Assembly (NCBI RefSeq): GCF_000280055.1
Contig: NZ_ALAB01000027.1
Location: 1 to 64,000, forward strand
Direction: 5' to 3'
Origin: Alishewanella aestuarii B11
GTDB lineage: Bacteria; Pseudomonadota; Gammaproteobacteria; Enterobacterales; Alteromonadaceae
Length of the DNA: 64,000 nt
The translations under genes were made by a program, and so were the position numbers. The number at the start of each line of letters is the position of its first letter. The stretch's first letter is position 1. Shown here piece by piece: positions 1 through 64,000 of this stretch. Below the pieces are notes generated by a model. It saw nothing but the letters and a program-made list of their open reading frames with translations, did not search any database and was not told where the DNA came from.

Positions 1-2
1 CA

Positions 3-930
3 CAGTTATTTAGAGCATCAATGAACAATAATGCGTTATCTCCTACCATGGATAGACAGGGATTCCTAGAGAATGCAGGATTTCAACAACTTTACGAGAC
101 AGTAAGATTTTCAGTAGAGTTAATAGCCAAATTTGATAGACAGCTTAGATTAGAAGCAGAAAAAGAAAAAAGAAAGAAGCAATATCAACAAGCTTGGGAC
201 GACATTGACCGAACCATTGAGGTTATTGAAAGTGTGCCATCACTTTCATCTTTTGATAAAGCTCGACTGACAAGCGAATACCAAAGACTGCGAAGTGATT
301 ATGTCAGACTGAACGATCATGACCGCGAATCTAGAGAGAATTTAGTCACAATGGGGCTTCTAGGTGTAGTCGCAGGTTTTATGACTCACGAATATCAAAG
401 CACTCTCCATGAACTAGAATTAGCACAAAAAAGATTACTGTTTCTAAGCAAACAGCATCCAGAATTAAAAGAGCATGCCGACAAAATTGCAAGTTCAATC
501 GAGAGTTTCAATGGTTATATTGATTATACACAAGCATTTATAAGTAGCACTCACTCAAACAACAATGTGGCTTATAAGGTTCAAGCTCAAGTTCGTTCAA
601 TAAAAAACACATTCTCCAAATTTAGAAAAGAGAGAAATATTGAAGTAGACATATCAGAGATTGATGCAGAACTTATAGGGCCTAACATGCCTGTAGCTAT
701 GTATAAGGGAATAATTCACAACCTCTATTCTAATGCGATAAAAGCCCTAGCTGATCATAAAACTGATAGGAAACTTATTAAAATTTCTGCATATAATTCA
801 GGAAACAAACACGTTATCACAGTATCAGATAATGGTCCTGGTATTCCAGCAGGAATGAGAACTCTCATCTGGGATCCTTTATTTACTACAACGTCGAATC
901 AAAATAATCCTTTAGGGTCAGGTATGGGGC
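3..930 (+). pseudogene. Cytoplasmic histidine kinase, 5' fragment (broken by ISAs1)
   Basis: This is the N-terminal and central part of a soluble sensor kinase. The frame is open to the left edge, so the true start may lie upstream; the first ATG in the window is at 21. A charged, probably coiled-coil stretch (about residues 40-110) is followed by an H-box-like segment with a histidine in GFMTHEYQS (about residue 124), then an N-box region (NLYSNAIKAL) and a G1 box (DNGPGIP). No membrane segment is visible. The frame is cut at 930 by an insertion sequence within the G2 box. Joining 930 to 2185, dropping one copy of the 10-bp duplication, restores GSGMGLGLSLVKK and gives at least 346 residues. 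The gene heads a three-gene cargo operon. The receptor input is unknown. Confidence 0.8.
921..930. repeat. Target-site duplication, ISAs1 copy 1 (left)
   Basis: The 10-bp direct repeat GGTATGGGGC occurs at 921-930 and again at 2175-2184, directly flanking the element. Removing one copy and the element restores the kinase reading frame. Confidence 0.95.
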
Positions 931-2174
931 CAGGGCAAGATCACGAACATTTAACGCGCACTTTAACATAACTGATTGACCGCGATCTTCCGTTGTGATC
1001 AGATACTGGCTTTTACGCGGAGCCAGTTTATGAACATCGATATTTTTGCAGAGCACTTTTCAGAATTAGAAGACCCAAGGCAAGCATCTAAGGTCGTTTA
1101 CCCCTTGTTTGACGTGGTATTTTTAACGCTGTGTGCCGTTATCGCAGGCTGTGAGGGCTGGGAAGATATTGAAGATTTCGGTGAAAACCGCTTTGACTGG
1201 TTGCAAGAACATGGTTTTTTCAAACTGGGCTTGCCGGTACACGACACTATCGCACGGGTGATGTCATTGCTGGACAGCGAAGCTTTACAGCGTTGCTTTG
1301 CCAGTTGGATGCAGGCTTGTACAGAGCTTACTGATGGTCAGGTGGTAGCGATTGACGGCAAAACGTTGCGCAGCTCTTACAACCGCGAAGACCGCTGCTC
1401 TTCTATTCATATGGTTAGCGCTTTTGCCAGTGCCAATGGCGTGGTAATGGGCCAGGTTAAAACGGACGAGAAGAGCAACGAAATTACGGCGATACCTCAG
1501 CTACTTAACTTGCTGGAGCTTAAAGGATGCTTGGTCAGTTTGGATGCCATGGGATGCCAGAAAGAGATAGCGCAGCAGATAGTAGATAAAGAAGCCGACT
1601 ACCTGTTGACGGTTAAAGGCAACCAAGGACAGCTGCATGATGCCGTAAAACAAGCCTTTGCGGGTAAAGCGCACAAAGATACTGCCGCGCAGTCACTAGA
1701 AAAGAACCGTGGGCGCTTGGAGTACCGTGAATTCCAGGTATGTGATGCCAGTGAATTACCGGAAAAACTCAAAGCTGCGTGGCCAGGGCTGACAACCCTT
1801 GGCATGGCAACGACTTACCGGGTGGAAAAGCACAAGCGAGCCGTATTAGAACAGCGTTATTTTATCAGCTCAGCCGTTCTTAGTGCCGAGCGGCTAGCCA
1901 GCGCAGTTCGCGAGCATTGGAGTATCGAAAACCAGTTACACTGGGTGCTGGATGTAAGCTTAGGTGAGGATGCTTGCCAGATATATCGTGGTAATGCAGC
2001 GACTAATCTTGCCACGATGCGACACTTTGGTTTGAATATGTTACGCGCTGAGAAGCGAAAAATGAGTATCAGAAGAAAGCAGCGTCAGGCATTGATGAAT
2101 GAGGCTTATTTGGATGCGGTGCTTGAAGCTGGAATGAGTATGGTTATTAAATGACCACTCGTAATCTCACCCTG
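931..2174 (+). mobile_element. ISAs1-family insertion sequence, copy 1 (1244 bp)
   Basis: The element begins CAGGGCAAGATCACG and ends with the complement of CAGGGTGAGATTACG, giving imperfect terminal inverted repeats of about 15 bp. It is flanked by the perfect 10-bp duplication GGTATGGGGC. It carries one transposase gene. An apparently identical copy lies inverted at 2899-4142; both encode the same protein, which points to recent transposition. The insertion splits the histidine kinase gene in its ATP-binding G2 box. Confidence 0.95.
1030..2154 (+). CDS. ISAs1-family transposase (copy 1)
   Basis: This is a 374-residue DDE transposase of the ISAs1 family. Recognisable segments are the N-terminal DPRQASKVVYPLFDVVFLTLCAV, the central VVAIDGKTLRSSY and VSLDAMGCQ blocks, and the C-terminal REHWSIENQLHWVLDVSLGED block. 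The length is normal for the family. The frame is open upstream to a TTG at 976, but ATG 1030 matches the family N-terminus. It is complete and probably active, because copy 2 encodes an identical protein and both copies still have exact target duplications. Confidence 0.95.
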   Translation: MNIDIFAEHFSELEDPRQASKVVYPLFDVVFLTLCAVIAGCEGWEDIEDFGENRFDWLQEHGFFKLGLPVHDTIARVMSLLDSEALQRCFASWMQACTELTDGQVVAIDGKTLRSSYNREDRCSSIHMVSAFASANGVVMGQVKTDEKSNEITAIPQLLNLLELKGCLVSLDAMGCQKEIAQQIVDKEADYLLTVKGNQGQLHDAVKQAFAGKAHKDTAAQSLEKNRGRLEYREFQVCDASELPEKLKAAWPGLTTLGMATTYRVEKHKRAVLEQRYFISSAVLSAERLASAVREHWSIENQLHWVLDVSLGEDACQIYRGNAATNLATMRHFGLNMLRAEKRKMSIRRKQRQALMNEAYLDAVLEAGMSMVIK

Positions 2175-2184
2175 GGTATGGGGC

Positions 2185-2315
2185 TTGGTTTGTCATTAGT
2201 AAAAAAGCTTGTGATGCTCAAAAAAGGCGAAGTTGAACTAATTGAACCACCTCTAGGCTTTTCTACTTGCTTTCAAGTAGAGTTGCCAATGCGTAAAGAA
2301 GAGAGTTTAACATGA
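2185..2315 (+). pseudogene. Histidine kinase, 3' fragment
   Basis: This is the last 43 or so codons of the kinase begun at the left edge: the end of the ATP-binding G2 box (LGLSLVKKLV) and the final strand (FSTCFQVELPM), then a TGA stop at 2313-2315. The stop overlaps the ATG of the next gene by four bases (ATGA), so kinase and receiver protein were translationally coupled before the insertion. The fragment has no start of its own. Confidence 0.8.
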
Positions 2316-2898
2316 AAGATACAATATTAATTATTGATGATACGCCTGACAAGAGAGACATGTTACTCTCTGTTCTGCAAAAAGAATTCTCAGGAGATGA
2401 AGTACAAATCATTACAGTAACGAAAGAGAATGTATCTGAGTTTCTTCCGCAAAGAGACAGAGAAGAAAACAAAGCTATACGTTCTGGTGCTCCTGAAGAC
2501 AGGTTATGTTTTTATTTCCAGTCAAACCCTCATATAAAACTAGTTATAGTAGATCATGATTTATCTTTATTAGATTCGCAGTTATCCGAATCAGTAGTCG
2601 CATCAGCGTGTCAAAATGCTGGAATACCTCATTGCAGATACTCTAGAACTACAGGTTATCAGACAGCTAGACAAAAACTGTTGGAGTTAGTCGAAAAGAG
2701 TCATGTCTACTCAATAAAAATAGATATTAATGATATAGAACATAGTGAGTTTGGCGAATCACCAGTATGTCTCTCTACTATTAGAAATATCTTTGAAGGC
2801 TTTAATCAGCTGAAAGAACTCATACAAGAAATGCATAAAGATTTGTTGGAAAAAGGCCCTGCAGCTATTTTAGCTACTATTCTTGGTTATCCTGGATT
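2312..2898 (+). pseudogene. Receiver-domain protein, 5' fragment (broken by ISAs1)
   Basis: The N-terminus looks like a response-regulator receiver domain: ILIIDDTPDKRDML carries the acidic pair and VIVDHDLSLLD (about residue 80) the likely phospho-acceptor aspartate. About 30 residues separate these two motifs beyond the usual spacing, so it is an atypical receiver. The ATG overlaps the kinase stop. The second ISAs1 copy interrupts the frame at 2898. Joining to 4153 restores one frame of about 385 residues. It is most likely the partner of the upstream kinase, with an unknown C-terminal output domain. Confidence 0.75.
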
Positions 2899-4142
2899 CA
2901 GGGTGAGATTACGAGTGGTCATTTAATAACCATACTCATTCCAGCTTCAAGCACCGCATCCAAATAAGCCTCATTCATCAATGCCTGACGCTGCTTTCTT
3001 CTGATACTCATTTTTCGCTTCTCAGCGCGTAACATATTCAAACCAAAGTGTCGCATCGTGGCAAGATTAGTCGCTGCATTACCACGATATATCTGGCAAG
3101 CATCCTCACCTAAGCTTACATCCAGCACCCAGTGTAACTGGTTTTCGATACTCCAATGCTCGCGAACTGCGCTGGCTAGCCGCTCGGCACTAAGAACGGC
3201 TGAGCTGATAAAATAACGCTGTTCTAATACGGCTCGCTTGTGCTTTTCCACCCGGTAAGTCGTTGCCATGCCAAGGGTTGTCAGCCCTGGCCACGCAGCT
3301 TTGAGTTTTTCCGGTAATTCACTGGCATCACATACCTGGAATTCACGGTACTCCAAGCGCCCACGGTTCTTTTCTAGTGACTGCGCGGCAGTATCTTTGT
3401 GCGCTTTACCCGCAAAGGCTTGTTTTACGGCATCATGCAGCTGTCCTTGGTTGCCTTTAACCGTCAACAGGTAGTCGGCTTCTTTATCTACTATCTGCTG
3501 CGCTATCTCTTTCTGGCATCCCATGGCATCCAAACTGACCAAGCATCCTTTAAGCTCCAGCAAGTTAAGTAGCTGAGGTATCGCCGTAATTTCGTTGCTC
3601 TTCTCGTCCGTTTTAACCTGGCCCATTACCACGCCATTGGCACTGGCAAAAGCGCTAACCATATGAATAGAAGAGCAGCGGTCTTCGCGGTTGTAAGAGC
3701 TGCGCAACGTTTTGCCGTCAATCGCTACCACCTGACCATCAGTAAGCTCTGTACAAGCCTGCATCCAACTGGCAAAGCAACGCTGTAAAGCTTCGCTGTC
3801 CAGCAATGACATCACCCGTGCGATAGTGTCGTGTACCGGCAAGCCCAGTTTGAAAAAACCATGTTCTTGCAACCAGTCAAAGCGGTTTTCACCGAAATCT
3901 TCAATATCTTCCCAGCCCTCACAGCCTGCGATAACGGCACACAGCGTTAAAAATACCACGTCAAACAAGGGGTAAACGACCTTAGATGCTTGCCTTGGGT
4001 CTTCTAATTCTGAAAAGTGCTCTGCAAAAATATCGATGTTCATAAACTGGCTCCGCGTAAAAGCCAGTATCTGATCACAACGGAAGATCGCGGTCAATCA
4101 GTTATGTTAAAGTGCGCGTTAAATGTTCGTGATCTTGCCCTG
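2899..4142 (-). mobile_element. ISAs1-family insertion sequence, copy 2 (1244 bp, inverted)
   Basis: It has the same length, the same ends and the same encoded protein as the copy at 931-2174, in the opposite orientation. It is flanked by the perfect 10-bp duplication ATCCTGGATT (2889-2898 and 4143-4152). That duplication differs from the one around copy 1, so the two copies inserted independently. It splits the receiver-domain gene. The two inverted copies bracket a 724-bp segment. Confidence 0.95.
2919..4043 (-). CDS. ISAs1-family transposase (copy 2)
   Basis: This 374-residue protein is identical to the transposase of copy 1, with the same ATG start (4043 on the minus strand) and the same VVAIDGKTLRSSY and HWVLDVS blocks. 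There are no internal stops or frameshifts, so it is probably functional. Long identical inverted copies 1.9 kb apart could also support inversion of the DNA between them. Confidence 0.95.
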   Translation of the reverse strand: MNIDIFAEHFSELEDPRQASKVVYPLFDVVFLTLCAVIAGCEGWEDIEDFGENRFDWLQEHGFFKLGLPVHDTIARVMSLLDSEALQRCFASWMQACTELTDGQVVAIDGKTLRSSYNREDRCSSIHMVSAFASANGVVMGQVKTDEKSNEITAIPQLLNLLELKGCLVSLDAMGCQKEIAQQIVDKEADYLLTVKGNQGQLHDAVKQAFAGKAHKDTAAQSLEKNRGRLEYREFQVCDASELPEKLKAAWPGLTTLGMATTYRVEKHKRAVLEQRYFISSAVLSAERLASAVREHWSIENQLHWVLDVSLGEDACQIYRGNAATNLATMRHFGLNMLRAEKRKMSIRRKQRQALMNEAYLDAVLEAGMSMVIK

Positions 4143-4152
4143 ATCCTGGATT

Positions 4153-4723
4153 AGAGCCAATGTTTCAGCAATATGCAACTTCTTATTCAGTTATGGCGGA
4201 AGTCCTCAAGATAAGAGAATTGACTGACAAGGAAGATCCTATTGAGTTTGAAAGAATCATTAGGAGTAGATTGTCTTATATAATTGGCTTTTGGTTATAC
4301 AATGTAATACTAAAATATCCTGGAATCATGCTCAATGAAACAGCTGCAGCTTCATATGTGAATATTGAAAATGATTGTTTCAAAGAAGTTGAAGATTTAT
4401 TCATAGCGGCTAAGTATTCAGGTCCCTTCTCAAATACTAATAATCATTCATATTGGTGGAGATATAAACTAGATGACATTCTGATAGATAATGACTGTGA
4501 GGATGGTATTGAATACGCCAGACAACAGGGCAAGGAAGGTATTAAGCCGAGTATTTGCTGCGTGTCTAGAGAGTCTCCAGCAGGATTTTACTGTCTGTTT
4601 AGGAAGTCTCCAATTTCTTTAGAGCATTCCGTCGGTGGTTTGAGTTGGATGCCGAATGGAGCGGATCTGAGCAGAGTGAGTATTGATTTGTACGATGAAG
4701 TCGCTCCATTCTTAGGCTTCTAA
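4153..4723 (+). pseudogene. Receiver-domain protein, 3' fragment (possible output domain)
   Basis: This is the C-terminal part of the gene begun at 2312. It is in frame with it once the insertion and one 10-bp duplication are removed (the TTA codon at 4151-4153 bridges the join). An internal ATG at 4160 could start a separate 187-residue protein, but no ribosome-binding site is evident before it. The sequence is mostly helical-looking, with IGFWLYNVILKYP and a later SYWWRYKLDD segment. I do not recognise a family. It probably carries the output function of the two-component pair. Confidence 0.65.
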
Positions 4724-4740
4724 TTAAGTAGGATACTTAA

Positions 4741-5466
4741 ATGTCGTCGGTCAGAGTTTTCGAAGCAAATTTTAATCACTTTAAGAATTCGCTTAGTTCT
4801 ACAATTGCAAAATTAGATAGTAAAGCTGTCGTTAGAATGCCTACAAAATGGATTATTGATGAACAGCTTAGTGATGATTCAAACAAATTAATTCGCCCAT
4901 CGGAACCATTTTCTTTGACTTCAATATCTCAAAAGGGAAATGCCGGCAGCAAAAGAATTTGCGCTTACCTTGATGGATATATTAGAATATCTGGTAAAGA
5001 TGAAAGAAAAATTAAAATAGATCGTTACTGCACTGAAGTGCTGTATTGCTATCCAGTAAGTTCTGTTGATTATAAGAACTTAAAAGTTTCTAGTGGATTT
5101 CATTTTGATTTTGATGTTGATGTACAACCTGCACATCCTATATTTCACATGCAACATGACAACACTGTACTAAATGAGAAGGTGATAGAAAGAGTAACAT
5201 CTTTGACTCCACAACTCGGAGAGAATAGGTTGTTTCGAGTTCCTACTTCACAAATGGATATTTTGTCAGCATTAGTTATGATCGTAGCAGACCATTTTGT
5301 AGACAAGTCTTCAAAAAAAGAATGTGATACATTTCACAAAATGCTCGATTTAATTGAGAAATACATGGTCATTGCGGATTTTTCTTTATGTAATCAGAAT
5401 CTGAGAAAAACCATGAACTCGGACAACACCCTATACTCTATTAACTGGTACTCATGCCCTCAATAA
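4741..5466 (+). CDS. Hypothetical protein, third gene of cargo operon
   Basis: This intact 241-residue soluble protein of unknown function starts 17 bp after the receiver gene, so it belongs to the same operon. The sequence begins MSSVRVFEANFNHFKNSLSS and contains a central acidic run (FHFDFDVDVQPAHPIFHMQHD) with several histidines; it has no membrane segment or signal peptide. Its AT-rich composition matches the kinase and receiver genes and differs from the chromosomal backbone, consistent with transfer as cargo. It ends 7 bp inside the convergent tniQ gene. It could be the effector or a partner of the two-component pair; no function can be assigned from sequence alone. Confidence 0.75.
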   Translation: MSSVRVFEANFNHFKNSLSSTIAKLDSKAVVRMPTKWIIDEQLSDDSNKLIRPSEPFSLTSISQKGNAGSKRICAYLDGYIRISGKDERKIKIDRYCTEVLYCYPVSSVDYKNLKVSSGFHFDFDVDVQPAHPIFHMQHDNTVLNEKVIERVTSLTPQLGENRLFRVPTSQMDILSALVMIVADHFVDKSSKKECDTFHKMLDLIEKYMVIADFSLCNQNLRKTMNSDNTLYSINWYSCPQ

Positions 5467-6488
5467 TGAGAAACATTTCGTCGTTTTATATTTACAGGGA
5501 TTGAAAGTATATTAGCTAGAGCTTTAATTTCATAAATCGTCAAATCTCTATAAATCTGATTGAAAGGTAACTTTCGTTTCATTATTACGGTGCGAAGCTT
5601 GCGCTCTGCATTAACATCACTGATCCAAGCTGAGAGTCCAAGCACATAATGACGCTCAGAAATATCCCGTTGCTCAAAAGCTTTCCGACTCTTAGTAAGT
5701 TCTAGCACCGGTTGTTTCACTACACTGCAGATATGGCTCTGCAAATCAGGCGCAAGGTTTACACTGACTATTAACCGGCACATCTGATGCCATAGAATGA
5801 GCCGTGCTTTGTTAAACGGGCCGCTATCTCTAAACTGACGGTCTACGATTTTCAGCAGAGCTTCCCATTGGGTGAATGGCCGTTTGTGCCATTTATCGAC
5901 CGGCACTTTTGGTGCATCGCTAAGCAGTGAATTGCAATTCCAGCAGTGGTTCATATTGCCGGCATCAAGCAGGTTAGCTTTGCCCAATTCAACCCGATGA
6001 AACGCAACCGGCTGCTGACACTGGTGGCAACGGTCATGCAGCATAATTTGATGTTTCGGGCAAAACGTATAAAATGCCAATCGCCACCCTAAGCGAAAGT
6101 ATGGGATAGCATCCTCCGCCAGACACTGCGGGCAATACTGAATACCAAAGTTACGGTAAGTTCTGTGATACATGTTTAATGGTAACCACCAGCGTAGCTG
6201 ACCGCTGGGGTTCTTGGTTTGAAACAACCGCCCCTCAAACAGCAATGCCGTCATCTTTTTAACCTGCTCGAGCGGCGTACCAGTGCGTTCACTCATCGTT
6301 TGCAGTAACCAGTCTGGGGCAAACCGATCAACATCACGATTCCATAACTGCCTTTGATGGCCAAAGTTACGCACGGCAAAGGTTTGGGCTTTCATACCGT
6401 TGGCATGAGCACAACGAATAAACCAGGAAGATAATGCCTCACCAGGCAAAGGTCGGGGATGAGCTGGCCACAAAGTCCCCGATAACAT
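5460..6488 (-). CDS. tniQ: TniQ/TnsD-family target-selection protein
   Basis: This 342-residue protein would direct the Tn7-like transposase to its target. The N-terminus (WPAHPRPLPGEALSSWFIRCAHANG) is the typical TniQ start. Zinc-binding pairs follow: YCPQC with FCPKH and CHQC in the first half, then HCWNC. It is shorter than Tn7 TnsD (about 500 residues), so it lacks most of the C-terminal DNA-reading region of TnsD-type proteins. It begins 3 bp after tnsC and ends overlapping a convergent cargo gene by 7 bp. The target site it reads is not known. Confidence 0.88.
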   Translation of the reverse strand: MLSGTLWPAHPRPLPGEALSSWFIRCAHANGMKAQTFAVRNFGHQRQLWNRDVDRFAPDWLLQTMSERTGTPLEQVKKMTALLFEGRLFQTKNPSGQLRWWLPLNMYHRTYRNFGIQYCPQCLAEDAIPYFRLGWRLAFYTFCPKHQIMLHDRCHQCQQPVAFHRVELGKANLLDAGNMNHCWNCNSLLSDAPKVPVDKWHKRPFTQWEALLKIVDRQFRDSGPFNKARLILWHQMCRLIVSVNLAPDLQSHICSVVKQPVLELTKSRKAFEQRDISERHYVLGLSAWISDVNAERKLRTVIMKRKLPFNQIYRDLTIYEIKALANILSIPVNIKRRNVSHY

Positions 6489-6491
6489 GAT

Positions 6492-7388
6492 TTAGACGGT
6501 TAAAAACTGACGCCGGCGCTCTGAAGGCGGCGTCCAGTCGATTTGATTTAGGGTATCCAGCGTAATACATTCATTACCGCTTAAAATCGCCAGCTCAGCA
6601 GCAGTGTTTAATACGCTGGTTAACTCGCCAATATTGCCCTCGCTCATAGCATATAGCCTGGTGAAAATGGCTTCGTTATGTAACTTTGACGGCAGCTTAA
6701 GCGGTAGCATGGCCCCAAAACTGGCCAGCAAGCGCTTAAAGTCGTCATTCATTTCCCAGCGTGGCAGGTGTATTGGTTTAAAGCGATTTGCCAGCTGTGG
6801 CTCTGTCTGCAATGCTCTAAGTGCATCTTTGGTACCTACACCGACAATTGATATTTGCAGCTCGTTGCTTAAGTACTTCAGCACATTTAAAAAGGCACGC
6901 TGCCGGTGCAGACTGCCGGCAAGGATTTGGTGTATTTCGTCTATCACAAGTACCTTTAGCTGAGCATACCGTAACAGTTTTAGTACCTGGTACTGCTTCT
7001 TATCAACGCGCTCACTGGGTTTATAAGGCGCAAACAGCAAGTCGAGAATAGCATTATAAAAGCGCCCTTCATCCGGTACCGGTGGTGCCTGCACATACAT
7101 CACTGGTGCAATAACAGCTTCACCCTCTGGATTGTCGACAGTAGGGTTTAGCTGACAGAAACGCTTTACCAAGGTGCTTTTACCGTTATTCGAATCACCA
7201 ATCAGGATGATATTGGGCATCCGATTTACCCTGGGGTGTTGCAGCAAATCATCCAGTTGCTTCAGTACCACCTTGGCATAAGGGTAGCCAATCCAGCGAT
7301 CTGATTTAATTCGAAAAATCCGTTCAGCATCGGTCAGACTGAGCACTTCGCGGGCGCTGGCTGTCAGGTGGCTGGCATTGTCAGTCAT
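6492..7388 (-). CDS. tnsC: TnsC-like AAA+ ATPase, transposition regulator
   Basis: This 298-residue AAA+ ATPase connects target selection (TniQ) to the transposase. A Walker A motif is seen in LIGDSNNGKSTLV (about residues 62-74) and a Walker B motif in VLVIDEIHQIL (about 147-157). A sensor-type segment, IVGVGTKDALRAL, follows. The size matches the short TnsC/TniB type rather than the 555-residue TnsC of Tn7. The start codon overlaps the tnsB stop (ATGA), indicating translational coupling. Confidence 0.9.
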   Translation of the reverse strand: MTDNASHLTASAREVLSLTDAERIFRIKSDRWIGYPYAKVVLKQLDDLLQHPRVNRMPNIILIGDSNNGKSTLVKRFCQLNPTVDNPEGEAVIAPVMYVQAPPVPDEGRFYNAILDLLFAPYKPSERVDKKQYQVLKLLRYAQLKVLVIDEIHQILAGSLHRQRAFLNVLKYLSNELQISIVGVGTKDALRALQTEPQLANRFKPIHLPRWEMNDDFKRLLASFGAMLPLKLPSKLHNEAIFTRLYAMSEGNIGELTSVLNTAAELAILSGNECITLDTLNQIDWTPPSERRRQFLTV

Positions 7389-9262
7389 AGTTCGTCCAAC
7401 TCATCAAACGGCAAAAATTCCGCATCTTCGTCTTGCGGAACTGCCGGCAGCAAAGGTGCCTCAGTCTTTGCAGGCCGGCTTTGCTCTATTACGCTGTGCG
7501 ACAGCTGATGCGTTTTACGCCGCTGATTCATGCGCCGAACCGCCTTACTGGTCTTTACTGCTGCGGTTTCAATTTCACGCATACGATCATAGGCATCAAA
7601 AATGGCCTGCTCATCTATTTCTTTTACACCGGCTTCTTTGGCGCGTTTACGCGCTTCACGCAGCTCCCAAATGCTAATAGGCGGGTGCGACAGATTACGA
7701 TATGGGATGGCATAATAAGTTGCCAGCTCGGGATCGTAGAACCAAATTTGACTTAAGTCGCGCGGGTCGCGTCGGAACATAAACTTGCGCTTACGTTTGG
7801 AGTCATTTGGATCAGGTGCATTAATCCACACCCGCAACACGTCTGAATAATAGTGAATTTTGTCAATTTGTACGCCATAATCCAGCACGGCCCGTAGTTC
7901 AAATGGCATGAGATCCAGGCGAAGTTTAAACTCGTCGGCAATTTTTGCCGGCAAGCCTGAACCTGGTACTTTATCCGAACCCAAAATACCACGCTGCCAA
8001 GCCTGAGCTGGTGACATACCAAGGCTGCTATGTATTTTCTGGTGGTATACATCGACAATGTAAATCGTTAGCCACTGCTCGAACTCGGATAAAGTTAACG
8101 CAGCTTTGCCTTCTGAGTCATATTCGCCCTTTTCTCGCGGATTAGAAAAAGTGGTACCAGGTAGTGTATGAATCTCTTGCGCGAAAGAGCCTAGTGCACG
8201 CTCTACATGAGCACCGAAATTTGGCCGGCCTACCGGACGCCACTCAAGATCAATACCATACTCGTCACAACCGCGTTGCATCATATTGCCACGGAACTCT
8301 TTGGCGTTATCAAGATGCACTTTGGCTGGCAGCCCCCACACTAACCATTGGTTTTGCGTTGGGTACCTGGTCAGCCATTTATCTTTCGTTAGAATTGCAT
8401 GGGTTAAACACAAGCCGGTCGATAACGCGCTCGGCGGATCAAATGAAACATAAAATCCCGTTACGACTCTGGTACAGACATCAAATGCCAAAGTAATCCA
8501 AGGCCTGCCAATAGGTTGCCGATAATGATCATCAACCAAGATGATATCGAGTTTGGTGTGGTCAATTTGTACTACGGCCAGTGGGTAATCGGCACCTGGG
8601 AAACTGCCCTCATGCGGCTTGTAACTTAAGTCAGCAGTTTTACGGCCAAGGCGGCGGGCGGCAACCAATTCTCCCTGCAATTGCTTAATGCGATTTCGAA
8701 CACTGTTGCCATGTGGTACCGGCAGGTTCTGCCTTAAACAATGCTTTCTGACTTCATCGCATACTTTCTGCTGGCTCTTTTTCTGCTTCGTCAGGTATTC
8801 GCTGTCAATCACCTCACGGATAATCTTCTCAACCTCAGGGGTGAGCCTAACCGCACCCTTATCACTGCGGGTTTTAGGTAGTAGAGATGAGCGTAGTCCA
8901 CTTTGCTCATAGGCCCTGAGCCAACCATACACCGTATTGGTATGCACCGAGTGCGCTGCTGCCTGAGTTGCGACATCTCCCCGCGTACGGTCGGGCTTAT
9001 CTAAAAGCGGTTTAATAATGTCATAGCGCTTTTGCGCAACCGCCCAGGCTGCTTCGCCAATTGCTTGCAGATCGGTGTGGGTCTGCTCGTTGCTTTGCTC
9101 AGCAGGTTGCAGCTCATCAACCTTGGTGACCATGACCGCTTGATTAGCATCATCCAGCAGCTCTACGTTTTCTAATGAAGTCACACGCCGAATGCGGTGT
9201 ACCTTGCCCTGGAAAGATACCAACTTGCCTGGCTTTAGCTCTACCAACGCCACTTTAGCCAT
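7385..9262 (-). CDS. tnsB: TnsB-like DDE transposase
   Basis: This 625-residue Mu/Tn7-type transposase binds the element ends and carries out strand transfer. The N-terminal half has helix-turn-helix regions (AAHSVHTNTVYGWLRAYE). The RNase H-fold catalytic core holds D in VVQIDHTKLD, D in VHLDNAKEF and E in HVERALGSF, giving a complete DDE triad. A Mu-type C-terminal beta-barrel follows. ATG 9262 is preferred because a GGAG motif stands 8 bp upstream; it overlaps the tnsA stop by 8 bp. It is intact. Confidence 0.93.
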   Translation of the reverse strand: MAKVALVELKPGKLVSFQGKVHRIRRVTSLENVELLDDANQAVMVTKVDELQPAEQSNEQTHTDLQAIGEAAWAVAQKRYDIIKPLLDKPDRTRGDVATQAAAHSVHTNTVYGWLRAYEQSGLRSSLLPKTRSDKGAVRLTPEVEKIIREVIDSEYLTKQKKSQQKVCDEVRKHCLRQNLPVPHGNSVRNRIKQLQGELVAARRLGRKTADLSYKPHEGSFPGADYPLAVVQIDHTKLDIILVDDHYRQPIGRPWITLAFDVCTRVVTGFYVSFDPPSALSTGLCLTHAILTKDKWLTRYPTQNQWLVWGLPAKVHLDNAKEFRGNMMQRGCDEYGIDLEWRPVGRPNFGAHVERALGSFAQEIHTLPGTTFSNPREKGEYDSEGKAALTLSEFEQWLTIYIVDVYHQKIHSSLGMSPAQAWQRGILGSDKVPGSGLPAKIADEFKLRLDLMPFELRAVLDYGVQIDKIHYYSDVLRVWINAPDPNDSKRKRKFMFRRDPRDLSQIWFYDPELATYYAIPYRNLSHPPISIWELREARKRAKEAGVKEIDEQAIFDAYDRMREIETAAVKTSKAVRRMNQRRKTHQLSHSVIEQSRPAKTEAPLLPAVPQDEDAEFLPFDELDEL

Positions 9263-9908
9263 TGGCCACACTCCATACTTTGCTGGCCATCGTCAGCTTC
9301 TGTGTCAAATCGGCTCCCACTCGCTTCGTACCTACCAAATACCATAGTAGCGGAATATATTCTGCCTGAACCATAGGGTTTGCATCGATGCTGGCTAGCA
9401 GCTCTTGCACGGAACAGCTTTCTACTTTGGCGAGCGTGTTTAACAACTGTGGAGCAAGTTCTGAATCATCAGGAACACGGCGAGTAAAAGGTAGCAGAAA
9501 CTTGGCGTTATCGAGCAGCTGCGTCCGGATATGCTTTTCATTTATCAGCTTAAACCGCCAGCCCCGCTCTTTAGCAAACCGGTACGCAGCCTGAAACTTA
9601 GGTTTGAACTGCCCCCAGTGTTCACGAAGCTCATCGCGATATTTCACTTCACACAGTAATGGCTTGTGCCCAGATTGGTGGTAATAGACCAGTACATCAG
9701 GCGTGTACGAGCGTTCTTTACCCTTTTCATCAAACCAAGCCACTTTAACCGGCTGGACTTCAAAGCGCTCTACCTCGGCAGAAAACTGCAGCAACGTCAG
9801 CCAATCGCGCTCAAGGGTAGACTCAAACATCGCCTTACCCTCAGCTTTCGAGTTAGCTGCAACGCCAGTAACGTTTCGGTAGTTTTTTGGGATGTTACGG
9901 ATTGGCAT
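9255..9908 (-). CDS. tnsA: TnsA-like endonuclease
   Basis: This 217-residue protein should cut the 5' strands at the element ends, giving cut-and-paste rather than replicative transposition. The restriction-endonuclease fold is recognised from E in FESTLERDWL, D in YTPDVLVYY and the E-x-K motif in LLCEVKYR, so the catalytic residues are present. A C-terminal domain for contact with TnsC follows. ATG 9908 has AGGAG five to nine bases upstream and is chosen over an open extension to 9944. It is the promoter-proximal gene of the module. Confidence 0.9.
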   Translation of the reverse strand: MPIRNIPKNYRNVTGVAANSKAEGKAMFESTLERDWLTLLQFSAEVERFEVQPVKVAWFDEKGKERSYTPDVLVYYHQSGHKPLLCEVKYRDELREHWGQFKPKFQAAYRFAKERGWRFKLINEKHIRTQLLDNAKFLLPFTRRVPDDSELAPQLLNTLAKVESCSVQELLASIDANPMVQAEYIPLLWYLVGTKRVGADLTQKLTMASKVWSVANG

Positions 9909-10032
9909 ATAGACCGCTCCTAAAAAATCCGTTAAGTTTCTCAAAAAACGACAAACCTATTCCTCGTCACGTTACATCAAGATTAGATAACCAATTTACT
10001 AAAAAGCTAAATTTTTGGGAAGGCGACACGGT

Positions 10033-10848
10033 ATGACCAGTGTATTAAGGTATTTAACACGAGAAAAATTTGAGTGGCTGCTTGGTGACCAGGGGATGTA
10101 TGTAGGCCCAGCATCTCAACAATCTGATGAGTCAGAAGGCATCTATGATGCTTCTTTTGTTGTGAGAGATTTTGCAAAAAAAGCTGAAGAGATAACTGAA
10201 GCTCCCATAGATGCTAAATTACTCGAAGGAGTTAACGAAGTACTAACAGGCTTTGGAGCTTCAAGAAGAGACTCTCATTTTATAAGCTCTTGGTATGTGG
10301 GAGAAAAGGAAGATATAAATATGTGGTCTCAGTATGGCACGGATGGTGTTGCTATCTTGAGCAGCAGTGTACATTTAAATCACTACCTCCCAGAACCACT
10401 AAAGCATGCAACTGAATTTGTTTTTGTCACTTACGATGATGCAAAAAAAGCGTACGATGTTCATAACCCTCTGCATTATAAAAACAATAAATATTCCCAT
10501 GAGAACGAGTTTCGGATTATTTTCAATTTGACGAAGTACCAAATATTAACTGGCTACGATATCGATGCAGACCGCAAGATTTATGTTGGTGATACACCAT
10601 CTTATTTGTCCAGCCAGATGACTTCATCCATGTCAGAACTTGGCCGACAGCAAAGCCACCTGGTACTCCATAAAAAAAATCCCGGATATATTCTTCACTA
10701 TCAACTGAAGGCTATAGTTCGTGAAATACGGATAAACCCTAACGCCACAGACGAGGAACTCGAGTACATTAGATCAGTTTGCAACCAAGCAGGGCTAGAG
10801 TGCCCTGTGAATCATTCAGAATTAAAGAAACAAAACTCTGTGGCGTAA
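10033..10848 (+). CDS. DUF2971-like protein
   Basis: This 271-residue soluble protein is transcribed divergently from tnsA. HFISSWYVGEKEDINMWSQYG followed by GVAI, and the later HENEFRIIF, resemble the conserved blocks of the DUF2971 family. Members often occur in mobile elements and defence regions; their biochemical role is not established. The ATG at 10033 has GGAAGG about 9 bp upstream. Whether it lies inside the Tn7-like element or in flanking DNA is unclear because the element end is not located. Confidence 0.7.
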   Translation: MTSVLRYLTREKFEWLLGDQGMYVGPASQQSDESEGIYDASFVVRDFAKKAEEITEAPIDAKLLEGVNEVLTGFGASRRDSHFISSWYVGEKEDINMWSQYGTDGVAILSSSVHLNHYLPEPLKHATEFVFVTYDDAKKAYDVHNPLHYKNNKYSHENEFRIIFNLTKYQILTGYDIDADRKIYVGDTPSYLSSQMTSSMSELGRQQSHLVLHKKNPGYILHYQLKAIVREIRINPNATDEELEYIRSVCNQAGLECPVNHSELKKQNSVA

Positions 10849-11025
10849 AATTGGCTCTTAATGCGAAGCAAGTCTATACGATACCAATACAAAATAGTAA
10901 TGTAAAAATTTACTGGTGGGTATGTCAGTAACAAATAGTATTGTCGAATGATGGTATTATAGTTTTGTTTAGTACAAATTAACTTTGTAATTCACAGATA
11001 TCTGCTAAGCTAATTAAAAACTTAG
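10849..11025. other. AT-rich intergenic region, probable Tn7-like element border zone
   Basis: This region has no gene. It is AT-rich, with TATTGTCGAATGATGG and TGTCAGTAACAAATAG segments that could be parts of transposon ends or a promoter for the PilZ gene. No clear inverted match to the region just beyond tnsA (9909-10014) was found, so the end of the element is not assigned. The ISAs1 copy that follows separates it from the PilZ gene. Confidence 0.4.
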
Positions 11026-11035
11026 GGGGTAGTAT

Positions 11036-12276
11036 CAGGGCGAGATCGCGAACGTTTTTTAAACAATAAACGATCAGTTTGACGATCTGATCTAGTTGTG
11101 ATCATATACTCCTTTTTTGGAAGCATGCCATGTACCTTGAACTCTTTACTACACACTTTGACACCATCATCGACAACCGTCAGTCTGCAAAAGTTACCTA
11201 TCCTTTATCTGATGTTTTATTCGTGACCTTATGTGGCGTGATTGCAGGCGCAGAGGGATGGTCGGAGATCCATGATTATGCTAAAGGTCATCACGAGTGG
11301 TTTCAGAAACAAGGTTTTTTAAGTGATGGCGTCCCGGTAGATGACACGATAGCGCGTATTATTTCCAAAATTGCTCCGGAACAATTCAGGCAATGTTTTA
11401 TCGACTGGATGCAAGCGGTGCACAAGCTAACGCAGGGAGAAGTGATTGCCATAGATGGCAAAACGCTACGTAGCTCTTATGCACCAGAAGACAGAAAATC
11501 GACCATCCATATGGTGAACGCCTTTGCTTGTGCGAACAAAGTGGTGTTGGGGCAGCTGAAGACCGTGGAAAAATCGAATGAAATCACAGCCATCCCAGAG
11601 CTGATTCGATTGCTGGATATTGAAGGCGCCCTGGTTTCAATAGATGCGATGGGATGTCAAACGGCGATAGCAGAGCAAGTGATAGAGGGGAATGGGGATT
11701 ATCTGTTGGCGCTTAAGGCAAACCAGGGAACGTTATACAACGCAGTAGAAGCGTTATTTGCCGGGCAACGAAGTCGCCCTCTTGATGGGATTGTCATAGA
11801 AAAGAACCGAGGCCGAATAGAAGCAAGAAGTTACCATGTAAAAGACGCCAGCGAACTGAAGGGAAACTTTAGTAAATGGGTTGGTCTGCAAACCGTTGGA
11901 ATGAATCTAAGTTACCGGGAAGTAAAGGAAAAAAATCGGAACTCACTTATCGTTACTACATCAGTTCAGCCAAGCTGAACGAAGTACAGTTAGCCGAGGC
12001 GGTTAGAGCTCATTGGGCCGTTGAAAATAGCCTACATTGGGTGCTGGATGTCAGCATGAAAGAAGATGCTTGCCAGATTTATCAGAATCACGCGGCGGAA
12101 AACTGGTCAATACTACGGCAATGGTCTTTAAATATGCTAAGAGCAGAGCCATCGAAAGGCAGCATCCCCGCAAAACAAAAACGTGCCTGGATGAAAACGG
12201 ATTATTTGGAAGATGTCTTAAAAGCTGGTTTCAGCAGCAGAGTGTTTGAAAATTAAACACTCATGCGGGAGCCCTG
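11036..12276 (+). mobile_element. ISAs1-family insertion sequence, second type (1241 bp)
   Basis: The left end is CAGGGCGAGATCGCG and the right end is the complement of CAGGGCTCCCGCATG. It is flanked by the perfect 10-bp duplication GGGGTAGTAT (11026-11035 and 12277-12286). The encoded protein is related to, but clearly distinct from, the transposase of copies 1 and 2, so this is another element of the same family. The right-hand duplication overlaps the first two bases of the PilZ start codon. Confidence 0.93.
11130..12256 (+). pseudogene. ISAs1-family transposase with a -1 frameshift
   Basis: The product would be about 375 residues. The first frame runs 11130-11978 and contains VIAIDGKTLRSSY and VSIDAMGCQ. 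The family C-terminus (RYYISSAKL, AVENSLHWVLDVSMKED) continues in the -1 frame up to 12256. The frames meet at a run of seven A residues at about 11929-11935, inside AAGGAAAAAAATCGG. This could be a one-base change that inactivates the gene, or a slippery site giving some full-length product. Family members normally use one uninterrupted frame, so inactivation is the simpler reading. Confidence 0.8.
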
Positions 12277-12284
12277 GGGGTAGT

Positions 12285-12644
12285 ATGGAGCAGAGACATT
12301 ATAAAAGAGTGCGCTTTTTCAGCAGAGCTCATTTGGACGTTGCTGGCCATAGCTACCCGACCGAAGTACTGGACTTGTCGCTGAAAGGCGCCCTGGTCCG
12401 CAGCCCGGCGCAGAGCCTGTCGCTAACGACAGAGCCGATGCTATTGCGGCTGCAGCTAAGTGATAGTGTCGAAGAAATCTCGATGCAGGTGTTAATCGCG
12501 CATCAGCATCAGGACCTGCTGGGTCTGTACTGCCAGAAAATCGATATTGATAGTATCAGTCATCTGCGCCGTTTACTGGAACTAAACCTGGGTGATGCGG
12601 CCTTGCTGGAACGTGAGCTGGCCGAGCTAAGCAGCCACGACTAG
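12285..12644 (+). CDS. PilZ-domain protein
   Basis: This 119-residue protein resembles a single PilZ domain, the c-di-GMP-binding fold. It starts MEQRHYKRVRFF, with basic residues in the place of the RxxxR motif, and continues with EVLDLSLKGALVRS, matching the D/NxSxxG motif. It may sense c-di-GMP and affect motility or surface behaviour. An ISAs1 element ends at 12276, so the original promoter is separated from the gene. The GGGGG ribosome-binding motif just upstream of the ATG is supplied by the element's last base and the target duplication. The gene converges with the next lipoprotein gene. Confidence 0.85.
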   Translation: MEQRHYKRVRFFSRAHLDVAGHSYPTEVLDLSLKGALVRSPAQSLSLTTEPMLLRLQLSDSVEEISMQVLIAHQHQDLLGLYCQKIDIDSISHLRRLLELNLGDAALLERELAELSSHD

Positions 12645-13870
12645 TCTTCTGCTGCGGCAGCGGCTGTTGTCGTCTGATTAAGCTTACTCAAAGCCCGGAT
12701 CGCCGGCGGATAACCGAACCCCGCCGCGGTGTGCATCAACTGATACCAATCCAGCCACGCCTCCTGCTGCCGTGCCAGATAAGCAAAATAATACTGTACT
12801 GGCATTAACAACGCCGCCTGCTCTAACTCTTGTTGCAACAAGTCAAAATACAGTTGGGGTAACGGGGCTTCAAAATGTCGCATACTGTTTACCGCCGCCA
12901 CCGGCCGATAAGCCTGCAAGCCCACGGCCTGGCAGGTGTCAACGGCGGTCAGCTCGATATCCTGCGCAGCAACCCGATACCGCTGTCGATAGCGCGCTAA
13001 TGTGCTGCTATCCGCGCCGACTAACAGATTAGGCGCGATCCGCCCGCTCTGGCAAACGGCACGGGCAGCCAGCGCAGAGAGCGCATATTCGTCAAGAAAA
13101 CCGGCAATATGTAAAAATTCATGCCGTAGTAAAGCCAGATTGGCATCTTCTGGCAGTTGGATAATGCCATTATTAAAACTGGCAATACCGCGACCACCCA
13201 GTAATAACAGCTGTTGAAACTGACCTTGCTGCACCAGCTGCTGCAATTGCTGATACTCACAATGGATCCGGCTGGCTGCTTGTTCGCTGCAATTTAACAA
13301 GGTTGACTGAACTCTGACCACAGCGGCGAAACAAACCGGCAGCTGGCTGAGTTGCGGATCCTGCTGCCACTGCTGCGCTAACAGTTGATAGGTGCGCTCA
13401 GCCGCGGCTGAGGTCACCACCGGCTGGATCCTTAAACTACAACTGGCGCCCGCCAGATTTTCCGCCGCGCTAAACTCGGTTTGCGGTGGCATAGCCCAGA
13501 GCCCGAGCTCCGCCAGTAACTGGGGTTGCAGCTGATGAGTATAGTCTTGCCCCGCAGCTTGCTGCGCAGTAAGCCAATGTGCCGTCGCCAGTTTACCTTC
13601 CAGCCGGACTTGCAGCATCAGCGCATGCTCCAGCGCACCGGGGGCATCCAACGCAGCAGCCTGACGCCACCACTGTAAGGCCGCAGTCAGATCGTTCTCG
13701 GCCAGTCGTAAGCGGGCTAATTGCGCAGCAGCTGCGCCGTCAGTGCTGGCGCGGGAAAGTAGCTGTTGTTCGGTCGTGGGCGCGTCCTGACAGGCGACAA
13801 CACCAAGCAAAAGAAAAAAGCCAGCAAGCCGGCTTTTTTTAAATACAGTCGCAGCGCTAGTGCTGCTCAT
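12641..13870 (-). CDS. Putative lipoprotein with HExxH metalloprotease-like motif
   Basis: This protein of about 409 residues has a lipoprotein signal (FFLLLGVVAC, lipid-modified cysteine near residue 27) and a Sel1/TPR-like helical N-terminal part (AQLARLRLAENDLTAALQWWRQAAALDAPGALEHAL). The middle contains HEFLHIAGFLDEY, an HExxH zinc-site motif followed by a possible third ligand, as in zinc metallopeptidases. I do not recognise a named family. The start overlaps the end of nlpI by 14 bp; an upstream ATG at 13891 is possible but weaker. Co-transcription with nlpI suggests a role in the periplasm or cell envelope. Confidence 0.7.
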   Translation of the reverse strand: MSSTSAATVFKKSRLAGFFLLLGVVACQDAPTTEQQLLSRASTDGAAAAQLARLRLAENDLTAALQWWRQAAALDAPGALEHALMLQVRLEGKLATAHWLTAQQAAGQDYTHQLQPQLLAELGLWAMPPQTEFSAAENLAGASCSLRIQPVVTSAAAERTYQLLAQQWQQDPQLSQLPVCFAAVVRVQSTLLNCSEQAASRIHCEYQQLQQLVQQGQFQQLLLLGGRGIASFNNGIIQLPEDANLALLRHEFLHIAGFLDEYALSALAARAVCQSGRIAPNLLVGADSSTLARYRQRYRVAAQDIELTAVDTCQAVGLQAYRPVAAVNSMRHFEAPLPQLYFDLLQQELEQAALLMPVQYYFAYLARQQEAWLDWYQLMHTAAGFGYPPAIRALSKLNQTTTAAAAAED

Positions 13871-14750
13871 GCTGTTCATGGCTCGGCTCATCGCCGCGGA
13901 TCCTGGCTATTTCCATTCTGGCATAGCGATGTTCGACAAACTCGTAGACATTGGTCGACAGCGTTTTATGGTAATAAATCAGTGCCTGCTCCAGATTACC
14001 CCGCGCCTGATGCCACTTCGCCAGGTAAAAATACGCTTCGCATAAACGCTCTGCCAGATGACGCGGATTATTCAGTCCCTGCAGAATGGATTGCAGCAGT
14101 GCCTGCTCTGACAGTTGTCCGGCGTAGAAACGCACCAGATTGGTGGCCCAATCATCCGGATCCAGCAAACTTAGCTGTTGCCGCAGCTGCTGCTGCGCCT
14201 GCTCAGGTCTGCTTTCTGCCACACCAATGTACCACCATAACACCCGGTAGGGATCATTGGGTTTTAACTGATAAAACTGGGCAAAGTCAGCTTCTGCCAA
14301 ATCCAGCCGGCCTGCATAGTAAAAGGCAATGGCACGATTCAAATACGGGAAATCATAATCCGGCGCCAACTCCAGCGCAGAATCAAAGGCTTCGTACGCT
14401 TCGCTGAATTGACCGCTCAGGGTGTAATGAATACCCAGTAGATTATAAACTTCCGGCATATCCGGCTTTAAACGCAGGGCGCGCATAAAGTCGAGCCGGG
14501 CCAGTGAGCGCAGGCCTACACTGTCGTACATCACGCCACGGTCATAAAATAACTGGGCACTTTGTGCTTCAGTCAGTTCAGCCCGTTGCAGAATTTCAGA
14601 TAAGCGTGCGATCGCCAACTCATTACGGTAAGGCACCTGCAGTGGCTCTGGCGTCAGCCAGGCCTCTGCCGGTGTTACCGGCCGCTGTGCGCAGCCGGTT
14701 AGGGTAATAAGCCCTGCAAGCAGGGCTAGCTTATACAGCGTTTTGGTCAC
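13857..14750 (-). CDS. nlpI: Lipoprotein NlpI
   Basis: This 297-residue outer-membrane lipoprotein has TPR repeats. The signal peptide ends in ITLTGC (lipobox, cysteine 20). TPR units are seen in AQLFYDRGVMYDSVGLRSLARLDFMRAL, PEVYNLLGIHYTLSGQFSEAYEAFDSAL and the following helix pair. In E. coli NlpI is an adaptor for the Prc protease and for cell-wall endopeptidases. The position immediately after pnp is conserved and supports the name. The C-terminus ends in a histidine-rich run (SHEQHEQH). Confidence 0.93.
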   Translation of the reverse strand: MTKTLYKLALLAGLITLTGCAQRPVTPAEAWLTPEPLQVPYRNELAIARLSEILQRAELTEAQSAQLFYDRGVMYDSVGLRSLARLDFMRALRLKPDMPEVYNLLGIHYTLSGQFSEAYEAFDSALELAPDYDFPYLNRAIAFYYAGRLDLAEADFAQFYQLKPNDPYRVLWWYIGVAESRPEQAQQQLRQQLSLLDPDDWATNLVRFYAGQLSEQALLQSILQGLNNPRHLAERLCEAYFYLAKWHQARGNLEQALIYYHKTLSTNVYEFVEHRYARMEIARIRGDEPSHEQHEQH

Positions 14751-14751
14751 A

Positions 14752-16872
14752 TTAAGCTTCTGTAGCCGCTTCTGCAGCTGGTTTTGCCGTGGCTTCTTTG
14801 ATGCTCAGACGCACGCGGCCTTGCTTATCCACTTCCAGTACTTTCACTGCCACTTTCTGGCCAACCTGCAGATGATCAGCAACATTCGCTACGCGCTCAT
14901 CAGAGATTTGTGAAATATGCACCAGACCATCTTTACCTGGCAGCACATTAACGAAAGCACCGAAATCAACGATCCGTACTACTTCGCCCTGGTAGATAGC
15001 ACCAACTTCAATCTCAGCAGTAATAGCATTGATCTTATCGATGGCAATCTGCGCCGCTTTCGCGGTGGTGGCAGCAATCTTGATGCTACCGTCATCTTCC
15101 AGCTCGATGGTGGTACCGGACTCTTCTGTGATTTGACGGATTACGGCGCCACCTTTACCGATAACTTCACGGATTTTCTCCGGATTAATCTTCATGGTGT
15201 AGATGCGCGGTGCATACTCAGACATCTCTGAGCGGTGCGAGCTAATTGCCTGATCCATCACATTCAGAATATGCAGACGAGCCGCTTTCGCTTGCTTCAG
15301 CGCGATTTGCATAATTTCCTGAGTGATACCATCGATCTTGATATCCATCTGCAGCGCGGTGATACCTTCAGCTGTACCGGCCACTTTAAAGTCCATATCA
15401 CCCAGGTGATCTTCATCGCCCAGAATGTCAGACAGCACGACGAAGTCATCACCTTCTTTAACCAGACCCATGGCAATACCGGCCACTGAGGCTTTGATTG
15501 GTACACCGGCATCCATCAGCGCCAGTGACGAACCACAGACTGACGCCATTGAGCTTGAACCATTTGATTCAGTAATTTCTGAAACCACACGCACCGTGTA
15601 CGGGAACTCATCAAACGACGGCATTACCGCCTGCACACCACGCTTAGCCAGACGACCGTGGCCGATTTCACGGCGCTTTGGTGAGCCCATCATGCCGGTT
15701 TCGCCCACTGAGTACGGAGGGAAGTTGTAGTGCAGCATAAAGGTATCGTTTTTGGCACTCAGTAAATCGTCAACACTTTGCGCATCGCGCGCCGTACCTA
15801 AGGTCGCAGTCACCAGCGCCTGAGTTTCCCCCCGGGTGAACAGGGCTGAACCGTGAGTACGTGGCAGAACACCAGTCATCACGCTTAAACCACGGATCAT
15901 TTCCGGATCACGGCCATCGATACGCGGCTCACCTTTGGTAATGCGGCCACGCACCACTTTTGACTCTAAATTGTGGAAAATTTCACCGACTTCCGTCAGG
16001 TTCAACGCTTCGCCTTCTGCCAGCTCAGCGGATAATTTCTCAATCAGAGCGGCTTTAATTTCACCAATGCGCTCATAGCGTTTGGCTTTCTCGGTAATGC
16101 GGTAAGCATCGCCTAAATCGGCAGTCGCCAGCTCAGCGATTTTTGCGATCAGCGCGTCGTTCTTCGTAGGGGCAACCCAGTTCCAGGCTGGCTTAGCAGC
16201 TTCGCCGGCAAATTCAACGATGGCATTGATTGCAGTTTGCATTTGCTGGTGACCGTACATAACGGCGCCTAACATCACGTCTTCTGACAGGATACCGGCT
16301 TCCGATTCCACCATTAATACCGCGTTTTGCGTACCGGCAACCACTAAGTCCAGCTTAGAGGTTTTCAGTTCTTCTTCTGATGGGTTTAACACGTACTGGT
16401 TATTGATATAACCAACACGGGCCGCACCGATAGGGCCACTGAACGGAATACCAGAGATGGCTAAAGCAGCAGAGGTACCAATCAGCGCCACGATATCCGG
16501 TTGAATTTCTGGCTGTACTGACACCACAGTAGCAACAACTTGCACTTCGTTAGTGAAGCCTTCCGGGAACAGTGGGCGAATTGGCCGGTCGATTAAACGT
16601 GAGGTTAACGTCTCGCCTTCGCTTGGCCGGCCTTCACGTTTGAAAAAGCCACCCGGGATCCGGCCAGCTGCATACATTTTTTCCTGGTAGTTTACGGTTA
16701 ACGGAAAGAAGTCCTGACCAGGCTTAGCTTCTTTTTTGCCCACTACTGTTACTAAAACAGCAGTATCTCCCAGGCTGGCCAGCACTGCGGCATCTGCCTG
16801 ACGGGCGATAACGCCGGTTTCTAAAGTAAAGGTGTGTTGGCCGAACTGGAATGATTTTACGATGGGAGTCAC
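14752..16872 (-). CDS. pnp: Polyribonucleotide nucleotidyltransferase (PNPase)
   Basis: This 706-residue protein degrades RNA 3' to 5' by phosphorolysis and is part of the degradosome. It has two RNase PH domains (the first begins with [23 protein letters not shown]; the second, with [12 protein letters not shown], carries the catalytic site), a KH domain ([16 protein letters not shown], about residue 565) and a C-terminal S1 domain ([23 protein letters not shown]). The length is normal. It lies downstream of rpsO, separated from it by a terminator, and 1 bp upstream of nlpI. Confidence 0.98.
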
Positions 16873-17000
16873 GTGGTGTTTTCCTTTGTCTTAATCGCCG
16901 AATTGCGATGTGTTGCTCTGTTTTATTTGCTCGCTTAGTATACTCTGTAAGCTGTGACAAAAGATAGTTCCGTTCTTTTGCCAGAAAAAATTTTGGCCAT

Positions 17001-17026
17001 AAAAAAAGAGGCCCGAAAGCCTCTTC
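17001..17026 (-). terminator. rpsO terminator
   Basis: Read on the minus strand, the stem GAGGC/GCCTC with loop TTTCGG is followed by seven T residues. It sits just after the rpsO stop codon and would limit read-through into pnp, as in other gammaproteobacteria. Confidence 0.88.
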
Positions 17027-17041
17027 TTTTACTGACGTCGA

Positions 17042-17311
17042 TTAACGACGTAAGCCTAAACGCTCGATCAGGCTGCTGTAACGCGCCAGATCTTTGCCTT
17101 TCAAGTAGTCTAACAGTTTACGGCGCTGGCTAACCATGCGCAGCAGACCACGACGTGAGTGGAAGTCGTGCTTGTGCTCGGCAAAGTGGCCTTGCAGGTG
17201 GTTGATAGAAGCGGTTAACAGAGCAACCTGTACTTCTGGTGAACCGGTGTCGCCCGCTTTAACAGCGTATTCAGCAACGATTTGTGCTTTTTGAGCAGCG
17301 CTTAATGACAT
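17042..17311 (-). CDS. rpsO: 30S ribosomal protein S15
   Basis: This 89-residue small-subunit protein binds 16S rRNA near the three-way junction. It has the complete family sequence, including [43 protein letters not shown] and the C-terminal LIERLGLRR. The length equals the E. coli protein. It is located between truB and pnp as expected. An upstream leader (17312-17410) is GC-rich and may carry the S15 autoregulatory fold, but this was not modelled. Confidence 0.98.
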
Positions 17312-17410
17312 GGTATGTCTCCAAATGTGAGTGAACTAAGATACGCTAACCGCCGATCACTCATCCAGCGGCAGCAAAACTGCCGGCGCATTGTACAGGG
17401 CCGGCCTGTT

Positions 17411-18361
17411 TTAAGCAAGTAAACTGCTGTCGTCGGCAACTGTCGGTGCTAACGCCGCCAGATTAATCAGTCGCCGGCTACTCAGTTCGCCAGACACAAT
17501 TTCACCAATACCCAACAACTGACCTGATTCGGCATAAAGCTTTACCACTTCGGCATCAGCGGCGGCAACCTGACAACTCTGGCCATGCATAATGGCTTTT
17601 TGCTGCGCAGCATCCAGAACCTGGCTGGGTAAGCCCTGTAACCCGGCATCCATCGGCAACAGTAATGCATCCAACGCCGCCCAGTCCTGCTGTTCATTAA
17701 GCGCTTCCAGCTGTTGCGGTGTGACCATTTGCGCCGCCTGAAAAGGCCCTACCTGCACCCGGTGCAACCGGCTGACATGAGCCCCACAGCCCAGTAGTTC
17801 ACCCAGATCGTCGATCAGAGTGCGGATATAGGTGCCTTTGGAGCAATGCACAATAAAATCTGCGGTCTGTGCCGTACGTGACAGCAACTCAAAACGGTAG
17901 ATGCTGATCGGCCGCGCTTCGCGTGGCACCTCAATGCCCTGCCGGGCGTATTTGTACAGGGGCTGCCCCTGATACTTCAACGCCGAGAACATCGTCGGCA
18001 CCTGTAAAATATCCCCGCTCAGTTGCTGCATCGCTGCGGTCAACTCAGGCTCGCTAAAACTGACCGCTTTTTCACTGACGACCTCGCCCTCGGCATCACT
18101 GGTGGTGGTACGGATACCAAAGGTGGCGGTCACCTGATAGGTTTTATCAGTATCCAGCAAAAATTGGCTAAACTTAGTCGCTTCACCAAAACAAATAGGC
18201 AGTAAGCCAGACGCCATCGGATCCAGCGCGCCGGTATGACCGGCTTTTTGCGCCTGATATAACCAGCGTACCCGTTGTAAAATACCGTTACTACTGACCT
18301 CTAACGGCTTATCCAACAGCAAGATGCCATGTACCGGCCGGGCATTTTTACGGGCGCGCAT
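17411..18361 (-). CDS. truB: tRNA pseudouridine(55) synthase TruB
   Basis: This 316-residue enzyme makes pseudouridine 55 in the T-loop of tRNAs. The catalytic aspartate is in GHTGALDPMASGLLPICFGEATK, and HGILLLDKP marks the N-terminus. GTYIRTLIDDLGELLGCGAHVSRLHR is the second conserved block, and a PUA-like C-terminus follows (about residue 250 on). The ATG overlaps the rbfA stop codon, so the two genes are coupled. Confidence 0.97.
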   Translation of the reverse strand: MRARKNARPVHGILLLDKPLEVSSNGILQRVRWLYQAQKAGHTGALDPMASGLLPICFGEATKFSQFLLDTDKTYQVTATFGIRTTTSDAEGEVVSEKAVSFSEPELTAAMQQLSGDILQVPTMFSALKYQGQPLYKYARQGIEVPREARPISIYRFELLSRTAQTADFIVHCSKGTYIRTLIDDLGELLGCGAHVSRLHRVQVGPFQAAQMVTPQQLEALNEQQDWAALDALLLPMDAGLQGLPSQVLDAAQQKAIMHGQSCQVAAADAEVVKLYAESGQLLGIGEIVSGELSSRRLINLAALAPTVADDSSLLA

Positions 18362-18768
18362 TATTCCAGTTCTTCCGCTTCCGGATTCGGGCCAGCTTGC
18401 TGGCGCTTACGCTCGTCATCTTTACGAACCGTATCCACCAGATTGGCCATCCGAATGCCCTCATTCAGCGACTGATCGAAGGCAAAGCGGATATGTGGCA
18501 CGATGCGGGTTTGGATCCTTTTGCCAATTAAGCTGCGGATAAAACCTGAGGCTTCATTCAGGATCTTCAGGTTGTCTTCAACCTTACTATCATCCATACC
18601 AAGGAAGGTCACAAACACCTTGGCATGCGATAAGTCGCGCGATACTTCAACATCGGACACGGTGATCATGGTGTGCAGCCGGGGATCTTTAATTTCGCGC
18701 TGCAGGATCACTGCCATTTCTTTTTTCATCTGTTGTGACAGACGATCAACACGGGAAAACTCTTTCAT
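18361..18768 (-). CDS. rbfA: Ribosome-binding factor A
   Basis: This 135-residue protein acts in maturation of the 30S subunit and in cold adaptation. It has the family sequence from [31 protein letters not shown] through FVTFLGM to [23 protein letters not shown] 18768 gives the normal N-terminus; the frame stays open upstream to 18831 but without family similarity. It overlaps truB by one base in the conserved infB-rbfA-truB cluster. Confidence 0.96.
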
Positions 18769-18821
18769 TATCTTATCCTTAGTCTCATGCTGCAGCGCAG
18801 CGCTGCCGAGACTTAAACACA

Positions 18822-18844
18822 ACAGGGGCAACCTGTGCCCCTGT
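18822..18844 (-). other. Strong hairpin between infB and rbfA
   Basis: A perfect 9-bp inverted repeat (ACAGGGGCA/TGCCCCTGT) with a 5-base loop sits 20 bp after the infB stop. On the minus strand it is followed by TGTGTTTAA, with too few T residues for a clear terminator. It may be a weak terminator or an mRNA-processing or stability element. Confidence 0.55.
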
Positions 18845-18864
18845 TTATCGGTAAGCCGTTGCTA

Positions 18865-21540
18865 TTATAGCGTACGTTCTACCTGGATCGTTTCAAACAC
18901 TTCGATCTGGTCGCCTTCGCGCACATCGTTGTAGTTCTTCACACCGATACCACATTCAAAGCCCTGACGTACTTCGCTAACGTCATCTTTAAAGCGACGC
19001 AGTGACTCCAGTTCACCTTCGTAAATCACCACGTTATCACGCAGTACGCGGATTGGCGCATTGCGCTTGATGATACCTTCGGTAACCATACAGCCGGCGA
19101 TAGCGCCAAACTTCGGTGAGCGGAACACATCGCGCACCTGAGCCAGACCAATGATCTGTTGCTTAAACTCTGGCGCCAACATACCGGTCATTGCCTGTTT
19201 CACTTCGTCTAACAGCTCATAAATAATGCTGTAGTAACGCAGATCCAGACCTTCGTCCTCGACCAGTTTACGAGCCGAACCATCAGCACGAACGTTGAAG
19301 CCGATAATAATGGCAGAAGAGGCCGCAGCCAGCGAGACGTCAGTTTCAGTAATACCGCCTACGCCTGAGCCGACAATCTTCACTTTTACTTCGTCCGTCG
19401 ACAGCTTCATCAGAGATTCAGTGATCGCTTCCACCGAACCTTGTACGTCCGCTTTCAGCACGATATTCAGCTCAGATACATCGCCTTCAGACATGTTGGC
19501 GAACATATTCTCCAGCTTGGCTTTCTGCTGCCGCGCCAGTTTCACATCGCGGAACTTGCCCTGACGGTACAGCGCAACTTCACGGGCTTTACGCTCGTCT
19601 TTCACCACTGTGACTTCGTCACCAGCTTGCGGTACACCGGACAGACCTAAAATCTCGACCGGAATTGACGGGCCGGCAGTTTTCACTTCTTTACCGTTTT
19701 CGTCACGCATGGCGCGCACGCGGCCGTACTCAAAGCCACACAGCACCACATCGCCCTGAGTCAGGGTGCCTTCCTGTACCAGGATAGAGGCGACCGGACC
19801 ACGGCCTTTGTCCAAGCGGGATTCGATGACCACGCCCTTCGCCAGGCCTTTATGGACAGCTTGTAATTCCAGCAGTTCCGCCTGGTTCAGAATGGCTTCC
19901 AGTAGGTCGTCGATGCCCTGACCGGTTTTAGCCGACACCGGTACAAACTGCGTATCGCCGCCCCATTCTTCCGAAATGACGCCATACTGCGACAACTCAT
20001 TCCGCACCCGGTCGATATCAGCAGTCGGTTTATCGACTTTCGTTACCGCAACCACTAACGGTGCATTACCGGCTTTGGCGTGCTGGATCGCTTCTTTGGT
20101 TTGCGGCATCACACCGTCGTCGGCGGCCACAACCAGAATAACAATATCTGTTGCTTTGGCACCACGTGCCCGCATCGAGGTAAAGGCGGCGTGACCCGGT
20201 GTATCCAGGAAAGTCACCATACCGCGTGGCGTTTCTACATGATAAGCACCGATATGCTGAGTAATACCACCGGCTTCACCGGCTGCGACCTTGGCTTTAC
20301 GGATATAATCCAGTAATGAGGTCTTACCGTGGTCAACGTGACCCATAACAGTCACCACAGGTGCGCGTGGCTCCAGCTCGCCCTGACCTTCACGGTCCGA
20401 CATCACTGCTTCTTCCAGTTCGTTTTCCTTGGTCAGAATAAACTTATGGCCCATTTCTTCACAGACAATAGCCGCAGTTTCCTGATCAATGACCTGGTTG
20501 ATGGTAGCCATAGCGCCCATCTTCATCATCACTTTGATCACTTCCGACGCTTTGACCGCCATTTTCGCTGCCAATTCGGCCACGGTGATGGTTTCACCAA
20601 TCTTAACTTCACGCTCTACCGGCTGTGCTGGCTTATTAAAGCCGTGCTGCATGCTGGTAGGGGTTTTCTTTTTCTTGGCATGCCGGTTCGCGCGGTTAAA
20701 GGCCTCTTTATCATTGGCCTCATCTTTACCTTTCTTCGCTTTTGCTACCGGGGCTTTTTTACCTACGCCACGACGACCCGCACGCTCTTCTTTAGCATCG
20801 ACTTCATCTTCAGCCTGCTTGGCGAATTTATTGCTGGTCAGATGGTAATCGTCGGCATCAGAACGGGTTGTTTCCTGCTGTGACCAGCGCTCACCATTTT
20901 CTTCGGCCAGCTTGCGGGCGGCTTCAACCTGACGCGCAGCTTCTTCTTCCAGCTTACGCAGAGCTTCCGCTTCCTGCTGCTTACGAATACGCTCCGCTTC
21001 TTTGCGGGCTTCTTCTTTCGCAGCACGGCGAGCCGCTTCTTCCGGGTCATCTTTATTGACCGGCGCTGCCGTTTTTTGCTCTTCGCGTTTCTTCGCTTCA
21101 GCGGCACGACGCTCGGCTTCTTCTTTCGCCTTTAACTGGGCGGCTTCACGCGCTTTACGTTCTGCTTCCAGTCGTGCGGCTTCGGCCTGCTCTTCGGCGA
21201 TGCGGGCTTCTTCCTGCGCTTTTAGCGTGGCTTCATCCAGCATTGGCTTTTTGATATAGGTTTTTTGCTTACGCACTTCCACCTGGATTTCCCGGTTACG
21301 GCCAGCGCCGCCGGCCACACTCAGGGTGGTTTTTTCTTTGCGCTTTAACGTCAGTTTTGCCGGCTCAGCTGGCTTGCCGCCATGCTGCTTGCTCAGGTGC
21401 TCTAATAACGCCTTTTTCTCGTCTTCGGTTACCGTCTGGCCCTGGGCCTTGGTAATACCTGCATCAGCAAATTGTTGCACTAACCGATCAACAGTAGTAC
21501 CGACATCACTGGCCAGTTTTTCTATGGTGACTTCTGCCAT
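18865..21540 (-). CDS. infB: Translation initiation factor IF-2
   Basis: This 891-residue GTPase brings initiator tRNA to the 30S subunit. There is an N-terminal domain, then a long charged Ala/Glu/Arg/Lys-rich region (about residues 90-300, likely coiled coil), then the G domain with [14 protein letters not shown] (about 402-415), DTPGHAAF and VTKVDKP, and C-terminal domains that bind formyl-Met-tRNA. The length is typical of gammaproteobacterial IF2-alpha. It is cotranscribed with nusA, 25 bp downstream. Confidence 0.98.
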
Positions 21541-21565
21541 TTGTGTTGTTACCTCCGTTGACTAC

Positions 21566-23062
21566 TTAGTTACTTTCATTAAACCAGACGATATTACGGG
21601 CAGCCATAATCAGGGCTGCAGCTTTTTCTTCAGGCATTTCTACAATTTCTAACAAATCGTCGGTTCCTAATTCTGCCAGGTCATCCAGCGTGGTGACACC
21701 TTTGCTGGCAATAACATAAGCAGTATGGGTATCTAAACCTTCCAGTGCCAGTAACGCCTCAGACGGCTTAGCACCTTCCAGTGATTCTTCATTGGCCAGG
21801 GCGCGGGTAGTTAACACGTCCTTGGCACGACTACGCAGCAATTCAACGGTTTCTTCGTCCAGACCGTCAATTGATAACAGCTCACTGATCGGCACGTAGG
21901 CGATTTCTTCCAGTGTTGAGAAACCTTCTTCAACCAGCACTTCTGCGAAATCCTCATCGATTTCCAACGCGTCCATAAACTGCTGGCGAACTTTTTCGGT
22001 TTCTTCCTGATGCTTTTTCTTCATATCAGAAACCGACATCACGTTCAGCTCCCAACCGGTTAACTGGCTGGCTAAACGCACGTTCTGGCCGCTGCGGCCG
22101 ATGGCCATCGCTAGGTTAGAATCCTCAACCGCGATATCCATCGAGTGGGCGTCTTCATCAACAATAATGGAGGCCACTTCCGCCGGTGCCATCGCATTAA
22201 TGACAAACTGGGCGTCATTATCGTCATACAGTACGATATCAACCCGTTCACCACCCAGCTCGTTAGACACGGCCTGCACCCGGGAACCGCGCATACCTAC
22301 GCAGGCACCGACAGGATCAATGCGGCGATCGTTGCTCTTCACCGCGATCTTGGCGCGTGAACCTGGGTCGCGGGCGGCACCACGCAGTTCAATCATTTCT
22401 TCACCAATTTCCGGCACTTCGATGCGGAATAATTCCAGCAGCATTTCCGGTTTGGCACGGCTTAAAAACAGCTGAGCACCTCGGGCTTCCGGCTTCACAT
22501 CAAATAATAAGGCGCGAATACGATCACCCGGACGGTAGGTTTCGCGTGGTAACATTTCTTCGCGCGGTAACATGGCTTCGGCATTGTTACCCAGGTCAAC
22601 GATGATGCTGTCACGGTTAACTTTTTTAACCACGCCAGTCACCAGCTCGCCGACCTGGTCCAGGTAAGCCTCTACCACTTGTGAACGTTCTGCTTCGCGG
22701 ACTTTCTGCACGATCACCTGCTTGGCCATCTGGGTGGTGATGCGGTCAAACTCAATTGATGGAATTTGCTCTTCGACAAAGTCACCAATTTTCAGATTCG
22801 GTTCGTCGTACTGTGCTGCCGATAAGGTGATTTCGCGGTACGGATGTTCCATTACGGCGTCATCGGCAACCACTTCCCAACGGCGGAAAGTTTCATAAGA
22901 GCCGGTTTTGCGGTCAATGCTAACGCGAACTTCGATATCGCCTTCATTTTTCTTTTTGGTGGCTGCAGCTAATGCGAATTCCAGCGCCTGGAAAATTTTT
23001 TCCCGCGGCACGGATTTTTCATTCGACACCGCATCAACAACTAATAATATTTCTTTTGCCAT
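21566..23062 (-). CDS. nusA: Transcription termination/antitermination protein NusA
   Basis: This 498-residue RNA polymerase-binding factor has an N-terminal polymerase-binding domain ([28 protein letters not shown]), an S1 domain ([29 protein letters not shown]), two KH domains ([19 protein letters not shown] and [22 protein letters not shown]) and two C-terminal acidic helix-hairpin-helix repeats (from about residue 355). Complete length and normal position between rimP and infB. Confidence 0.98.
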
Positions 23063-23096
23063 GGTCTATGCCTCGTTCTGATGCTACCCGGGCCAG

Positions 23097-23552
23097 TTAG
23101 AAAACCGGCACCACGTTTGCTTTATCAATGTTATCGACAAGCAAACTAAAGGGTTTGCCATCTACTTCCATTACCAACATATCGCCATCGAGCGCTGTCA
23201 GTATGCCTTTGAATTTGCGTCGGCCTTCCTGAGGGACTGTCAGTTTCACCTCGATCTTTTGCCCGACATAGAGTGCGAACTGTGCTTCGGTAAATAACGG
23301 TCGATCTAAACCCGGTGAAGACACTTCCAGCGTGTATTCAGTAGGAATAGGATCTTCAACATCCAGCAGAGCACTGACTTCACGACTGACAATGGCGCAG
23401 TCGTCTACATTGACGCCATCTGCTTTGTCGATAAAGATCCGTAAGGTGGTATGGCGGCCAGCACGGACCAGCTCGATACCCCATAATTGATAACCGGCTG
23501 CTTCCACAGTCGGTGTCAGCAGCTCAGTTAGTTGCTGTTCTTGTTTAGCCAA
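23097..23552 (-). CDS. rimP: Ribosome maturation factor RimP
   Basis: This 151-residue protein is needed for 30S subunit maturation. The start is most likely the TTG at 23552: GGAGG stands 7 bp upstream, and translation from it gives an N-terminus (AKQEQQLTELL) that aligns with other RimP proteins. A GTG at 23570 would place the ribosome-binding site inside the gene. Family blocks include LRIFIDKADGVNVDDCAIVSREVSALLDVEDPIP and YTLEVSSPGLDRPL. Confidence 0.95.
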   Translation of the reverse strand: MAKQEQQLTELLTPTVEAAGYQLWGIELVRAGRHTTLRIFIDKADGVNVDDCAIVSREVSALLDVEDPIPTEYTLEVSSPGLDRPLFTEAQFALYVGQKIEVKLTVPQEGRRKFKGILTALDGDMLVMEVDGKPFSLLVDNIDKANVVPVF

Positions 23553-23574
23553 AAAAGACCTCCGAAACACAAAT

Positions 23575-23597
23575 AAAAAATGGGCGAAGCGCCCATT
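23575..23597 (-). terminator. Hairpin terminator upstream of rimP
   Basis: On the minus strand the stem AATGGGCG/CGCCCATT with a 3-base loop is followed by six T residues. It lies between tRNA-fMet and rimP, just before the rimP ribosome-binding site. It could attenuate tRNA-initiated read-through into the nusA operon. Confidence 0.85.
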
Positions 23598-23625
23598 ACT
23601 ACTTAAAACACGGACTCCAGATGCG

Positions 23626-23649
23626 AAAACGCCCCGAACGAGCGGGGCG
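23626..23649 (-). terminator. Second hairpin terminator upstream of rimP
   Basis: The perfect 7-bp stem CGCCCCG/CGGGGCG with a 6-base loop is followed on the minus strand by TTTTC. With the hairpin at 23575-23597 it forms a double terminator between the tRNA repeats and rimP. Confidence 0.75.
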
Positions 23650-23700
23650 AATCAGTATCCAGACACTAACCATATCGCCAATGATTAATGTTTTAAATTT

Positions 23701-23967
23701 GGTTGCGCTAGCCGGATTTCGACCTTCGCCCCGTGGTTATAAAGAGGAGCCCGAAGGCGCTTTCTATAATCACTTCTCACAATCAAGTTGGTTGCGGGAG
23801 CCGGATTTCGACCTTCGCCCCGTGGTTATAAAGAGGAGCCCGAAGGCGCTTTCTATAATCACTTCTCACAATCAAGTTGGTTGCGGGAGCCGGATTTCGA
23901 CCTTCGCCCCGTGGTTATAAAGAGGAGCCCGAGGGCGACTTTCTATAATCACTTCTAACAATCAAGT

Positions 23968-23968
<1 letters not shown>
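23701..23968 (-). repeat. Three tandem ~89-bp repeats carrying a tRNA-fMet 3'-end fragment
   Basis: Three direct copies start at 23701, 23790 and 23879 with periods of 89, 89 and 90 bp. The fourth period begins at the 3' end of the real tRNA-fMet gene (23969). Each copy carries about 20 bp of the tRNA 3' end (TTGCGGGAGCCGGATTT) followed by a shared non-tRNA segment with a CGAAGGCGCTTTC region. The first copy is slightly diverged in the tRNA part, and the third has two small changes. No gene is present here. The arrangement resembles the repeats after E. coli tyrT, which also carry a piece of the tRNA 3' end. Confidence 0.9.
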
Positions 23969-24044
<76 letters not shown>

Positions 24045-24107
24045 TCCGTAACTGGCGCACATTATAACGTGCCTGAACTGTGTCCGCAAGGCATGCTTGC
24101 GTTAATT

Positions 24108-24192
24108 TGGTGCCGAGAGCGGGACTTGAACCCGCACGTCCGAAGACACTACCCCCTCAAGATAGCGTGTCTACCAATTTCACCATCTCGGC
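24108..24192 (-). tRNA. leuU: tRNA-Leu (GAG)
   Basis: This 85-nt class II tRNA has a long variable arm and an encoded CCA. Read on the minus strand it begins GCCGAGATGGTGAAATTGG and ends CTCTCGGCACCA. The anticodon loop CTTGAGG gives anticodon GAG. Its place between secG and tRNA-fMet is the same as leuU in E. coli. Confidence 0.96.
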
Positions 24193-24199
24193 GTAAAAC

Positions 24200-24535
24200 T
24201 TAATTGCCTACCGGAATGTCGTTGACGTCATCTTTTTTGGCAGGGGCCTGCTCGGTCGTTACCGGAACAGACTGAAAGAAATCGCTGCCATCATCTGGCT
24301 TGCTTTGCTTAGCAGTAAAGTTACCCAGCACAATACTCAGCACAAAAAACAAAGTCGCCAGTACTGTAGTAGTCTTGGTCAGGAAATTACCGGTACCTGA
24401 AGAACCAAATACTGTTGCCGAAGCGCCTGCACCGAACGCTGCGCCCATGCTGGCGCCTTTACCGTGCTGAATCAGTACCAGGCCAATCAGAGCCAGTGAA
24501 ATTAACAAATATAAAGCAATAAAAATCTCGTACAT
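24200..24535 (-). CDS. secG: Protein-export membrane protein SecG
   Basis: This 111-residue subunit of the SecYEG translocon has two membrane segments (about residues 3-21 and 52-72) joined by the conserved loop HGKGASMGAAFGAGASATVFGSSGTGNFL. The start MYEIFIALYLL (24535) is chosen over an open extension to 24559. It lies 2 bp after tpiA. The C-terminal tail is long and acidic. Confidence 0.95.
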   Translation of the reverse strand: MYEIFIALYLLISLALIGLVLIQHGKGASMGAAFGAGASATVFGSSGTGNFLTKTTTVLATLFFVLSIVLGNFTAKQSKPDDGSDFFQSVPVTTEQAPAKKDDVNDIPVGN

Positions 24536-24537
24536 AC

Positions 24538-25275
24538 TTAGTCCTTTGCGCTCAGGCAAATTTGTACAAACTCATCAGGCTTTAAGCTGGCTCCGCCAAC
24601 CAAAGCACCATTTATGTCTGGCTGTGCAAAAAGTGCTGCGCTGTTCGCTGCATTGACACTGCCGCCATATAAAATTCGTAACTGCGTTGCCGCTTCGGCA
24701 TCATAACGGCTTAATTCCGCCCGGATAAACGCATGTGTTAGCTGCGCCTGCTCCGGTGTTGCCGACTCGCCGGTACCAATGGCCCAAATTGGCTCATAGG
24801 CAATTACCGATTTGCTCAGTAATTCGGGCTGCGAAGCATACACTGCAGCTAGTTGTTTCGCAAGAACCTGCTCAGTTTTTTCTTGCTGCCGCTCGGCCAG
24901 CGTTTCACCGATACAGAGCACCGGTGTAATGCCACCGGCAATAGCCGCAGCCACTTTCTGGGCAATCAAGCTATCGCTTTCAAACTGATATTGCCGCCGC
25001 TCTGAGTGACCAACCAGGCAATAGCTGGCTGATGCCTCTTTTAACAACGCAACGCTTAACTGACCGGTATAAGCACCTGCTTGCGCTGCGCTAACATCCT
25101 GCCCACCTAACGCAAAGTTTCGTTGCGCCTTAAACACCGGCAGCAAGGTAGCCGGCGGACATACCAACACATCTACCGCAGCCGAAAGCGAGGCGACAGC
25201 CTCTGTTACCGTGCTAACCAGCTCACGGTTGCCATTCATCTTCCAGTTGGCTGCAATCAGAGGTTTAAGCGCCAT
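24538..25275 (-). CDS. tpiA: Triosephosphate isomerase
   Basis: This 245-residue glycolytic enzyme interconverts dihydroxyacetone phosphate and glyceraldehyde 3-phosphate. Active-site motifs are AANWKMNGN (Lys), VGHSERR (His) and AYEPIWAIGTG (Glu), with the phosphate loop in YGGSVNAAN. Its location between glmM and secG is seen in Shewanella-like gammaproteobacteria rather than in E. coli. Confidence 0.97.
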   Translation of the reverse strand: MALKPLIAANWKMNGNRELVSTVTEAVASLSAAVDVLVCPPATLLPVFKAQRNFALGGQDVSAAQAGAYTGQLSVALLKEASASYCLVGHSERRQYQFESDSLIAQKVAAAIAGGITPVLCIGETLAERQQEKTEQVLAKQLAAVYASQPELLSKSVIAYEPIWAIGTGESATPEQAQLTHAFIRAELSRYDAEAATQLRILYGGSVNAANSAALFAQPDINGALVGGASLKPDEFVQICLSAKD

Positions 25276-25313
25276 TGATGGTTATCCATTACTAAAACGG
25301 GCTGATAGTAACC

Positions 25314-25337
25314 AAGCTTGTCCGTTAGAACAAGCTT
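25314..25337. other. Hairpin between glmM and tpiA
   Basis: An inverted repeat AAGCTTGT/ACAAGCTT with an 8-base loop lies in the 102-bp gap between glmM and tpiA. A TTTT follows on the plus strand only, so it is not a clear minus-strand terminator. It could attenuate transcription or separate the two transcripts. Confidence 0.45.
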
Positions 25338-25377
25338 TTCGGTCATAATGGCGCTTGGTTGCACATTTTTTAACTGG

Positions 25378-26712
25378 TTAGCTGGCGATTTTAACCGCGG
25401 CAGCAATTTGCTCAGCGTATTGGCGCACCAGCGTTTCATCTTCACCCTCAACCATCACCCGGATCAGGGGCTCGGTACCGGACTTACGAATTAACACCCG
25501 GCCAGTACCCGTCAGCGCTTGTTCAACCTCGCGAATACTTTGTTGCACATTCAACTTATCCAGCGGTGCCGAACCTTTAGCAAACTTCACATTGACCAGA
25601 ACCTGCGGGAGTTTGCGCATATCAGCACAAAGTGCCGCCAGCGACTTACCACTACCCAACATCGCATTCAGCACCTGTAGTGACGCGATAATGCCATCAC
25701 CCGTGCAGGTGTGATCCAGATTCAGCACATGGCCAGAGTTTTCACCGCCGATACGCCAATTCTTCTCCCGCAACAATTCCATCACGTAACGATCGCCAAC
25801 ATTACTGCGTACAAAAGGTATGTCGAGACGGGCCAGGGCTAACTCTAACCCCATATTGCTCATCAGAGTGCCGACTACGCCCCCTTGTAAGGTGCCGCCT
25901 TCTTTCGCTGCGCGGGCAATAATGTATACAATTTCATCGCCATCCAGCACCCGCCCGGAATTATCGACCATCATTACCCGGTCACCGTCACCATCGTAAG
26001 CAATCCCCAGGTCTGCGCCCTGTGCTAACACAGTTTCACGCAGTAAGTCGGTATGGGTTGCACCACATTGATCGTTAATATTCAGACCATCTGGTTTACA
26101 CCCAATAGCAATAACCTCTGCCCCTAACTCTTTAAACACCGCCGGCGCAATATGGTAGGTAGCACCATGGGCACAATCAACGACCAGTTTTAATCCGTTT
26201 AAAGATAAATGGTTACTCAAATGGCTTTTGCAAAATTCAATATAACGGCCGGCCGCGTCATTAATCCGGGTTGCCTTACCCAGCTTTTCCGATGGCTCAC
26301 ACAGCATCGGCTGTTCCAGTTCATGCTCAATGGCCAGCTCAACCTCATCGGGTAGTTTGGTGCCGTCGGCTGAGAAAAACTTAATACCGTTATCATAATA
26401 AGGGTTATGTGATGCACTGATCACAATGCCCGCCTCAGCACGAAAAGTACGGGTTAAATAGGCCACTGCCGGTGTTGGCATGGGGCCTAACAGTCGTACA
26501 TCGATTCCCGCGGCAATCAGACCAGCCTCTAAAGCGGTCTCCAGTAAATAACCTGAAATACGGGTATCCTTACCAATCAATACTTTACGGGTACCTCGCT
26601 CAGATAACACCCGCCCGGCTGCCCAGCCCAGTTTCATCGCAAACTCCGGGGTAATCGGAAAATCCCCAACTCGTCCGCGCACACCATCAGTACCAAAATA
26701 TTTTCTGCTCAT
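25378..26712 (-). CDS. glmM: Phosphoglucosamine mutase
   Basis: This 444-residue enzyme converts glucosamine 6-phosphate to glucosamine 1-phosphate for cell-wall precursors. The catalytic phosphoserine is in [19 protein letters not shown] (about residue 102), the metal-binding loop is [13 protein letters not shown], the sugar-binding loop is GGENSGHVL, and the phosphate-binding C-terminus is [17 protein letters not shown]. It starts 3 bp after folP ends, in the usual folP-glmM pair. Confidence 0.98.
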
Positions 26713-26715
26713 TCC

Positions 26716-27549
26716 TTAGACTCCGTATCGTGCCGCTGCGGCTACCCGCACAGCCTGCACAGTTTCTTTAACATCATGTACCCGGATAATTTGCGCCCCG
26801 GCATAAGCTGCCAGAGTCGCACACGCCAGACTTCCCGCCAGACGTTCAGTTACCGGGACATCCAATAATTGACCTATCATAGATTTGCGTGACATTCCGG
26901 CGAGTACCGGATAACCACTTTGCACAAATTTATCCATCGCTGCTAACAGCTGATAGTTATGCGTCAGATTCTTACCGAAGCCAAAGCCGGGGTCCAGAAT
27001 TATTTGTGTTGCCGCTATGCCCGCTTGTTGGCAGTCAAGCGCCCGTTGTAATAAAAATGCCAACACTTGCTGCACCACATCCTGATAGTCCGGCGCCTGT
27101 TGCATAGTACGTGGCGCACCCTGCATATGCATCAGGCAAACCGGAACCTGCAGCGCAGCGGCCGTTGCCAGGGCGCCATCTTCCTGCAAGGCTCTTACAT
27201 CGTTAATGATATCGGCGCCAGCCTGAACCGCGGCTGACATCACAGCCGCCTTACTGGTATCAATCGAAATCACACAATCAAAGCGGCTGCGCAGCGCGCT
27301 AATCACCGGGAGCACCCGCTCTAATTCCTGCTCCAGACCCACCTCAGCAGCGCCCGGCCGGGTTGATTCACCGCCGATATCCAGAATAGTGGCGCCATCC
27401 TGTAACATTTGGGCTGCGGCTGCGACCGCCTGCTCTAGCTGCTGATGTTTACCGCCATCAGAGAAAGAGTCCGGGGTAACATTCAATATCCCCATCACCT
27501 GGGGGCGGCTTAAATCCAGCTCACGCTGGCGAGGCAAAACTAAACGCAT
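26716..27549 (-). CDS. folP: Dihydropteroate synthase
   Basis: This 277-residue folate-pathway enzyme joins p-aminobenzoate to the pterin pyrophosphate; it is the sulfonamide target. Motifs seen are MGILNVTPDSFSDGG, GGESTRPGA, CVISIDTSKAAVM, DIINDVRAL and DPGFGFGKNLTHN. Full length. It would normally follow ftsH closely; here an IS4-family element lies 54 bp upstream of its start codon and separates it from ftsH. Confidence 0.97.
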   Translation of the reverse strand: MRLVLPRQRELDLSRPQVMGILNVTPDSFSDGGKHQQLEQAVAAAAQMLQDGATILDIGGESTRPGAAEVGLEQELERVLPVISALRSRFDCVISIDTSKAAVMSAAVQAGADIINDVRALQEDGALATAAALQVPVCLMHMQGAPRTMQQAPDYQDVVQQVLAFLLQRALDCQQAGIAATQIILDPGFGFGKNLTHNYQLLAAMDKFVQSGYPVLAGMSRKSMIGQLLDVPVTERLAGSLACATLAAYAGAQIIRVHDVKETVQAVRVAAAARYGV

Positions 27550-27587
27550 GCAAAAAACCTTAGTCGAACGATCTGCTTATTAAACGA

Positions 27588-27603
27588 CAAACCCCGGTAA
27601 ACC
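27588..27603 (-). terminator. Half of the ftsH-folP hairpin, split by the insertion sequence
   Basis: CAAACCCCGG (27588-27597) pairs perfectly with CCGGGGTTTG at 29091-29100. Without the 1.48-kb element and one 8-bp duplication these form a 10-bp stem with the 4-base loop TAAA, immediately between ftsH and folP. The element sits at the loop, so the hairpin can no longer fold locally. Confidence 0.75.
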
Positions 27604-29084
27604 CTGTCTCTTGATCACAAGTCAGCCTCAAGAGACTTTGCTAGGTCATAACCTTCAAGGATGGTTTGTAGTTTGAACCATCCTTGCCACAATACCTTGA
27701 CCGAGGCCTTGCCGGTTTGTTTTGTATCTTTCCACCCACCGAGCTTTGCAAGCTCGGTATAAGCCCACTTCATCGAGGGGACGGTGTCAGGTAAGGTCCT
27801 GCTGACCCGTTTTATCCATAACAATTTCCAGGCTTTTGGCGACAGCACCTGTTCACAACTTATCTCGTCTGGTTGTTCGCGCGCAAACTTCAGCTGCACT
27901 ATTCTTACAGCAATAAAGGCGCTGATGGTCACAAGCCGCTCAATGTTATCTTTACTTTGTAAGCGGGCATTCTCAATATCTGTACCATCCGTTTTCCAGG
28001 CTTTGTGATATTCTTCTACTAACCAGCGATGCTCGTAATAACGGATGATGTTCAGTGCATCTGCTTTGCTCTGGACTGGTTCGGTAGTCAGCAAATGCCA
28101 ATTTAACGCGTTTTTGTCATCGGCTCGCTCTTCGCACCCGACATAATAAAGCGATAGTGATTCGCCACGCTTATTTGCCGGCACTTGCAACGTGACTGGC
28201 GCAAAGACAATGTCTACTGTTGCTGTACGTGCTTTACGTCCACCTTTTTGCGCTATATGGATTTGCTTTTGTCCGGCGCTTTCAAGACCTGCAGCATAGT
28301 CGTAGAGCTTCTGTTCAGACTGCTCAATATGGCGACTCTGCATGGAACGAACCACGAAGCGATGTTGCTTTGAGAGCTTATACTGCAAGTACTCATAGAT
28401 ATCAGCTTCGCGGTCGCAGACGGATATCACATCGGCCATTTTAGTGCCTAATCGTGCCGATAGATTGACCGAAGCAGACTGCCACTTGAAGCTTTCTTTC
28501 TCTTCATAAGGTGTTTGTGTTCGCACATGTTTCTTTCCGCGCGTGCTGATATCCCGTGTCCAGCGGGATTGTTCAATTAATCCAACAAGCTCTTGTTGCT
28601 CAGGAGCGAATAACAAAACGCTGTGCGCAAGTATGCCCCGATAGTTATTTCCTTGATTGACATGACCAAGCTCATCTCGCACGGAACGATGGCTGTAAGT
28701 GATGGCAGTGGTATCCTCTAAAGCCAGTAATAAATTATGTTTGGCGGCTTGCGCTGCTGTGACCAGATAGCCTGCTTTTGCTATCGCGTCAGCATTGACG
28801 TGCTCATTACGGATAAAACGATAAGCGCCTTCCATATCGGCGGGGGATTGTGTAATAGACACGAATGGCTTTCCTGGATCGTTTGCTAAGGTTTCCGCTA
28901 ACTTTACCAGACGTGTGGTTCGGCGGGGATCCCCTAAGTCGGCCTGACCAAAAGTACTTTTTGCCCATTGTGCATTGTTCATCAGTATTCACCTTTAGAT
29001 TAAGTGAAAGATCTGATCGGAAAGCGTGCGGAGAGTTCAAAAAATCCCCCAGTAAAAACCGGGGGATTTGTGTATAAGAGACAG
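27604..29084 (-). mobile_element. IS4-family (IS50/Tn5-like) insertion sequence (1481 bp)
   Basis: The ends are CTGTCTCTTGATCACAAGT on the left and, inverted on the right, CTGTCTCTTATACACAAAT. The right end differs only slightly from the Tn5 mosaic end. The flanks share the 8-bp direct repeat GGTAAACC (27596-27603 and 29085-29092). A hairpin with five-base CCCCC/GGGGG arms lies just inside the right end (about 29044-29068). One transposase gene fills the element. The target was the loop of a perfect hairpin between ftsH and folP. Confidence 0.93.
27615..28982 (-). CDS. IS4-family transposase (Tn5-like)
   Basis: This 455-residue DDE transposase has an N-terminal DNA-binding part (WAKSTFGQADLGDPRRTTRLVKLAE), the first catalytic Asp in LLALEDTTAITYSH, the second in ISVCDREADIYEYL, and the Glu in the YREK-type signature YYEHRWLVEEYHKAWKTDG. 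The length is close to the 476 residues of the Tn5 transposase. It is uninterrupted, with AAGGTG about 7 bp upstream of the ATG, so it is probably active. Confidence 0.95.
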   Translation of the reverse strand: MNNAQWAKSTFGQADLGDPRRTTRLVKLAETLANDPGKPFVSITQSPADMEGAYRFIRNEHVNADAIAKAGYLVTAAQAAKHNLLLALEDTTAITYSHRSVRDELGHVNQGNNYRGILAHSVLLFAPEQQELVGLIEQSRWTRDISTRGKKHVRTQTPYEEKESFKWQSASVNLSARLGTKMADVISVCDREADIYEYLQYKLSKQHRFVVRSMQSRHIEQSEQKLYDYAAGLESAGQKQIHIAQKGGRKARTATVDIVFAPVTLQVPANKRGESLSLYYVGCEERADDKNALNWHLLTTEPVQSKADALNIIRYYEHRWLVEEYHKAWKTDGTDIENARLQSKDNIERLVTISAFIAVRIVQLKFAREQPDEISCEQVLSPKAWKLLWIKRVSRTLPDTVPSMKWAYTELAKLGGWKDTKQTGKASVKVLWQGWFKLQTILEGYDLAKSLEADL

Positions 29085-29119
29085 GGTAAACCGGGGTTTG
29101 AGTAGCATCAGCAACAGCT

Positions 29120-31039
29120 TTAGTGCACATTGCCCTCAGAGGGTTTATCCGTCACCGTTGGTGCCGGCTTATCTGATTTGGCAGTGCTATCGCCATCATC
29201 CTTTGAACCCTTGTCGCGCGGTTCCCAGTTCTCAGGTTGGCTGACCGGGCGGCGCTCCATTAATTCTTTAATCTGACGGGAATCAATGGTTTCATACAAC
29301 ATCAGTGCATCTTTCATCGAGTGCAGAATATCCATATTCTGTTCCAACAGCTCCTTCGCCCGATCGTAGTTGCGATCAATAATGGCTTTGATTTCCGAAT
29401 CGATGATTGATGCTGTCTCGTCAGACATATGCTTAGCTTTCGCCATGCTGCGCCCCAGGAAGACTTCGCCTTCTTCTTCGGCATACAACAGCGGTCCTAA
29501 TTTATCAGAGAAGCCCCACTGGGTCACCATATTACGGGCAATCGAGGTCGCATATTTAATATCTTGCGACGCACCGGTTGACACGGCATCGGTACCGTAA
29601 ATCATCTCTTCGGCTAAACGGCCACCGTAGGCGACGGATATCTTACTCTCCAGCTTACGACGGCTCACGCTAATGGCGTCTTGCTCTGGCAGGAAGAAGG
29701 TGACACCCAGCGCCCGACCACGCGGGATAATAGTGACTTTGTGTACCGGATCATGCTCCGGCACCAAGTACCCCACGATAGCGTGACCGGCTTCATGATA
29801 GGCCGTCATTTCTTTCTCAGCGTCAGTCATCACCATTGAGCGGCGCTCGGTACCCATCATAATTTTATCTTTAGCGCGCTCGAACTCTTCCATACTAACC
29901 ACACGACGGTTGCCGCGCGCAGCAAACAGTGCCGCTTCGTTTACCAGGTTAGCTAAATCGGCGCCAGAGAAACCCGGTGTACCGCGTGCAATCACACTGG
30001 CTTTCACATCTTCAGCCAGCGGCACTTTGCGCATATGTACTTTCAGAATTTGTTCGCGGCCACGCACATCTGGCAGGCCTACTACCACCTGGCGGTCGAA
30101 GCGACCTGGCCGTAACAAGGCGGCATCCAGCACGTCCGGACGGTTGGTGGCAGCGATAATGATAATACCTTCGTTACCATCGAAGCCGTCCATCTCAACC
30201 AGCATCTGGTTCAAGGTTTGCTCACGCTCGTCATGACCACCACCTAAACCGGCGCCACGCTGGCGGCCAACCGCATCAATTTCATCAATAAAGATGATAC
30301 AAGGCGCGGCTTTTTTGGCTTGCTCGAACATGTCGCGTACCCGTGAGGCACCGACACCGACAAACATTTCTACGAAGTCTGAACCCGAAATTGTGAAGAA
30401 CGGCACCTTGGCTTCGCCGGCAATCGCCTTGGCCAGTAACGTTTTACCGGTACCCGGTGGGCCAACCATCAGAATGCCTTTTGGAATTTTGCCGCCCAGC
30501 TTCTGGAAACGCGACGGGTCACGCAGGTAATCCACCAGCTCAGACACTTCCTCCTTCGCTTCGTCACAACCGGCAACGTCAGCAAAGGTAGTTTTAATTT
30601 GATCTTCGCTCATCAGGCGGGCTTTGCTCTTACCAAAAGACATCGCGCCCTTGCCGCCACCACCCTGCATCTGGCGCATAAAGAAAATCCAGACACCGAT
30701 CAGCAGTAACATTGGGAACCAGGAGATAAAGATGGTGGCCAGCCAGCTGGTTTCTTCCGGCTTAGCACCCAGCACCCGTACGTCGTTATTGATCAGGTCA
30801 TCCATCAACTTGGGATCATTAACTGGCAACACGGTTTCAAAACGCTCACCACTGCGTTTCACACCAGTGATCACGCCGCTGCGTTCAATCTTTACTTCGC
30901 GGATCATGCCCTGGTTTACTTCCCTGACAAACTGGGTATAGCTCGTCTGGCGATCCGCACTTTCGTTCGGGCTAAAGCTGTTAAATACAGACATCAGCAC
31001 CACAGCGATAATTAACCAGACAATCAGATTTTTTGCCAT
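29120..31039 (-). CDS. ftsH: ATP-dependent zinc metalloprotease FtsH
   Basis: This 639-residue membrane-anchored AAA+ protease works in protein quality control. It has two membrane segments (about residues 5-23 and 98-117), Walker A GPPGTGKT, Walker [13 protein letters not shown], the second region of homology ([20 protein letters not shown]) and the zinc site HEAGH. The start [10 protein letters not shown] (31039) matches other FtsH proteins; the frame is open to 31090. The C-terminal tail is rich in Lys, Asp and Ser. It is cotranscribed with rlmE. Confidence 0.98.
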
Positions 31040-31096
31040 GTCGCTCAAGGTTATAACCTCATCATTAACTAGAAATCGAAATACCGGCACACTTTA

Positions 31097-31726
31097 CTAA
31101 AGTTTGAAGCCGGTCGCCACGATATATGTCTCACGTGAACGGGCACGTGACGATTCGGGCTTACGTATTTTTACCGTATTAAATACTGCTCTCACGTCTT
31201 TCAGGTACTGTTCAAAGCCATCGCCCTGAAATACTTTGACCACAAAGCTACCATTTTGCTTCAACACTTTATGGCACATATCCAGCGCCAGTTCCACCAA
31301 ATAAATGGATCGCGCCTGGTCAGTGGTATCATTGCCACTCATATTCGGTGCCATATCTGATAGTACCACATCTACGTTTTTACCGCCGATCCGGCTCAGT
31401 AACGCATGTAAAACCGCCTCTTCGCGAAAATCGCCCTGTAAAAATGCCACACCGGCCAGTGGATCCATCGGCAAGATATCACAGGCAATTACCGTCCCCT
31501 GCTGACCCACCAGACCTGCCACATATTGCGACCAGCTGCCGGGCGCTGAACCCAAATCAACCACTGTCATCCCAGAGCGGATTAACTTATCCTGCTGCTG
31601 GATTTCCTCCAGTTTAAAGGAGGCCCGCGATCTTAGACCAAGCTTTTGCGCTTTTTGCACAAAATGGTCATCAAAATGCTCTTTCAACCAGCGGGTTGAA
31701 CTGGCGGAGCGTTTTTTCTTGGTCAT
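31097..31726 (-). CDS. rlmE: 23S rRNA (uridine 2'-O) methyltransferase RlmE
   Basis: This 209-residue SAM-dependent enzyme methylates U2552 of 23S rRNA. The SAM-binding motif is [15 protein letters not shown], the catalytic Asp lies in [15 protein letters not shown] and a catalytic Lys in SFVVKVFQG. It is the first gene of the rlmE-ftsH pair and is divergent from yhbY, as in E. coli. Confidence 0.97.
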
Positions 31727-31807
31727 GTTACCACTCTTAAATAGTCTTATGCCCTAGATGGCGCTACAATAGGCATAATTCAAGCTTTTACCGGATATTC
31801 TAACCTT

Positions 31808-32104
31808 ATGAGTTTAACCAATAAACAAAAACAGTTCTTAAAAAGTAAAGCCCATGATTTAAAACCCGTTATTTTACTGGGTGCCAATGGCCTCACCGAA
31901 GGTGTGGTTGCCGAAATTGACAACGCCCTGAACTTCCACGAGCTGATTAAAATTAAAGTACCCGGCGAAGATCGTGAGCAAAAAGTACTGGTGATGGATG
32001 CGATTATCCGCGAAACCAAGGCGGAGAAAGTTCAGGTCATTGGTAAAATTCTGGTGCTGTACCGCCAGTCAGAAGATAAGAAAATTCAGCTGCCTCGCGG
32101 CTAG
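31808..32104 (+). CDS. yhbY: RNA-binding protein YhbY (CRM domain)
   Basis: This 98-residue single-domain protein is associated with the pre-50S ribosome. It has LTNKQKQFLKSKAHDLKPVILLGANGLTEGVVAEID and the GxxG-type segment IKIKVPGEDR. It is divergent from rlmE with an 81-bp gap. In related genomes its convergent neighbour is greA; here greA is 18 kb away with the CRISPR block in between. Confidence 0.95.
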   Translation: MSLTNKQKQFLKSKAHDLKPVILLGANGLTEGVVAEIDNALNFHELIKIKVPGEDREQKVLVMDAIIRETKAEKVQVIGKILVLYRQSEDKKIQLPRG

Positions 32105-32109
32105 GCGGC

Positions 32110-32505
32110 TTACTGAAGAAAGCCAGCACGCTGCAGTGCCTGACGCGCGCTTTGTTCATCTGCAGCAGCCTGGCTAACCAACTGTTCTGGTTTACTGGCT
32201 GCGGTTGCCTTGGCAAACTGCCATAGCACCATAGTGTTGTCAGCATAAATCGTTTCAACATGTGCCAATCGGTGCCGGTAACACCACTCGGTATTTTCCA
32301 CACAAAGCTTGAGTACATCTGCCGGGCAAATCTGCCACTGGCGAATATCGAGCACCAATGCCCATGGCGCTGCGACTATGGGTTTGACCAGGTTCCGAAA
32401 TTCCTGCACATACTGCTCGGCATTGGCAGTGGTCCAAAGACCTTGCGCAGAAACCCATAAAACTCGCTGCTCCAGTTTAAGCGCAAAAGGTTTTTTAGAT
32501 AACAT
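32110..32505 (-). CDS. STAS/SpoIIAA-like protein
   Basis: This 131-residue cytoplasmic protein is of unknown function. The pattern FALKLEQRVLWVSAQGLWTTANAEQYVQEFRNLV, then WALVLDIRQWQ, resembles SpoIIAA-like/STAS folds. ATG 32505 has GGAGG five bases upstream and is preferred over the GTG at 32511. It lies convergent to yhbY with a 5-bp gap. Confidence 0.6.
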   Translation of the reverse strand: MLSKKPFALKLEQRVLWVSAQGLWTTANAEQYVQEFRNLVKPIVAAPWALVLDIRQWQICPADVLKLCVENTEWCYRHRLAHVETIYADNTMVLWQFAKATAASKPEQLVSQAAADEQSARQALQRAGFLQ

Positions 32506-32593
32506 GTACACCTCCGGTGGAACGTCTTGTTACTATAACCGGAATGATCAAGAAATATAGTGTTACCTGGTCCGAGCAGAACATCACAACCCC

Positions 32594-34327
32594 ATGATTA
32601 AACTCCGAGACTATCAACAACAAGCGGTACAGGCAGCCATCTCACACTTCAAACAACGTGATGAGTCCGCAGTTATTGTATTGCCAACGGGTGCCGGCAA
32701 AAGCTTAGTGATTGCCGAGTTAGCCCGCCGGGCGCGTGGCAGGGTATTGGTGCTAACCCATGTTAAAGAACTGGTGGCACAAAATGCAGATAAGGTTGCT
32801 CAGCTGGGCCAGAGTGCCAGTATTTTTTCTGCAGGCTTACAACAACGCGATCCCACCGGAAAAACCGTGGTCGCAAGTGTCCAGTCTGCTACGCCAAACA
32901 AAACACTGTTCAAACAGCCTTTTTCACTGGTGATTATCGACGAATGTCATCGGGTTAGCCTTAGCGAAAACAGTCAGTATCAACAACTACTTAGCCATCT
33001 GAAAAACGTTAATCCACAGCTGAAACTGCTGGGACTCACTGCCACCCCCTACCGGCTGGGTAGTGGCTGGATCTATCGTAGCCACTATTTTGGAAAAATC
33101 GGTAATACCGACAATCCGGCATTTGAACACTGTGTGTTTGATTACCCATTACGACCACTGATCAAACAAGGGTACTTAACACCACCGCGTTTATTAGATG
33201 GACTAAGCGCGCAGTACGATTTCAGTGCCTTATCACCGGCACCGGATGGCGATTATTCAGCAACTGCTGTCGATTCTCTGCTTGGAAAAATGGGCCGTGC
33301 CACCACCTTAATTGTAAAACAAATCCGCGACTTAGGCGCTAACCGCCGCGGAGTGATTATTTTCGCGGCTACCGTTAAGCACGCCAAAGAAATAATGACA
33401 CTGTTAGCTGATGAATCCGCCGCCATCCTTACCGCCGATACTCCGGATCCAGAGCGGGATGCGTTGATACAGGCGTTTAAACAACAACAACTGAAGTTTC
33501 TGGTAAACGTTGCTGTACTAACCACTGGCTTTGACGCACCGCATGTCGATTTTATTGCGATATTAAGACCAACCGCCTCAGTCAGTTTATTTCAGCAGAT
33601 GGTAGGACGTGGCTTACGGCTCTCGCCCGGTAAAGACGAATGTTTGATCATTGACTATGCTGCGAATGGCTATGATATTTTTTTTCCGGAAGTCGGGGCG
33701 CCGAAGCCGCATAGTAAAGCAAAACCGGTACAGGTACCCTGCCCCAGTTGTGGGTTTGCTAACTTATTCTGGGGTCTGACTGACCAGGATGGCGATATTA
33801 TCGAACACTACGGCCGCCGTTGTCAGGGTTTAATCGCCGACAGCCAACAACAGTGCGACTTTCGCTTTCGCAGCCGCCAATGCCCGGATTGTGGTGCCGA
33901 GAACGACATCGCGGCCCGCAGTTGCGGACAATGCCAATCAGTTCTGGTTGATCCCGACAAACGACTGCGTGAGGTGTTAAGTCAGCAACATCATCATCTA
34001 TTTCGCTGTGACGCTATGCAACTAAGTGCCGAAGAAGGTCAGCTAAAAGTTACCTATTATGATGTGGATGGCACGCCGTTTTATCGCTGGTTTAAACTGG
34101 ACACTGCGGCTCAGCGCCGGGCGCTGTACGCAGTGTTTATCAAACCACACAGCAAAGCACCTGGCTTACCACTGCCTGCATTCACCAACGCGACTGAGCT
34201 GGCTGCACTGGCAGTCTATTTTAAGCCACCGCAACTATTACTGTTGCAGAAGCAGCAAAAGCACTGGCAACTGGTCGAGGCGTTTTTTGATTATCAGGGG
34301 CGTTTTCTGCATCGGGATAAAATATAA
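32594..34327 (+). CDS. radD: DEAD/DEAH-box helicase RadD
   Basis: This 577-residue superfamily 2 helicase resembles E. coli RadD (YejH), which acts in recombination and double-strand-break repair. Motifs are Walker A LPTGAGKSL, DECHR, GLTATPYR, TTGFDAPHVD and QMVGRGLRL. A cysteine-rich zinc region follows (PCPSCGF, CPDCGAEND, CGQC; about residues 380-455). The length is close to the 586 residues of E. coli. It is a single gene with its own upstream region. Confidence 0.9.
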   Translation: MIKLRDYQQQAVQAAISHFKQRDESAVIVLPTGAGKSLVIAELARRARGRVLVLTHVKELVAQNADKVAQLGQSASIFSAGLQQRDPTGKTVVASVQSATPNKTLFKQPFSLVIIDECHRVSLSENSQYQQLLSHLKNVNPQLKLLGLTATPYRLGSGWIYRSHYFGKIGNTDNPAFEHCVFDYPLRPLIKQGYLTPPRLLDGLSAQYDFSALSPAPDGDYSATAVDSLLGKMGRATTLIVKQIRDLGANRRGVIIFAATVKHAKEIMTLLADESAAILTADTPDPERDALIQAFKQQQLKFLVNVAVLTTGFDAPHVDFIAILRPTASVSLFQQMVGRGLRLSPGKDECLIIDYAANGYDIFFPEVGAPKPHSKAKPVQVPCPSCGFANLFWGLTDQDGDIIEHYGRRCQGLIADSQQQCDFRFRSRQCPDCGAENDIAARSCGQCQSVLVDPDKRLREVLSQQHHHLFRCDAMQLSAEEGQLKVTYYDVDGTPFYRWFKLDTAAQRRALYAVFIKPHSKAPGLPLPAFTNATELAALAVYFKPPQLLLLQKQQKHWQLVEAFFDYQGRFLHRDKI

Positions 34328-34394
34328 AAATAAAGTTACAAAAGGCCGCCGACAAGACTAAAATAGCAGCAATTTGCTAAAAAAGGATTTTTCT

Positions 34395-35603
34395 ATGCAA
34401 GCCGGAGTGGCTTACTGTGACGCCAAAGTGCCCTTTGCAGCCGGGTTTAAACTAGCCCAAGACGCCGCAACGCAGGGCAACATTACCGAAGTTGCCGTAT
34501 TACTGCTATTTTGCAATGCAGCGACCGACTATCAGCGCCTGCTGGATGGTGCGCGGCAATATTGTGGCGGCAACACCATTATTATCGGCGGCTCCGCCGT
34601 GGGCGTTATCACTAACAATCACCTGGTCAGTGGCGGTCAAGCTGCTGCCGCTATGGCGCTGGCGGCGACCGATGTGGATTTTTTCCCGGCACTTGCCGAA
34701 CAGTTAAGCCGTGATCCCAGCGCAGCCGGAGCGTCACTGGCAGAACAGTTAGCTCCCAATAATAATGCCAAGCTGCTACTTCTGTTTTATGATTCAATTC
34801 GGTATGCCGGCAATGCCCAGCAACCTGCGATATTAAACCCCTCGCCCCCGCTACTTAAGGCTCTGCGTAAGCCTTTACCCGCAAAGTTACCTATCGCTGG
34901 TGCGGGTTTATTAGCAGATCTGGTATTTGGACCAACGAAACAGTTTTTTCAGCGACAACTAACCGATGATGCAGCTCTGGCACTGCAATTTAGTGGCAAC
35001 TTACGCCCCTACATAGTGGCTATGCATGGCTGTGAGCCTTTTACGTCACGTAGCTTTACTATCACCCGCAGTTTCGGGCAGTTTATTTACGAATTAGATA
35101 AACAACCCGTTTGTGCAGTGCTGGACCAAGTAATTGGTACCAGATCGTGGCGCAATCAAAAGCCGGTACTTGATTTTGCCCTGGGCGTTAAATACCCGGA
35201 GCAAACCCACAATTTATACAGCACTAGCTATGTCACCCGACTGATAAATGGCATTCTGCCCAACGACGAGGGCATTATTCTGTTTGAACCAGATCTGGCC
35301 GAAGGCACTACCGTTCATTTAATGCAGCGCAATAGCCAAAGTATTCAGGCTGCTGCTACCAACCAACTAACAGCCTTGTTTACCCAAATGCGCGCCGAGC
35401 AAAGCCAACCTGTAGCCGCACTGTATTTCGATTGTGCCGGCCGTATGACAGGCTCCAAAGCTGAAGCTGTTTTGATACAACAACAACTCACTGCAGCTCA
35501 GATCCCAATGCTGGGTATTTATTGCGGCGTTGAAATTGCGCCCATAGGCCTGCATAGTCGCAGTCTGGATTGGAGCGCAGTGCTAATTCTGCTTTGCCGT
35601 TAG
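34395..35603 (+). CDS. FIST domain protein
   Basis: This soluble protein of about 402 residues has FIST N-terminal and C-terminal sensory domains, thought to bind small ligands such as amino acids. Recognisable parts are the N-terminal AGVAYCDAKVPFAAGFKLAQDA, GGSAVGVITN and the C-terminal ALYFDCAGRM...GIYCGVEIAPIG. ATG 34395 has AAGGA upstream and is preferred over an upstream start at 34374. FIST proteins often pair with signalling proteins, but no such neighbour is adjacent here. Confidence 0.88.
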   Translation: MQAGVAYCDAKVPFAAGFKLAQDAATQGNITEVAVLLLFCNAATDYQRLLDGARQYCGGNTIIIGGSAVGVITNNHLVSGGQAAAAMALAATDVDFFPALAEQLSRDPSAAGASLAEQLAPNNNAKLLLLFYDSIRYAGNAQQPAILNPSPPLLKALRKPLPAKLPIAGAGLLADLVFGPTKQFFQRQLTDDAALALQFSGNLRPYIVAMHGCEPFTSRSFTITRSFGQFIYELDKQPVCAVLDQVIGTRSWRNQKPVLDFALGVKYPEQTHNLYSTSYVTRLINGILPNDEGIILFEPDLAEGTTVHLMQRNSQSIQAAATNQLTALFTQMRAEQSQPVAALYFDCAGRMTGSKAEAVLIQQQLTAAQIPMLGIYCGVEIAPIGLHSRSLDWSAVLILLCR

Positions 35604-35655
35604 TGCATGATGCTTGACGACTTGCAGCGTAATCCGTATCTTAGCGCTCTGCGTT

Positions 35656-35729
35656 GCGGGTGTAGTTCAGTGGTAGAATGCCAGCTTCCCAAGCTCGAGA
35701 TACGGGTTCGATTCCCGTCACCCGCTCCA
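35656..35729 (+). tRNA. tRNA-Gly (CCC)
   Basis: This 74-nt cloverleaf has a complete acceptor stem (GCGGGTG/CACCCGC), D-loop AGTGGTA, anticodon loop TTCCCAA (anticodon CCC), T-arm GGGTTCGATTCCC and an encoded CCA. It lies at the border of the accessory block; tRNA genes are common integration sites, although no integrase is visible. Confidence 0.96.
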
Positions 35730-36006
35730 TCTTGTCATTTCTTTATCTTTTTCCCTTTGCGCATTAACTTAATTGTTAATTTTGTGCATCATCGGCACTT
35801 TCGACTTATTAAGTGACGCCAACGAGCGCGATAAAGCCCTTCAGCCTATGACCGACACCGGTATTTTAGTCACTATCCTGGCCTACTGCGGCTTGTTGGC
35901 TATTCTGCTTTGGCTTTCAGTATTAATGGCAGACAGCGGTATTCCGGGTACTAACTTGCCACTGATTTTTATCTCCAGCTGATTTTTTTAGTTTACGTAA
36001 GCCTTT
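35730..36006 (+). other. Intergenic region with one weak short ORF
   Basis: The only coding candidate is a 44-codon frame at 35848-35982 (MTDTGILVTILAYCGLLAILLW...), which would encode one membrane segment. It has no clear ribosome-binding site, and the frame extends upstream without a good start. It may be a remnant of a membrane protein or a small membrane peptide. Confidence 0.35.
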
Positions 36007-36037
36007 AAAGTCCTCGAATCCGGGGACTTTGCTTTTT
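36007..36037 (+). terminator. Rho-independent terminator
   Basis: AAAGTCC and GGGGACTTT form a stem around a short loop, followed by GCTTTTTTGC. It would end transcripts coming from the tRNA-Gly and short-ORF region. Confidence 0.8.
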
Positions 36038-36077
36038 TGCTACACCTTCAATCCCGTCGAATTCGACGGGATTAAGC

Positions 36078-36308
36078 TTATGTTGCGTAGCAGCGAAGTT
36101 CAGTGATAACAGAATCCCAGTTTTCACCTTGTTCTGGATCTTTTTTGTAATCGTCTAAACGAGAGGTAAGAACTGCGCACTGCCAGGCTGTCAACCCCGA
36201 ATCTGTAGCAAGGATCTCTGAGTTTATGGAAACAAACTCAGCTTTTATCAAGCTGGGATTGCTTGGCAGCTGCTTTTGGCAATACTTCGTTACTCTTTTC
36301 ATTCTCAT
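36078..36308 (-). CDS. Small hypothetical protein
   Basis: This possible 76-residue protein begins MRMKRVTKYCQKQLPSNPS and contains ISEILATDSGLTAWQCAVLTSRLDDY-like helical sequence. Start sites at 36308 or up to 36353 are open. No family is recognised. Codon use looks plausible, but the gene is not otherwise supported. Confidence 0.4.
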   Translation of the reverse strand: MRMKRVTKYCQKQLPSNPSLIKAEFVSINSEILATDSGLTAWQCAVLTSRLDDYKKDPEQGENWDSVITELRCYAT

Positions 36309-36456
36309 CGTGCTTCCACTGAAATATAGCGCTCCGAATTCCCGCGATATCAACTAACCCGGAGCATGCGAAGGATGCATCGAAGTTACACAGCTCCTCA
36401 ATTATTACACTAAAGCTGTAGCACTCTTTTTGGCCATATTCTATATTACTGGGGCA

Positions 36457-36527
36457 GCTAGTGTACTCTTAATGGTAAAGCGGCGGTGTTATGATCGTTT
36501 ATGCGGGTTCGACCCCCGCCATTAGCT
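36457..36527 (+). pseudogene. Degenerate tRNA-like sequence
   Basis: A 7-bp acceptor-like pairing (GCTAGTG with CATTAGC), a perfect T-arm (GCGGG-TTCGACC-CCCGC) and a D-loop-like AATGGTAAAGC are arranged in tRNA order over about 71 nt. The anticodon arm around TTATGAT pairs poorly, and there is no CCA. It looks like a tRNA pseudogene or relic, 69 bp from the distal end of the CRISPR array. Confidence 0.4.
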
Positions 36528-36595
36528 GCTTTATTTAACACTACCGGCGTGCTTATAAATTAATTCCATAATCCCTTTTTAACAGAATTTTACGA

Positions 36596-39145
36596 TCTAT
36601 AAATTGCTCGTTCGGTAGTGACGGTGATGTGATACGTGACCTGATTGACGAGATATTTCTAAGCTGCCTGTTCGGCAGTGAAGCGTGATCATCTGCCGGC
36701 TTTGCAGCTCAGCCATTTCTAAGCTGCCTGTTCGGCAGTGAAGATCAGGGTGTTAGTCGTCGGGTACGTCGTGCTTTTCTAAGCTGCCTGTTCGGCAGTG
36801 AAGTGCAGTAGCTCTTAATGAAATAGATTGTCCAGGTTTCTAAGCTGCCTGTTCGGCAGTGAAGGCGCTGGATCCAAGTTCGGTTTAGTTCAGCATTTTC
36901 TAAGCTGCCTGTTCGGCAGTGAAGTTATCTTGTGCCACTTGTTCGGCTGTGGTGTTTTTCTAAGCTGCCTGTTCGGCAGTGAAGCTGCAATGAGTGCGGG
37001 CGCGGTTGCCGCGAGATTTCTAAGCTGCCTGTTCGGCAGTGAAGAGCATGGCCATAAAGGTGCCAATGGTGCCATTTTTCTAAGCTGCCTGTTCGGCAGT
37101 GAAGGGAACCAAAGCCACGGGCTGATCCTGCCAAACTTTCTAAGCTGCCTGTTCGGCAGTGAAGGCCTGCTCGACTCCGGACTCGCCATCCGAGCATTTC
37201 TAAGCTGCCTGTTCGGCAGTGAAGATCCAAAGATCCATCCCCATGCAGTTTGATCCTTTCTAAGCTGCCTGTTCGGCAGTGAAGGCAGCCGACCACTGTT
37301 TCGGGGGTTTGCTAGTTTTCTAAGCTGCCTGTTCGGCAGTGAAGGGGTAGGCAATGCAACGGCCTGGCCCGACATATTTCTAAGCTGCCTGTTCGGCAGT
37401 GAAGGGTAAAACAGCGGCGGCTGTACGCTCTAAACTTTTCTAAGCTGCCTGTTCGGCAGTGAAGAACGTCACAAAGGACGGAAGGCTGGCTGCTGATTTC
37501 TAAGCTGCCTGTTCGGCAGTGAAGACTAAAAAGGCCATTAGGCATATGGTTAGCTTTTTCTAAGCTGCCTGTTCGGCAGTGAAGAGGCTAAAAGACATAG
37601 CAGAAGCCATGTTGCATTTCTAAGCTGCCTGTTCGGCAGTGAAGTGGGAGCAGGTGCTTTCTGTTGACGCCAATATTTTCTAAGCTGCCTGTTCGGCAGT
37701 GAAGGATGCAGAAGCGAGAATTAACAACGCCGTACATTTCTAAGCTGCCTGTTCGGCAGTGAAGGTTACGTGGTTACGTGATGATGGCGTCTATGATTTC
37801 TAAGCTGCCTGTTCGGCAGTGAAGCAGGTTAGCGCCGCACAGGTTAGCGTCGCACATTTCTAAGCTGCCTGTTCGGCAGTGAAGCTGCTGAATTTTTCGC
37901 TTAGCTGCGCGGAATTTTTCTAAGCTGCCTGTTCGGCAGTGAAGACGCTGTGCTGCAAACTTCAGGCGCAATTCGATTTCTAAGCTGCCTGTTCGGCAGT
38001 GAAGATGCGCAGCTCCTTACCGCGATCCTCAGTGCATTTCTAAGCTGCCTGTTCGGCAGTGAAGAAAGCGAACTGAAACGCCTCAACCACTGCAAATTTC
38101 TAAGCTGCCTGTTCGGCAGTGAAGTTAGCCCTGGCTGGTTACGCTGTCGAGGTAATTTTCTAAGCTGCCTGTTCGGCAGTGAAGAAAAAGCCTAGATTTG
38201 TGGGGCGTCCGGGAGGTTTCTAAGCTGCCTGTTCGGCAGTGAAGTTGGCGCTGGCCGGTTACGCTGTTGAAGTTATTTTCTAAGCTGCCTGTTCGGCAGT
38301 GAAGAAGATACTTTTGTTGGTCGTGTTACCATTCAATTTCTAAGCTGCCTGTTCGGCAGTGAAGTGTATATACAAGAAGAAGTCTCTTCCGTGCGCTTTC
38401 TAAGCTGCCTGTTCGGCAGTGAAGATTACAAGCACAAAAGCCGCCTTTTGCAGCTTTTTCTAAGCTGCCTGTTCGGCAGTGAAGACATTCAGGTTCGGGT
38501 TCTGCTGGTTCAGCAGTTTCTAAGCTGCCTGTTCGGCAGTGAAGGTAATCGGTTGGTACCAGGTATATGGTTTCGTTTTCTAAGCTGCCTGTTCGGCAGT
38601 GAAGTGTCGGCCGGTGAATATCTGATCCCGCTGCGTTTTCTAAGCTGCCTGTTCGGCAGTGAAGACGGCGAACCACAGGTAAAGCGTGACCCAAGTGTTT
38701 CTAAGCTGCCTGTTCGGCAGTGAAGCCTATAACAAGTACCGCGAAATTTTACGTGGCTTTCTAAGCTGCCTGTTCGGCAGTGAAGAGGAGTCTGAACCAT
38801 CTTACGTTACCGTTGCATTTCTAAGCTGCCTGTTCGGCAGTGAAGTTGTCATTCATCGCGCTACTTGAGCGCAGTCATTTCTAAGCTGCCTGTTCGGCAG
38901 TGAAGGATGTGCTTTTGAAGGTTGGCATCGGTGTTGCTTTCTAAGCTGCCTGTTCGGCAGTGAAGGCAGAGCAGCGGATTTTGGAGCTGGAGGCGCATTT
39001 CTAAGCTGCCTGTTCGGCAGTGAAGGTTATCAAGGGAGACTTAAACCTTGATGATCATTTCTAAGCTGCCTGTTCGGCAGTGAAGGTAACGGTTGCGGCT
39101 GCAACGGGTTTCTGGCATTTCTAAGCTGCCTGTTCGGCAGTGAAG
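36596..39145 (-). CRISPR. Type I-F CRISPR array, 43 repeats (last degenerate), 42 spacers
   Basis: The 28-bp repeat on the plus strand begins TTTCTAAGCTG and ends GGCAGTGAAG; on the minus strand it has the type I-F form, with CTGCC/GGCAG around a 5-base loop and a 3' CTTAGAAA handle. I count 42 identical repeats, the first starting at 36656 and the last at 39118. Spacers are 32 bp, except two of 33 bp (before 36837 and before 38698). A degenerate repeat at 36596-36623 (about 20 of 28 matches) marks the distal end. The handle orientation and this decay place transcription on the minus strand, with the leader at the right beside cas6f. Confidence 0.98.
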
Positions 39146-39227
39146 TAGCGTATTTAAGCACTAATAACCTGATTATTAAAGAACATTATACTTTATGTCT
39201 GATTTACCCTTTTTACAGAGGCAATAA
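39146..39227 (-). promoter_or_regulatory. CRISPR leader
   Basis: This AT-rich, gene-free stretch lies directly beside the leader-proximal repeat and contains TTATACTTTATG-like promoter-type sequence. The array would be transcribed leftward from here. No individual promoter box is assigned. Confidence 0.65.
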
Positions 39228-39252
39228 GCAGCCCTTATATGGTAAGGGCTGC
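39228..39252 (-). terminator. Hairpin after cas6f
   Basis: A perfect 10-bp stem GCAGCCCTTA/TAAGGGCTGC with a 5-base loop lies 22 bp after the cas6f stop. On the minus strand it is followed by TTATTG, a weak T tract. It probably separates the cas operon from the array leader. Confidence 0.65.
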
Positions 39253-39274
39253 CAGCGATTGGTCAAAAAAAGGG

Positions 39275-39844
39275 TTAAAACCAAGGAACTGTTATTTTTT
39301 CAGATAATCGACTTAACCCGTATGAGTTAAAACTACCTACTATTGCATGCTCAACTACCGGTCCCTGTTCTATAAACACTTTCATTTGCTGCTTATTACC
39401 TCGGCTGATTAATTGCAAAAATGGCAGCTTCAAAAGTTTTTGCGACTCGTCACTGATCTTATCCAATGCCTCCTCCTGTGTTAACCAGCCTTTGCTGACT
39501 GAACGCTGACGCTTATTGTGTGCACTTTTTACTTGCCGTCTGGCAAAGTAACGCTGCTTGGCATTAGCAGGGACTGGCTGTATCGCACTGCATTGGCAGT
39601 AATCTCTGAGCCCTTTTAGCCAATTTTCAGCCATCAGCTTTTCCAACATGCTTGCCGTGCCATGAATACGCAACTGAGAACCAAGATGCCTACCAGTTTG
39701 AGCATAACCGGGGAAACTAACGCCTACTTTACCCATAGTCACCTGCCCTAACACCGCGTGAAGTTTTGAGCACAGGTTGTTCATTAGAAAATTGGCGTCA
39801 GCTTCTAAGTCGGGTAATACCGTTATTTCGATATAACTATCCAT
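39275..39844 (-). CDS. cas6f: CRISPR endoribonuclease Cas6f (Csy4)
   Basis: This 189-residue enzyme cuts the array transcript at the base of each repeat hairpin and stays bound to the crRNA 3' stem. The catalytic-type histidine lies in SKLHAVLGQ, followed by GVSFPGYAQTGRHLG as in Csy4. An arginine-rich segment (RYFARRQVKSAHNKRQRSVSKG, about residues 108-129) fits the helix that reads the hairpin groove. Last gene of the cas operon, next to the array. Confidence 0.95.
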   Translation of the reverse strand: MDSYIEITVLPDLEADANFLMNNLCSKLHAVLGQVTMGKVGVSFPGYAQTGRHLGSQLRIHGTASMLEKLMAENWLKGLRDYCQCSAIQPVPANAKQRYFARRQVKSAHNKRQRSVSKGWLTQEEALDKISDESQKLLKLPFLQLISRGNKQQMKVFIEQGPVVEHAIVGSFNSYGLSRLSEKITVPWF

Positions 39845-39855
39845 AGTCAGCTCCC

Positions 39856-40860
39856 TTAACCGGCTTCACCAAACACACCACCACGAATAAACATGGCCAT
39901 AATGTAATGCTGCTGCTCCAATGGCGGGGTTTTACCTTTTAATACCCAGCCATCCAGTAATTTATAAAAATCCATATTGTCTTTTGGCTGGCGATACGCT
40001 TTACCACGGTTAGTTACTGAGCCGTAAGGTTCTACGGCAATAGCACCAACCTCTGCGGTTTCCGGGTGCCAGGTGTCAATAGTGCGCAAAGCATTGCCTA
40101 TTTTTTGCGAGTGCATGGCAGCCACACCATCCAACTGGTATAAGAACTTGCTTTTGTCACCTTTGCCGCCGCCCATTACCAGCTCTTGTGATGGATAAAC
40201 TGCCTGACCTGCGCCCAGTTTTACAAAGGCACTTACTTTAAGCAGCGCAAAGCTTTCTCCTGCCAGCCCCTGTTTTATCACTTGCGCTAGTTTTGCTAAA
40301 TCGCCTTTTGGCTCTGCAAAACTGCGCAAGTCAAACTGTTGGGCATCAAATATCCAGAGCTCTTTACCATGCGTTACCTGCACTTCTACTGCTTCAGCGC
40401 CTACCCGGTTGCGCCACAAAAAACGACCATTGGCAATGTTGGCGGCATAACGATTGGCTAACTCGGTAAATTGGGTTTGTTCAGCATAGCCATTAATAAG
40501 GTTGGCCAATGCCTGTTGGTATGCAGGATCATTACAGGTAGAAGGTGTCGCTAAATTGCCGATGATTCTTAAGGTAAAACTCACTTTAAGCGTATCGTGC
40601 TCAAACGGCAGTGCGGCATTATCAACGGTTTGTAGGTTAGCTTTTTGCACTTCAGCATCAACCTTTGCCGGATCGCTGGCCAAAGCCGACTTTAACCGGT
40701 TTGAAATAGTGCCACGTACCGCTTTTTCTTTAACCGCTACAGGCAAAAAGCTGTTGCCATTTGCGCGTTCTTCCCAGTTGCCACTGGCCATAATGGCGTC
40801 TGAATTTGCCAGTTTGGCTTCAAAAGCCAGTACCGATGCTGTTTTTAAAGTAGTAGTCAT
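39856..40860 (-). CDS. csy3: Cascade backbone protein Cas7f (Csy3)
   Basis: This 334-residue protein forms the helical filament that holds the crRNA spacer, with several copies per complex. The family start [26 protein letters not shown] and the middle [20 protein letters not shown] are recognisable, as is the C-terminal [14 protein letters not shown]. In the Csy complex, Cas7f subunits flip out every sixth crRNA base, which matters for the mini-CRISPR described below. Confidence 0.95.
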
Positions 40861-40874
40861 AAGTAAGTTCCTTA

Positions 40875-41864
40875 TTAGAAGTAAGTAAGTTCAGTTTCTG
40901 TCAGTTCAACTAAAGCGGCTTCCTGCTCCGGATGCAGCTTTAATGTGTTCTGTGCCGTGTTTGTTGTACATAAATACCAGGGGCCCTGCTGACGATAACG
41001 CCAGATAACATCACGTAAATCAGGCACTCGGTGCGGGCTTAACCACTGGCCAACGCCATACGCAGATTCAACAAAACAAAACGGATATTGCGGATCACGG
41101 CTATTGGCGACAGCGCCAGCAGGATAAAGCGCTGAAATTGCTTTATAGCCGGTGGTGATCGGCACCAGGTAGCCTTTGTCCGGTTTAGGTACCCGTACCC
41201 ATTCAACAGCATGTTGCTCTGTTGGTGAGTCAGCATCCTCAGTTGTAACAGCCTGATAAGTTAACGCTGCAAAATCCAGCCAGGCATCTAGCATAGTGGC
41301 ATTGGGCTGAGTCGAGATTAACTGCTGATAATGCTGCTTTAATAGCTCTGAGCGATCCGTTAACACGAAACCCGGCAGCACTTTTCGCAGCAATTTACGG
41401 CTTAACGCCTGCTCATCATCATCGCTGTACAGGCTAACGCCTTTAAGGCAACTAACCTGGCCACCAGCTAGCTTTTGCCGTTGCGCTAGCACAGTAAGTG
41501 TTTCAACTAACTGCTGTTGCTGAGCGCCACTAAATGCTTTGCTAGATTCCAGAATCAATGAAACGGTAAGGTGCATTCGTCCTTCTTCAACGATAGGCGC
41601 AGTATTGCCCTCTTTGGTTAATGGGTTGCGGGTAAGCGCAAAAACGTAATCGCCCCAACCGCCAGGCTGATAGGCCTGTACCTGATGCTGATGGCATACC
41701 ACTGCACAGCCGGTTAGTTCAATACCAAACTGTTGTTGTAACTTACGCGACAGTGCGTGGGTATAGCCAAGGAAATGGGTAATGGCCGGAAAGCCATAAG
41801 TAAAACCGGCGATACAATTGGCATTTTGGACTTTGATATGCTCCAGCAAAATATAATTGCTCAT
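40875..41864 (-). CDS. csy2: Cascade subunit Cas5f (Csy2)
   Basis: This 329-residue RAMP-fold protein binds the crRNA 5' handle together with Csy1. Family features are the N-terminal [35 protein letters not shown] and the [14 protein letters not shown] segment. The start codon overlaps the csy1 stop by 4 bp (ATGA). Complete length. Confidence 0.94.
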
Positions 41865-43231
41865 ACTGCAGCCTCCGCTTGTGCCTTAGCTGCAGAAAAC
41901 ACCATTGTGCCAAGCTCGTAATCGCGTAGCCGGGGCGACAACAACTTCGCCCAATGCTGATATTGCACAGTACCAAACACTAACCCATCATTCTTCAGGG
42001 CTTTGTTCAGCTTACTATTTAACCAACCGGCAAAGGCCAGACAAATATCTTGCTGCCAATTGTTGTTTGCCCTTTTTTGCTGGAACAACAGATCCTCACA
42101 CCAGACATCCAACCACAGTTGTTCCGCCAGTTTTAACTCACAATTTTGGAAACTCCAACCAGCGTACTCGCTTAATCCCTGCACTTCAGCTGCATAATTT
42201 AGTAAGCCATCAATAAGATCATTTACGTAAGCGGCGATATTACGACGAATTTCTAAAGTACTATCGCGCCCTTTTACGCTAAGTAAGTAACGTTGTAGTT
42301 CTTGTAAATCGCGCCATACCCTGCGGTTAAATTCGCGACTGTTAAATATCGATTGCTCATTTAATGGTGGCTTTAACGTCGATTGCCAGGATGGCGGCGC
42401 ACAGTTGAGCAAATTGGTTTTACCGCCCCGCTGACTATTCAACTGCGAAATATTTTGTGGTTTAGAGCCACCAAAGCTTTGTATTGCAGTATCTAAAAAT
42501 CGAATGTCTGGCTTGTCATGATATTTACCAGCCCGGCGCGCTTCCCGAATAGCTTTGGGTTCATCACCATAGCGCACGGCAGTTATTTTGCTGTTAAATT
42601 GATGCGCAAGAGACGAGGCAAATACGGGGCTAAGCAAGTGATACTGGCCATCAGCGATGGGGAAATACAGTTGTTTGGCTAAGGTATGAGATGACAAGGC
42701 TTTATCTGCCAGAGCCAACTTGAAACCTTCAACCCATTCAGTGAGTTGCATCTGATCTTCGCTAAAAACTGCAAGAGCGCTGAAATCGCCATCTGTTAGG
42801 GTCTGTGCAAGACTCCGCCCTTCAAATTCTAATTGTAGTAGCTTGGCAACATCTAATGCTGCTGCGTTACCAACGGCATCAATGGCCAAGTTGGCTAAAC
42901 TGGCCGTGACGAGATAGTCGGCATCCTCCATATATTCGAGTGACAACACGCTGCTGCCTTTGGCATCGCCATGAGTAAACTTCAACGCATGAGTAACAAG
43001 ACTGATTTGTTTTGCACGCTTTGCCGCATCATCTAACCAATGCCTCACATCAAACTGTTGGTTGATTTGTAGGATCTGAGGCGAAAACTCAGTGTTGATC
43101 TGCGCTTGTTTAACAGCATCGTCAACACCTTTTAGCGCTTTCTCCAATGCTTTTTCTATTGGCTCCAGCTTCTGCAACCTGCGTTGGTCGATATAATCAG
43201 CTATTACTGCTGCTAGCCCTTTGGTTTGCAT
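41861..43231 (-). CDS. csy1: Cascade large subunit Cas8f (Csy1)
   Basis: This 456-residue protein recognises the CC PAM and helps recruit the Cas2-3 nuclease. Typical Csy1 segments are FTHGDAKGSSVLSLEY, the KYHDKPDIRFLDTAIQSFGGSKPQNISQLNSQRGG block and NSREFNRRVWRDL. It is the first core gene of the csy operon, with only one small gene between it and the operon promoter. Confidence 0.94.
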   Translation of the reverse strand: MQTKGLAAVIADYIDQRRLQKLEPIEKALEKALKGVDDAVKQAQINTEFSPQILQINQQFDVRHWLDDAAKRAKQISLVTHALKFTHGDAKGSSVLSLEYMEDADYLVTASLANLAIDAVGNAAALDVAKLLQLEFEGRSLAQTLTDGDFSALAVFSEDQMQLTEWVEGFKLALADKALSSHTLAKQLYFPIADGQYHLLSPVFASSLAHQFNSKITAVRYGDEPKAIREARRAGKYHDKPDIRFLDTAIQSFGGSKPQNISQLNSQRGGKTNLLNCAPPSWQSTLKPPLNEQSIFNSREFNRRVWRDLQELQRYLLSVKGRDSTLEIRRNIAAYVNDLIDGLLNYAAEVQGLSEYAGWSFQNCELKLAEQLWLDVWCEDLLFQQKRANNNWQQDICLAFAGWLNSKLNKALKNDGLVFGTVQYQHWAKLLSPRLRDYELGTMVFSAAKAQAEAAV

Positions 43232-43266
43232 AAATCCTCCTGAAATTAAAAGCTTTTTGCATACAA

Positions 43267-43527
43267 TTAACTAATCGTATATTCCCGCCAAGGTATCTGA
43301 TTTGGATGTATATTCGTTAGAAACTTCACGATATCGCGCCTACCAGAATAGGTTGGTATTCCCTTGCTATTTTGGGCCATCAGCACTATCGGCATATTCG
43401 GAAAATAGGCCGTTGAAAACTCAGTGAACTCTTCGCTTAGTTGGCTTGAAGCCACTATGTGTGGTTTTACAACAAGGACTGCAAACGTTACACCTTGCTC
43501 TCTTACAACAGCACCATGAATCTTCAT
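43267..43527 (-). CDS. Small conserved-looking protein, first gene of the csy operon
   Basis: This 86-residue soluble protein (MKIHGAVVREQGVTFAVLVVKPHIV...) has no recognised function. It lies between cas2-3 and csy1, 35 bp ahead of csy1 and on the same strand, with a good ribosome-binding site (TGAGG) upstream. The C-terminal half (GIPTYSGRRDIVKFLTNIHPNQIPWREYTIS) is charged and compact. It has no helix-turn-helix. It could be a recent insertion or an accessory or regulatory part of the locus. Confidence 0.7.
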   Translation of the reverse strand: MKIHGAVVREQGVTFAVLVVKPHIVASSQLSEEFTEFSTAYFPNMPIVLMAQNSKGIPTYSGRRDIVKFLTNIHPNQIPWREYTIS

Positions 43528-43558
43528 ACATTTACCTCAGATAACGAAACCTGAATTG

Positions 43559-43587
43559 ACTATAATTCAACCAACAACCAAGATCAA
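43559..43587 (-). promoter_or_regulatory. Probable csy operon promoter
   Basis: On the minus strand, TTGATC (43582-43587) and TATAGT (43559-43564) are separated by 17 bp, a good sigma-70 arrangement. Transcription would begin about 25 bp before the small gene's ATG. An alternative promoter further upstream has TTAAGT (43618-43623), an 18-bp spacer and TATACT (43594-43599). Confidence 0.6.
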
Positions 43588-43589
43588 CA

Positions 43590-43605
43590 CCTAAGTATAT
43601 TTATT
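43590..43605 (+). promoter_or_regulatory. Putative Csy-complex target site with CC PAM
   Basis: CC (43590-43591) is followed by TAAGTATATTTATT (43592-43605). This matches the mini-CRISPR spacer TAAGTATATTTGTT at 13 of 14 positions; the mismatch is position 12. It lies 3 bp beyond the -35 box of the closer csy promoter and covers the -10 box of the alternative promoter, so a bound complex would block transcription. Confidence 0.65.
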
Positions 43606-43657
43606 GTAAATATTCAAACTTAACATTAGACGCAACTAACGACTTACTCTAAAATCG

Positions 43658-43728
43658 CCCCACTACCGCAGTTGGTAGCTCAGAAATAAGTATATTTGTT
43701 GTTAACTACCGCACAGGTAGCAGCGCAC
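43658..43728 (+). ncRNA. CRISPR-like two-repeat mini-array, putative CreR-type regulatory crRNA
   Basis: Two diverged type I-F repeats lie in crRNA orientation on the plus strand. The first (43658-43686) has the stem CTACC/GGTAG and ends with the handle CTCAGAAA. The second (43701-43728) has GTTAA then CTACC-GCACA-GGTAG. Compared with the array repeat (CTGCC/GGCAG), both stems carry the same paired change, so folding for Cas6f is kept. Between them is a 14-nt spacer, TAAGTATATTTGTT, instead of 32 nt. The expected product is about 42 nt (8-nt handle, 14-nt spacer, 20-nt stem). Its match upstream of the csy operon suggests autorepression rather than immunity. A promoter for it is not evident. 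Confidence 0.7.
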
Positions 43729-46700
43729 TCAGCCGAGTGCGCCATACACTCCCAATACAGGGTGGTACTGCCACTTTTCGGCATTCTGTTTTACTCTTAA
43801 ACGGATCTCACCGAATTGTTTGCTTACCTCTTCCAGCGTGAGCCCCATTTGTTCTGCACGCTGTTGATACACTGACAGCGCATCCAGCGTAAACCAGGCA
43901 TGGTTGCCCTGCGTTGGCTGCCAGCTTTCAGTAACAAAATTTTCTGCTTTGATATATTCCAGTGGCCAGACTGCATCATTAATCCGCGTAAATACCGGCT
44001 CGTCATCTTCTTCTGATAACATCAGGCAGTAAGGTTCATCAGGCGATGACTTGCGAAACGGCTTACGCCTTTGTAATTCAGCACTCCAAGTTGCATGATG
44101 ATCCCACCATCTTGCGGCATAATCTGTTGGCCAGTCACCGCTACCGGATGACCATTTTTCTGGTTGAGGAAATACACTTTGAAATAGCGCCAAATGCTCA
44201 AATACAACAAGGTCAGAGTACAGTTTCGATTCAACTAGTTTTGGCTGACTGATACGTGGTAATGCACTGATATGCTGAAAATACTCGACCGGCAAGATCT
44301 GTTGAAGATCATGATGTTTTAATAATAAATCATCCCGCTCAAACCCCGGCTGACAATAGGCAGGTTTGCGCTTTCCATCCCTATTTGTTACCGCTTTTAA
44401 TGCTTTAAAATTTTGCGACAGAATTAACAAGTTATCGCTACTTGCTGGTTGCTGGCGGTGCCGTTGAATACGCCCGGCCAACTGGATCAGTGAGCGCATA
44501 GAACTGGGCTCGGCAATTGCCCAGTCATAATCATGATCCCTGCCGACTTCAGCGACAGAGGTCGCTAATACCACAAATAGATGATTGCCTTGTGGATATT
44601 GCGCGAGTGCGTGGCTGATTTCAGCTTGCTGCCAAAGCGCTGACGTATTGTAGCGGGTCAGTGCTGCATCCAACTTTTGCTCGATAGCAGAGCGCACCGC
44701 TAATGGGTACTGGCTGTGGTAAACACAATAATGAATATGGCAATCGACAGGTACTGCCATTTGTAGCAACTGCTTAGCCACAGCGACCATAGGATTAATA
44801 TTGGCCATACGTACCAAGCCGATGGATACTTTTTGACCTGTAGGTGCCACTTGATGATGCTGACTATGTAACTGACAAATACTCTGCTGGATTAGGCTAG
44901 CCAGTTGGCTAATAATCAGCTCTGGATTTTTACTGCTGGCGGTTACCCCCAGTAAACTGGCTTTACGCAGCACAGGCTGAGTTGCCAGGGCCTTAACCCG
45001 TTTTTCAACAAATAGCGTGTGCTGCTGCATTAACTGCTTTTTATCTGCACACTCTGCTTTTACTGCGGTAAATTCATCAAACCAAGCGCAGATAACCGGC
45101 AATTGTGACCGACCGTCAGCATTCACTGCATTGAAGTTCTCTCTGCCGGTGCGGTAGGCCTCAAACAAAGCGCACACCAGAACTGGCGGTAAAGTGGCAG
45201 ATGAAAACAGTAATCTGGCGCCCAACATGCCAGCCCAGTTCACCAGCCTGCACAGCGCGGGTAAATCGGCAGTGTCGAAATCATCGGGTTCATCCAGCAC
45301 CAAATCAGCCGTTAGCAACCTCAGCATAGGCGCGATTTGCTTACCGCCACGCACACCTTCGGTTGCTGGCATCAAATGATCAATAGTGCTTACCAGTACC
45401 GGTGCACTCACCAGTTGGTTTAGCTTCGGGCTACTGTTTAGCCAGTCTTTTAAGCGGCCATCATACAAGCTGCCTTCATAACTTACGTAAAGGTGCTCTG
45501 CGATAGGATCGACCAGCGACTCACTGCCAGTAGCGCTACTACTGACAGCAAGCTCAGCTTGTAAAGCTTGCTTACTGATATCATGCAATTGTTGCACTGC
45601 TGCGGAGCCAATTAACACCGCCAAGTCATCATCAGTCAGTTGCAAACGCTGTTTTAATGCATCACCTGTTTGTAACGTTAGCGTTCTTAACCCCAGTGCC
45701 ACACTAAAACGGCATCCCAGCTTTTCGTCAGCTAAACCGTACATAATACGGGCATTGGCAAAAGTTTTACCTTTGCCGGTGCTCGCCATATTGATACCAA
45801 AGAAGCCTTGAGAAACACTGTTTTCCCGTACCGAACAAGCCAAATCATAGGCCTTATCCTGCCAGCGGAACTTATCCAGCTTGGCCCGTTGCTTAAAACC
45901 TTTGTGCCGGGTAATGGCTGGCAAGGTATTTTTTAACGTCGGTAAACTTCTGGCCAATAAATAGGCATTATGGCTTACACCAATATTATGCTCATCTAGC
46001 TTTTGCTTAAGCTCACCATTTTCACGGTAAGAATTGGCAAAGGCTTTGTAGCTTGCATCTTGCCATTTTGTTTTAGGCTCTTGCGCCGAATAATAATGGT
46101 CGGCCAACATCAGTACCATCCGTGCATTATGACTAGTAAAGCGCTGCTCAAACCAATCTTGCTCAAATAACCTACTACAATTTAGCGCTCTAGCTGCAAT
46201 TTCTCCGGCTTTTTGCCGCCAGGTTGCACTGAGCAAAGGCGAACCATATACAAAAAACCAGTTTTGCTCACGTCGTTGTTGCTCACAACTCTCAGCACTG
46301 TTTACGGAATTCCATAACACATCAAAATTGTTCAGCCAGCTGTTTATGTTTTCAAACACAGGTTTGGTATCAGATTTTTTATCCGGAAAAATAGGCAATC
46401 TATGGTGAGATACGATTAGCCAAGCGACTAACCTAGCTACTGGTGCTAAACCGGCAAATGGCTCCAGATGACCCTGTTCCGGCGCATCTTTATGTAGCTT
46501 TGCTAAAACACTGTGTTCAAACTGAGCCGTAATATTGGCTAATTCAGTAAGCCATTGCTTATCTGATTTACCGGCAGTAAATGCCTGAAATAGCCGTAGC
46601 GATACCCATTCATGGCGATAAGGTTCATAACCCGGCGTTTTTACTTTGGGATTTATTTTTTGCTGAAACAGCAGATTGGCTTTACCAAAATCATGAAACA

Positions 46701-47061
46701 AACCGGCAATACCAGCCAATAAAGCGATAACCTCGGCGTTGTGCCAGCTGTTTTCATCCTCACTACGCAGAATATTGCGCAATGTCATGTTGGTTGGTGT
46801 GGCACCATCAACGTTGAATTTACGCTGATTACCCACTACCCATAACAACTCAGTATGATTTTTACTGCGGATCCAATGACAGGCCACAGCGGTATTTCGC
46901 CGTGCCGACTTTTTCAACAGCTTGCGCAGCACATCAAGCCCTTGCAAAGTGATTGGCGTTTGCCAGGTTCTGTCACCACGGCGTTCAGCGAACTGATCTA
47001 TGATCCGTCGTGTTTCAATAAGAGCATTTTTCGAGCACTGCGATACCAGCATAATGTTCAT
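43729..47061 (-). CDS. cas3f: Cas2-Cas3 fusion helicase-nuclease
   Basis: This 1110-residue type I-F effector nuclease combines an N-terminal Cas2 domain (MNIMLVSQCSKNALIETRRII, about residues 1-90), an HD nuclease domain (GLFHDFGKANLLFQQK) and a superfamily 2 helicase (Walker A in NMASTGKGKTFANARI, DExx-type LVLDEPDDFD, and IQLAGRIQRHRQQP). It degrades target DNA recruited by the Csy complex, and its Cas2 part joins Cas1 in adaptation. The start overlaps the cas1 stop by 4 bp. The stop codon (43729-43731) lies within an 8-bp hairpin at 43723-43742. Confidence 0.96.
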   Translation of the reverse strand: MNIMLVSQCSKNALIETRRIIDQFAERRGDRTWQTPITLQGLDVLRKLLKKSARRNTAVACHWIRSKNHTELLWVVGNQRKFNVDGATPTNMTLRNILRSEDENSWHNAEVIALLAGIAGLFHDFGKANLLFQQKINPKVKTPGYEPYRHEWVSLRLFQAFTAGKSDKQWLTELANITAQFEHSVLAKLHKDAPEQGHLEPFAGLAPVARLVAWLIVSHHRLPIFPDKKSDTKPVFENINSWLNNFDVLWNSVNSAESCEQQRREQNWFFVYGSPLLSATWRQKAGEIAARALNCSRLFEQDWFEQRFTSHNARMVLMLADHYYSAQEPKTKWQDASYKAFANSYRENGELKQKLDEHNIGVSHNAYLLARSLPTLKNTLPAITRHKGFKQRAKLDKFRWQDKAYDLACSVRENSVSQGFFGINMASTGKGKTFANARIMYGLADEKLGCRFSVALGLRTLTLQTGDALKQRLQLTDDDLAVLIGSAAVQQLHDISKQALQAELAVSSSATGSESLVDPIAEHLYVSYEGSLYDGRLKDWLNSSPKLNQLVSAPVLVSTIDHLMPATEGVRGGKQIAPMLRLLTADLVLDEPDDFDTADLPALCRLVNWAGMLGARLLFSSATLPPVLVCALFEAYRTGRENFNAVNADGRSQLPVICAWFDEFTAVKAECADKKQLMQQHTLFVEKRVKALATQPVLRKASLLGVTASSKNPELIISQLASLIQQSICQLHSQHHQVAPTGQKVSIGLVRMANINPMVAVAKQLLQMAVPVDCHIHYCVYHSQYPLAVRSAIEQKLDAALTRYNTSALWQQAEISHALAQYPQGNHLFVVLATSVAEVGRDHDYDWAIAEPSSMRSLIQLAGRIQRHRQQPASSDNLLILSQNFKALKAVTNRDGKRKPAYCQPGFERDDLLLKHHDLQQILPVEYFQHISALPRISQPKLVESKLYSDLVVFEHLALFQSVFPQPEKWSSGSGDWPTDYAARWWDHHATWSAELQRRKPFRKSSPDEPYCLMLSEEDDEPVFTRINDAVWPLEYIKAENFVTESWQPTQGNHAWFTLDALSVYQQRAEQMGLTLEEVSKQFGEIRLRVKQNAEKWQYHPVLGVYGALG

Positions 47062-48035
47062 AGTTCGCCACCATGCAGTGCAGCGATATCTTTCAGGCTA
47101 TCGATGATGAAATCCAGCGCTTCAGCTTGCTGAAAATTGGTAATACAGTTTTGCCGGAACTCCTGGTCGTCATCGCCATTCATCGCACTGATAAAAGCTT
47201 GTGGGAGCACCAATGCATCTTTAATGAGATCTGCCGCATCAAATACCAAACCACCACGGCGGGTTTTTCCATGAAGTACTGAAAAGCCATGCGGTAAACC
47301 TAAAACCCAGGTTGCTGTTGCTCCCAAGCCATAGGCTAAATAGTTACCGTGATCTAAAAAGCGATTAGCTGGATCAATACCGCTTCCGCCTTTGGCGCGC
47401 GTAAAGCTGTCGTCATGCGCTAAGGTATTGCAGGCAATTTTATACAGTAACTTGGTCAAGCGGGCTTCCGCCAACATAAGTGGCTGGGTGCCATTTGCAG
47501 CATCTACATCTTGTTTAAAGCGTGACAATGCTGAATCTAATTGGCTTTCACTGACCACAAAGCCATTATCAATAAATGATTTATTTTTTAGCCAGTGCTT
47601 CAACGTGAAATCAATTCTAAACTGCTGAATCGCTTTAGCTGCCTGCAACCTTTTGTCGTCATCCGGCCAAAACTTCAACCATTGCTGCAAATATTCGCAG
47701 GGCCGGTACTCACTTTGCGGATTAAACCAAGCTACCTCAACTTCAACATCATTTACGCTGAACAATGGCGTGCCACCACCACCACAGAATCCAACTAAAA
47801 CCCCTGCCCGCGCTAACTCCCGCATTGCAGCCTGAGTCACTGAAGTTCCGGTTCCCAGTAATAAACAAGTCGTATTGGCAATGGGGATATTCCAATACAG
47901 CGACTGTTTACCCTCATCAGTTACGTATTCAACACGACCACCTTTAACTAGCACGCGACAATGCTGCAGGTAATACATATTTGCCCGCTTGGAATGCAGA
48001 ATGCTTTTTAGATCTGATGGTGAAAAGTCATCCAT
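47058..48035 (-). CDS. cas1: CRISPR integrase Cas1
   Basis: This 325-residue spacer integrase is of the type I-F (Cas1f) group. Recognisable parts are CRVLVKGGRVEYVTDEG, TTCLLLGTGTSVTQAAMRELARAGVLVGFCGGGG, LTKLLYKIACNTLAHD and the metal-site region AYGLGATATWVLGLPHGFSVLHGKTRRGGLVFDAADLIKDALVLP. AGGAGAG stands 6 bp before the ATG. First gene of the cas1-cas2-3 transcript, so the adaptation module is complete. Confidence 0.96.
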   Translation of the reverse strand: MDDFSPSDLKSILHSKRANMYYLQHCRVLVKGGRVEYVTDEGKQSLYWNIPIANTTCLLLGTGTSVTQAAMRELARAGVLVGFCGGGGTPLFSVNDVEVEVAWFNPQSEYRPCEYLQQWLKFWPDDDKRLQAAKAIQQFRIDFTLKHWLKNKSFIDNGFVVSESQLDSALSRFKQDVDAANGTQPLMLAEARLTKLLYKIACNTLAHDDSFTRAKGGSGIDPANRFLDHGNYLAYGLGATATWVLGLPHGFSVLHGKTRRGGLVFDAADLIKDALVLPQAFISAMNGDDDQEFRQNCITNFQQAEALDFIIDSLKDIAALHGGEL

Positions 48036-48251
48036 AACAAACTCTCCTAATTAACAATCTTACTCTACCCTACTTCCCCAGAATAACAACACTGTACAAA
48101 AACACCTGTATGATTAATATATACATACAACGCAAGCTTATGTTTTAAATAACAAAGCAAAAAACATAAAAATTATTAAAAATTTTTTGTCACACCACGG
48201 TGAGCTGCGGCGACTTGTTAAGGTAACCCCTAATTAACCAAGGAACTTGCC
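48036..48251. promoter_or_regulatory. Divergent intergenic region between cas1 and the hydrolase
   Basis: This 216-bp AT-rich region must hold promoters for cas1 (minus) and the hydrolase-sigma pair (plus). No box is assigned with confidence. I looked here for a second repeat-like or spacer-matching sequence similar to the one upstream of csy and found none. Confidence 0.5.
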
Positions 48252-49199
48252 ATGAAAAATAACACGAAGCCAAATGCAAATAACCACGTTGATAAAAGCA
48301 CTACCAAAACCAAACCGAGCTTTTGGACACATTTAGCTATCTCGCTGACCATCGTCGCCGGTGTGATAATCCCACAGTTAAAAGCGGCTGAGATCGAAGC
48401 GGCTCCCAGTTTTCAGGTAGAGGTGATAGGTGAAGGCAAACCAGTATTACTGATCCCCGGTTTAATGTCTGATAGCCGGATTTGGCAGAATACTGCTGCA
48501 GCGCTAAAGCAGGATTATCAGCTACATCTGATTAGTGTGGCCGGCTTTGCCGGCACACCGGCTATTGAGGGCGAACTATTACCCCGCTTGAAACAGGATT
48601 TGCTGCAGTACATTACTGAGCAACAACTGCAACAGCCGGCAGTAGTCGGTCATAGCCTGGGGGCTTTTTTGGCGTTCTCACTGGCGAGTAGCGCTCCTGA
48701 GCAAATAGGTACTGTGGTCGCGGTCGATGGCTTGCCCTATATTGCACCCATTTTTAGCCGCAATCCTGCAACCCAGGTTGCCGATATGCAGCAACAAGCT
48801 TTGCAAATTAGAGCTTATTATCGGCAACTGAATGGCGAACAACTTAAAGCCGGTGCGGCGCAGGGTATTTTTATTCAGGCCAGGGCGCCAGAGCATCAGC
48901 AACTGGTACTGGAGATGGCCGCGGCCTCCGATGCGAATAGCGTTGGCCAGGCGATGTATGAACTGCTCACCACGGACTTACGCCCTGAGGTTACCGCCAT
49001 TACCAGTAAAGTCTGGCTGTTGGGAGCCAGTGGTGCCCTGCCCGCTGCACAACAGCAACAGGCCGCCGCCCTTTATCAGCAGCAAATTGCCGGCATTGCT
49101 AATGCTACCCTGCTGATGAATACTACTAGCCGCCATTTTATGATGCTGGATGAGCCAGAGTGGTTTATCAGCACGCTGCGTCAGGCGTTACAGGAGTAA
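48252..49199 (+). CDS. Alpha/beta hydrolase
   Basis: This 315-residue protein has a positively charged N-terminus and one hydrophobic segment (about residues 27-45, THLAISLTIVAGVIIPQL), so it is membrane-anchored or exported. The hydrolase core has VGHSLGAFLAF (nucleophile Ser), the oxyanion region LLIPGLMSDSRIWQ and a late His in SRHFMMLDEP. The substrate is unknown. It is followed 7 bp later by an ECF sigma factor, which suggests a co-regulated pair. Confidence 0.85.
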   Translation: MKNNTKPNANNHVDKSTTKTKPSFWTHLAISLTIVAGVIIPQLKAAEIEAAPSFQVEVIGEGKPVLLIPGLMSDSRIWQNTAAALKQDYQLHLISVAGFAGTPAIEGELLPRLKQDLLQYITEQQLQQPAVVGHSLGAFLAFSLASSAPEQIGTVVAVDGLPYIAPIFSRNPATQVADMQQQALQIRAYYRQLNGEQLKAGAAQGIFIQARAPEHQQLVLEMAAASDANSVGQAMYELLTTDLRPEVTAITSKVWLLGASGALPAAQQQQAAALYQQQIAGIANATLLMNTTSRHFMMLDEPEWFISTLRQALQE

Positions 49200-49206
49200 G
49201 CTGATT

Positions 49207-50340
49207 ATGTCGGTTAGCATAGAACAACAATTACAACCCGATGTTACCGCTGCCATCGCCGGCGATATACAGGCCTTTAGCCGCCTGGTACAGCGCTGCC
49301 AAAATGGTATCAGCAGTATTGCACTGGCGATTGTGAAAGATTTAGACGCCAGTGAAGAAGTCTGTCAGCAGGTATTTATTGCGGCCTGGCAGCAACTGAA
49401 TGGCCTGCAGAATCCGGCCAGCTTTTTGCCCTGGCTGCGCCAGATCACCCGTTATCGTGCCTATAGCTATCTGCGTGAACAACGGGATGCGCAGATCGAG
49501 CGAGGCACTGACGCTGAAGCCTTGCTGGAGAGTTTTGCCAGCGACAGCAGCCCGGCCGACGAATTACTGCGCAGCGAGCAGGCCACGCTAATCCGTAACC
49601 TGCTGGATGAGCTGCCGCCTGAGAGCCGGGAAATCGTACTGCTGTTTTACCGTGAAGAACAAAATAGCCAACAGGTTGCCAGTTTATTAGGGCTGACTGA
49701 GACCAATGTCCGGAAAAAACTGCAGCGGGTGCGGGAAATGCTAAAAGAGCAGCTATTAGCCAGATATGGCAAGCTGATTTTAAGCACTGCGCCAGGTGTG
49801 GGCCTTAGCAGTGCTGTGCTTAGCGCTTTATTAGTCGGTAGTCCACCTGCAGCTGCCGCAACTGCCAGTGCTATGGCAGCACAGAGCAGCGGCCTGGCAA
49901 AATTTGGCTGGCTATTTAGTGGGGCGCTATTTGGCGCGCTCGGCGGCATGCTCGGTGTGTTGCTGGGGATGCGCGCGCCACTAAAAAATGCCGCCAGTAA
50001 TCACGAGCGCAGTCGCTTATTACGTTATCGGAATCAGGCTTTGGCTTGGGTTGGCTTCTCAGGCATATTACTAGCTGCCGCATACGAATTTACCGCTGGC
50101 GCCATAGCACCGCTGCTAGCCTTTGTGTTGTTTATGACCGGCGTGGCTTATCTGCAACTTCGGGTATGGCAAACCATTAAACCGCGCTTATTGGCAAAAG
50201 CCGCACAGAGTGCAGCAGCGAAACGGCAGTATCGCAACAATCTGCTCTGGTGTTGGTTTGGCATGCTCGGTGGCGCGACAGCCGGTTTTGCCGGCTTGAT
50301 AGCAGGGCTAGTTAAAAACGGCCGCTGGTTTTGGAGCTAA
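49207..50340 (+). CDS. ECF-type sigma factor with C-terminal membrane region
   Basis: This 377-residue protein has sigma region 2 at about residues 20-95 (VCQQVFIAAWQQLNGLQNPASFLPWLRQITRYRAYSYLREQ) and sigma region 4 at about 135-185 (LPPESREIVLLFYREEQNSQQVASLLGLTETNVRKKLQRVREML). A C-terminal extension with several glycine-rich hydrophobic segments (GALFGALGGMLGVLLGM, AWVGFSGILLAAAYEF, WFGMLGGATAGFAGLIAG) probably spans the membrane. Such fused sigma factors may be held at the membrane without a separate anti-sigma factor. ATG 49207 is chosen over an upstream extension. Confidence 0.85.
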   Translation: MSVSIEQQLQPDVTAAIAGDIQAFSRLVQRCQNGISSIALAIVKDLDASEEVCQQVFIAAWQQLNGLQNPASFLPWLRQITRYRAYSYLREQRDAQIERGTDAEALLESFASDSSPADELLRSEQATLIRNLLDELPPESREIVLLFYREEQNSQQVASLLGLTETNVRKKLQRVREMLKEQLLARYGKLILSTAPGVGLSSAVLSALLVGSPPAAAATASAMAAQSSGLAKFGWLFSGALFGALGGMLGVLLGMRAPLKNAASNHERSRLLRYRNQALAWVGFSGILLAAAYEFTAGAIAPLLAFVLFMTGVAYLQLRVWQTIKPRLLAKAAQSAAAKRQYRNNLLWCWFGMLGGATAGFAGLIAGLVKNGRWFWS

Positions 50341-50370
50341 AAAAACGCCGGCATCAGCGCCGGCGTTTTT
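50341..50370. terminator. Bidirectional terminator between the sigma gene and greA
   Basis: AACGCCGGC/GCCGGCGTT form a 9-bp stem with a 6-base loop, with A residues on one side and T residues on the other. It serves both converging transcripts. Confidence 0.92.
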
Positions 50371-50387
50371 AATGCAGAATTTAAAAC

Positions 50388-50864
50388 TTACAGATACTGT
50401 ACGTCCGTGATTTCATATTCCACCACGCCTTTTGGCGTCGTAATATTAACCACTTCATCTGCTGTTTTGCCAATCAGGCCACGGGCGATCGGTGAATTCA
50501 CCGAAATCAGATTATTTTTAATATCCGCTTCGTCATCACCGACAATCCGGTAGGTCACTTCTTCATCCGTATCCAGATTCAGAATGGTGACGGTAGCGCC
50601 AAAGATCACCTTGCCGCTATTTGGCAGCTTGGTCACATCAATGATTTGCGCATTGGACAACTTGGCTTCAATATCCTGAATGCGGCCTTCAATAAAACCC
50701 TGCTGTTCACGGGCGGCATGATACTCAGCGTTTTCTTTTAAATCGCCATGCGCACGCGCTTCGGCAATCGCCAGGATCACCGCCGGGCGCTTTACCGTTT
50801 TTAGCTCGTTCAGCTCAGCGCGCAGTGCTTCTGCGCCCTGAACTGTCATCGGGATTAAACTCAT
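50388..50864 (-). CDS. greA: Transcription elongation factor GreA
   Basis: This 158-residue factor rescues backtracked RNA polymerase. The N-terminal coiled coil has [54 protein letters not shown], with the catalytic acidic tip at DLKENAEY; the C-terminal FKBP-like domain follows. The start overlaps the carB stop by 4 bp, the arrangement seen in related genomes. Confidence 0.97.
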
Positions 50865-53800
50865 CCGTTAACTCTCTTATGCAATTCCTGTACAGATACG
50901 ACATTAGCAAAAGCACTGGCCGCATTGGCTTTTACCGTAGCAAAAGCGGCATTCAGCGTTGTCGTGTAGTTTACCTTATGCTGTAAGGCGCCACGACGCA
51001 GCATTTTGGAGTCTTCTATGGCCTGGCGCCCTTCGGTGGTATTTACCACATAGCTGTATTCACCGTTTTTAATCCGGTCCAGCATATTCGGACGACCTTC
51101 GAACACTTTATTGACTACACGGCACTCAATACCGGCTGCTTTTAAGGCTGCTGCCGTACCGCCACTGGCATCCAGTTCAAAACCAGATTCCACCATACGT
51201 TTAGCTAACTCAACCACGCGCACTTTATCGCTGTCGCGTACAGAAAGCAAGGCACGGCCACCGGTCGGGATCATAATGCCACAGCCCAGTTCCGCTTTCG
51301 CAAAGGCCTCTTCGAAGGTATTACCTACCCCCATTACTTCACCGGTAGAACGCATTTCCGGGCCAAGGATCGGATCGACGCCCGGGAATTTATTAAACGG
51401 GATCACCACTTCTTTTACTGAGAAGTACGGCGGAATAATCTCTTTGGTAATGCCCTGCTCTGCCAGCGAACGGCCTGCCATACAGCGGGCACCGACTTTG
51501 GCTACGGCGACGCCGGTGGCTTTCGAGACGAACGGCACGGTGCGGGCTGCACGCGGGTTAACTTCAATTAAGTACACTTCGCCATCTTTGACTGCGAACT
51601 GGGTATTCATCAAGCCAACTACGCCCAGCTCCAGTGCCAGTTTACGCACCTGCTCACGCATCAGATCCTGAATTTGCTGCGACAAGCTATGTGGTGGCAG
51701 CGTACAAGCCGAGTCACCTGAATGCACACCGGCTTGTTCGATATGTTCCATAATGCCGCCGATCACGACCTCTTTACCGTCACAGATGGCGTCGATATCA
51801 ACTTCAATAGCATCATCCAGGAAGTTATCCAGCAATACCGGCGAGTCATTCGACACGCTTACCGCTTCGTTCATATAACGGCGCAGGTCTTGCTCGTCAT
51901 AAACGATTTCCATCGCCCGGCCGCCCAATACATAAGACGGGCGTACTACCATCGGGTAGCCGATTTCCGGCGCTTTAGCCAAGGCTTCATCAAAGCTGGT
52001 AACGGTGACGTTTTTCGGCTGCTTTAAGCCTAAACGATTCACCGCTTGCTGGAAGCGCTCACGGTCTTCGGCGCGGTCAATCGCATCCGGTGATGTACCA
52101 ATAATTGGCACACCGTTCGCTTCTAAAGCACGAGCTAACTTCAGTGGCGTTTGGCCACCGTATTGCACTATGACACCCTTTGGCTGTTCTTTGCGCACAA
52201 TTTCCAGCACATCTTCCAGCGTAATCGGCTCGAAATACAAACGATCTGAAGTGTCGTAATCCGTAGAAACCGTTTCCGGGTTACAGTTCACCATAATGGT
52301 TTCATAACCGTCTTCACGCAGCGCTAACGCCGCGTGCACACAGCAATAGTCGAATTCGATACCCTGGCCAATACGGTTCGGGCCACCACCGATAATCATA
52401 ATCTTATCGCGGTTGCTCGGTGCCGCTTCGCACTCTTCATCGTAAGTGCTGTACATATAGGCGGTGTTTGAAGCAAATTCTGCAGCACAAGTATCAACCC
52501 GCTTATAGACCGGGTGAATGTTATAGCTGTAGCGTTTTTTGCGCACTTCGGCTTCGCTAACACCCAGCACCTCAGCAATACGTTTGTCGGCAAAACCTTT
52601 ACGTTTTAAGCGGGCAATCCGCGCTTCGTCCAAGGCAGCAAAGCCGTCAACACTCAGTGCCTGTTCTTCTTTTACCAGATCTTCAATTTGCACCAGGAAC
52701 CAGGGATCGATCTTAGTCAGATTAAAGATCTCGTCCATGCTCATGCCAAAGCGGAAGGCATCGGCGATATACCAAATACGGTGCGCGCCCGGCTCGCGCA
52801 GTTCACGGATAATCTTTTCTTTGGCTTCCGAGGCATTGATATCAATAATCGGGTCTAAACCTGAGACACCAATCTCTAAACCACGCAGGGCTTTTTGCAG
52901 CGATTCCTGCTGGTTACGGCCAATCGCCATTACCTCACCCACTGATTTCATCTGGGTAGTTAAGCGATCGTTAGCACCGGCAAATTTTTCAAAGTTAAAG
53001 CGCGGCACCTTGGTCACCACGTAATCGATACTCGGCTCGAATGATGCTGGGGTGACACCACCGGTAATATCGTTGGCCAGTTCGTCCAGGGTATAACCTA
53101 CCGCCAGTTTGGCAGCGACCTTGGCAATTGGGAAGCCAGTCGCTTTCGAAGCCAGTGCTGATGAGCGGGAAACCCGCGGGTTCATTTCGATAATGACCAT
53201 CCGGCCATCAACTGGGTTAATACCGAACTGCACGTTCGAACCACCGGTTTCAACGCCGATTTCACGCAATACCGCCAACGAGGCGTTACGCATAATCTGG
53301 TATTCTTTGTCAGTCAGGGTTTGCGCCGGCGCTACGGTGATCGAGTCACCGGTGTGAACGCCCATCGGATCGAAGTTTTCAATCGAACAGACGATAATGC
53401 AGTTATCGTTCTTGTCGCGCACCACTTCCATCTCGTACTCTTTCCAACCGATTAACGATTCGTCAATCAGCAGCTCTTTGGTCGGCGACAGATCCAGACC
53501 ACGGGTACAGATTTCTTCAAATTCTTCGCGGTTATAGGCAATACCACCGCCTGACCCACCCATGGTGAATGACGGGCGGATAATACAAGGGAAACCGATC
53601 GTTTCCAGTACCTGATAGGCTTCTTCCATCGAGTGGGCTAAACCGGCGCGTGGACAAGCTAAACCGATAGAGCGCATCGCTTTATCGAAGCGGCTGCGAT
53701 CTTCAGCTTTATCAATGGCATCAGCCGTGGCGCCGATCATTTCGACATTGTATTTCGCCAGTACACCGTGACGCTCTAAATCCAGCGCACAGTTCAGTGC

Positions 53801-54082
53801 CGTCTGGCCACCCATGGTCGGCAGTACAGCGCACGGGCGCTCTTTTTCGATAATCTTTTCTACTACCTGCCAGTGGATTGGTTCAATATAGGTGGCATCG
53901 GCCATTTCCGGATCGGTCATAATGGTGGCCGGGTTAGAGTTCACCAGAATAACGCGGTAGCCTTCTTCTTTTAAGGCTTTACAGGCTTGAGCGCCTGAAT
54001 AGTCGAACTCACAGGCCTGGCCGATCACGATAGGGCCAGCGCCTAAGATCAGAATACTTTTTAGGTCGGTACGTTTTGGCAT
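50861..54082 (-). CDS. carB: Carbamoyl-phosphate synthase large subunit
   Basis: This 1073-residue enzyme makes carbamoyl phosphate for pyrimidines and arginine. It has two homologous ATP-grasp halves. The first contains [20 protein letters not shown] and the second [18 protein letters not shown]. An oligomerisation domain lies between them, and an MGS-like regulatory domain is at the C-terminus (about 940 on). Complete. It is separated from carA by a palindromic intergenic repeat. Confidence 0.98.
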
Positions 54083-54109
54083 TGCAGTAAATCTCCGTAA
54101 TTCTTTCTT

Positions 54110-54240
54110 GGCTTATCCCCTTCATCCTTGAAGATACGGGGGTGTTGGCTGCCTTCTCTTACCCCAGTCACATAGTATCCTATGCTCCTGGAGATGCGCT
54201 CAGTTGCCGCCTACCCGTATCTCCAATGATTTTGGGTATA
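54110..54240. repeat. Putative palindromic intergenic repeat between carB and carA
   Basis: AGATACGGG (54132-54140) and CCCGTATCT (54214-54222) form a 9-bp inverted repeat enclosing about 73 bp, and GGGTATA lies close to the carA stop. The segment TATGCTCCTGGAGATGCGCTCAGTT-like and GCCGCCTACCC resemble dispersed intergenic repeats I associate with Alteromonadales genomes. Only one copy is visible here, so its family status is unproven. Confidence 0.5.
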
Positions 54241-54243
54241 GGC

Positions 54244-55368
54244 TTAAGCCTTTTGCATTAATGCGATAAAGTGGTCGAACAGCTCTGAGGCTTCGTGCGG
54301 GCCGGGGCTCGCTTCCGGGTGGCCTTGAAAACTGAATGCCGGTTTATCAGTACGGTGGATCCCTTGCAGGGTGCCGTCGAATAACGATTTATGGGTAGCG
54401 CGTAAGTTAGCCGGTAAACTGGCCTCTTCTACCGCAAAACCGTGGTTCTGCGCAGTAATCAGCACCCGTTTGGTGTCGAGGTTTTGTACCGGGTGGTTAC
54501 CACCATGATGGCCTAACGCCATTTTTACCGTCTTAGCGCCGCTGGCCAGGGCCAGTAACTGGTGACCTAAGCAGATACCAAAGATCGGAATATCGGTCTC
54601 TAAAAAGGCTTTAATCGCTTCGATGGCATAGGTGCAAGGTGCTGGGTCACCCGGGCCATTAGATAAGAAAATACCATCCGGGTTTAAGGCCAGTACGTCA
54701 GCGGCAGGGGTTTGCGCCGGTACTACGGTCAGTTTACAGCCGCGGTCCGCTAACATACGCAGGATATTGCGTTTCACACCAAAGTCATATGCTACGACAT
54801 GGAAGCGCTCGGCGGCAGCGGCCTGATGGCCCACGCCCAGCTGCCAGCTACCTTCGGTCCACTGATAAGGTGCGCTGACGGTGACTTCTTTTGCCAAATC
54901 CATCCCCGATAAACCCGGAAAGCCTTTGGCTAGTTGCAGTGCTTTAGCTTCATCCAGGTTATCACCGGCCATAATACAGCCGTTCTGGGCGCCTTTTTCA
55001 CGCAGGATCCGGGTTAATTTGCGGGTATCGATATCGGCGATGCCGAGAATATTGTTGTTTTGTAAATATTGACTAAGAGAGAGTTGGTTGCGGAAATTGC
55101 TGGCTAACAGCGGGAGGTCACGGATGATTAGGCCTTTCGCCCAAATCTTGCCGGATTCCTCATCTTCCTCATTGGTTCCGGTATTGCCGATATGAGGATA
55201 GGTAAGAGTCACAATTTGTTCTGCGTATGAGGGGTCAGTTAAAATTTCCTGATACCCGGTCATCGAGGTGTTAAATACTACCTCACCAACAGAAACTCCT
55301 TCGGCGCCAATGGCTGTACCGCGAAATACGGTGCCGTCTTCCAGTACGAGCAGGGCGGACTTAGTCAA
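54244..55368 (-). CDS. carA: Carbamoyl-phosphate synthase small subunit
   Basis: This 374-residue glutamine amidotransferase supplies ammonia to CarB. The class I nucleophile Cys is in [19 protein letters not shown], and His and Glu are in [14 protein letters not shown]. The start is a TTG at 55368, with GGAGG five bases upstream; translation from it begins [16 protein letters not shown], matching other CarA proteins. An open extension to 55515 lacks family similarity. Confidence 0.96.
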
Positions 55369-55618
55369 AATAACCTCCAAACAGCAAAAAACGGGCGAAA
55401 ACCAGTGGCGTTTTACAACCCGTTTTGACCTAAAATTCTGATACCCGTATTTACCGTGCGCTAACAGTTCCCGGTAATGATAACAAAACCAGGACATCTT
55501 CCAGCGTACGGGCAAACCTGCTTATTTTAGGTGATAAGCGCTAATTTGGCTATGACTATTTTTTGTTTTTACAAAAATAGCGGCTTTAACACGTTTTTTT
55601 GTTAAATGCCGCAAAAGT

Positions 55619-56428
55619 TTAATCTAACTTTGGCAAACCCAGCACTTGTTGCATGGTATAAAGTCCTGGCTGCTTATTTTGCAACCATAAAGCAGCGCGC
55701 AGTGCGCCTTGCGCAAAGGTGTTACGGCTTGATGCTTTGTGGGTAATTTCCAGCCTTTCGCCAAGATCTGCAAACAGCGCGGTATGATCGCCAATAATGT
55801 CGCCGCCCCTTACTGTGGCAAAGCCGATAGTTTGTTGCGGCCGCTCACCAATCATGCCTTCGCGACCATAGACGGCAACCTCGTTCAGGTTACGGCCAAG
55901 GCTACGGGCAATGCTGGCACCTATTGCCATTGCAGTACCCGACGGCGAGTCCTTTTTAAAACGGTGGTGCGCTTCGATAATCTCAATATCCGCCGTATTC
56001 CCCATCACTCTGGCGGCAGTTTGTGCCAGATGTAGCAGCAAATTCACGCCGACACTCATATTTGGCGCCCAGACAATCGGGATCTGCGTACTGGCTTGTT
56101 GAATTATCTGATACTGGGCATCGGTTAAGCCGGTGACGCCAATCACCATGGCTTTACGCTCAGCCACGCAGAGTGCCAGCTGGGCTAACATCGGCTCGGG
56201 CATGGTAAAATCGACCCATACTTCAGCTTGCTGCACTGCCGCGGCGGCAGTAGCGCTCAGCGCCAGCCCGATTTTACCGCAGCCGGCCAGTTCGCCGGCA
56301 TCAAGCCCCACTAACTCGGAACCGGATCTCACCGTTGCTGCTGTGAGCTGTATTTGCTGTTCTTTTGCTACCGTCACCAAAGCCCGGCCCATACGGCCAT
56401 TGGCACCAAAGATCCCAATTGAGGTCAT
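55619..56428 (-). CDS. dapB: 4-hydroxy-tetrahydrodipicolinate reductase
   Basis: This 269-residue lysine/diaminopimelate pathway enzyme has the NAD(P)H-binding motif GIFGANGRMGRAL, the active-site block EIIEAHHRFKKDSPSGTAM and VYGREGMIGERP. Full length. It lies upstream of carA with about 250 bp between the coding regions, the order found in related genomes. Confidence 0.97.
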   Translation of the reverse strand: MTSIGIFGANGRMGRALVTVAKEQQIQLTAATVRSGSELVGLDAGELAGCGKIGLALSATAAAAVQQAEVWVDFTMPEPMLAQLALCVAERKAMVIGVTGLTDAQYQIIQQASTQIPIVWAPNMSVGVNLLLHLAQTAARVMGNTADIEIIEAHHRFKKDSPSGTAMAIGASIARSLGRNLNEVAVYGREGMIGERPQQTIGFATVRGGDIIGDHTALFADLGERLEITHKASSRNTFAQGALRAALWLQNKQPGLYTMQQVLGLPKLD

Positions 56429-56623
56429 ACTCTACCCTGCGTTCTATCAATCATAAAAATGGACAAGTTAGCGCATTATACTCAAGTCACCAAAGGATGC
56501 CCGCTTCTGTGATCAGGAAATGTAGATTGAGAAAGTTACCAGCAGATACGGAATGCCCTTGGCGATCGCTTAACCAAACGAACACCAAGAGCCAACACGG
56601 TAGTTCGGCATAGGTTATATGCC

Positions 56624-56714
56624 AACTAAGCACTAAGCACTAAGCACTAAGCACTAAACATTCAACACTCAACATTCAACATTCAACATTCAACATTCAA
56701 CACTAAAAACTAAA
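56624..56714. repeat. Heptamer tandem repeat (13 units)
   Basis: Thirteen 7-bp units in a row fall into two related types, CACTAAG/CACTAAA and CATTCAA/CACTCAA, over 91 bp. The run overlaps the TAG stop of the following alcohol dehydrogenase gene (56710-56712). The rest of the 56429-56623 gap shows nothing else. Confidence 0.9.
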
Positions 56715-57864
56715 CCGCCCGTTGCAGAATACTGCGGCTCACTTCCGGCGTAATATCCCGATGTTCGCCGAGCTTTAGCATCTTATGCTGTACCAGTTTG
56801 TCGACCAGCTTATCAACGGCATCGGCTTTGATACCATAGTCAGCCAGACGGGTAGGTACGCCCATCCGCTCAAAGAATTGCCGGGTGTGGCTGATGGCCT
56901 CGTCAATCAACCGCTCTTGGTCCTGATGCTGAAGTTGCCAGACACGCTGGCCATATTGCAGCAACTTGGCGCCTTTAGTAGCGCGTTGTTGCTGCATGAG
57001 TGCCGGCAACACTATCGCCAGTGTTTGTGCATGATCCAAGCCATAGAGCGCAGTAATTTCATGGCCAATCATATGAGTCGCCCAATCCTGCGGCACGCCC
57101 TGGCCAATCAGGCCATTCAGTGCCATGGTCGCGGCCCACATCACATTAGCGCGCACATCATAGTTTTCTGGTTCCGCCAACGCTTTCGGGCCCTCTTCAA
57201 TCAGCGTTTGCAGTAAGCCCTCAGCAAAACGGTCCTGCACCGGTGCATTGACTGGATAAGTCAGATACTGCTCCATCACATGCACAAAGGCATCGACCAC
57301 GCCATTGGCCACCTGCTTCGGTGGCAAGCTGTACGTGACAGTCGGATCCAAAATAGCAAATTGCGGGAACACCAGCTCACTGCTAAAAGCCAGCTTTTGC
57401 TGGGTTTCATAGCGGGTAACGACTGAATTGCCATTACTCTCCGAGCCAGTCGCGGGTAGCGTCAGCACACAACCCAGAGGCACTGCCGTTGTGACCTTAG
57501 CACCTTTGGCCAGAATATCCCAGGGATCGCCGTTAAATACGGCGGCAGCCGCAACAAATTTGGCGCCATCAATTACGCTGCCACCGCCGACCGCCAGAAT
57601 ATACTCAATGCCCTGCTCTTTCACTAACGTCGTTGCCCGCATCAGCGTTTCAAAAGCGGGATTTGGCTCAACACCAGCAAACTCAACAAAACTGACACCT
57701 GCGAGTGCATTAACCACCTGTTGATAGACGCCATTGCGTTTAATCGAACCACCGCCGTAGATCAGTAGTACTTTTTTATCTTTGGGTACCAGATGCGCTA
57801 GTTCACTGATTTGGTCTTTACCAAACACAATACGAGTGGCGTTTTGATAGGAAAAGTTAAACAT
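56710..57864 (-). CDS. yqhD: NADP-dependent iron-containing alcohol dehydrogenase (YqhD-like)
   Basis: This 384-residue enzyme reduces aldehydes such as acrolein and glyoxal with NADPH. The cofactor motif is LIYGGGSIKRNG with AVGGGSVIDGAKF, and metal ligands lie in VVDAFVHVMEQY and GHEITALYGLDHAQTLA. The length and the whole sequence match YqhD. Single gene with its own 5' region. Its last codons run into a heptamer repeat. Confidence 0.9.
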   Translation of the reverse strand: MFNFSYQNATRIVFGKDQISELAHLVPKDKKVLLIYGGGSIKRNGVYQQVVNALAGVSFVEFAGVEPNPAFETLMRATTLVKEQGIEYILAVGGGSVIDGAKFVAAAAVFNGDPWDILAKGAKVTTAVPLGCVLTLPATGSESNGNSVVTRYETQQKLAFSSELVFPQFAILDPTVTYSLPPKQVANGVVDAFVHVMEQYLTYPVNAPVQDRFAEGLLQTLIEEGPKALAEPENYDVRANVMWAATMALNGLIGQGVPQDWATHMIGHEITALYGLDHAQTLAIVLPALMQQQRATKGAKLLQYGQRVWQLQHQDQERLIDEAISHTRQFFERMGVPTRLADYGIKADAVDKLVDKLVQHKMLKLGEHRDITPEVSRSILQRAV

Positions 57865-57970
57865 GCACAGGCTCCATAGCTGTCAGACGAAATGTCTTAA
57901 TGCTATGGGGTTGCGGGCATCCCGGATCAAGTTAAATGGCCATTTAACTGTTGTTTGCTGCTTATTTCGA

Positions 57971-59842
57971 CTAGCGCTCAGCACCTCTTAACGCTCTGAC
58001 CTGCTGTTCCAGGTTCGCTGCGGTTACTGCAGAAGCTGCCACCGGCTCGCCAACTACCAACTTAATCTTCGACCAAAACCGCCCCTTAAACTTAAAAGCG
58101 CCGTCGCCATGATGACTAAAAAAAGAGCCCCACAGGCCTTGCAGCGCCATCGGGATCACCGGCACCGGGGTTTCGGCGACAATCCGTTCAATGCCTGTGC
58201 GGAAGGCATCGATTTCACCATCCTGAGTTAAGCGCCCTTCCGGGAAGATACAGATCAGATTGCCTTCTGATAGCTCACATCGAATTGCCGCAAAGGCTGC
58301 TTCATACATTTGTTCGTCTTGTTGCTTGCCGCAAATCGGAATGGTTTTGGCGGCTTTAAACAGCCAGTTAGCCACCGGGATCTGGTAAATCCCTTTATAC
58401 ATCACAAAGCGCACTGGCCGGCGCACTGCACCGCCAATCAACAGCGCATCAACATAGCTAACATGGTTGGCCACCAGTACCGCCGGCCCCTCCTCGGGAA
58501 TATGCTCCAGCCCCTGTGCTTTCACCCGGTACATAGTATGGCTAAGCAGATAAATCACAAACCGCAGCACAAACTCCGGCACCGTGCTGTAAACATAGAG
58601 CGCGACCACCGCATTCATAATGGCCAGGATCAGAAAATACTCTGGGATACTTAAGCCAAACCCAGCCAGAAATAACATACCCGCCAGCGCCGCAACCACC
58701 ATAAAGAGCGCGTTAAAAATATTATTGGCGGCGATCATCCTCGCCCGCTGCGCTGGCTCTGCCCGCTGCTGCAGCATCGCATACAGCGGCACAATAAAGA
58801 GCCCGCCAAAAACACCAATCAAGGTTAAATCTAAAAGTACCCACCAGCCAAAGGCAGTGGCCAAAAACTGACTCAGTGATAACAACTCCGCTGGCATAAC
58901 AGCCGGCGTACTAAAATACAGGCTGATACCAAACACCGTCAGGCCAATAGAGCCAATGGGCACCAGCCCCAGTTCAACTCTGTCGCCGGATAGACGCTCA
59001 CAAAGCATCGAACCTATGCCTACCCCAACCGAAAAGGCGACCAGCAAGGCCGTCACCACAGTATTATCACCGGCTAAATGGCTTTTGGTAAAATTCGGAA
59101 ACTGGGTCAGATAGCTGGCTCCTAAAAACCAGAACCAGCTAATTGCCATAATCGCCAGATACAGGGTACGGTTTTGATAGCTGATGTGAACAGTTTCCAG
59201 ACTTTGCCGCCAAGGCGCAAATTGAAAACGCGGACCGGCAGCGACAGCGTCTACTTCCGGGATCTGCAAGCTGGCCAGATAACCCAACACCGCAAACAAC
59301 ACCACTAAACTGCCGATCCATAGCATGGCATTGGCTACGCCGACTAATAAGCCACCAACGATAGTGCCCAACAGAATCGCGATAAAGGTCCCCATTTCAA
59401 CCCAGGCATTACCTGCCAATAGCTGTCGATCAGTTAACAACTGCGGCAAGATGGCATATTTTACCGGACCGAAAAAAGCGGATTGCCCCCCCATTAAAAA
59501 CAACAATCCGAGCAACCATAAATATTGTTCGAAGAAGAATGCAGCTGCTGCTAACAGCATCAGGCCTATTTCCAGCAATTTAAGCCAGCGGATTAGCCGG
59601 GTTTTACACACACTATCGGCAAGGGTGCCGGCGGTGGCTGAAAACAGTAAAAACGGCAGAATAAAAAGCCCGGCAGCCAGATTCATACTGACATCGACAC
59701 TCCAGGGCATAGCACTGGCCGCACTGAAGGTCAGCAGCAACATCAGCGCATTTTTAAATACATTGTCGTTAAAGGCGCCCAGCGCCTGAGTCAAAAAGAA
59801 CGGCAGAAACCGCTTGCTGCCAATGATCTGCTTTGCTGCCAT
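57971..59842 (-). CDS. MFS transporter fused to a PlsC-type acyltransferase
   Basis: This 623-residue membrane protein has an N-terminal LplT-like MFS transporter (about residues 1-400, from RFLPFFLTQALGAFNDNVFKNAL). It is followed by a PlsC-type acyltransferase with the NHxSYxD site in VANHVSYVDALLIGG and FPEGRLTQDGE. It probably imports lysophospholipids and re-acylates them. The AMP-binding acyl-ACP synthetase part found in Aas fusions is absent. ATG 59842 with GGAGG upstream is chosen over TTG 59902. Confidence 0.85.
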   Translation of the reverse strand: MAAKQIIGSKRFLPFFLTQALGAFNDNVFKNALMLLLTFSAASAMPWSVDVSMNLAAGLFILPFLLFSATAGTLADSVCKTRLIRWLKLLEIGLMLLAAAAFFFEQYLWLLGLLFLMGGQSAFFGPVKYAILPQLLTDRQLLAGNAWVEMGTFIAILLGTIVGGLLVGVANAMLWIGSLVVLFAVLGYLASLQIPEVDAVAAGPRFQFAPWRQSLETVHISYQNRTLYLAIMAISWFWFLGASYLTQFPNFTKSHLAGDNTVVTALLVAFSVGVGIGSMLCERLSGDRVELGLVPIGSIGLTVFGISLYFSTPAVMPAELLSLSQFLATAFGWWVLLDLTLIGVFGGLFIVPLYAMLQQRAEPAQRARMIAANNIFNALFMVVAALAGMLFLAGFGLSIPEYFLILAIMNAVVALYVYSTVPEFVLRFVIYLLSHTMYRVKAQGLEHIPEEGPAVLVANHVSYVDALLIGGAVRRPVRFVMYKGIYQIPVANWLFKAAKTIPICGKQQDEQMYEAAFAAIRCELSEGNLICIFPEGRLTQDGEIDAFRTGIERIVAETPVPVIPMALQGLWGSFFSHHGDGAFKFKGRFWSKIKLVVGEPVAASAVTAANLEQQVRALRGAER

Positions 59843-60031
59843 CCGTGCCTCCGCACTAGCTAATAATGATTCTTGCGCTCTAACGGTATGTTTTTTATTC
59901 AAAATACCCTATGTTATTCCGCATGGGGGCAAATGAGTAACGCCATAACACAACATGCCTCAACTGCCGCCAGATTGACAAGACGTCTGGACATCTATAT
60001 AGTGCGCTGCCATTTTGCTGAGGTTGCTCTA

Positions 60032-61357
60032 GTGAATACAACAATTAATACCGGCGCTAAGCGCTCATTACTGCCGTTGCTACTCTTTGTGCTACTGTTT
60101 TTAGGCAGTGGCCTGTATTTTCAAAGCCAGAATGTCGAGTACGCGTTTTACCAATTGCCTGGTCATGTCGCCATTCTGCCGGCATTAATCCTGGCGGTGT
60201 GGCTGCATCGCGCCCCGCTTACTCAATCTATCGACGTAATTATTAAAGGCGCCGGTAATAGCAATATTATTACCATGTGTCTGATTTACTTATTAGCCGG
60301 CGCCTTTGCCAGTGTGGCGACCGCCAGTGGTGGTGTCGATGCCGTGGTCAATGCCGGTTTAAGTATTATTCCGCCTGCTTTTATTTTGCCGGGTTTATTT
60401 ATTATTGCCGCTCTGGTTTCTACTGCGATGGGTACCTCGATGGGGACCATCGGCGCCCTGGCGCCGATAGCCGTGGGCATCGCCAATCAGGCGGAACTGA
60501 ACCCTGCGATTGTCGCTGGGGTACTGCTTAGTGGCGCTATGTTCGGAGATAACTTATCGATTATCTCAGATACCACTATTGCTGCTACCCGCACCCAGGG
60601 CGCCAATATGGCTGATAAATTTAAAGAAAATATCAAAATTGCGTTGCCTGCGGCCTTACTGACCATTCTGGCATATGGTCTGCTGACGTCGGATGCGCCG
60701 CAAATTAACACCGAAGCCTATAACTGGACGGGTATTTTGCCCTATGCCGCCATTCTGGTACTGGCAGTCTTAGGTCTCAATGTGTTTGTCGTATTGCTGC
60801 TCGGTATCGCCCTGGCTGCGCTGCAGGGTAGTCTGCTTGCCGATTATGCAATCAGCAATCTGGGTAAGGATATTGCGACTGGCTTTGCTAATGTGCAGGA
60901 GATCTTTCTGTTGGCGATGCTGGTAAGTAGCCTCAGTGAATTTATTAAACAACAAGGTGGTTTACAGTGGATTTCTAATAAAATCCAATCTATTACCGCT
61001 AAACTGCGACTTGCCGGCAATAAAGCCCAGCAACTGGCCATCGCCGCTCTGGCCTTTATCAGTAACCTCTGTATTGCCAATAATACCGTTGCCATAGTAT
61101 TAACCGGCGATGTTAGCCGCAATCTGGCGCAGCAACACCATATCAGCCCACGGCGCAGTGCCAGTTTGCTGGATATCTTTGCCTGTATCAGCCAGGGATT
61201 GGTCCCCTATGGTGCGCAGGCGTTGTTACTGGGTGCCAGTTTTGGCTTATCGCCGTGGCAGGTGATTACACACAACTACTACTGTCTGATTTTACTGCTG
61301 GTAGCCTTGGGTGTCGTGTTAGTGCGCCGGCAGCCTAGCCAGGCCGTTTCGGGCTAA
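60032..61357 (+). CDS. NhaC-type Na+/H+ antiporter family protein
   Basis: This 441-residue integral membrane protein has about 10-12 hydrophobic segments. Conserved blocks are ALVSTAMGTSMGTIGALAPIAVGIA, SGAMFGDNLSIISDTTIAATRTQGA and the later GLVPYGAQALLLGASFGLSPW. A GTG start at 60032 with TGAGGT upstream is preferred to the open frame from 59873, whose extra residues do not look like a membrane protein. It overlaps the convergent next gene by 23 bp. Confidence 0.85.
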   Translation: MNTTINTGAKRSLLPLLLFVLLFLGSGLYFQSQNVEYAFYQLPGHVAILPALILAVWLHRAPLTQSIDVIIKGAGNSNIITMCLIYLLAGAFASVATASGGVDAVVNAGLSIIPPAFILPGLFIIAALVSTAMGTSMGTIGALAPIAVGIANQAELNPAIVAGVLLSGAMFGDNLSIISDTTIAATRTQGANMADKFKENIKIALPAALLTILAYGLLTSDAPQINTEAYNWTGILPYAAILVLAVLGLNVFVVLLLGIALAALQGSLLADYAISNLGKDIATGFANVQEIFLLAMLVSSLSEFIKQQGGLQWISNKIQSITAKLRLAGNKAQQLAIAALAFISNLCIANNTVAIVLTGDVSRNLAQQHHISPRRSASLLDIFACISQGLVPYGAQALLLGASFGLSPWQVITHNYYCLILLLVALGVVLVRRQPSQAVSG

Positions 61358-62447
61358 ATTGGTGCTTACCAAACAGAGCATCACGTACAGCACAAAATGC
61401 TTTCACGCTCAGGTGCCCGAACAGGATCTGTGGCGGCATTTTCAGCCAGTGACCACGGATCAGCGCCAGTAGCGCGGCCAGCTGATCCAGATAAGTGTTT
61501 AATAACGGGTGCTGCGGACTTAACAGTCGCAGGAAGATAAAATCCAGTAGCCGTAAGCGCAGTTTTGACGGCTGGTACTGCTCGGTTTGTTGCATCACCC
61601 AGGCAGGAATTGGCGTAGCCAGTAAATAACTGGTGTAGCGGCAAGCCAGCATCAATTCAAACATAAAGCCGGTCTGCTCGGCCAGTTGCAGCAATTGCTC
61701 CCAATCTTGCTCGCTAAAGCCGGCAAATAACAAATGCAGATCGGTCAGGTCCCGAAAGCCCTTTTTGAAATCCTCGTTAAAAAACAGATGGATCAGACTA
61801 TGTAAGGTCATAGCCGGTAAGCTCAGTACCTGATAGCCGTCGGCGGTTAGGTTCAGCTGCTGCCAGAAACGGCGAATATCCGGCGCCCGGCCCGAGATGG
61901 GTGGGATCAAATTATGATGAATATCCAGAATAGTGCCGCGGCTATGATGCCGTAGCGGCGGGATCTCATGCGTCCATTTACGGTAATAATGCTGATCATA
62001 AGCACTAACCGGCTCAGGTAAAAAGCCAAATACCGACAGTCGTTGCTCTACCGCTGTAATTTGCTCTTTCGGTACTAAGATATCCAGGTCGCTGAAAGTC
62101 CGGCCTATTCCGGCAGGCAATCCTTGCTGCAAAGCATAGGCTGCGCCTTTCAGAAATACCGGTTTCACCTGCAACGGTGCCAGTAACTGCGTCAGCTCAG
62201 CTGCCTCAGCGCTGACCTGACGATATTGCTTATCGGCAATAATTTCGGCATTGCGTAAGTGATGCCGCGCGTACTGGGGCAGCTGTGTAAAGACGCCGGC
62301 CTGGCGGAATAAATAGGCGTAACGAGCCAGTTGCTGCTGCTGACGCAGCAGTCTGATCAGATGCACCCAACTATCCGCACTGAGTGTCAACGCCAGTTGC
62401 GGTTGTTGAAATAACTGTAACAACAGCTGACTAGCGCGCATCAGCAA
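61335..62447 (-). CDS. Nucleotidyltransferase family protein
   Basis: This 370-residue protein has a nucleotidyltransferase-type core: FLKGAAYALQQGLPAGIGRTFSDLDILVPKEQ carries the DxD metal site, and ILDIHHNLIPP follows. This is the type found next to HprK-related kinases and PqqD-like proteins. The start overlaps the kinase gene by 17 bp. The substrate is unknown. Confidence 0.8.
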   Translation of the reverse strand: MLMRASQLLLQLFQQPQLALTLSADSWVHLIRLLRQQQQLARYAYLFRQAGVFTQLPQYARHHLRNAEIIADKQYRQVSAEAAELTQLLAPLQVKPVFLKGAAYALQQGLPAGIGRTFSDLDILVPKEQITAVEQRLSVFGFLPEPVSAYDQHYYRKWTHEIPPLRHHSRGTILDIHHNLIPPISGRAPDIRRFWQQLNLTADGYQVLSLPAMTLHSLIHLFFNEDFKKGFRDLTDLHLLFAGFSEQDWEQLLQLAEQTGFMFELMLACRYTSYLLATPIPAWVMQQTEQYQPSKLRLRLLDFIFLRLLSPQHPLLNTYLDQLAALLALIRGHWLKMPPQILFGHLSVKAFCAVRDALFGKHQFSPKRPG

Positions 62448-63300
62448 GTACCTCTTGCTCTAAAAACGCGGCCACTGCTTTTAAATCGTTGTACTGCACC
62501 TCGAAGGCCGGCACCTGTTCAATAATAGCGGTCAGGGTGGCAAAGCCCTCCTGACCAATCACACCAAAGTTAAAGGCATTTCGCGCCAGCTGCATAAAGG
62601 CCTGAGTCTGATCGAGGCTATAAATATCCAGGTTGGTGTCAGCCTGATAACTCGGAAAAACCACGGCTACAATTTCAGCTTGTTGCAAAGCGCCTTGCCA
62701 GCTGGCAGCAGGCGGCGACAGGTGCACCACATCACCCTTGTGGGTGTCGGTAGCAATGCTGGAAAACACCCCTGTCGGGAACCAGCTTTTAGCCAGCGCA
62801 ATGGAGCGGTTTTTCAGGCAGATTGGCCGGACAAAGGGTTGCACCTTATTACTAAACGGCAGGATCAGCGCCATTTCATCGGATAATAAACGCCAGCCGT
62901 TAAAGGCAAGATAGGCTGTCAGGGTACTTTTACCTGAGCCCGGTGGTGCAGGAAACAAAATGGCTTTATCCCCTTTGGCCAGTACCGCTGAGTGGATAAT
63001 GACATACTGCATTTCGTGCGCGGCAATGCACCAATTCATCCCCCATTCCAACATCGCATAACCTTGCTGCAATTGTAACGGCTGGAACGGTTCCTGCGTA
63101 TCGGCAAAAAAACGCGCCTGTGGTTTAAATAAACGACGAATTCCCTGGCCTTTAGTAACCGTTAAAGAGTAATCAATAAGAGATTCGTTGTGCCGAATAG
63201 AGTCCGGATACATCTTGCACAAATTTCCGGCTACAAGTGGAAGGTCCGTTATAATTTCAAAATTAAAAGGAGCTAGCGTCAAACGGGCCCGAAACTGCAT
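62431..63300 (-). CDS. HprK-related kinase A
   Basis: This 289-residue kinase has a P-loop in FPAPPGSGKSTLTAYLAF (about residues 119-136) and LLSDEMALIL downstream, similar to the HPr kinase/phosphorylase fold but without an HPr partner in view. The N-terminal half is beta-rich. It probably phosphorylates or otherwise modifies a small peptide or protein. It overlaps genes on both sides (22 bp and 17 bp), a tightly coupled cluster. Confidence 0.82.
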   Translation of the reverse strand: MQFRARLTLAPFNFEIITDLPLVAGNLCKMYPDSIRHNESLIDYSLTVTKGQGIRRLFKPQARFFADTQEPFQPLQLQQGYAMLEWGMNWCIAAHEMQYVIIHSAVLAKGDKAILFPAPPGSGKSTLTAYLAFNGWRLLSDEMALILPFSNKVQPFVRPICLKNRSIALAKSWFPTGVFSSIATDTHKGDVVHLSPPAASWQGALQQAEIVAVVFPSYQADTNLDIYSLDQTQAFMQLARNAFNFGVIGQEGFATLTAIIEQVPAFEVQYNDLKAVAAFLEQEVLADAR

Positions 63301-63509
63301 TTAGATTCCACGATTTTATATTTGGCTGAGGATAGCAGGTGCTTAAGACGGGAAGATTCAGACAGAGAAAAATGTTTATCAAGCTCATTTTTCTCTATCC
63401 AGTTAAACAACGTATTTTTAGTGATACCGATAGCAAGCGTTTCACCGCTCAAACAGTCAAAAAGTACAATGCCTGAGCCGTCAGCAAATTCGTGAATAAT
63501 TAAGGTCAA
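63279..63509 (-). CDS. PqqD-like small protein of the HPr-rel-A cluster
   Basis: This 76-residue protein resembles a PqqD/RRE-type peptide-binding domain: EFADGSGIVLFDCLSGETLAIGITKNTLFNWIEKN. Such domains bind leader peptides of ribosomally made, modified peptides. It overlaps the kinase by 22 bp and starts 2 bp after the upstream gene ends. This is a family inference; no precursor peptide has been identified here. Confidence 0.75.
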   Translation of the reverse strand: MTLIIHEFADGSGIVLFDCLSGETLAIGITKNTLFNWIEKNELDKHFSLSESSRLKHLLSSAKYKIVESKCSFGPV

Positions 63510-63511
63510 TT

Positions 63512-64000
63512 TTATGCTTGCAGTGACTGACTAAACAATTGTTGTAATTCTAATCCAAATTGTCCACCATGGCGCAATCCCATATTGTACAAGTAAATAG
63601 CGAAGTCTCGGTCAGTTAAAAAGGTGGCAGAACTACCTATAATTGGAAAGTGAATACCAAATTTTCCGTGGTTAATTGCATTAAGGTACAGTGCTGCCAT
63701 AAAACGGTTAACCTGATTATCACCGTGACACCAAGTGTTATTTACAGTAACAACATCACTTATAGTAATGTTTTGCATAGATTTTTTTCGTCTTTTTAAT
63801 TGTCTTTCTTCAATAGTGGGCAGCGGGGGGCCTGAAAAAATACTGCTGAAAGTTACATTATCATAGCCAAAACCACTACTGGCTTGACTTCCTCGGCCCG
63901 GATTGCCAAAGAAACCAGAGGATTTCAGCCTAATCGGCTCACTATTGGTAAAATTAGAGCCATGGCCAGAGGCCACGATAGACTGGGTCAAACCACCACT
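63512..64000 (-). CDS. Hypothetical protein of the HPr-rel-A cluster (cut by the window)
   Basis: The frame is open to the right edge, so the true start lies outside. The visible part is about 163 residues: a glycine/serine-rich N-terminal stretch (SGHGSNFTNSEPIRLKSSGFFGNPGRGSQASSGFG), a basic segment (EERQLKRRKKSM), then a compact domain (VTVNNTWCHGDNQVNRFMAALYLNAINHG). I recognise no family. Its spacing from the PqqD-like gene suggests one operon; it might be the substrate. Confidence 0.6.
   Translation of the reverse strand, partial: SGGLTQSIVASGHGSNFTNSEPIRLKSSGFFGNPGRGSQASSGFGYDNVTFSSIFSGPPLPTIEERQLKRRKKSMQNITISDVVTVNNTWCHGDNQVNRFMAALYLNAINHGKFGIHFPIIGSSATFLTDRDFAIYLYNMGLRHGGQFGLELQQLFSQSLQA

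Follow-up and report, generated by a model that had tools for sequence, protein, structure and literature searches.

The gap between cas2-3 and the csy operon of Alishewanella aestuarii B11 holds a mini-CRISPR that, judging from the sequence, probably guides the Csy complex to a promoter candidate of orf86 and csy and represses that promoter. The guide, its target, the PAM, the position of the target, orf86 and the covariation of guide and target across loci are all observed directly. In the window (the whole stretch of 64,000 nucleotides analysed, from contig NZ_ALAB01000027.1), profiles and annotation place cas1 (47058-48035), cas2-3 (43729-47061), csy1 (cas8f, 41861-43231), csy2 (cas5f, 40875-41864), csy3 (cas7f, 39856-40860) and csy4 (cas6f, 39275-39844) on the minus strand, which together with I-F repeats make up a complete type I-F1 CRISPR-Cas locus. 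Its long CRISPR array lies at about 36.6-39.2 kb and has the repeat stems CTGCC/GGCAG, and the gap between cas2-3 and csy1 measures 497 bp. Within the array, two spacers 120 bp apart (38125-38276) are near-copies, as if from two related protospacers, their 90-nt repeat-spacer-repeat units being 93% identical, and the repeat at the low-coordinate end (36596-36624) is a clearly degenerate copy (TCTATAAATTGCTCGTTCGGTAGTGACGG), the other copies shown being uniform.

The mini-array is on the plus strand and consists of two degenerate I-F repeats, recognized by sequence and fold, around a short spacer. Repeat 1 (43658-43686) has the stem CTACC (43663-43667), a 6-nt loop, GGTAG (43674-43678) and the handle CTCAGAAA (43679-43686), and repeat 2 (43701-43728) the same CTACC/GGTAG stem with the 5-nt loop GCACA. 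Both match Rfam CRISPR-DR4 on the plus strand (43661-43686 and 43701-43722; 17.3 bits each, E 0.97 and 0.98), far below the gathering score of 35 and weak in themselves. The 14-nt guide between them, TAAGTATATTTGTT (43687-43700, plus strand), matches at 13 of 14 positions a plus-strand protospacer at 43592-43605 (TAAGTATATTTATT) that is preceded by a CC PAM at 43590-43591, the sole mismatch being position 12. A sequence-only reading of this DNA had described the two diverged repeats with their paired stem changes, the 14-nt spacer and the PAM-flanked match, and on all these points it was borne out. The CC-flanked pattern CCTAAGTATATTTNTT, in which position 12 was left free and up to one further mismatch was allowed, occurs a single time in the whole genome, at 43590-43605. 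Not one of 3000 dinucleotide shuffles of 43232-43657 gave a CC-flanked window with up to one mismatch on either strand, and windows with up to two mismatches averaged 0.0007 per shuffle; together with the cross-locus controls given below, the shuffles ruled out a chance origin of the match. From the 8-nt 5' and 20-nt 3' handles reported around the guide of the I-F CreA (PMC10097628), the mature guide RNA is predicted to be 42 nt long (43679-43720, plus strand), with an 8-nt handle, the 14-nt guide and a 20-nt 3' part that includes a hairpin. A 14-nt guide is as long as the 32-nt standard shortened by 18 nt, and truncated I-F1 complexes with spacers 6, 12 and 18 nt shorter are reported to bind their target without triggering Cas2/3 (PMC7296934).

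The position of the target points to a promoter candidate that opposes the mini-array. By consensus match only, a sigma-70-like promoter candidate for the guide RNA (TAGACG, 17 nt, TAAAAT) lies at 43627-43655 on the plus strand, and a second one for orf86-csy (TTGATC at 43587-43582, 17 nt, TATAGT at 43564-43559) lies at 43559-43587 on the minus strand, its -35 box beginning 2 nt from the PAM. The scan found four promoter-like sites against 1.2 +/- 1.1 in shuffles, so any single promoter call counts as weak evidence. The sequence-only reading had let the target adjoin the csy promoter and cover a second possible -10 box; a promoter candidate does stand next to the PAM, but the first gene behind it is orf86 rather than csy1, and the scan called a single minus-strand promoter here and none whose -10 box falls in the target. 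The gene that this reading had missed, orf86 (43267-43527, minus strand), was identified as an open reading frame with homologues, encodes a conserved 86-aa protein of PHROG 23950, begins 62 nt behind the target and stands between the promoter candidate and csy1, so that the targeted promoter would drive orf86 before csy1. Since orf86 and csy1 are 35 nt apart and the scan called no other minus-strand promoter from one to the other, it can be inferred that orf86 and csy1-4 probably form one transcript. An 8-bp GC-rich hairpin behind repeat 2 (43723-43742, plus strand; fold -14.9 kcal/mol, z -5.55) may mark the end of the guide RNA; it has no T run and overlaps the 3' end of cas2-3. Two results in this region count against guided repression, namely that the scan called no intrinsic terminator for the guide RNA and that the predicted fold of the precursor pairs one degenerate repeat with the other.

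A type I-F1 regulatory mini-array was reportedly described by Shmakov et al. in 2023. Csy1 was found in 36 of 295 family-sample genomes and in 32 of 369 class-sample genomes, and 60 csy1 loci, 30 per sample, were surveyed. They comprise 58 distinct loci, and for some the upstream sequence is shorter than 1.5 kb. A mini-array upstream of and antisense to csy1 is present in 12 of the 58 distinct loci, 11 of which were found by a hairpin-pair detector (13 rows, including L108 and L110, duplicates of G000 and G001 that are left out of the counts); the twelfth, L027, has an imperfect stem that the detector missed and was added by eye. The detector found no mini-array in sense orientation at the 58 loci. 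The spacers of the 12 mini-arrays differ from one another, and for every one of them a CC-flanked match lies on the same strand at a distance of 66-185 bp, with 1-4 mismatches over the first 14 nt. Each target was initially taken to be the best match next to a CC on the strand that carries the spacer, a choice for which crossed pairs served as the control: among 10 non-redundant loci (L024 and L027, two of three related loci, were dropped for the permutation and the crossed pairs), own spacer-target pairs had 1-4 mismatches and the 90 crossed pairs at least 5 when the best CC-flanked match was taken from both strands of the 272 nt before each mini-array. Even when the PAM was disregarded, the top match was the CC-flanked one in 11 of the 12 loci (ties not excluded). 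Every sixth base is flipped out in type I complexes, so mismatches at positions 6 and 12 are to be expected, and in the 10 loci they occupy 15 of 20 cells at these positions and 6 of 120 elsewhere (Fisher 1.2e-11). Where cas3 and csy1 could both be placed (50 loci, which leaves out the mini-array loci L101, L106 and L125, whose gap is not measurable), mini-arrays occur in 9 of the 12 gaps of at least 150 bp and in none of the 38 smaller ones. By eye, nine of the 12 loci have a TTGA box that begins no more than 2 nt from the PAM. A strict pattern scan of 395 family genomes gave a match in nine, four of which are csy-gap mini-arrays; the other five have matches in unrelated loci, taken as chance. 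That scan missed the mini-arrays of L024 and L027, and the reversed control pattern had at least one match among the matches listed.

Several features of the survey weigh on the other side. No mini-array was found at 46 of the 58 loci, a number of which have under 1.5 kb of upstream sequence; guide lengths run from 14 to 29 nt, and the 14 nt of the window is the shortest; the match of L114 has 4 mismatches and is equalled by a non-CC site; and L032, L101 and L125 have no TTGA box at the PAM as judged by eye. We nevertheless regard Csy-guided repression as supported because 12 loci with differing spacers each keep a CC-flanked match, with mismatches mostly at positions 6 and 12. The earlier proposal that a crRNA-like guide sends Csy to a promoter upstream of csy is thus well supported by the covariation across 12 loci, by the placement of the target and by I-F biochemistry (PMC7296934).

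The closest relatives of the locus lack the whole block. The five loci with the most similar Csy1 (85-97% identical, L002-L006) have no 497-bp block, and cas2-3 ends about 15 nt before csy1, as measured for the three that reappear as L008-L010. The block therefore seems either to have been acquired as a module here or to have been lost there, and its presence or absence among relatives resembles that of the creTA gap among Acinetobacter strains (PMC10097628). With the block absent, these five offer no spacer-target match for comparison, and the suggestion that it would be conserved in relatives held in another form, since distant loci carry spacer-target pairs of their own. The 15-nt gap leaves no room for the targeted promoter, which thus seems to come and go together with orf86. 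An ATG-started small ORF (63, 74 or 86 aa) begins 58-66 nt behind the target in 3 of the 12 mini-array loci; besides orf86, these are ORFs of 74 aa in L028 and 63 aa in L032 that occupy the slot between target and csy1. Further ORFs listed in L101, L104 and L106 were judged doubtful and left uncounted. Of the 74- and 86-aa proteins, both searched, only the latter belongs to a broad family, whereas for the former the search gave just three matches, two of which carry the name Pseudoalteromonas.

A protein search with Orf86 returned 271 relatives, and most of the 120 matches listed share 50-65% identity with it along almost the entire length; the few that name a source include Anoxybacillus, Paenibacillus, Dorea and a Sedimentisphaerales bacterium. 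P0001 and P0002 are the nearest among the matches listed, at 91% and 85% identity to Orf86, and their longest contigs measure 5.4 and 4.6 kb. In an alignment of 37 relatives with the window protein, all 38 proteins match PHROG 23950, a family of unknown function. The window protein had no match in Pfam, NCBIfam or PADLOC, its AlphaFold2 model is a confident small alpha/beta fold (mean pLDDT 94.5), and structure comparison with that model gave no convincing relative. IMG/VR viral contigs contribute 31 loci with a relative, near-copies among them, and further relatives occur in 21 plasmid records, in 2 of the 31 genomes from the genus and in 6 of 369 class-sample genomes, the window's own being counted in both of the latter figures and three of the class-sample relatives being only 33-37% identical. 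Many of them stand without a close partner gene. Eight non-viral loci were selected for inspection (two class-sample genomes, one genus genome and five of the 21 plasmid records), and in seven of them annotation or profiles show neighbours of a defence type. Relatives in L052, L053 and L054 adjoin IetAS-like ATPase/S8 peptidase pairs, that of L045 is near a DrmD-like helicase, an AbiU-like protein and a WYL regulator, that of L044 is beside a WYL regulator, that of L056 beside MvaI/BcnI restriction (by annotation and Pfam, not PADLOC) and that of L089 near an I-F3 CAST, while the relative in the eighth locus, L055, lies between IS5-family transposase genes. The relatives of L052, L053 and L054 are on Rhizobium and Leptolyngbya plasmids. 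On the viral contigs, Pfam identifies ordinary phage genes (terminase, integrase, recombinases) among the neighbours, and PADLOC families are few, none recurring in more than 3 of the 84 neighbours scanned.

Further features were seen around these relatives. Another genome of the same genus (L089) has a type I-F3 CAST at 1430-6471 (tniQ, cas8/5f, cas7f, cas6f and a short array whose last repeat is atypical) and, about 1.3 kb from it at 7815-8156, an Orf86 relative 60-61% identical to the window protein. In L044 (4362-4610) and L045 (7461-7709), from genomes of different families, a second conserved ORF of 82 aa lies directly behind the Orf86 relative; a tblastn search of the other 40 loci gave no match to it, though the next ORF in L054 looks alike by eye.

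RNA-guided promoter repression is already known from CreR, CrePA and the I-F CreTA, and, in the literature searched, the protein cargo looks new to such switches. The sequence-only reading had placed guides of the CreR kind in other subtypes; CreR is indeed in print, for types I-B, I-E and V-A (PMC13131331), but so is an I-F guide, that of the CreTA in Acinetobacter WCHA45, LoGeW2-3 and ANC3789 (PMC10097628). As in CreR (PMC12737573), a mini-CRISPR near cas genes, with two degenerate repeats of the host subtype around a short spacer, has a guide of limited complementarity to a PAM-flanked site at a predicted promoter feeding cas genes, the promoter being called by consensus; unlike in CreR, the first gene of the operon is orf86 and not a cas gene, and the subtype is I-F. 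The likeness to the Acinetobacter CreTA extends to the location in the cas3-csy1 gap, the related strain AYE having no gap, to a creA divergent from the small gene whose predicted promoter it targets, to the two degenerate repeats and to the partial match to a CC-PAM site (PMC10097628). The WCHA45 CreA has a guide of 20 nt with mismatches at 6, 11 and 18, compared with 14 nt and a mismatch at 12 in the window, and what CreTA guards is a small toxic RNA containing a 33-bp mini-ORF (PMC10097628) rather than a conserved 86-aa protein gene leading into csy1. The toxin start site of CreTA is reported to lie upstream of the target (PMC10097628), whereas here the predicted -35 box is downstream of the target, a difference counted against our reading. 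In CrePA, a protein-coding gene is held down by a crRNA-like antitoxin together with the CRISPR effector, and CreP typically, although not universally, has a KilA-N domain (PMC12737573); here too a protein-coding gene lies behind the target of a crRNA-like guide, but Orf86, unlike CreP, has no Pfam match, and its lack of any Pfam, NCBIfam or PADLOC family gives no sign of a toxin of the KilA-N type. A literature search that covered few subscription papers returned no paper recognized as a description of Orf86 or of an I-F mini-array guarding an Orf86-family protein.

From these features we infer how the guide RNA may be transcribed and processed, how repression and release would follow and what part Orf86 may play. 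The divergent mini-CRISPR would be transcribed from the plus strand and cut by Csy4 (Cas6f) to render the 42-nt guide with its 14-nt spacer, which would then assemble with Csy1-3 into a shortened Csy complex. This complex would bind the CC-flanked site by the -35 box of the opposing promoter and block RNA polymerase, and the short R-loop should not trigger Cas2/3, leaving the chromosome uncut. The targeted promoter would transcribe orf86 and probably csy1-csy4, so that one switch may repress both the effector operon, as in the autorepression of CreR, and the mobile small protein gene ahead of it, a cargo comparable to those of CreTA and CrePA. Release of CreR by crRNA competition or by an Acr is described in a review (PMC12737573), and by analogy the switch would probably be released when Csy is titrated by crRNA or blocked by an anti-CRISPR; with free Csy scarce, orf86 and csy should rise together.

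Our confidence covers guided repression of the promoter and nothing beyond it, and the alternatives differ mostly over the purpose of the module. One of them, that the module serves csy autorepression as CreR does and that orf86 is a chance passenger, is quite possible, if somewhat short of an even chance. No ORF of at least 35 aa is listed between target and csy1 in 6 of the 12 mini-array loci, and three others (L101, L104 and L106) list only doubtful ones, from which repression of csy alone seems to be the common form. On the other hand, the close relatives leave no space for a csy promoter in their 15-nt gap, which ties the promoter to orf86, and the slot of orf86 holds a small ORF with an ATG start in L028 and L032 as well. 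Another explanation, in which the mini-array is left over from the decaying end of a former CRISPR array and the match is a functionless duplication, is highly improbable: the repeats are degenerate as such a relic would have them, but their stem changes are paired (CTGCC/GGCAG to CTACC/GGTAG), and the arrangement returns with differing spacers in 12 loci, with mismatches largely limited to positions 6 and 12. A relic origin of the match was rejected by the shuffles and the cross-locus controls.

If orf86 is more than a passenger, two roles can be considered for it. Orf86 may be an antiphage or counter-defence factor whose gene is freed along with csy once an anti-CRISPR inactivates the Csy complex, a backup defence that we consider possible but on the unlikely side. 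The defence-type neighbours at seven of the eight non-viral loci and the 31 viral-contig loci of the family favour this role, but neighbourhood is weak evidence, no PADLOC family exceeds three of the 84 viral-contig neighbours, Pfam neighbours include ordinary phage genes, PHROG 23950 has no known function and the fold search yielded no convincing relative. Alternatively, Orf86 would be toxic or dormancy-inducing, with the guide RNA as its antitoxin as in CrePA and CreTA, and loss or inhibition of Csy would kill or arrest the cell. For this we see the gap, the divergent arrangement, the CC PAM, the degenerate repeats and a gapless related strain, all as in the Acinetobacter I-F CreTA (PMC10097628), as well as the start of orf86 62 nt behind the target; we nonetheless judge it unlikely, as Orf86 matches no known toxin family in Pfam, NCBIfam or PADLOC, many relatives have no close partner gene, which is unusual for a lethal toxin, and a search with the I-F pattern within 800 bp of Orf86 relatives at 39 loci found no tandem stem-loop pair and a single stem-loop in 4.

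Guided repression of the orf86-csy promoter remains the reading we prefer, and it allows a more speculative extension, rather doubtful as it stands, in which Orf86, from a family of viral contigs and defence neighbourhoods, was recruited with its promoter and a 14-nt guide into the I-F cas operon. Csy would then constantly monitor whether it is intact itself, so that loss of free Csy to an anti-CRISPR or to crRNA overload would release a second-line antiphage effector along with new Csy from the one promoter and the module would act as a dual-output guard. Among the sampled I-F loci, about a fifth (12 of 58) have a guide that matches a site close by, upstream of csy1, and the preference of the mismatches for positions 6 and 12 is a simple signature by which more such guides could be found. 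Through its family, the so far anonymous Orf86 becomes a testable candidate for a CRISPR-guarded effector. If the dual-output guard is true, a CRISPR guard would stand over a widespread protein family, a link that is new to us.
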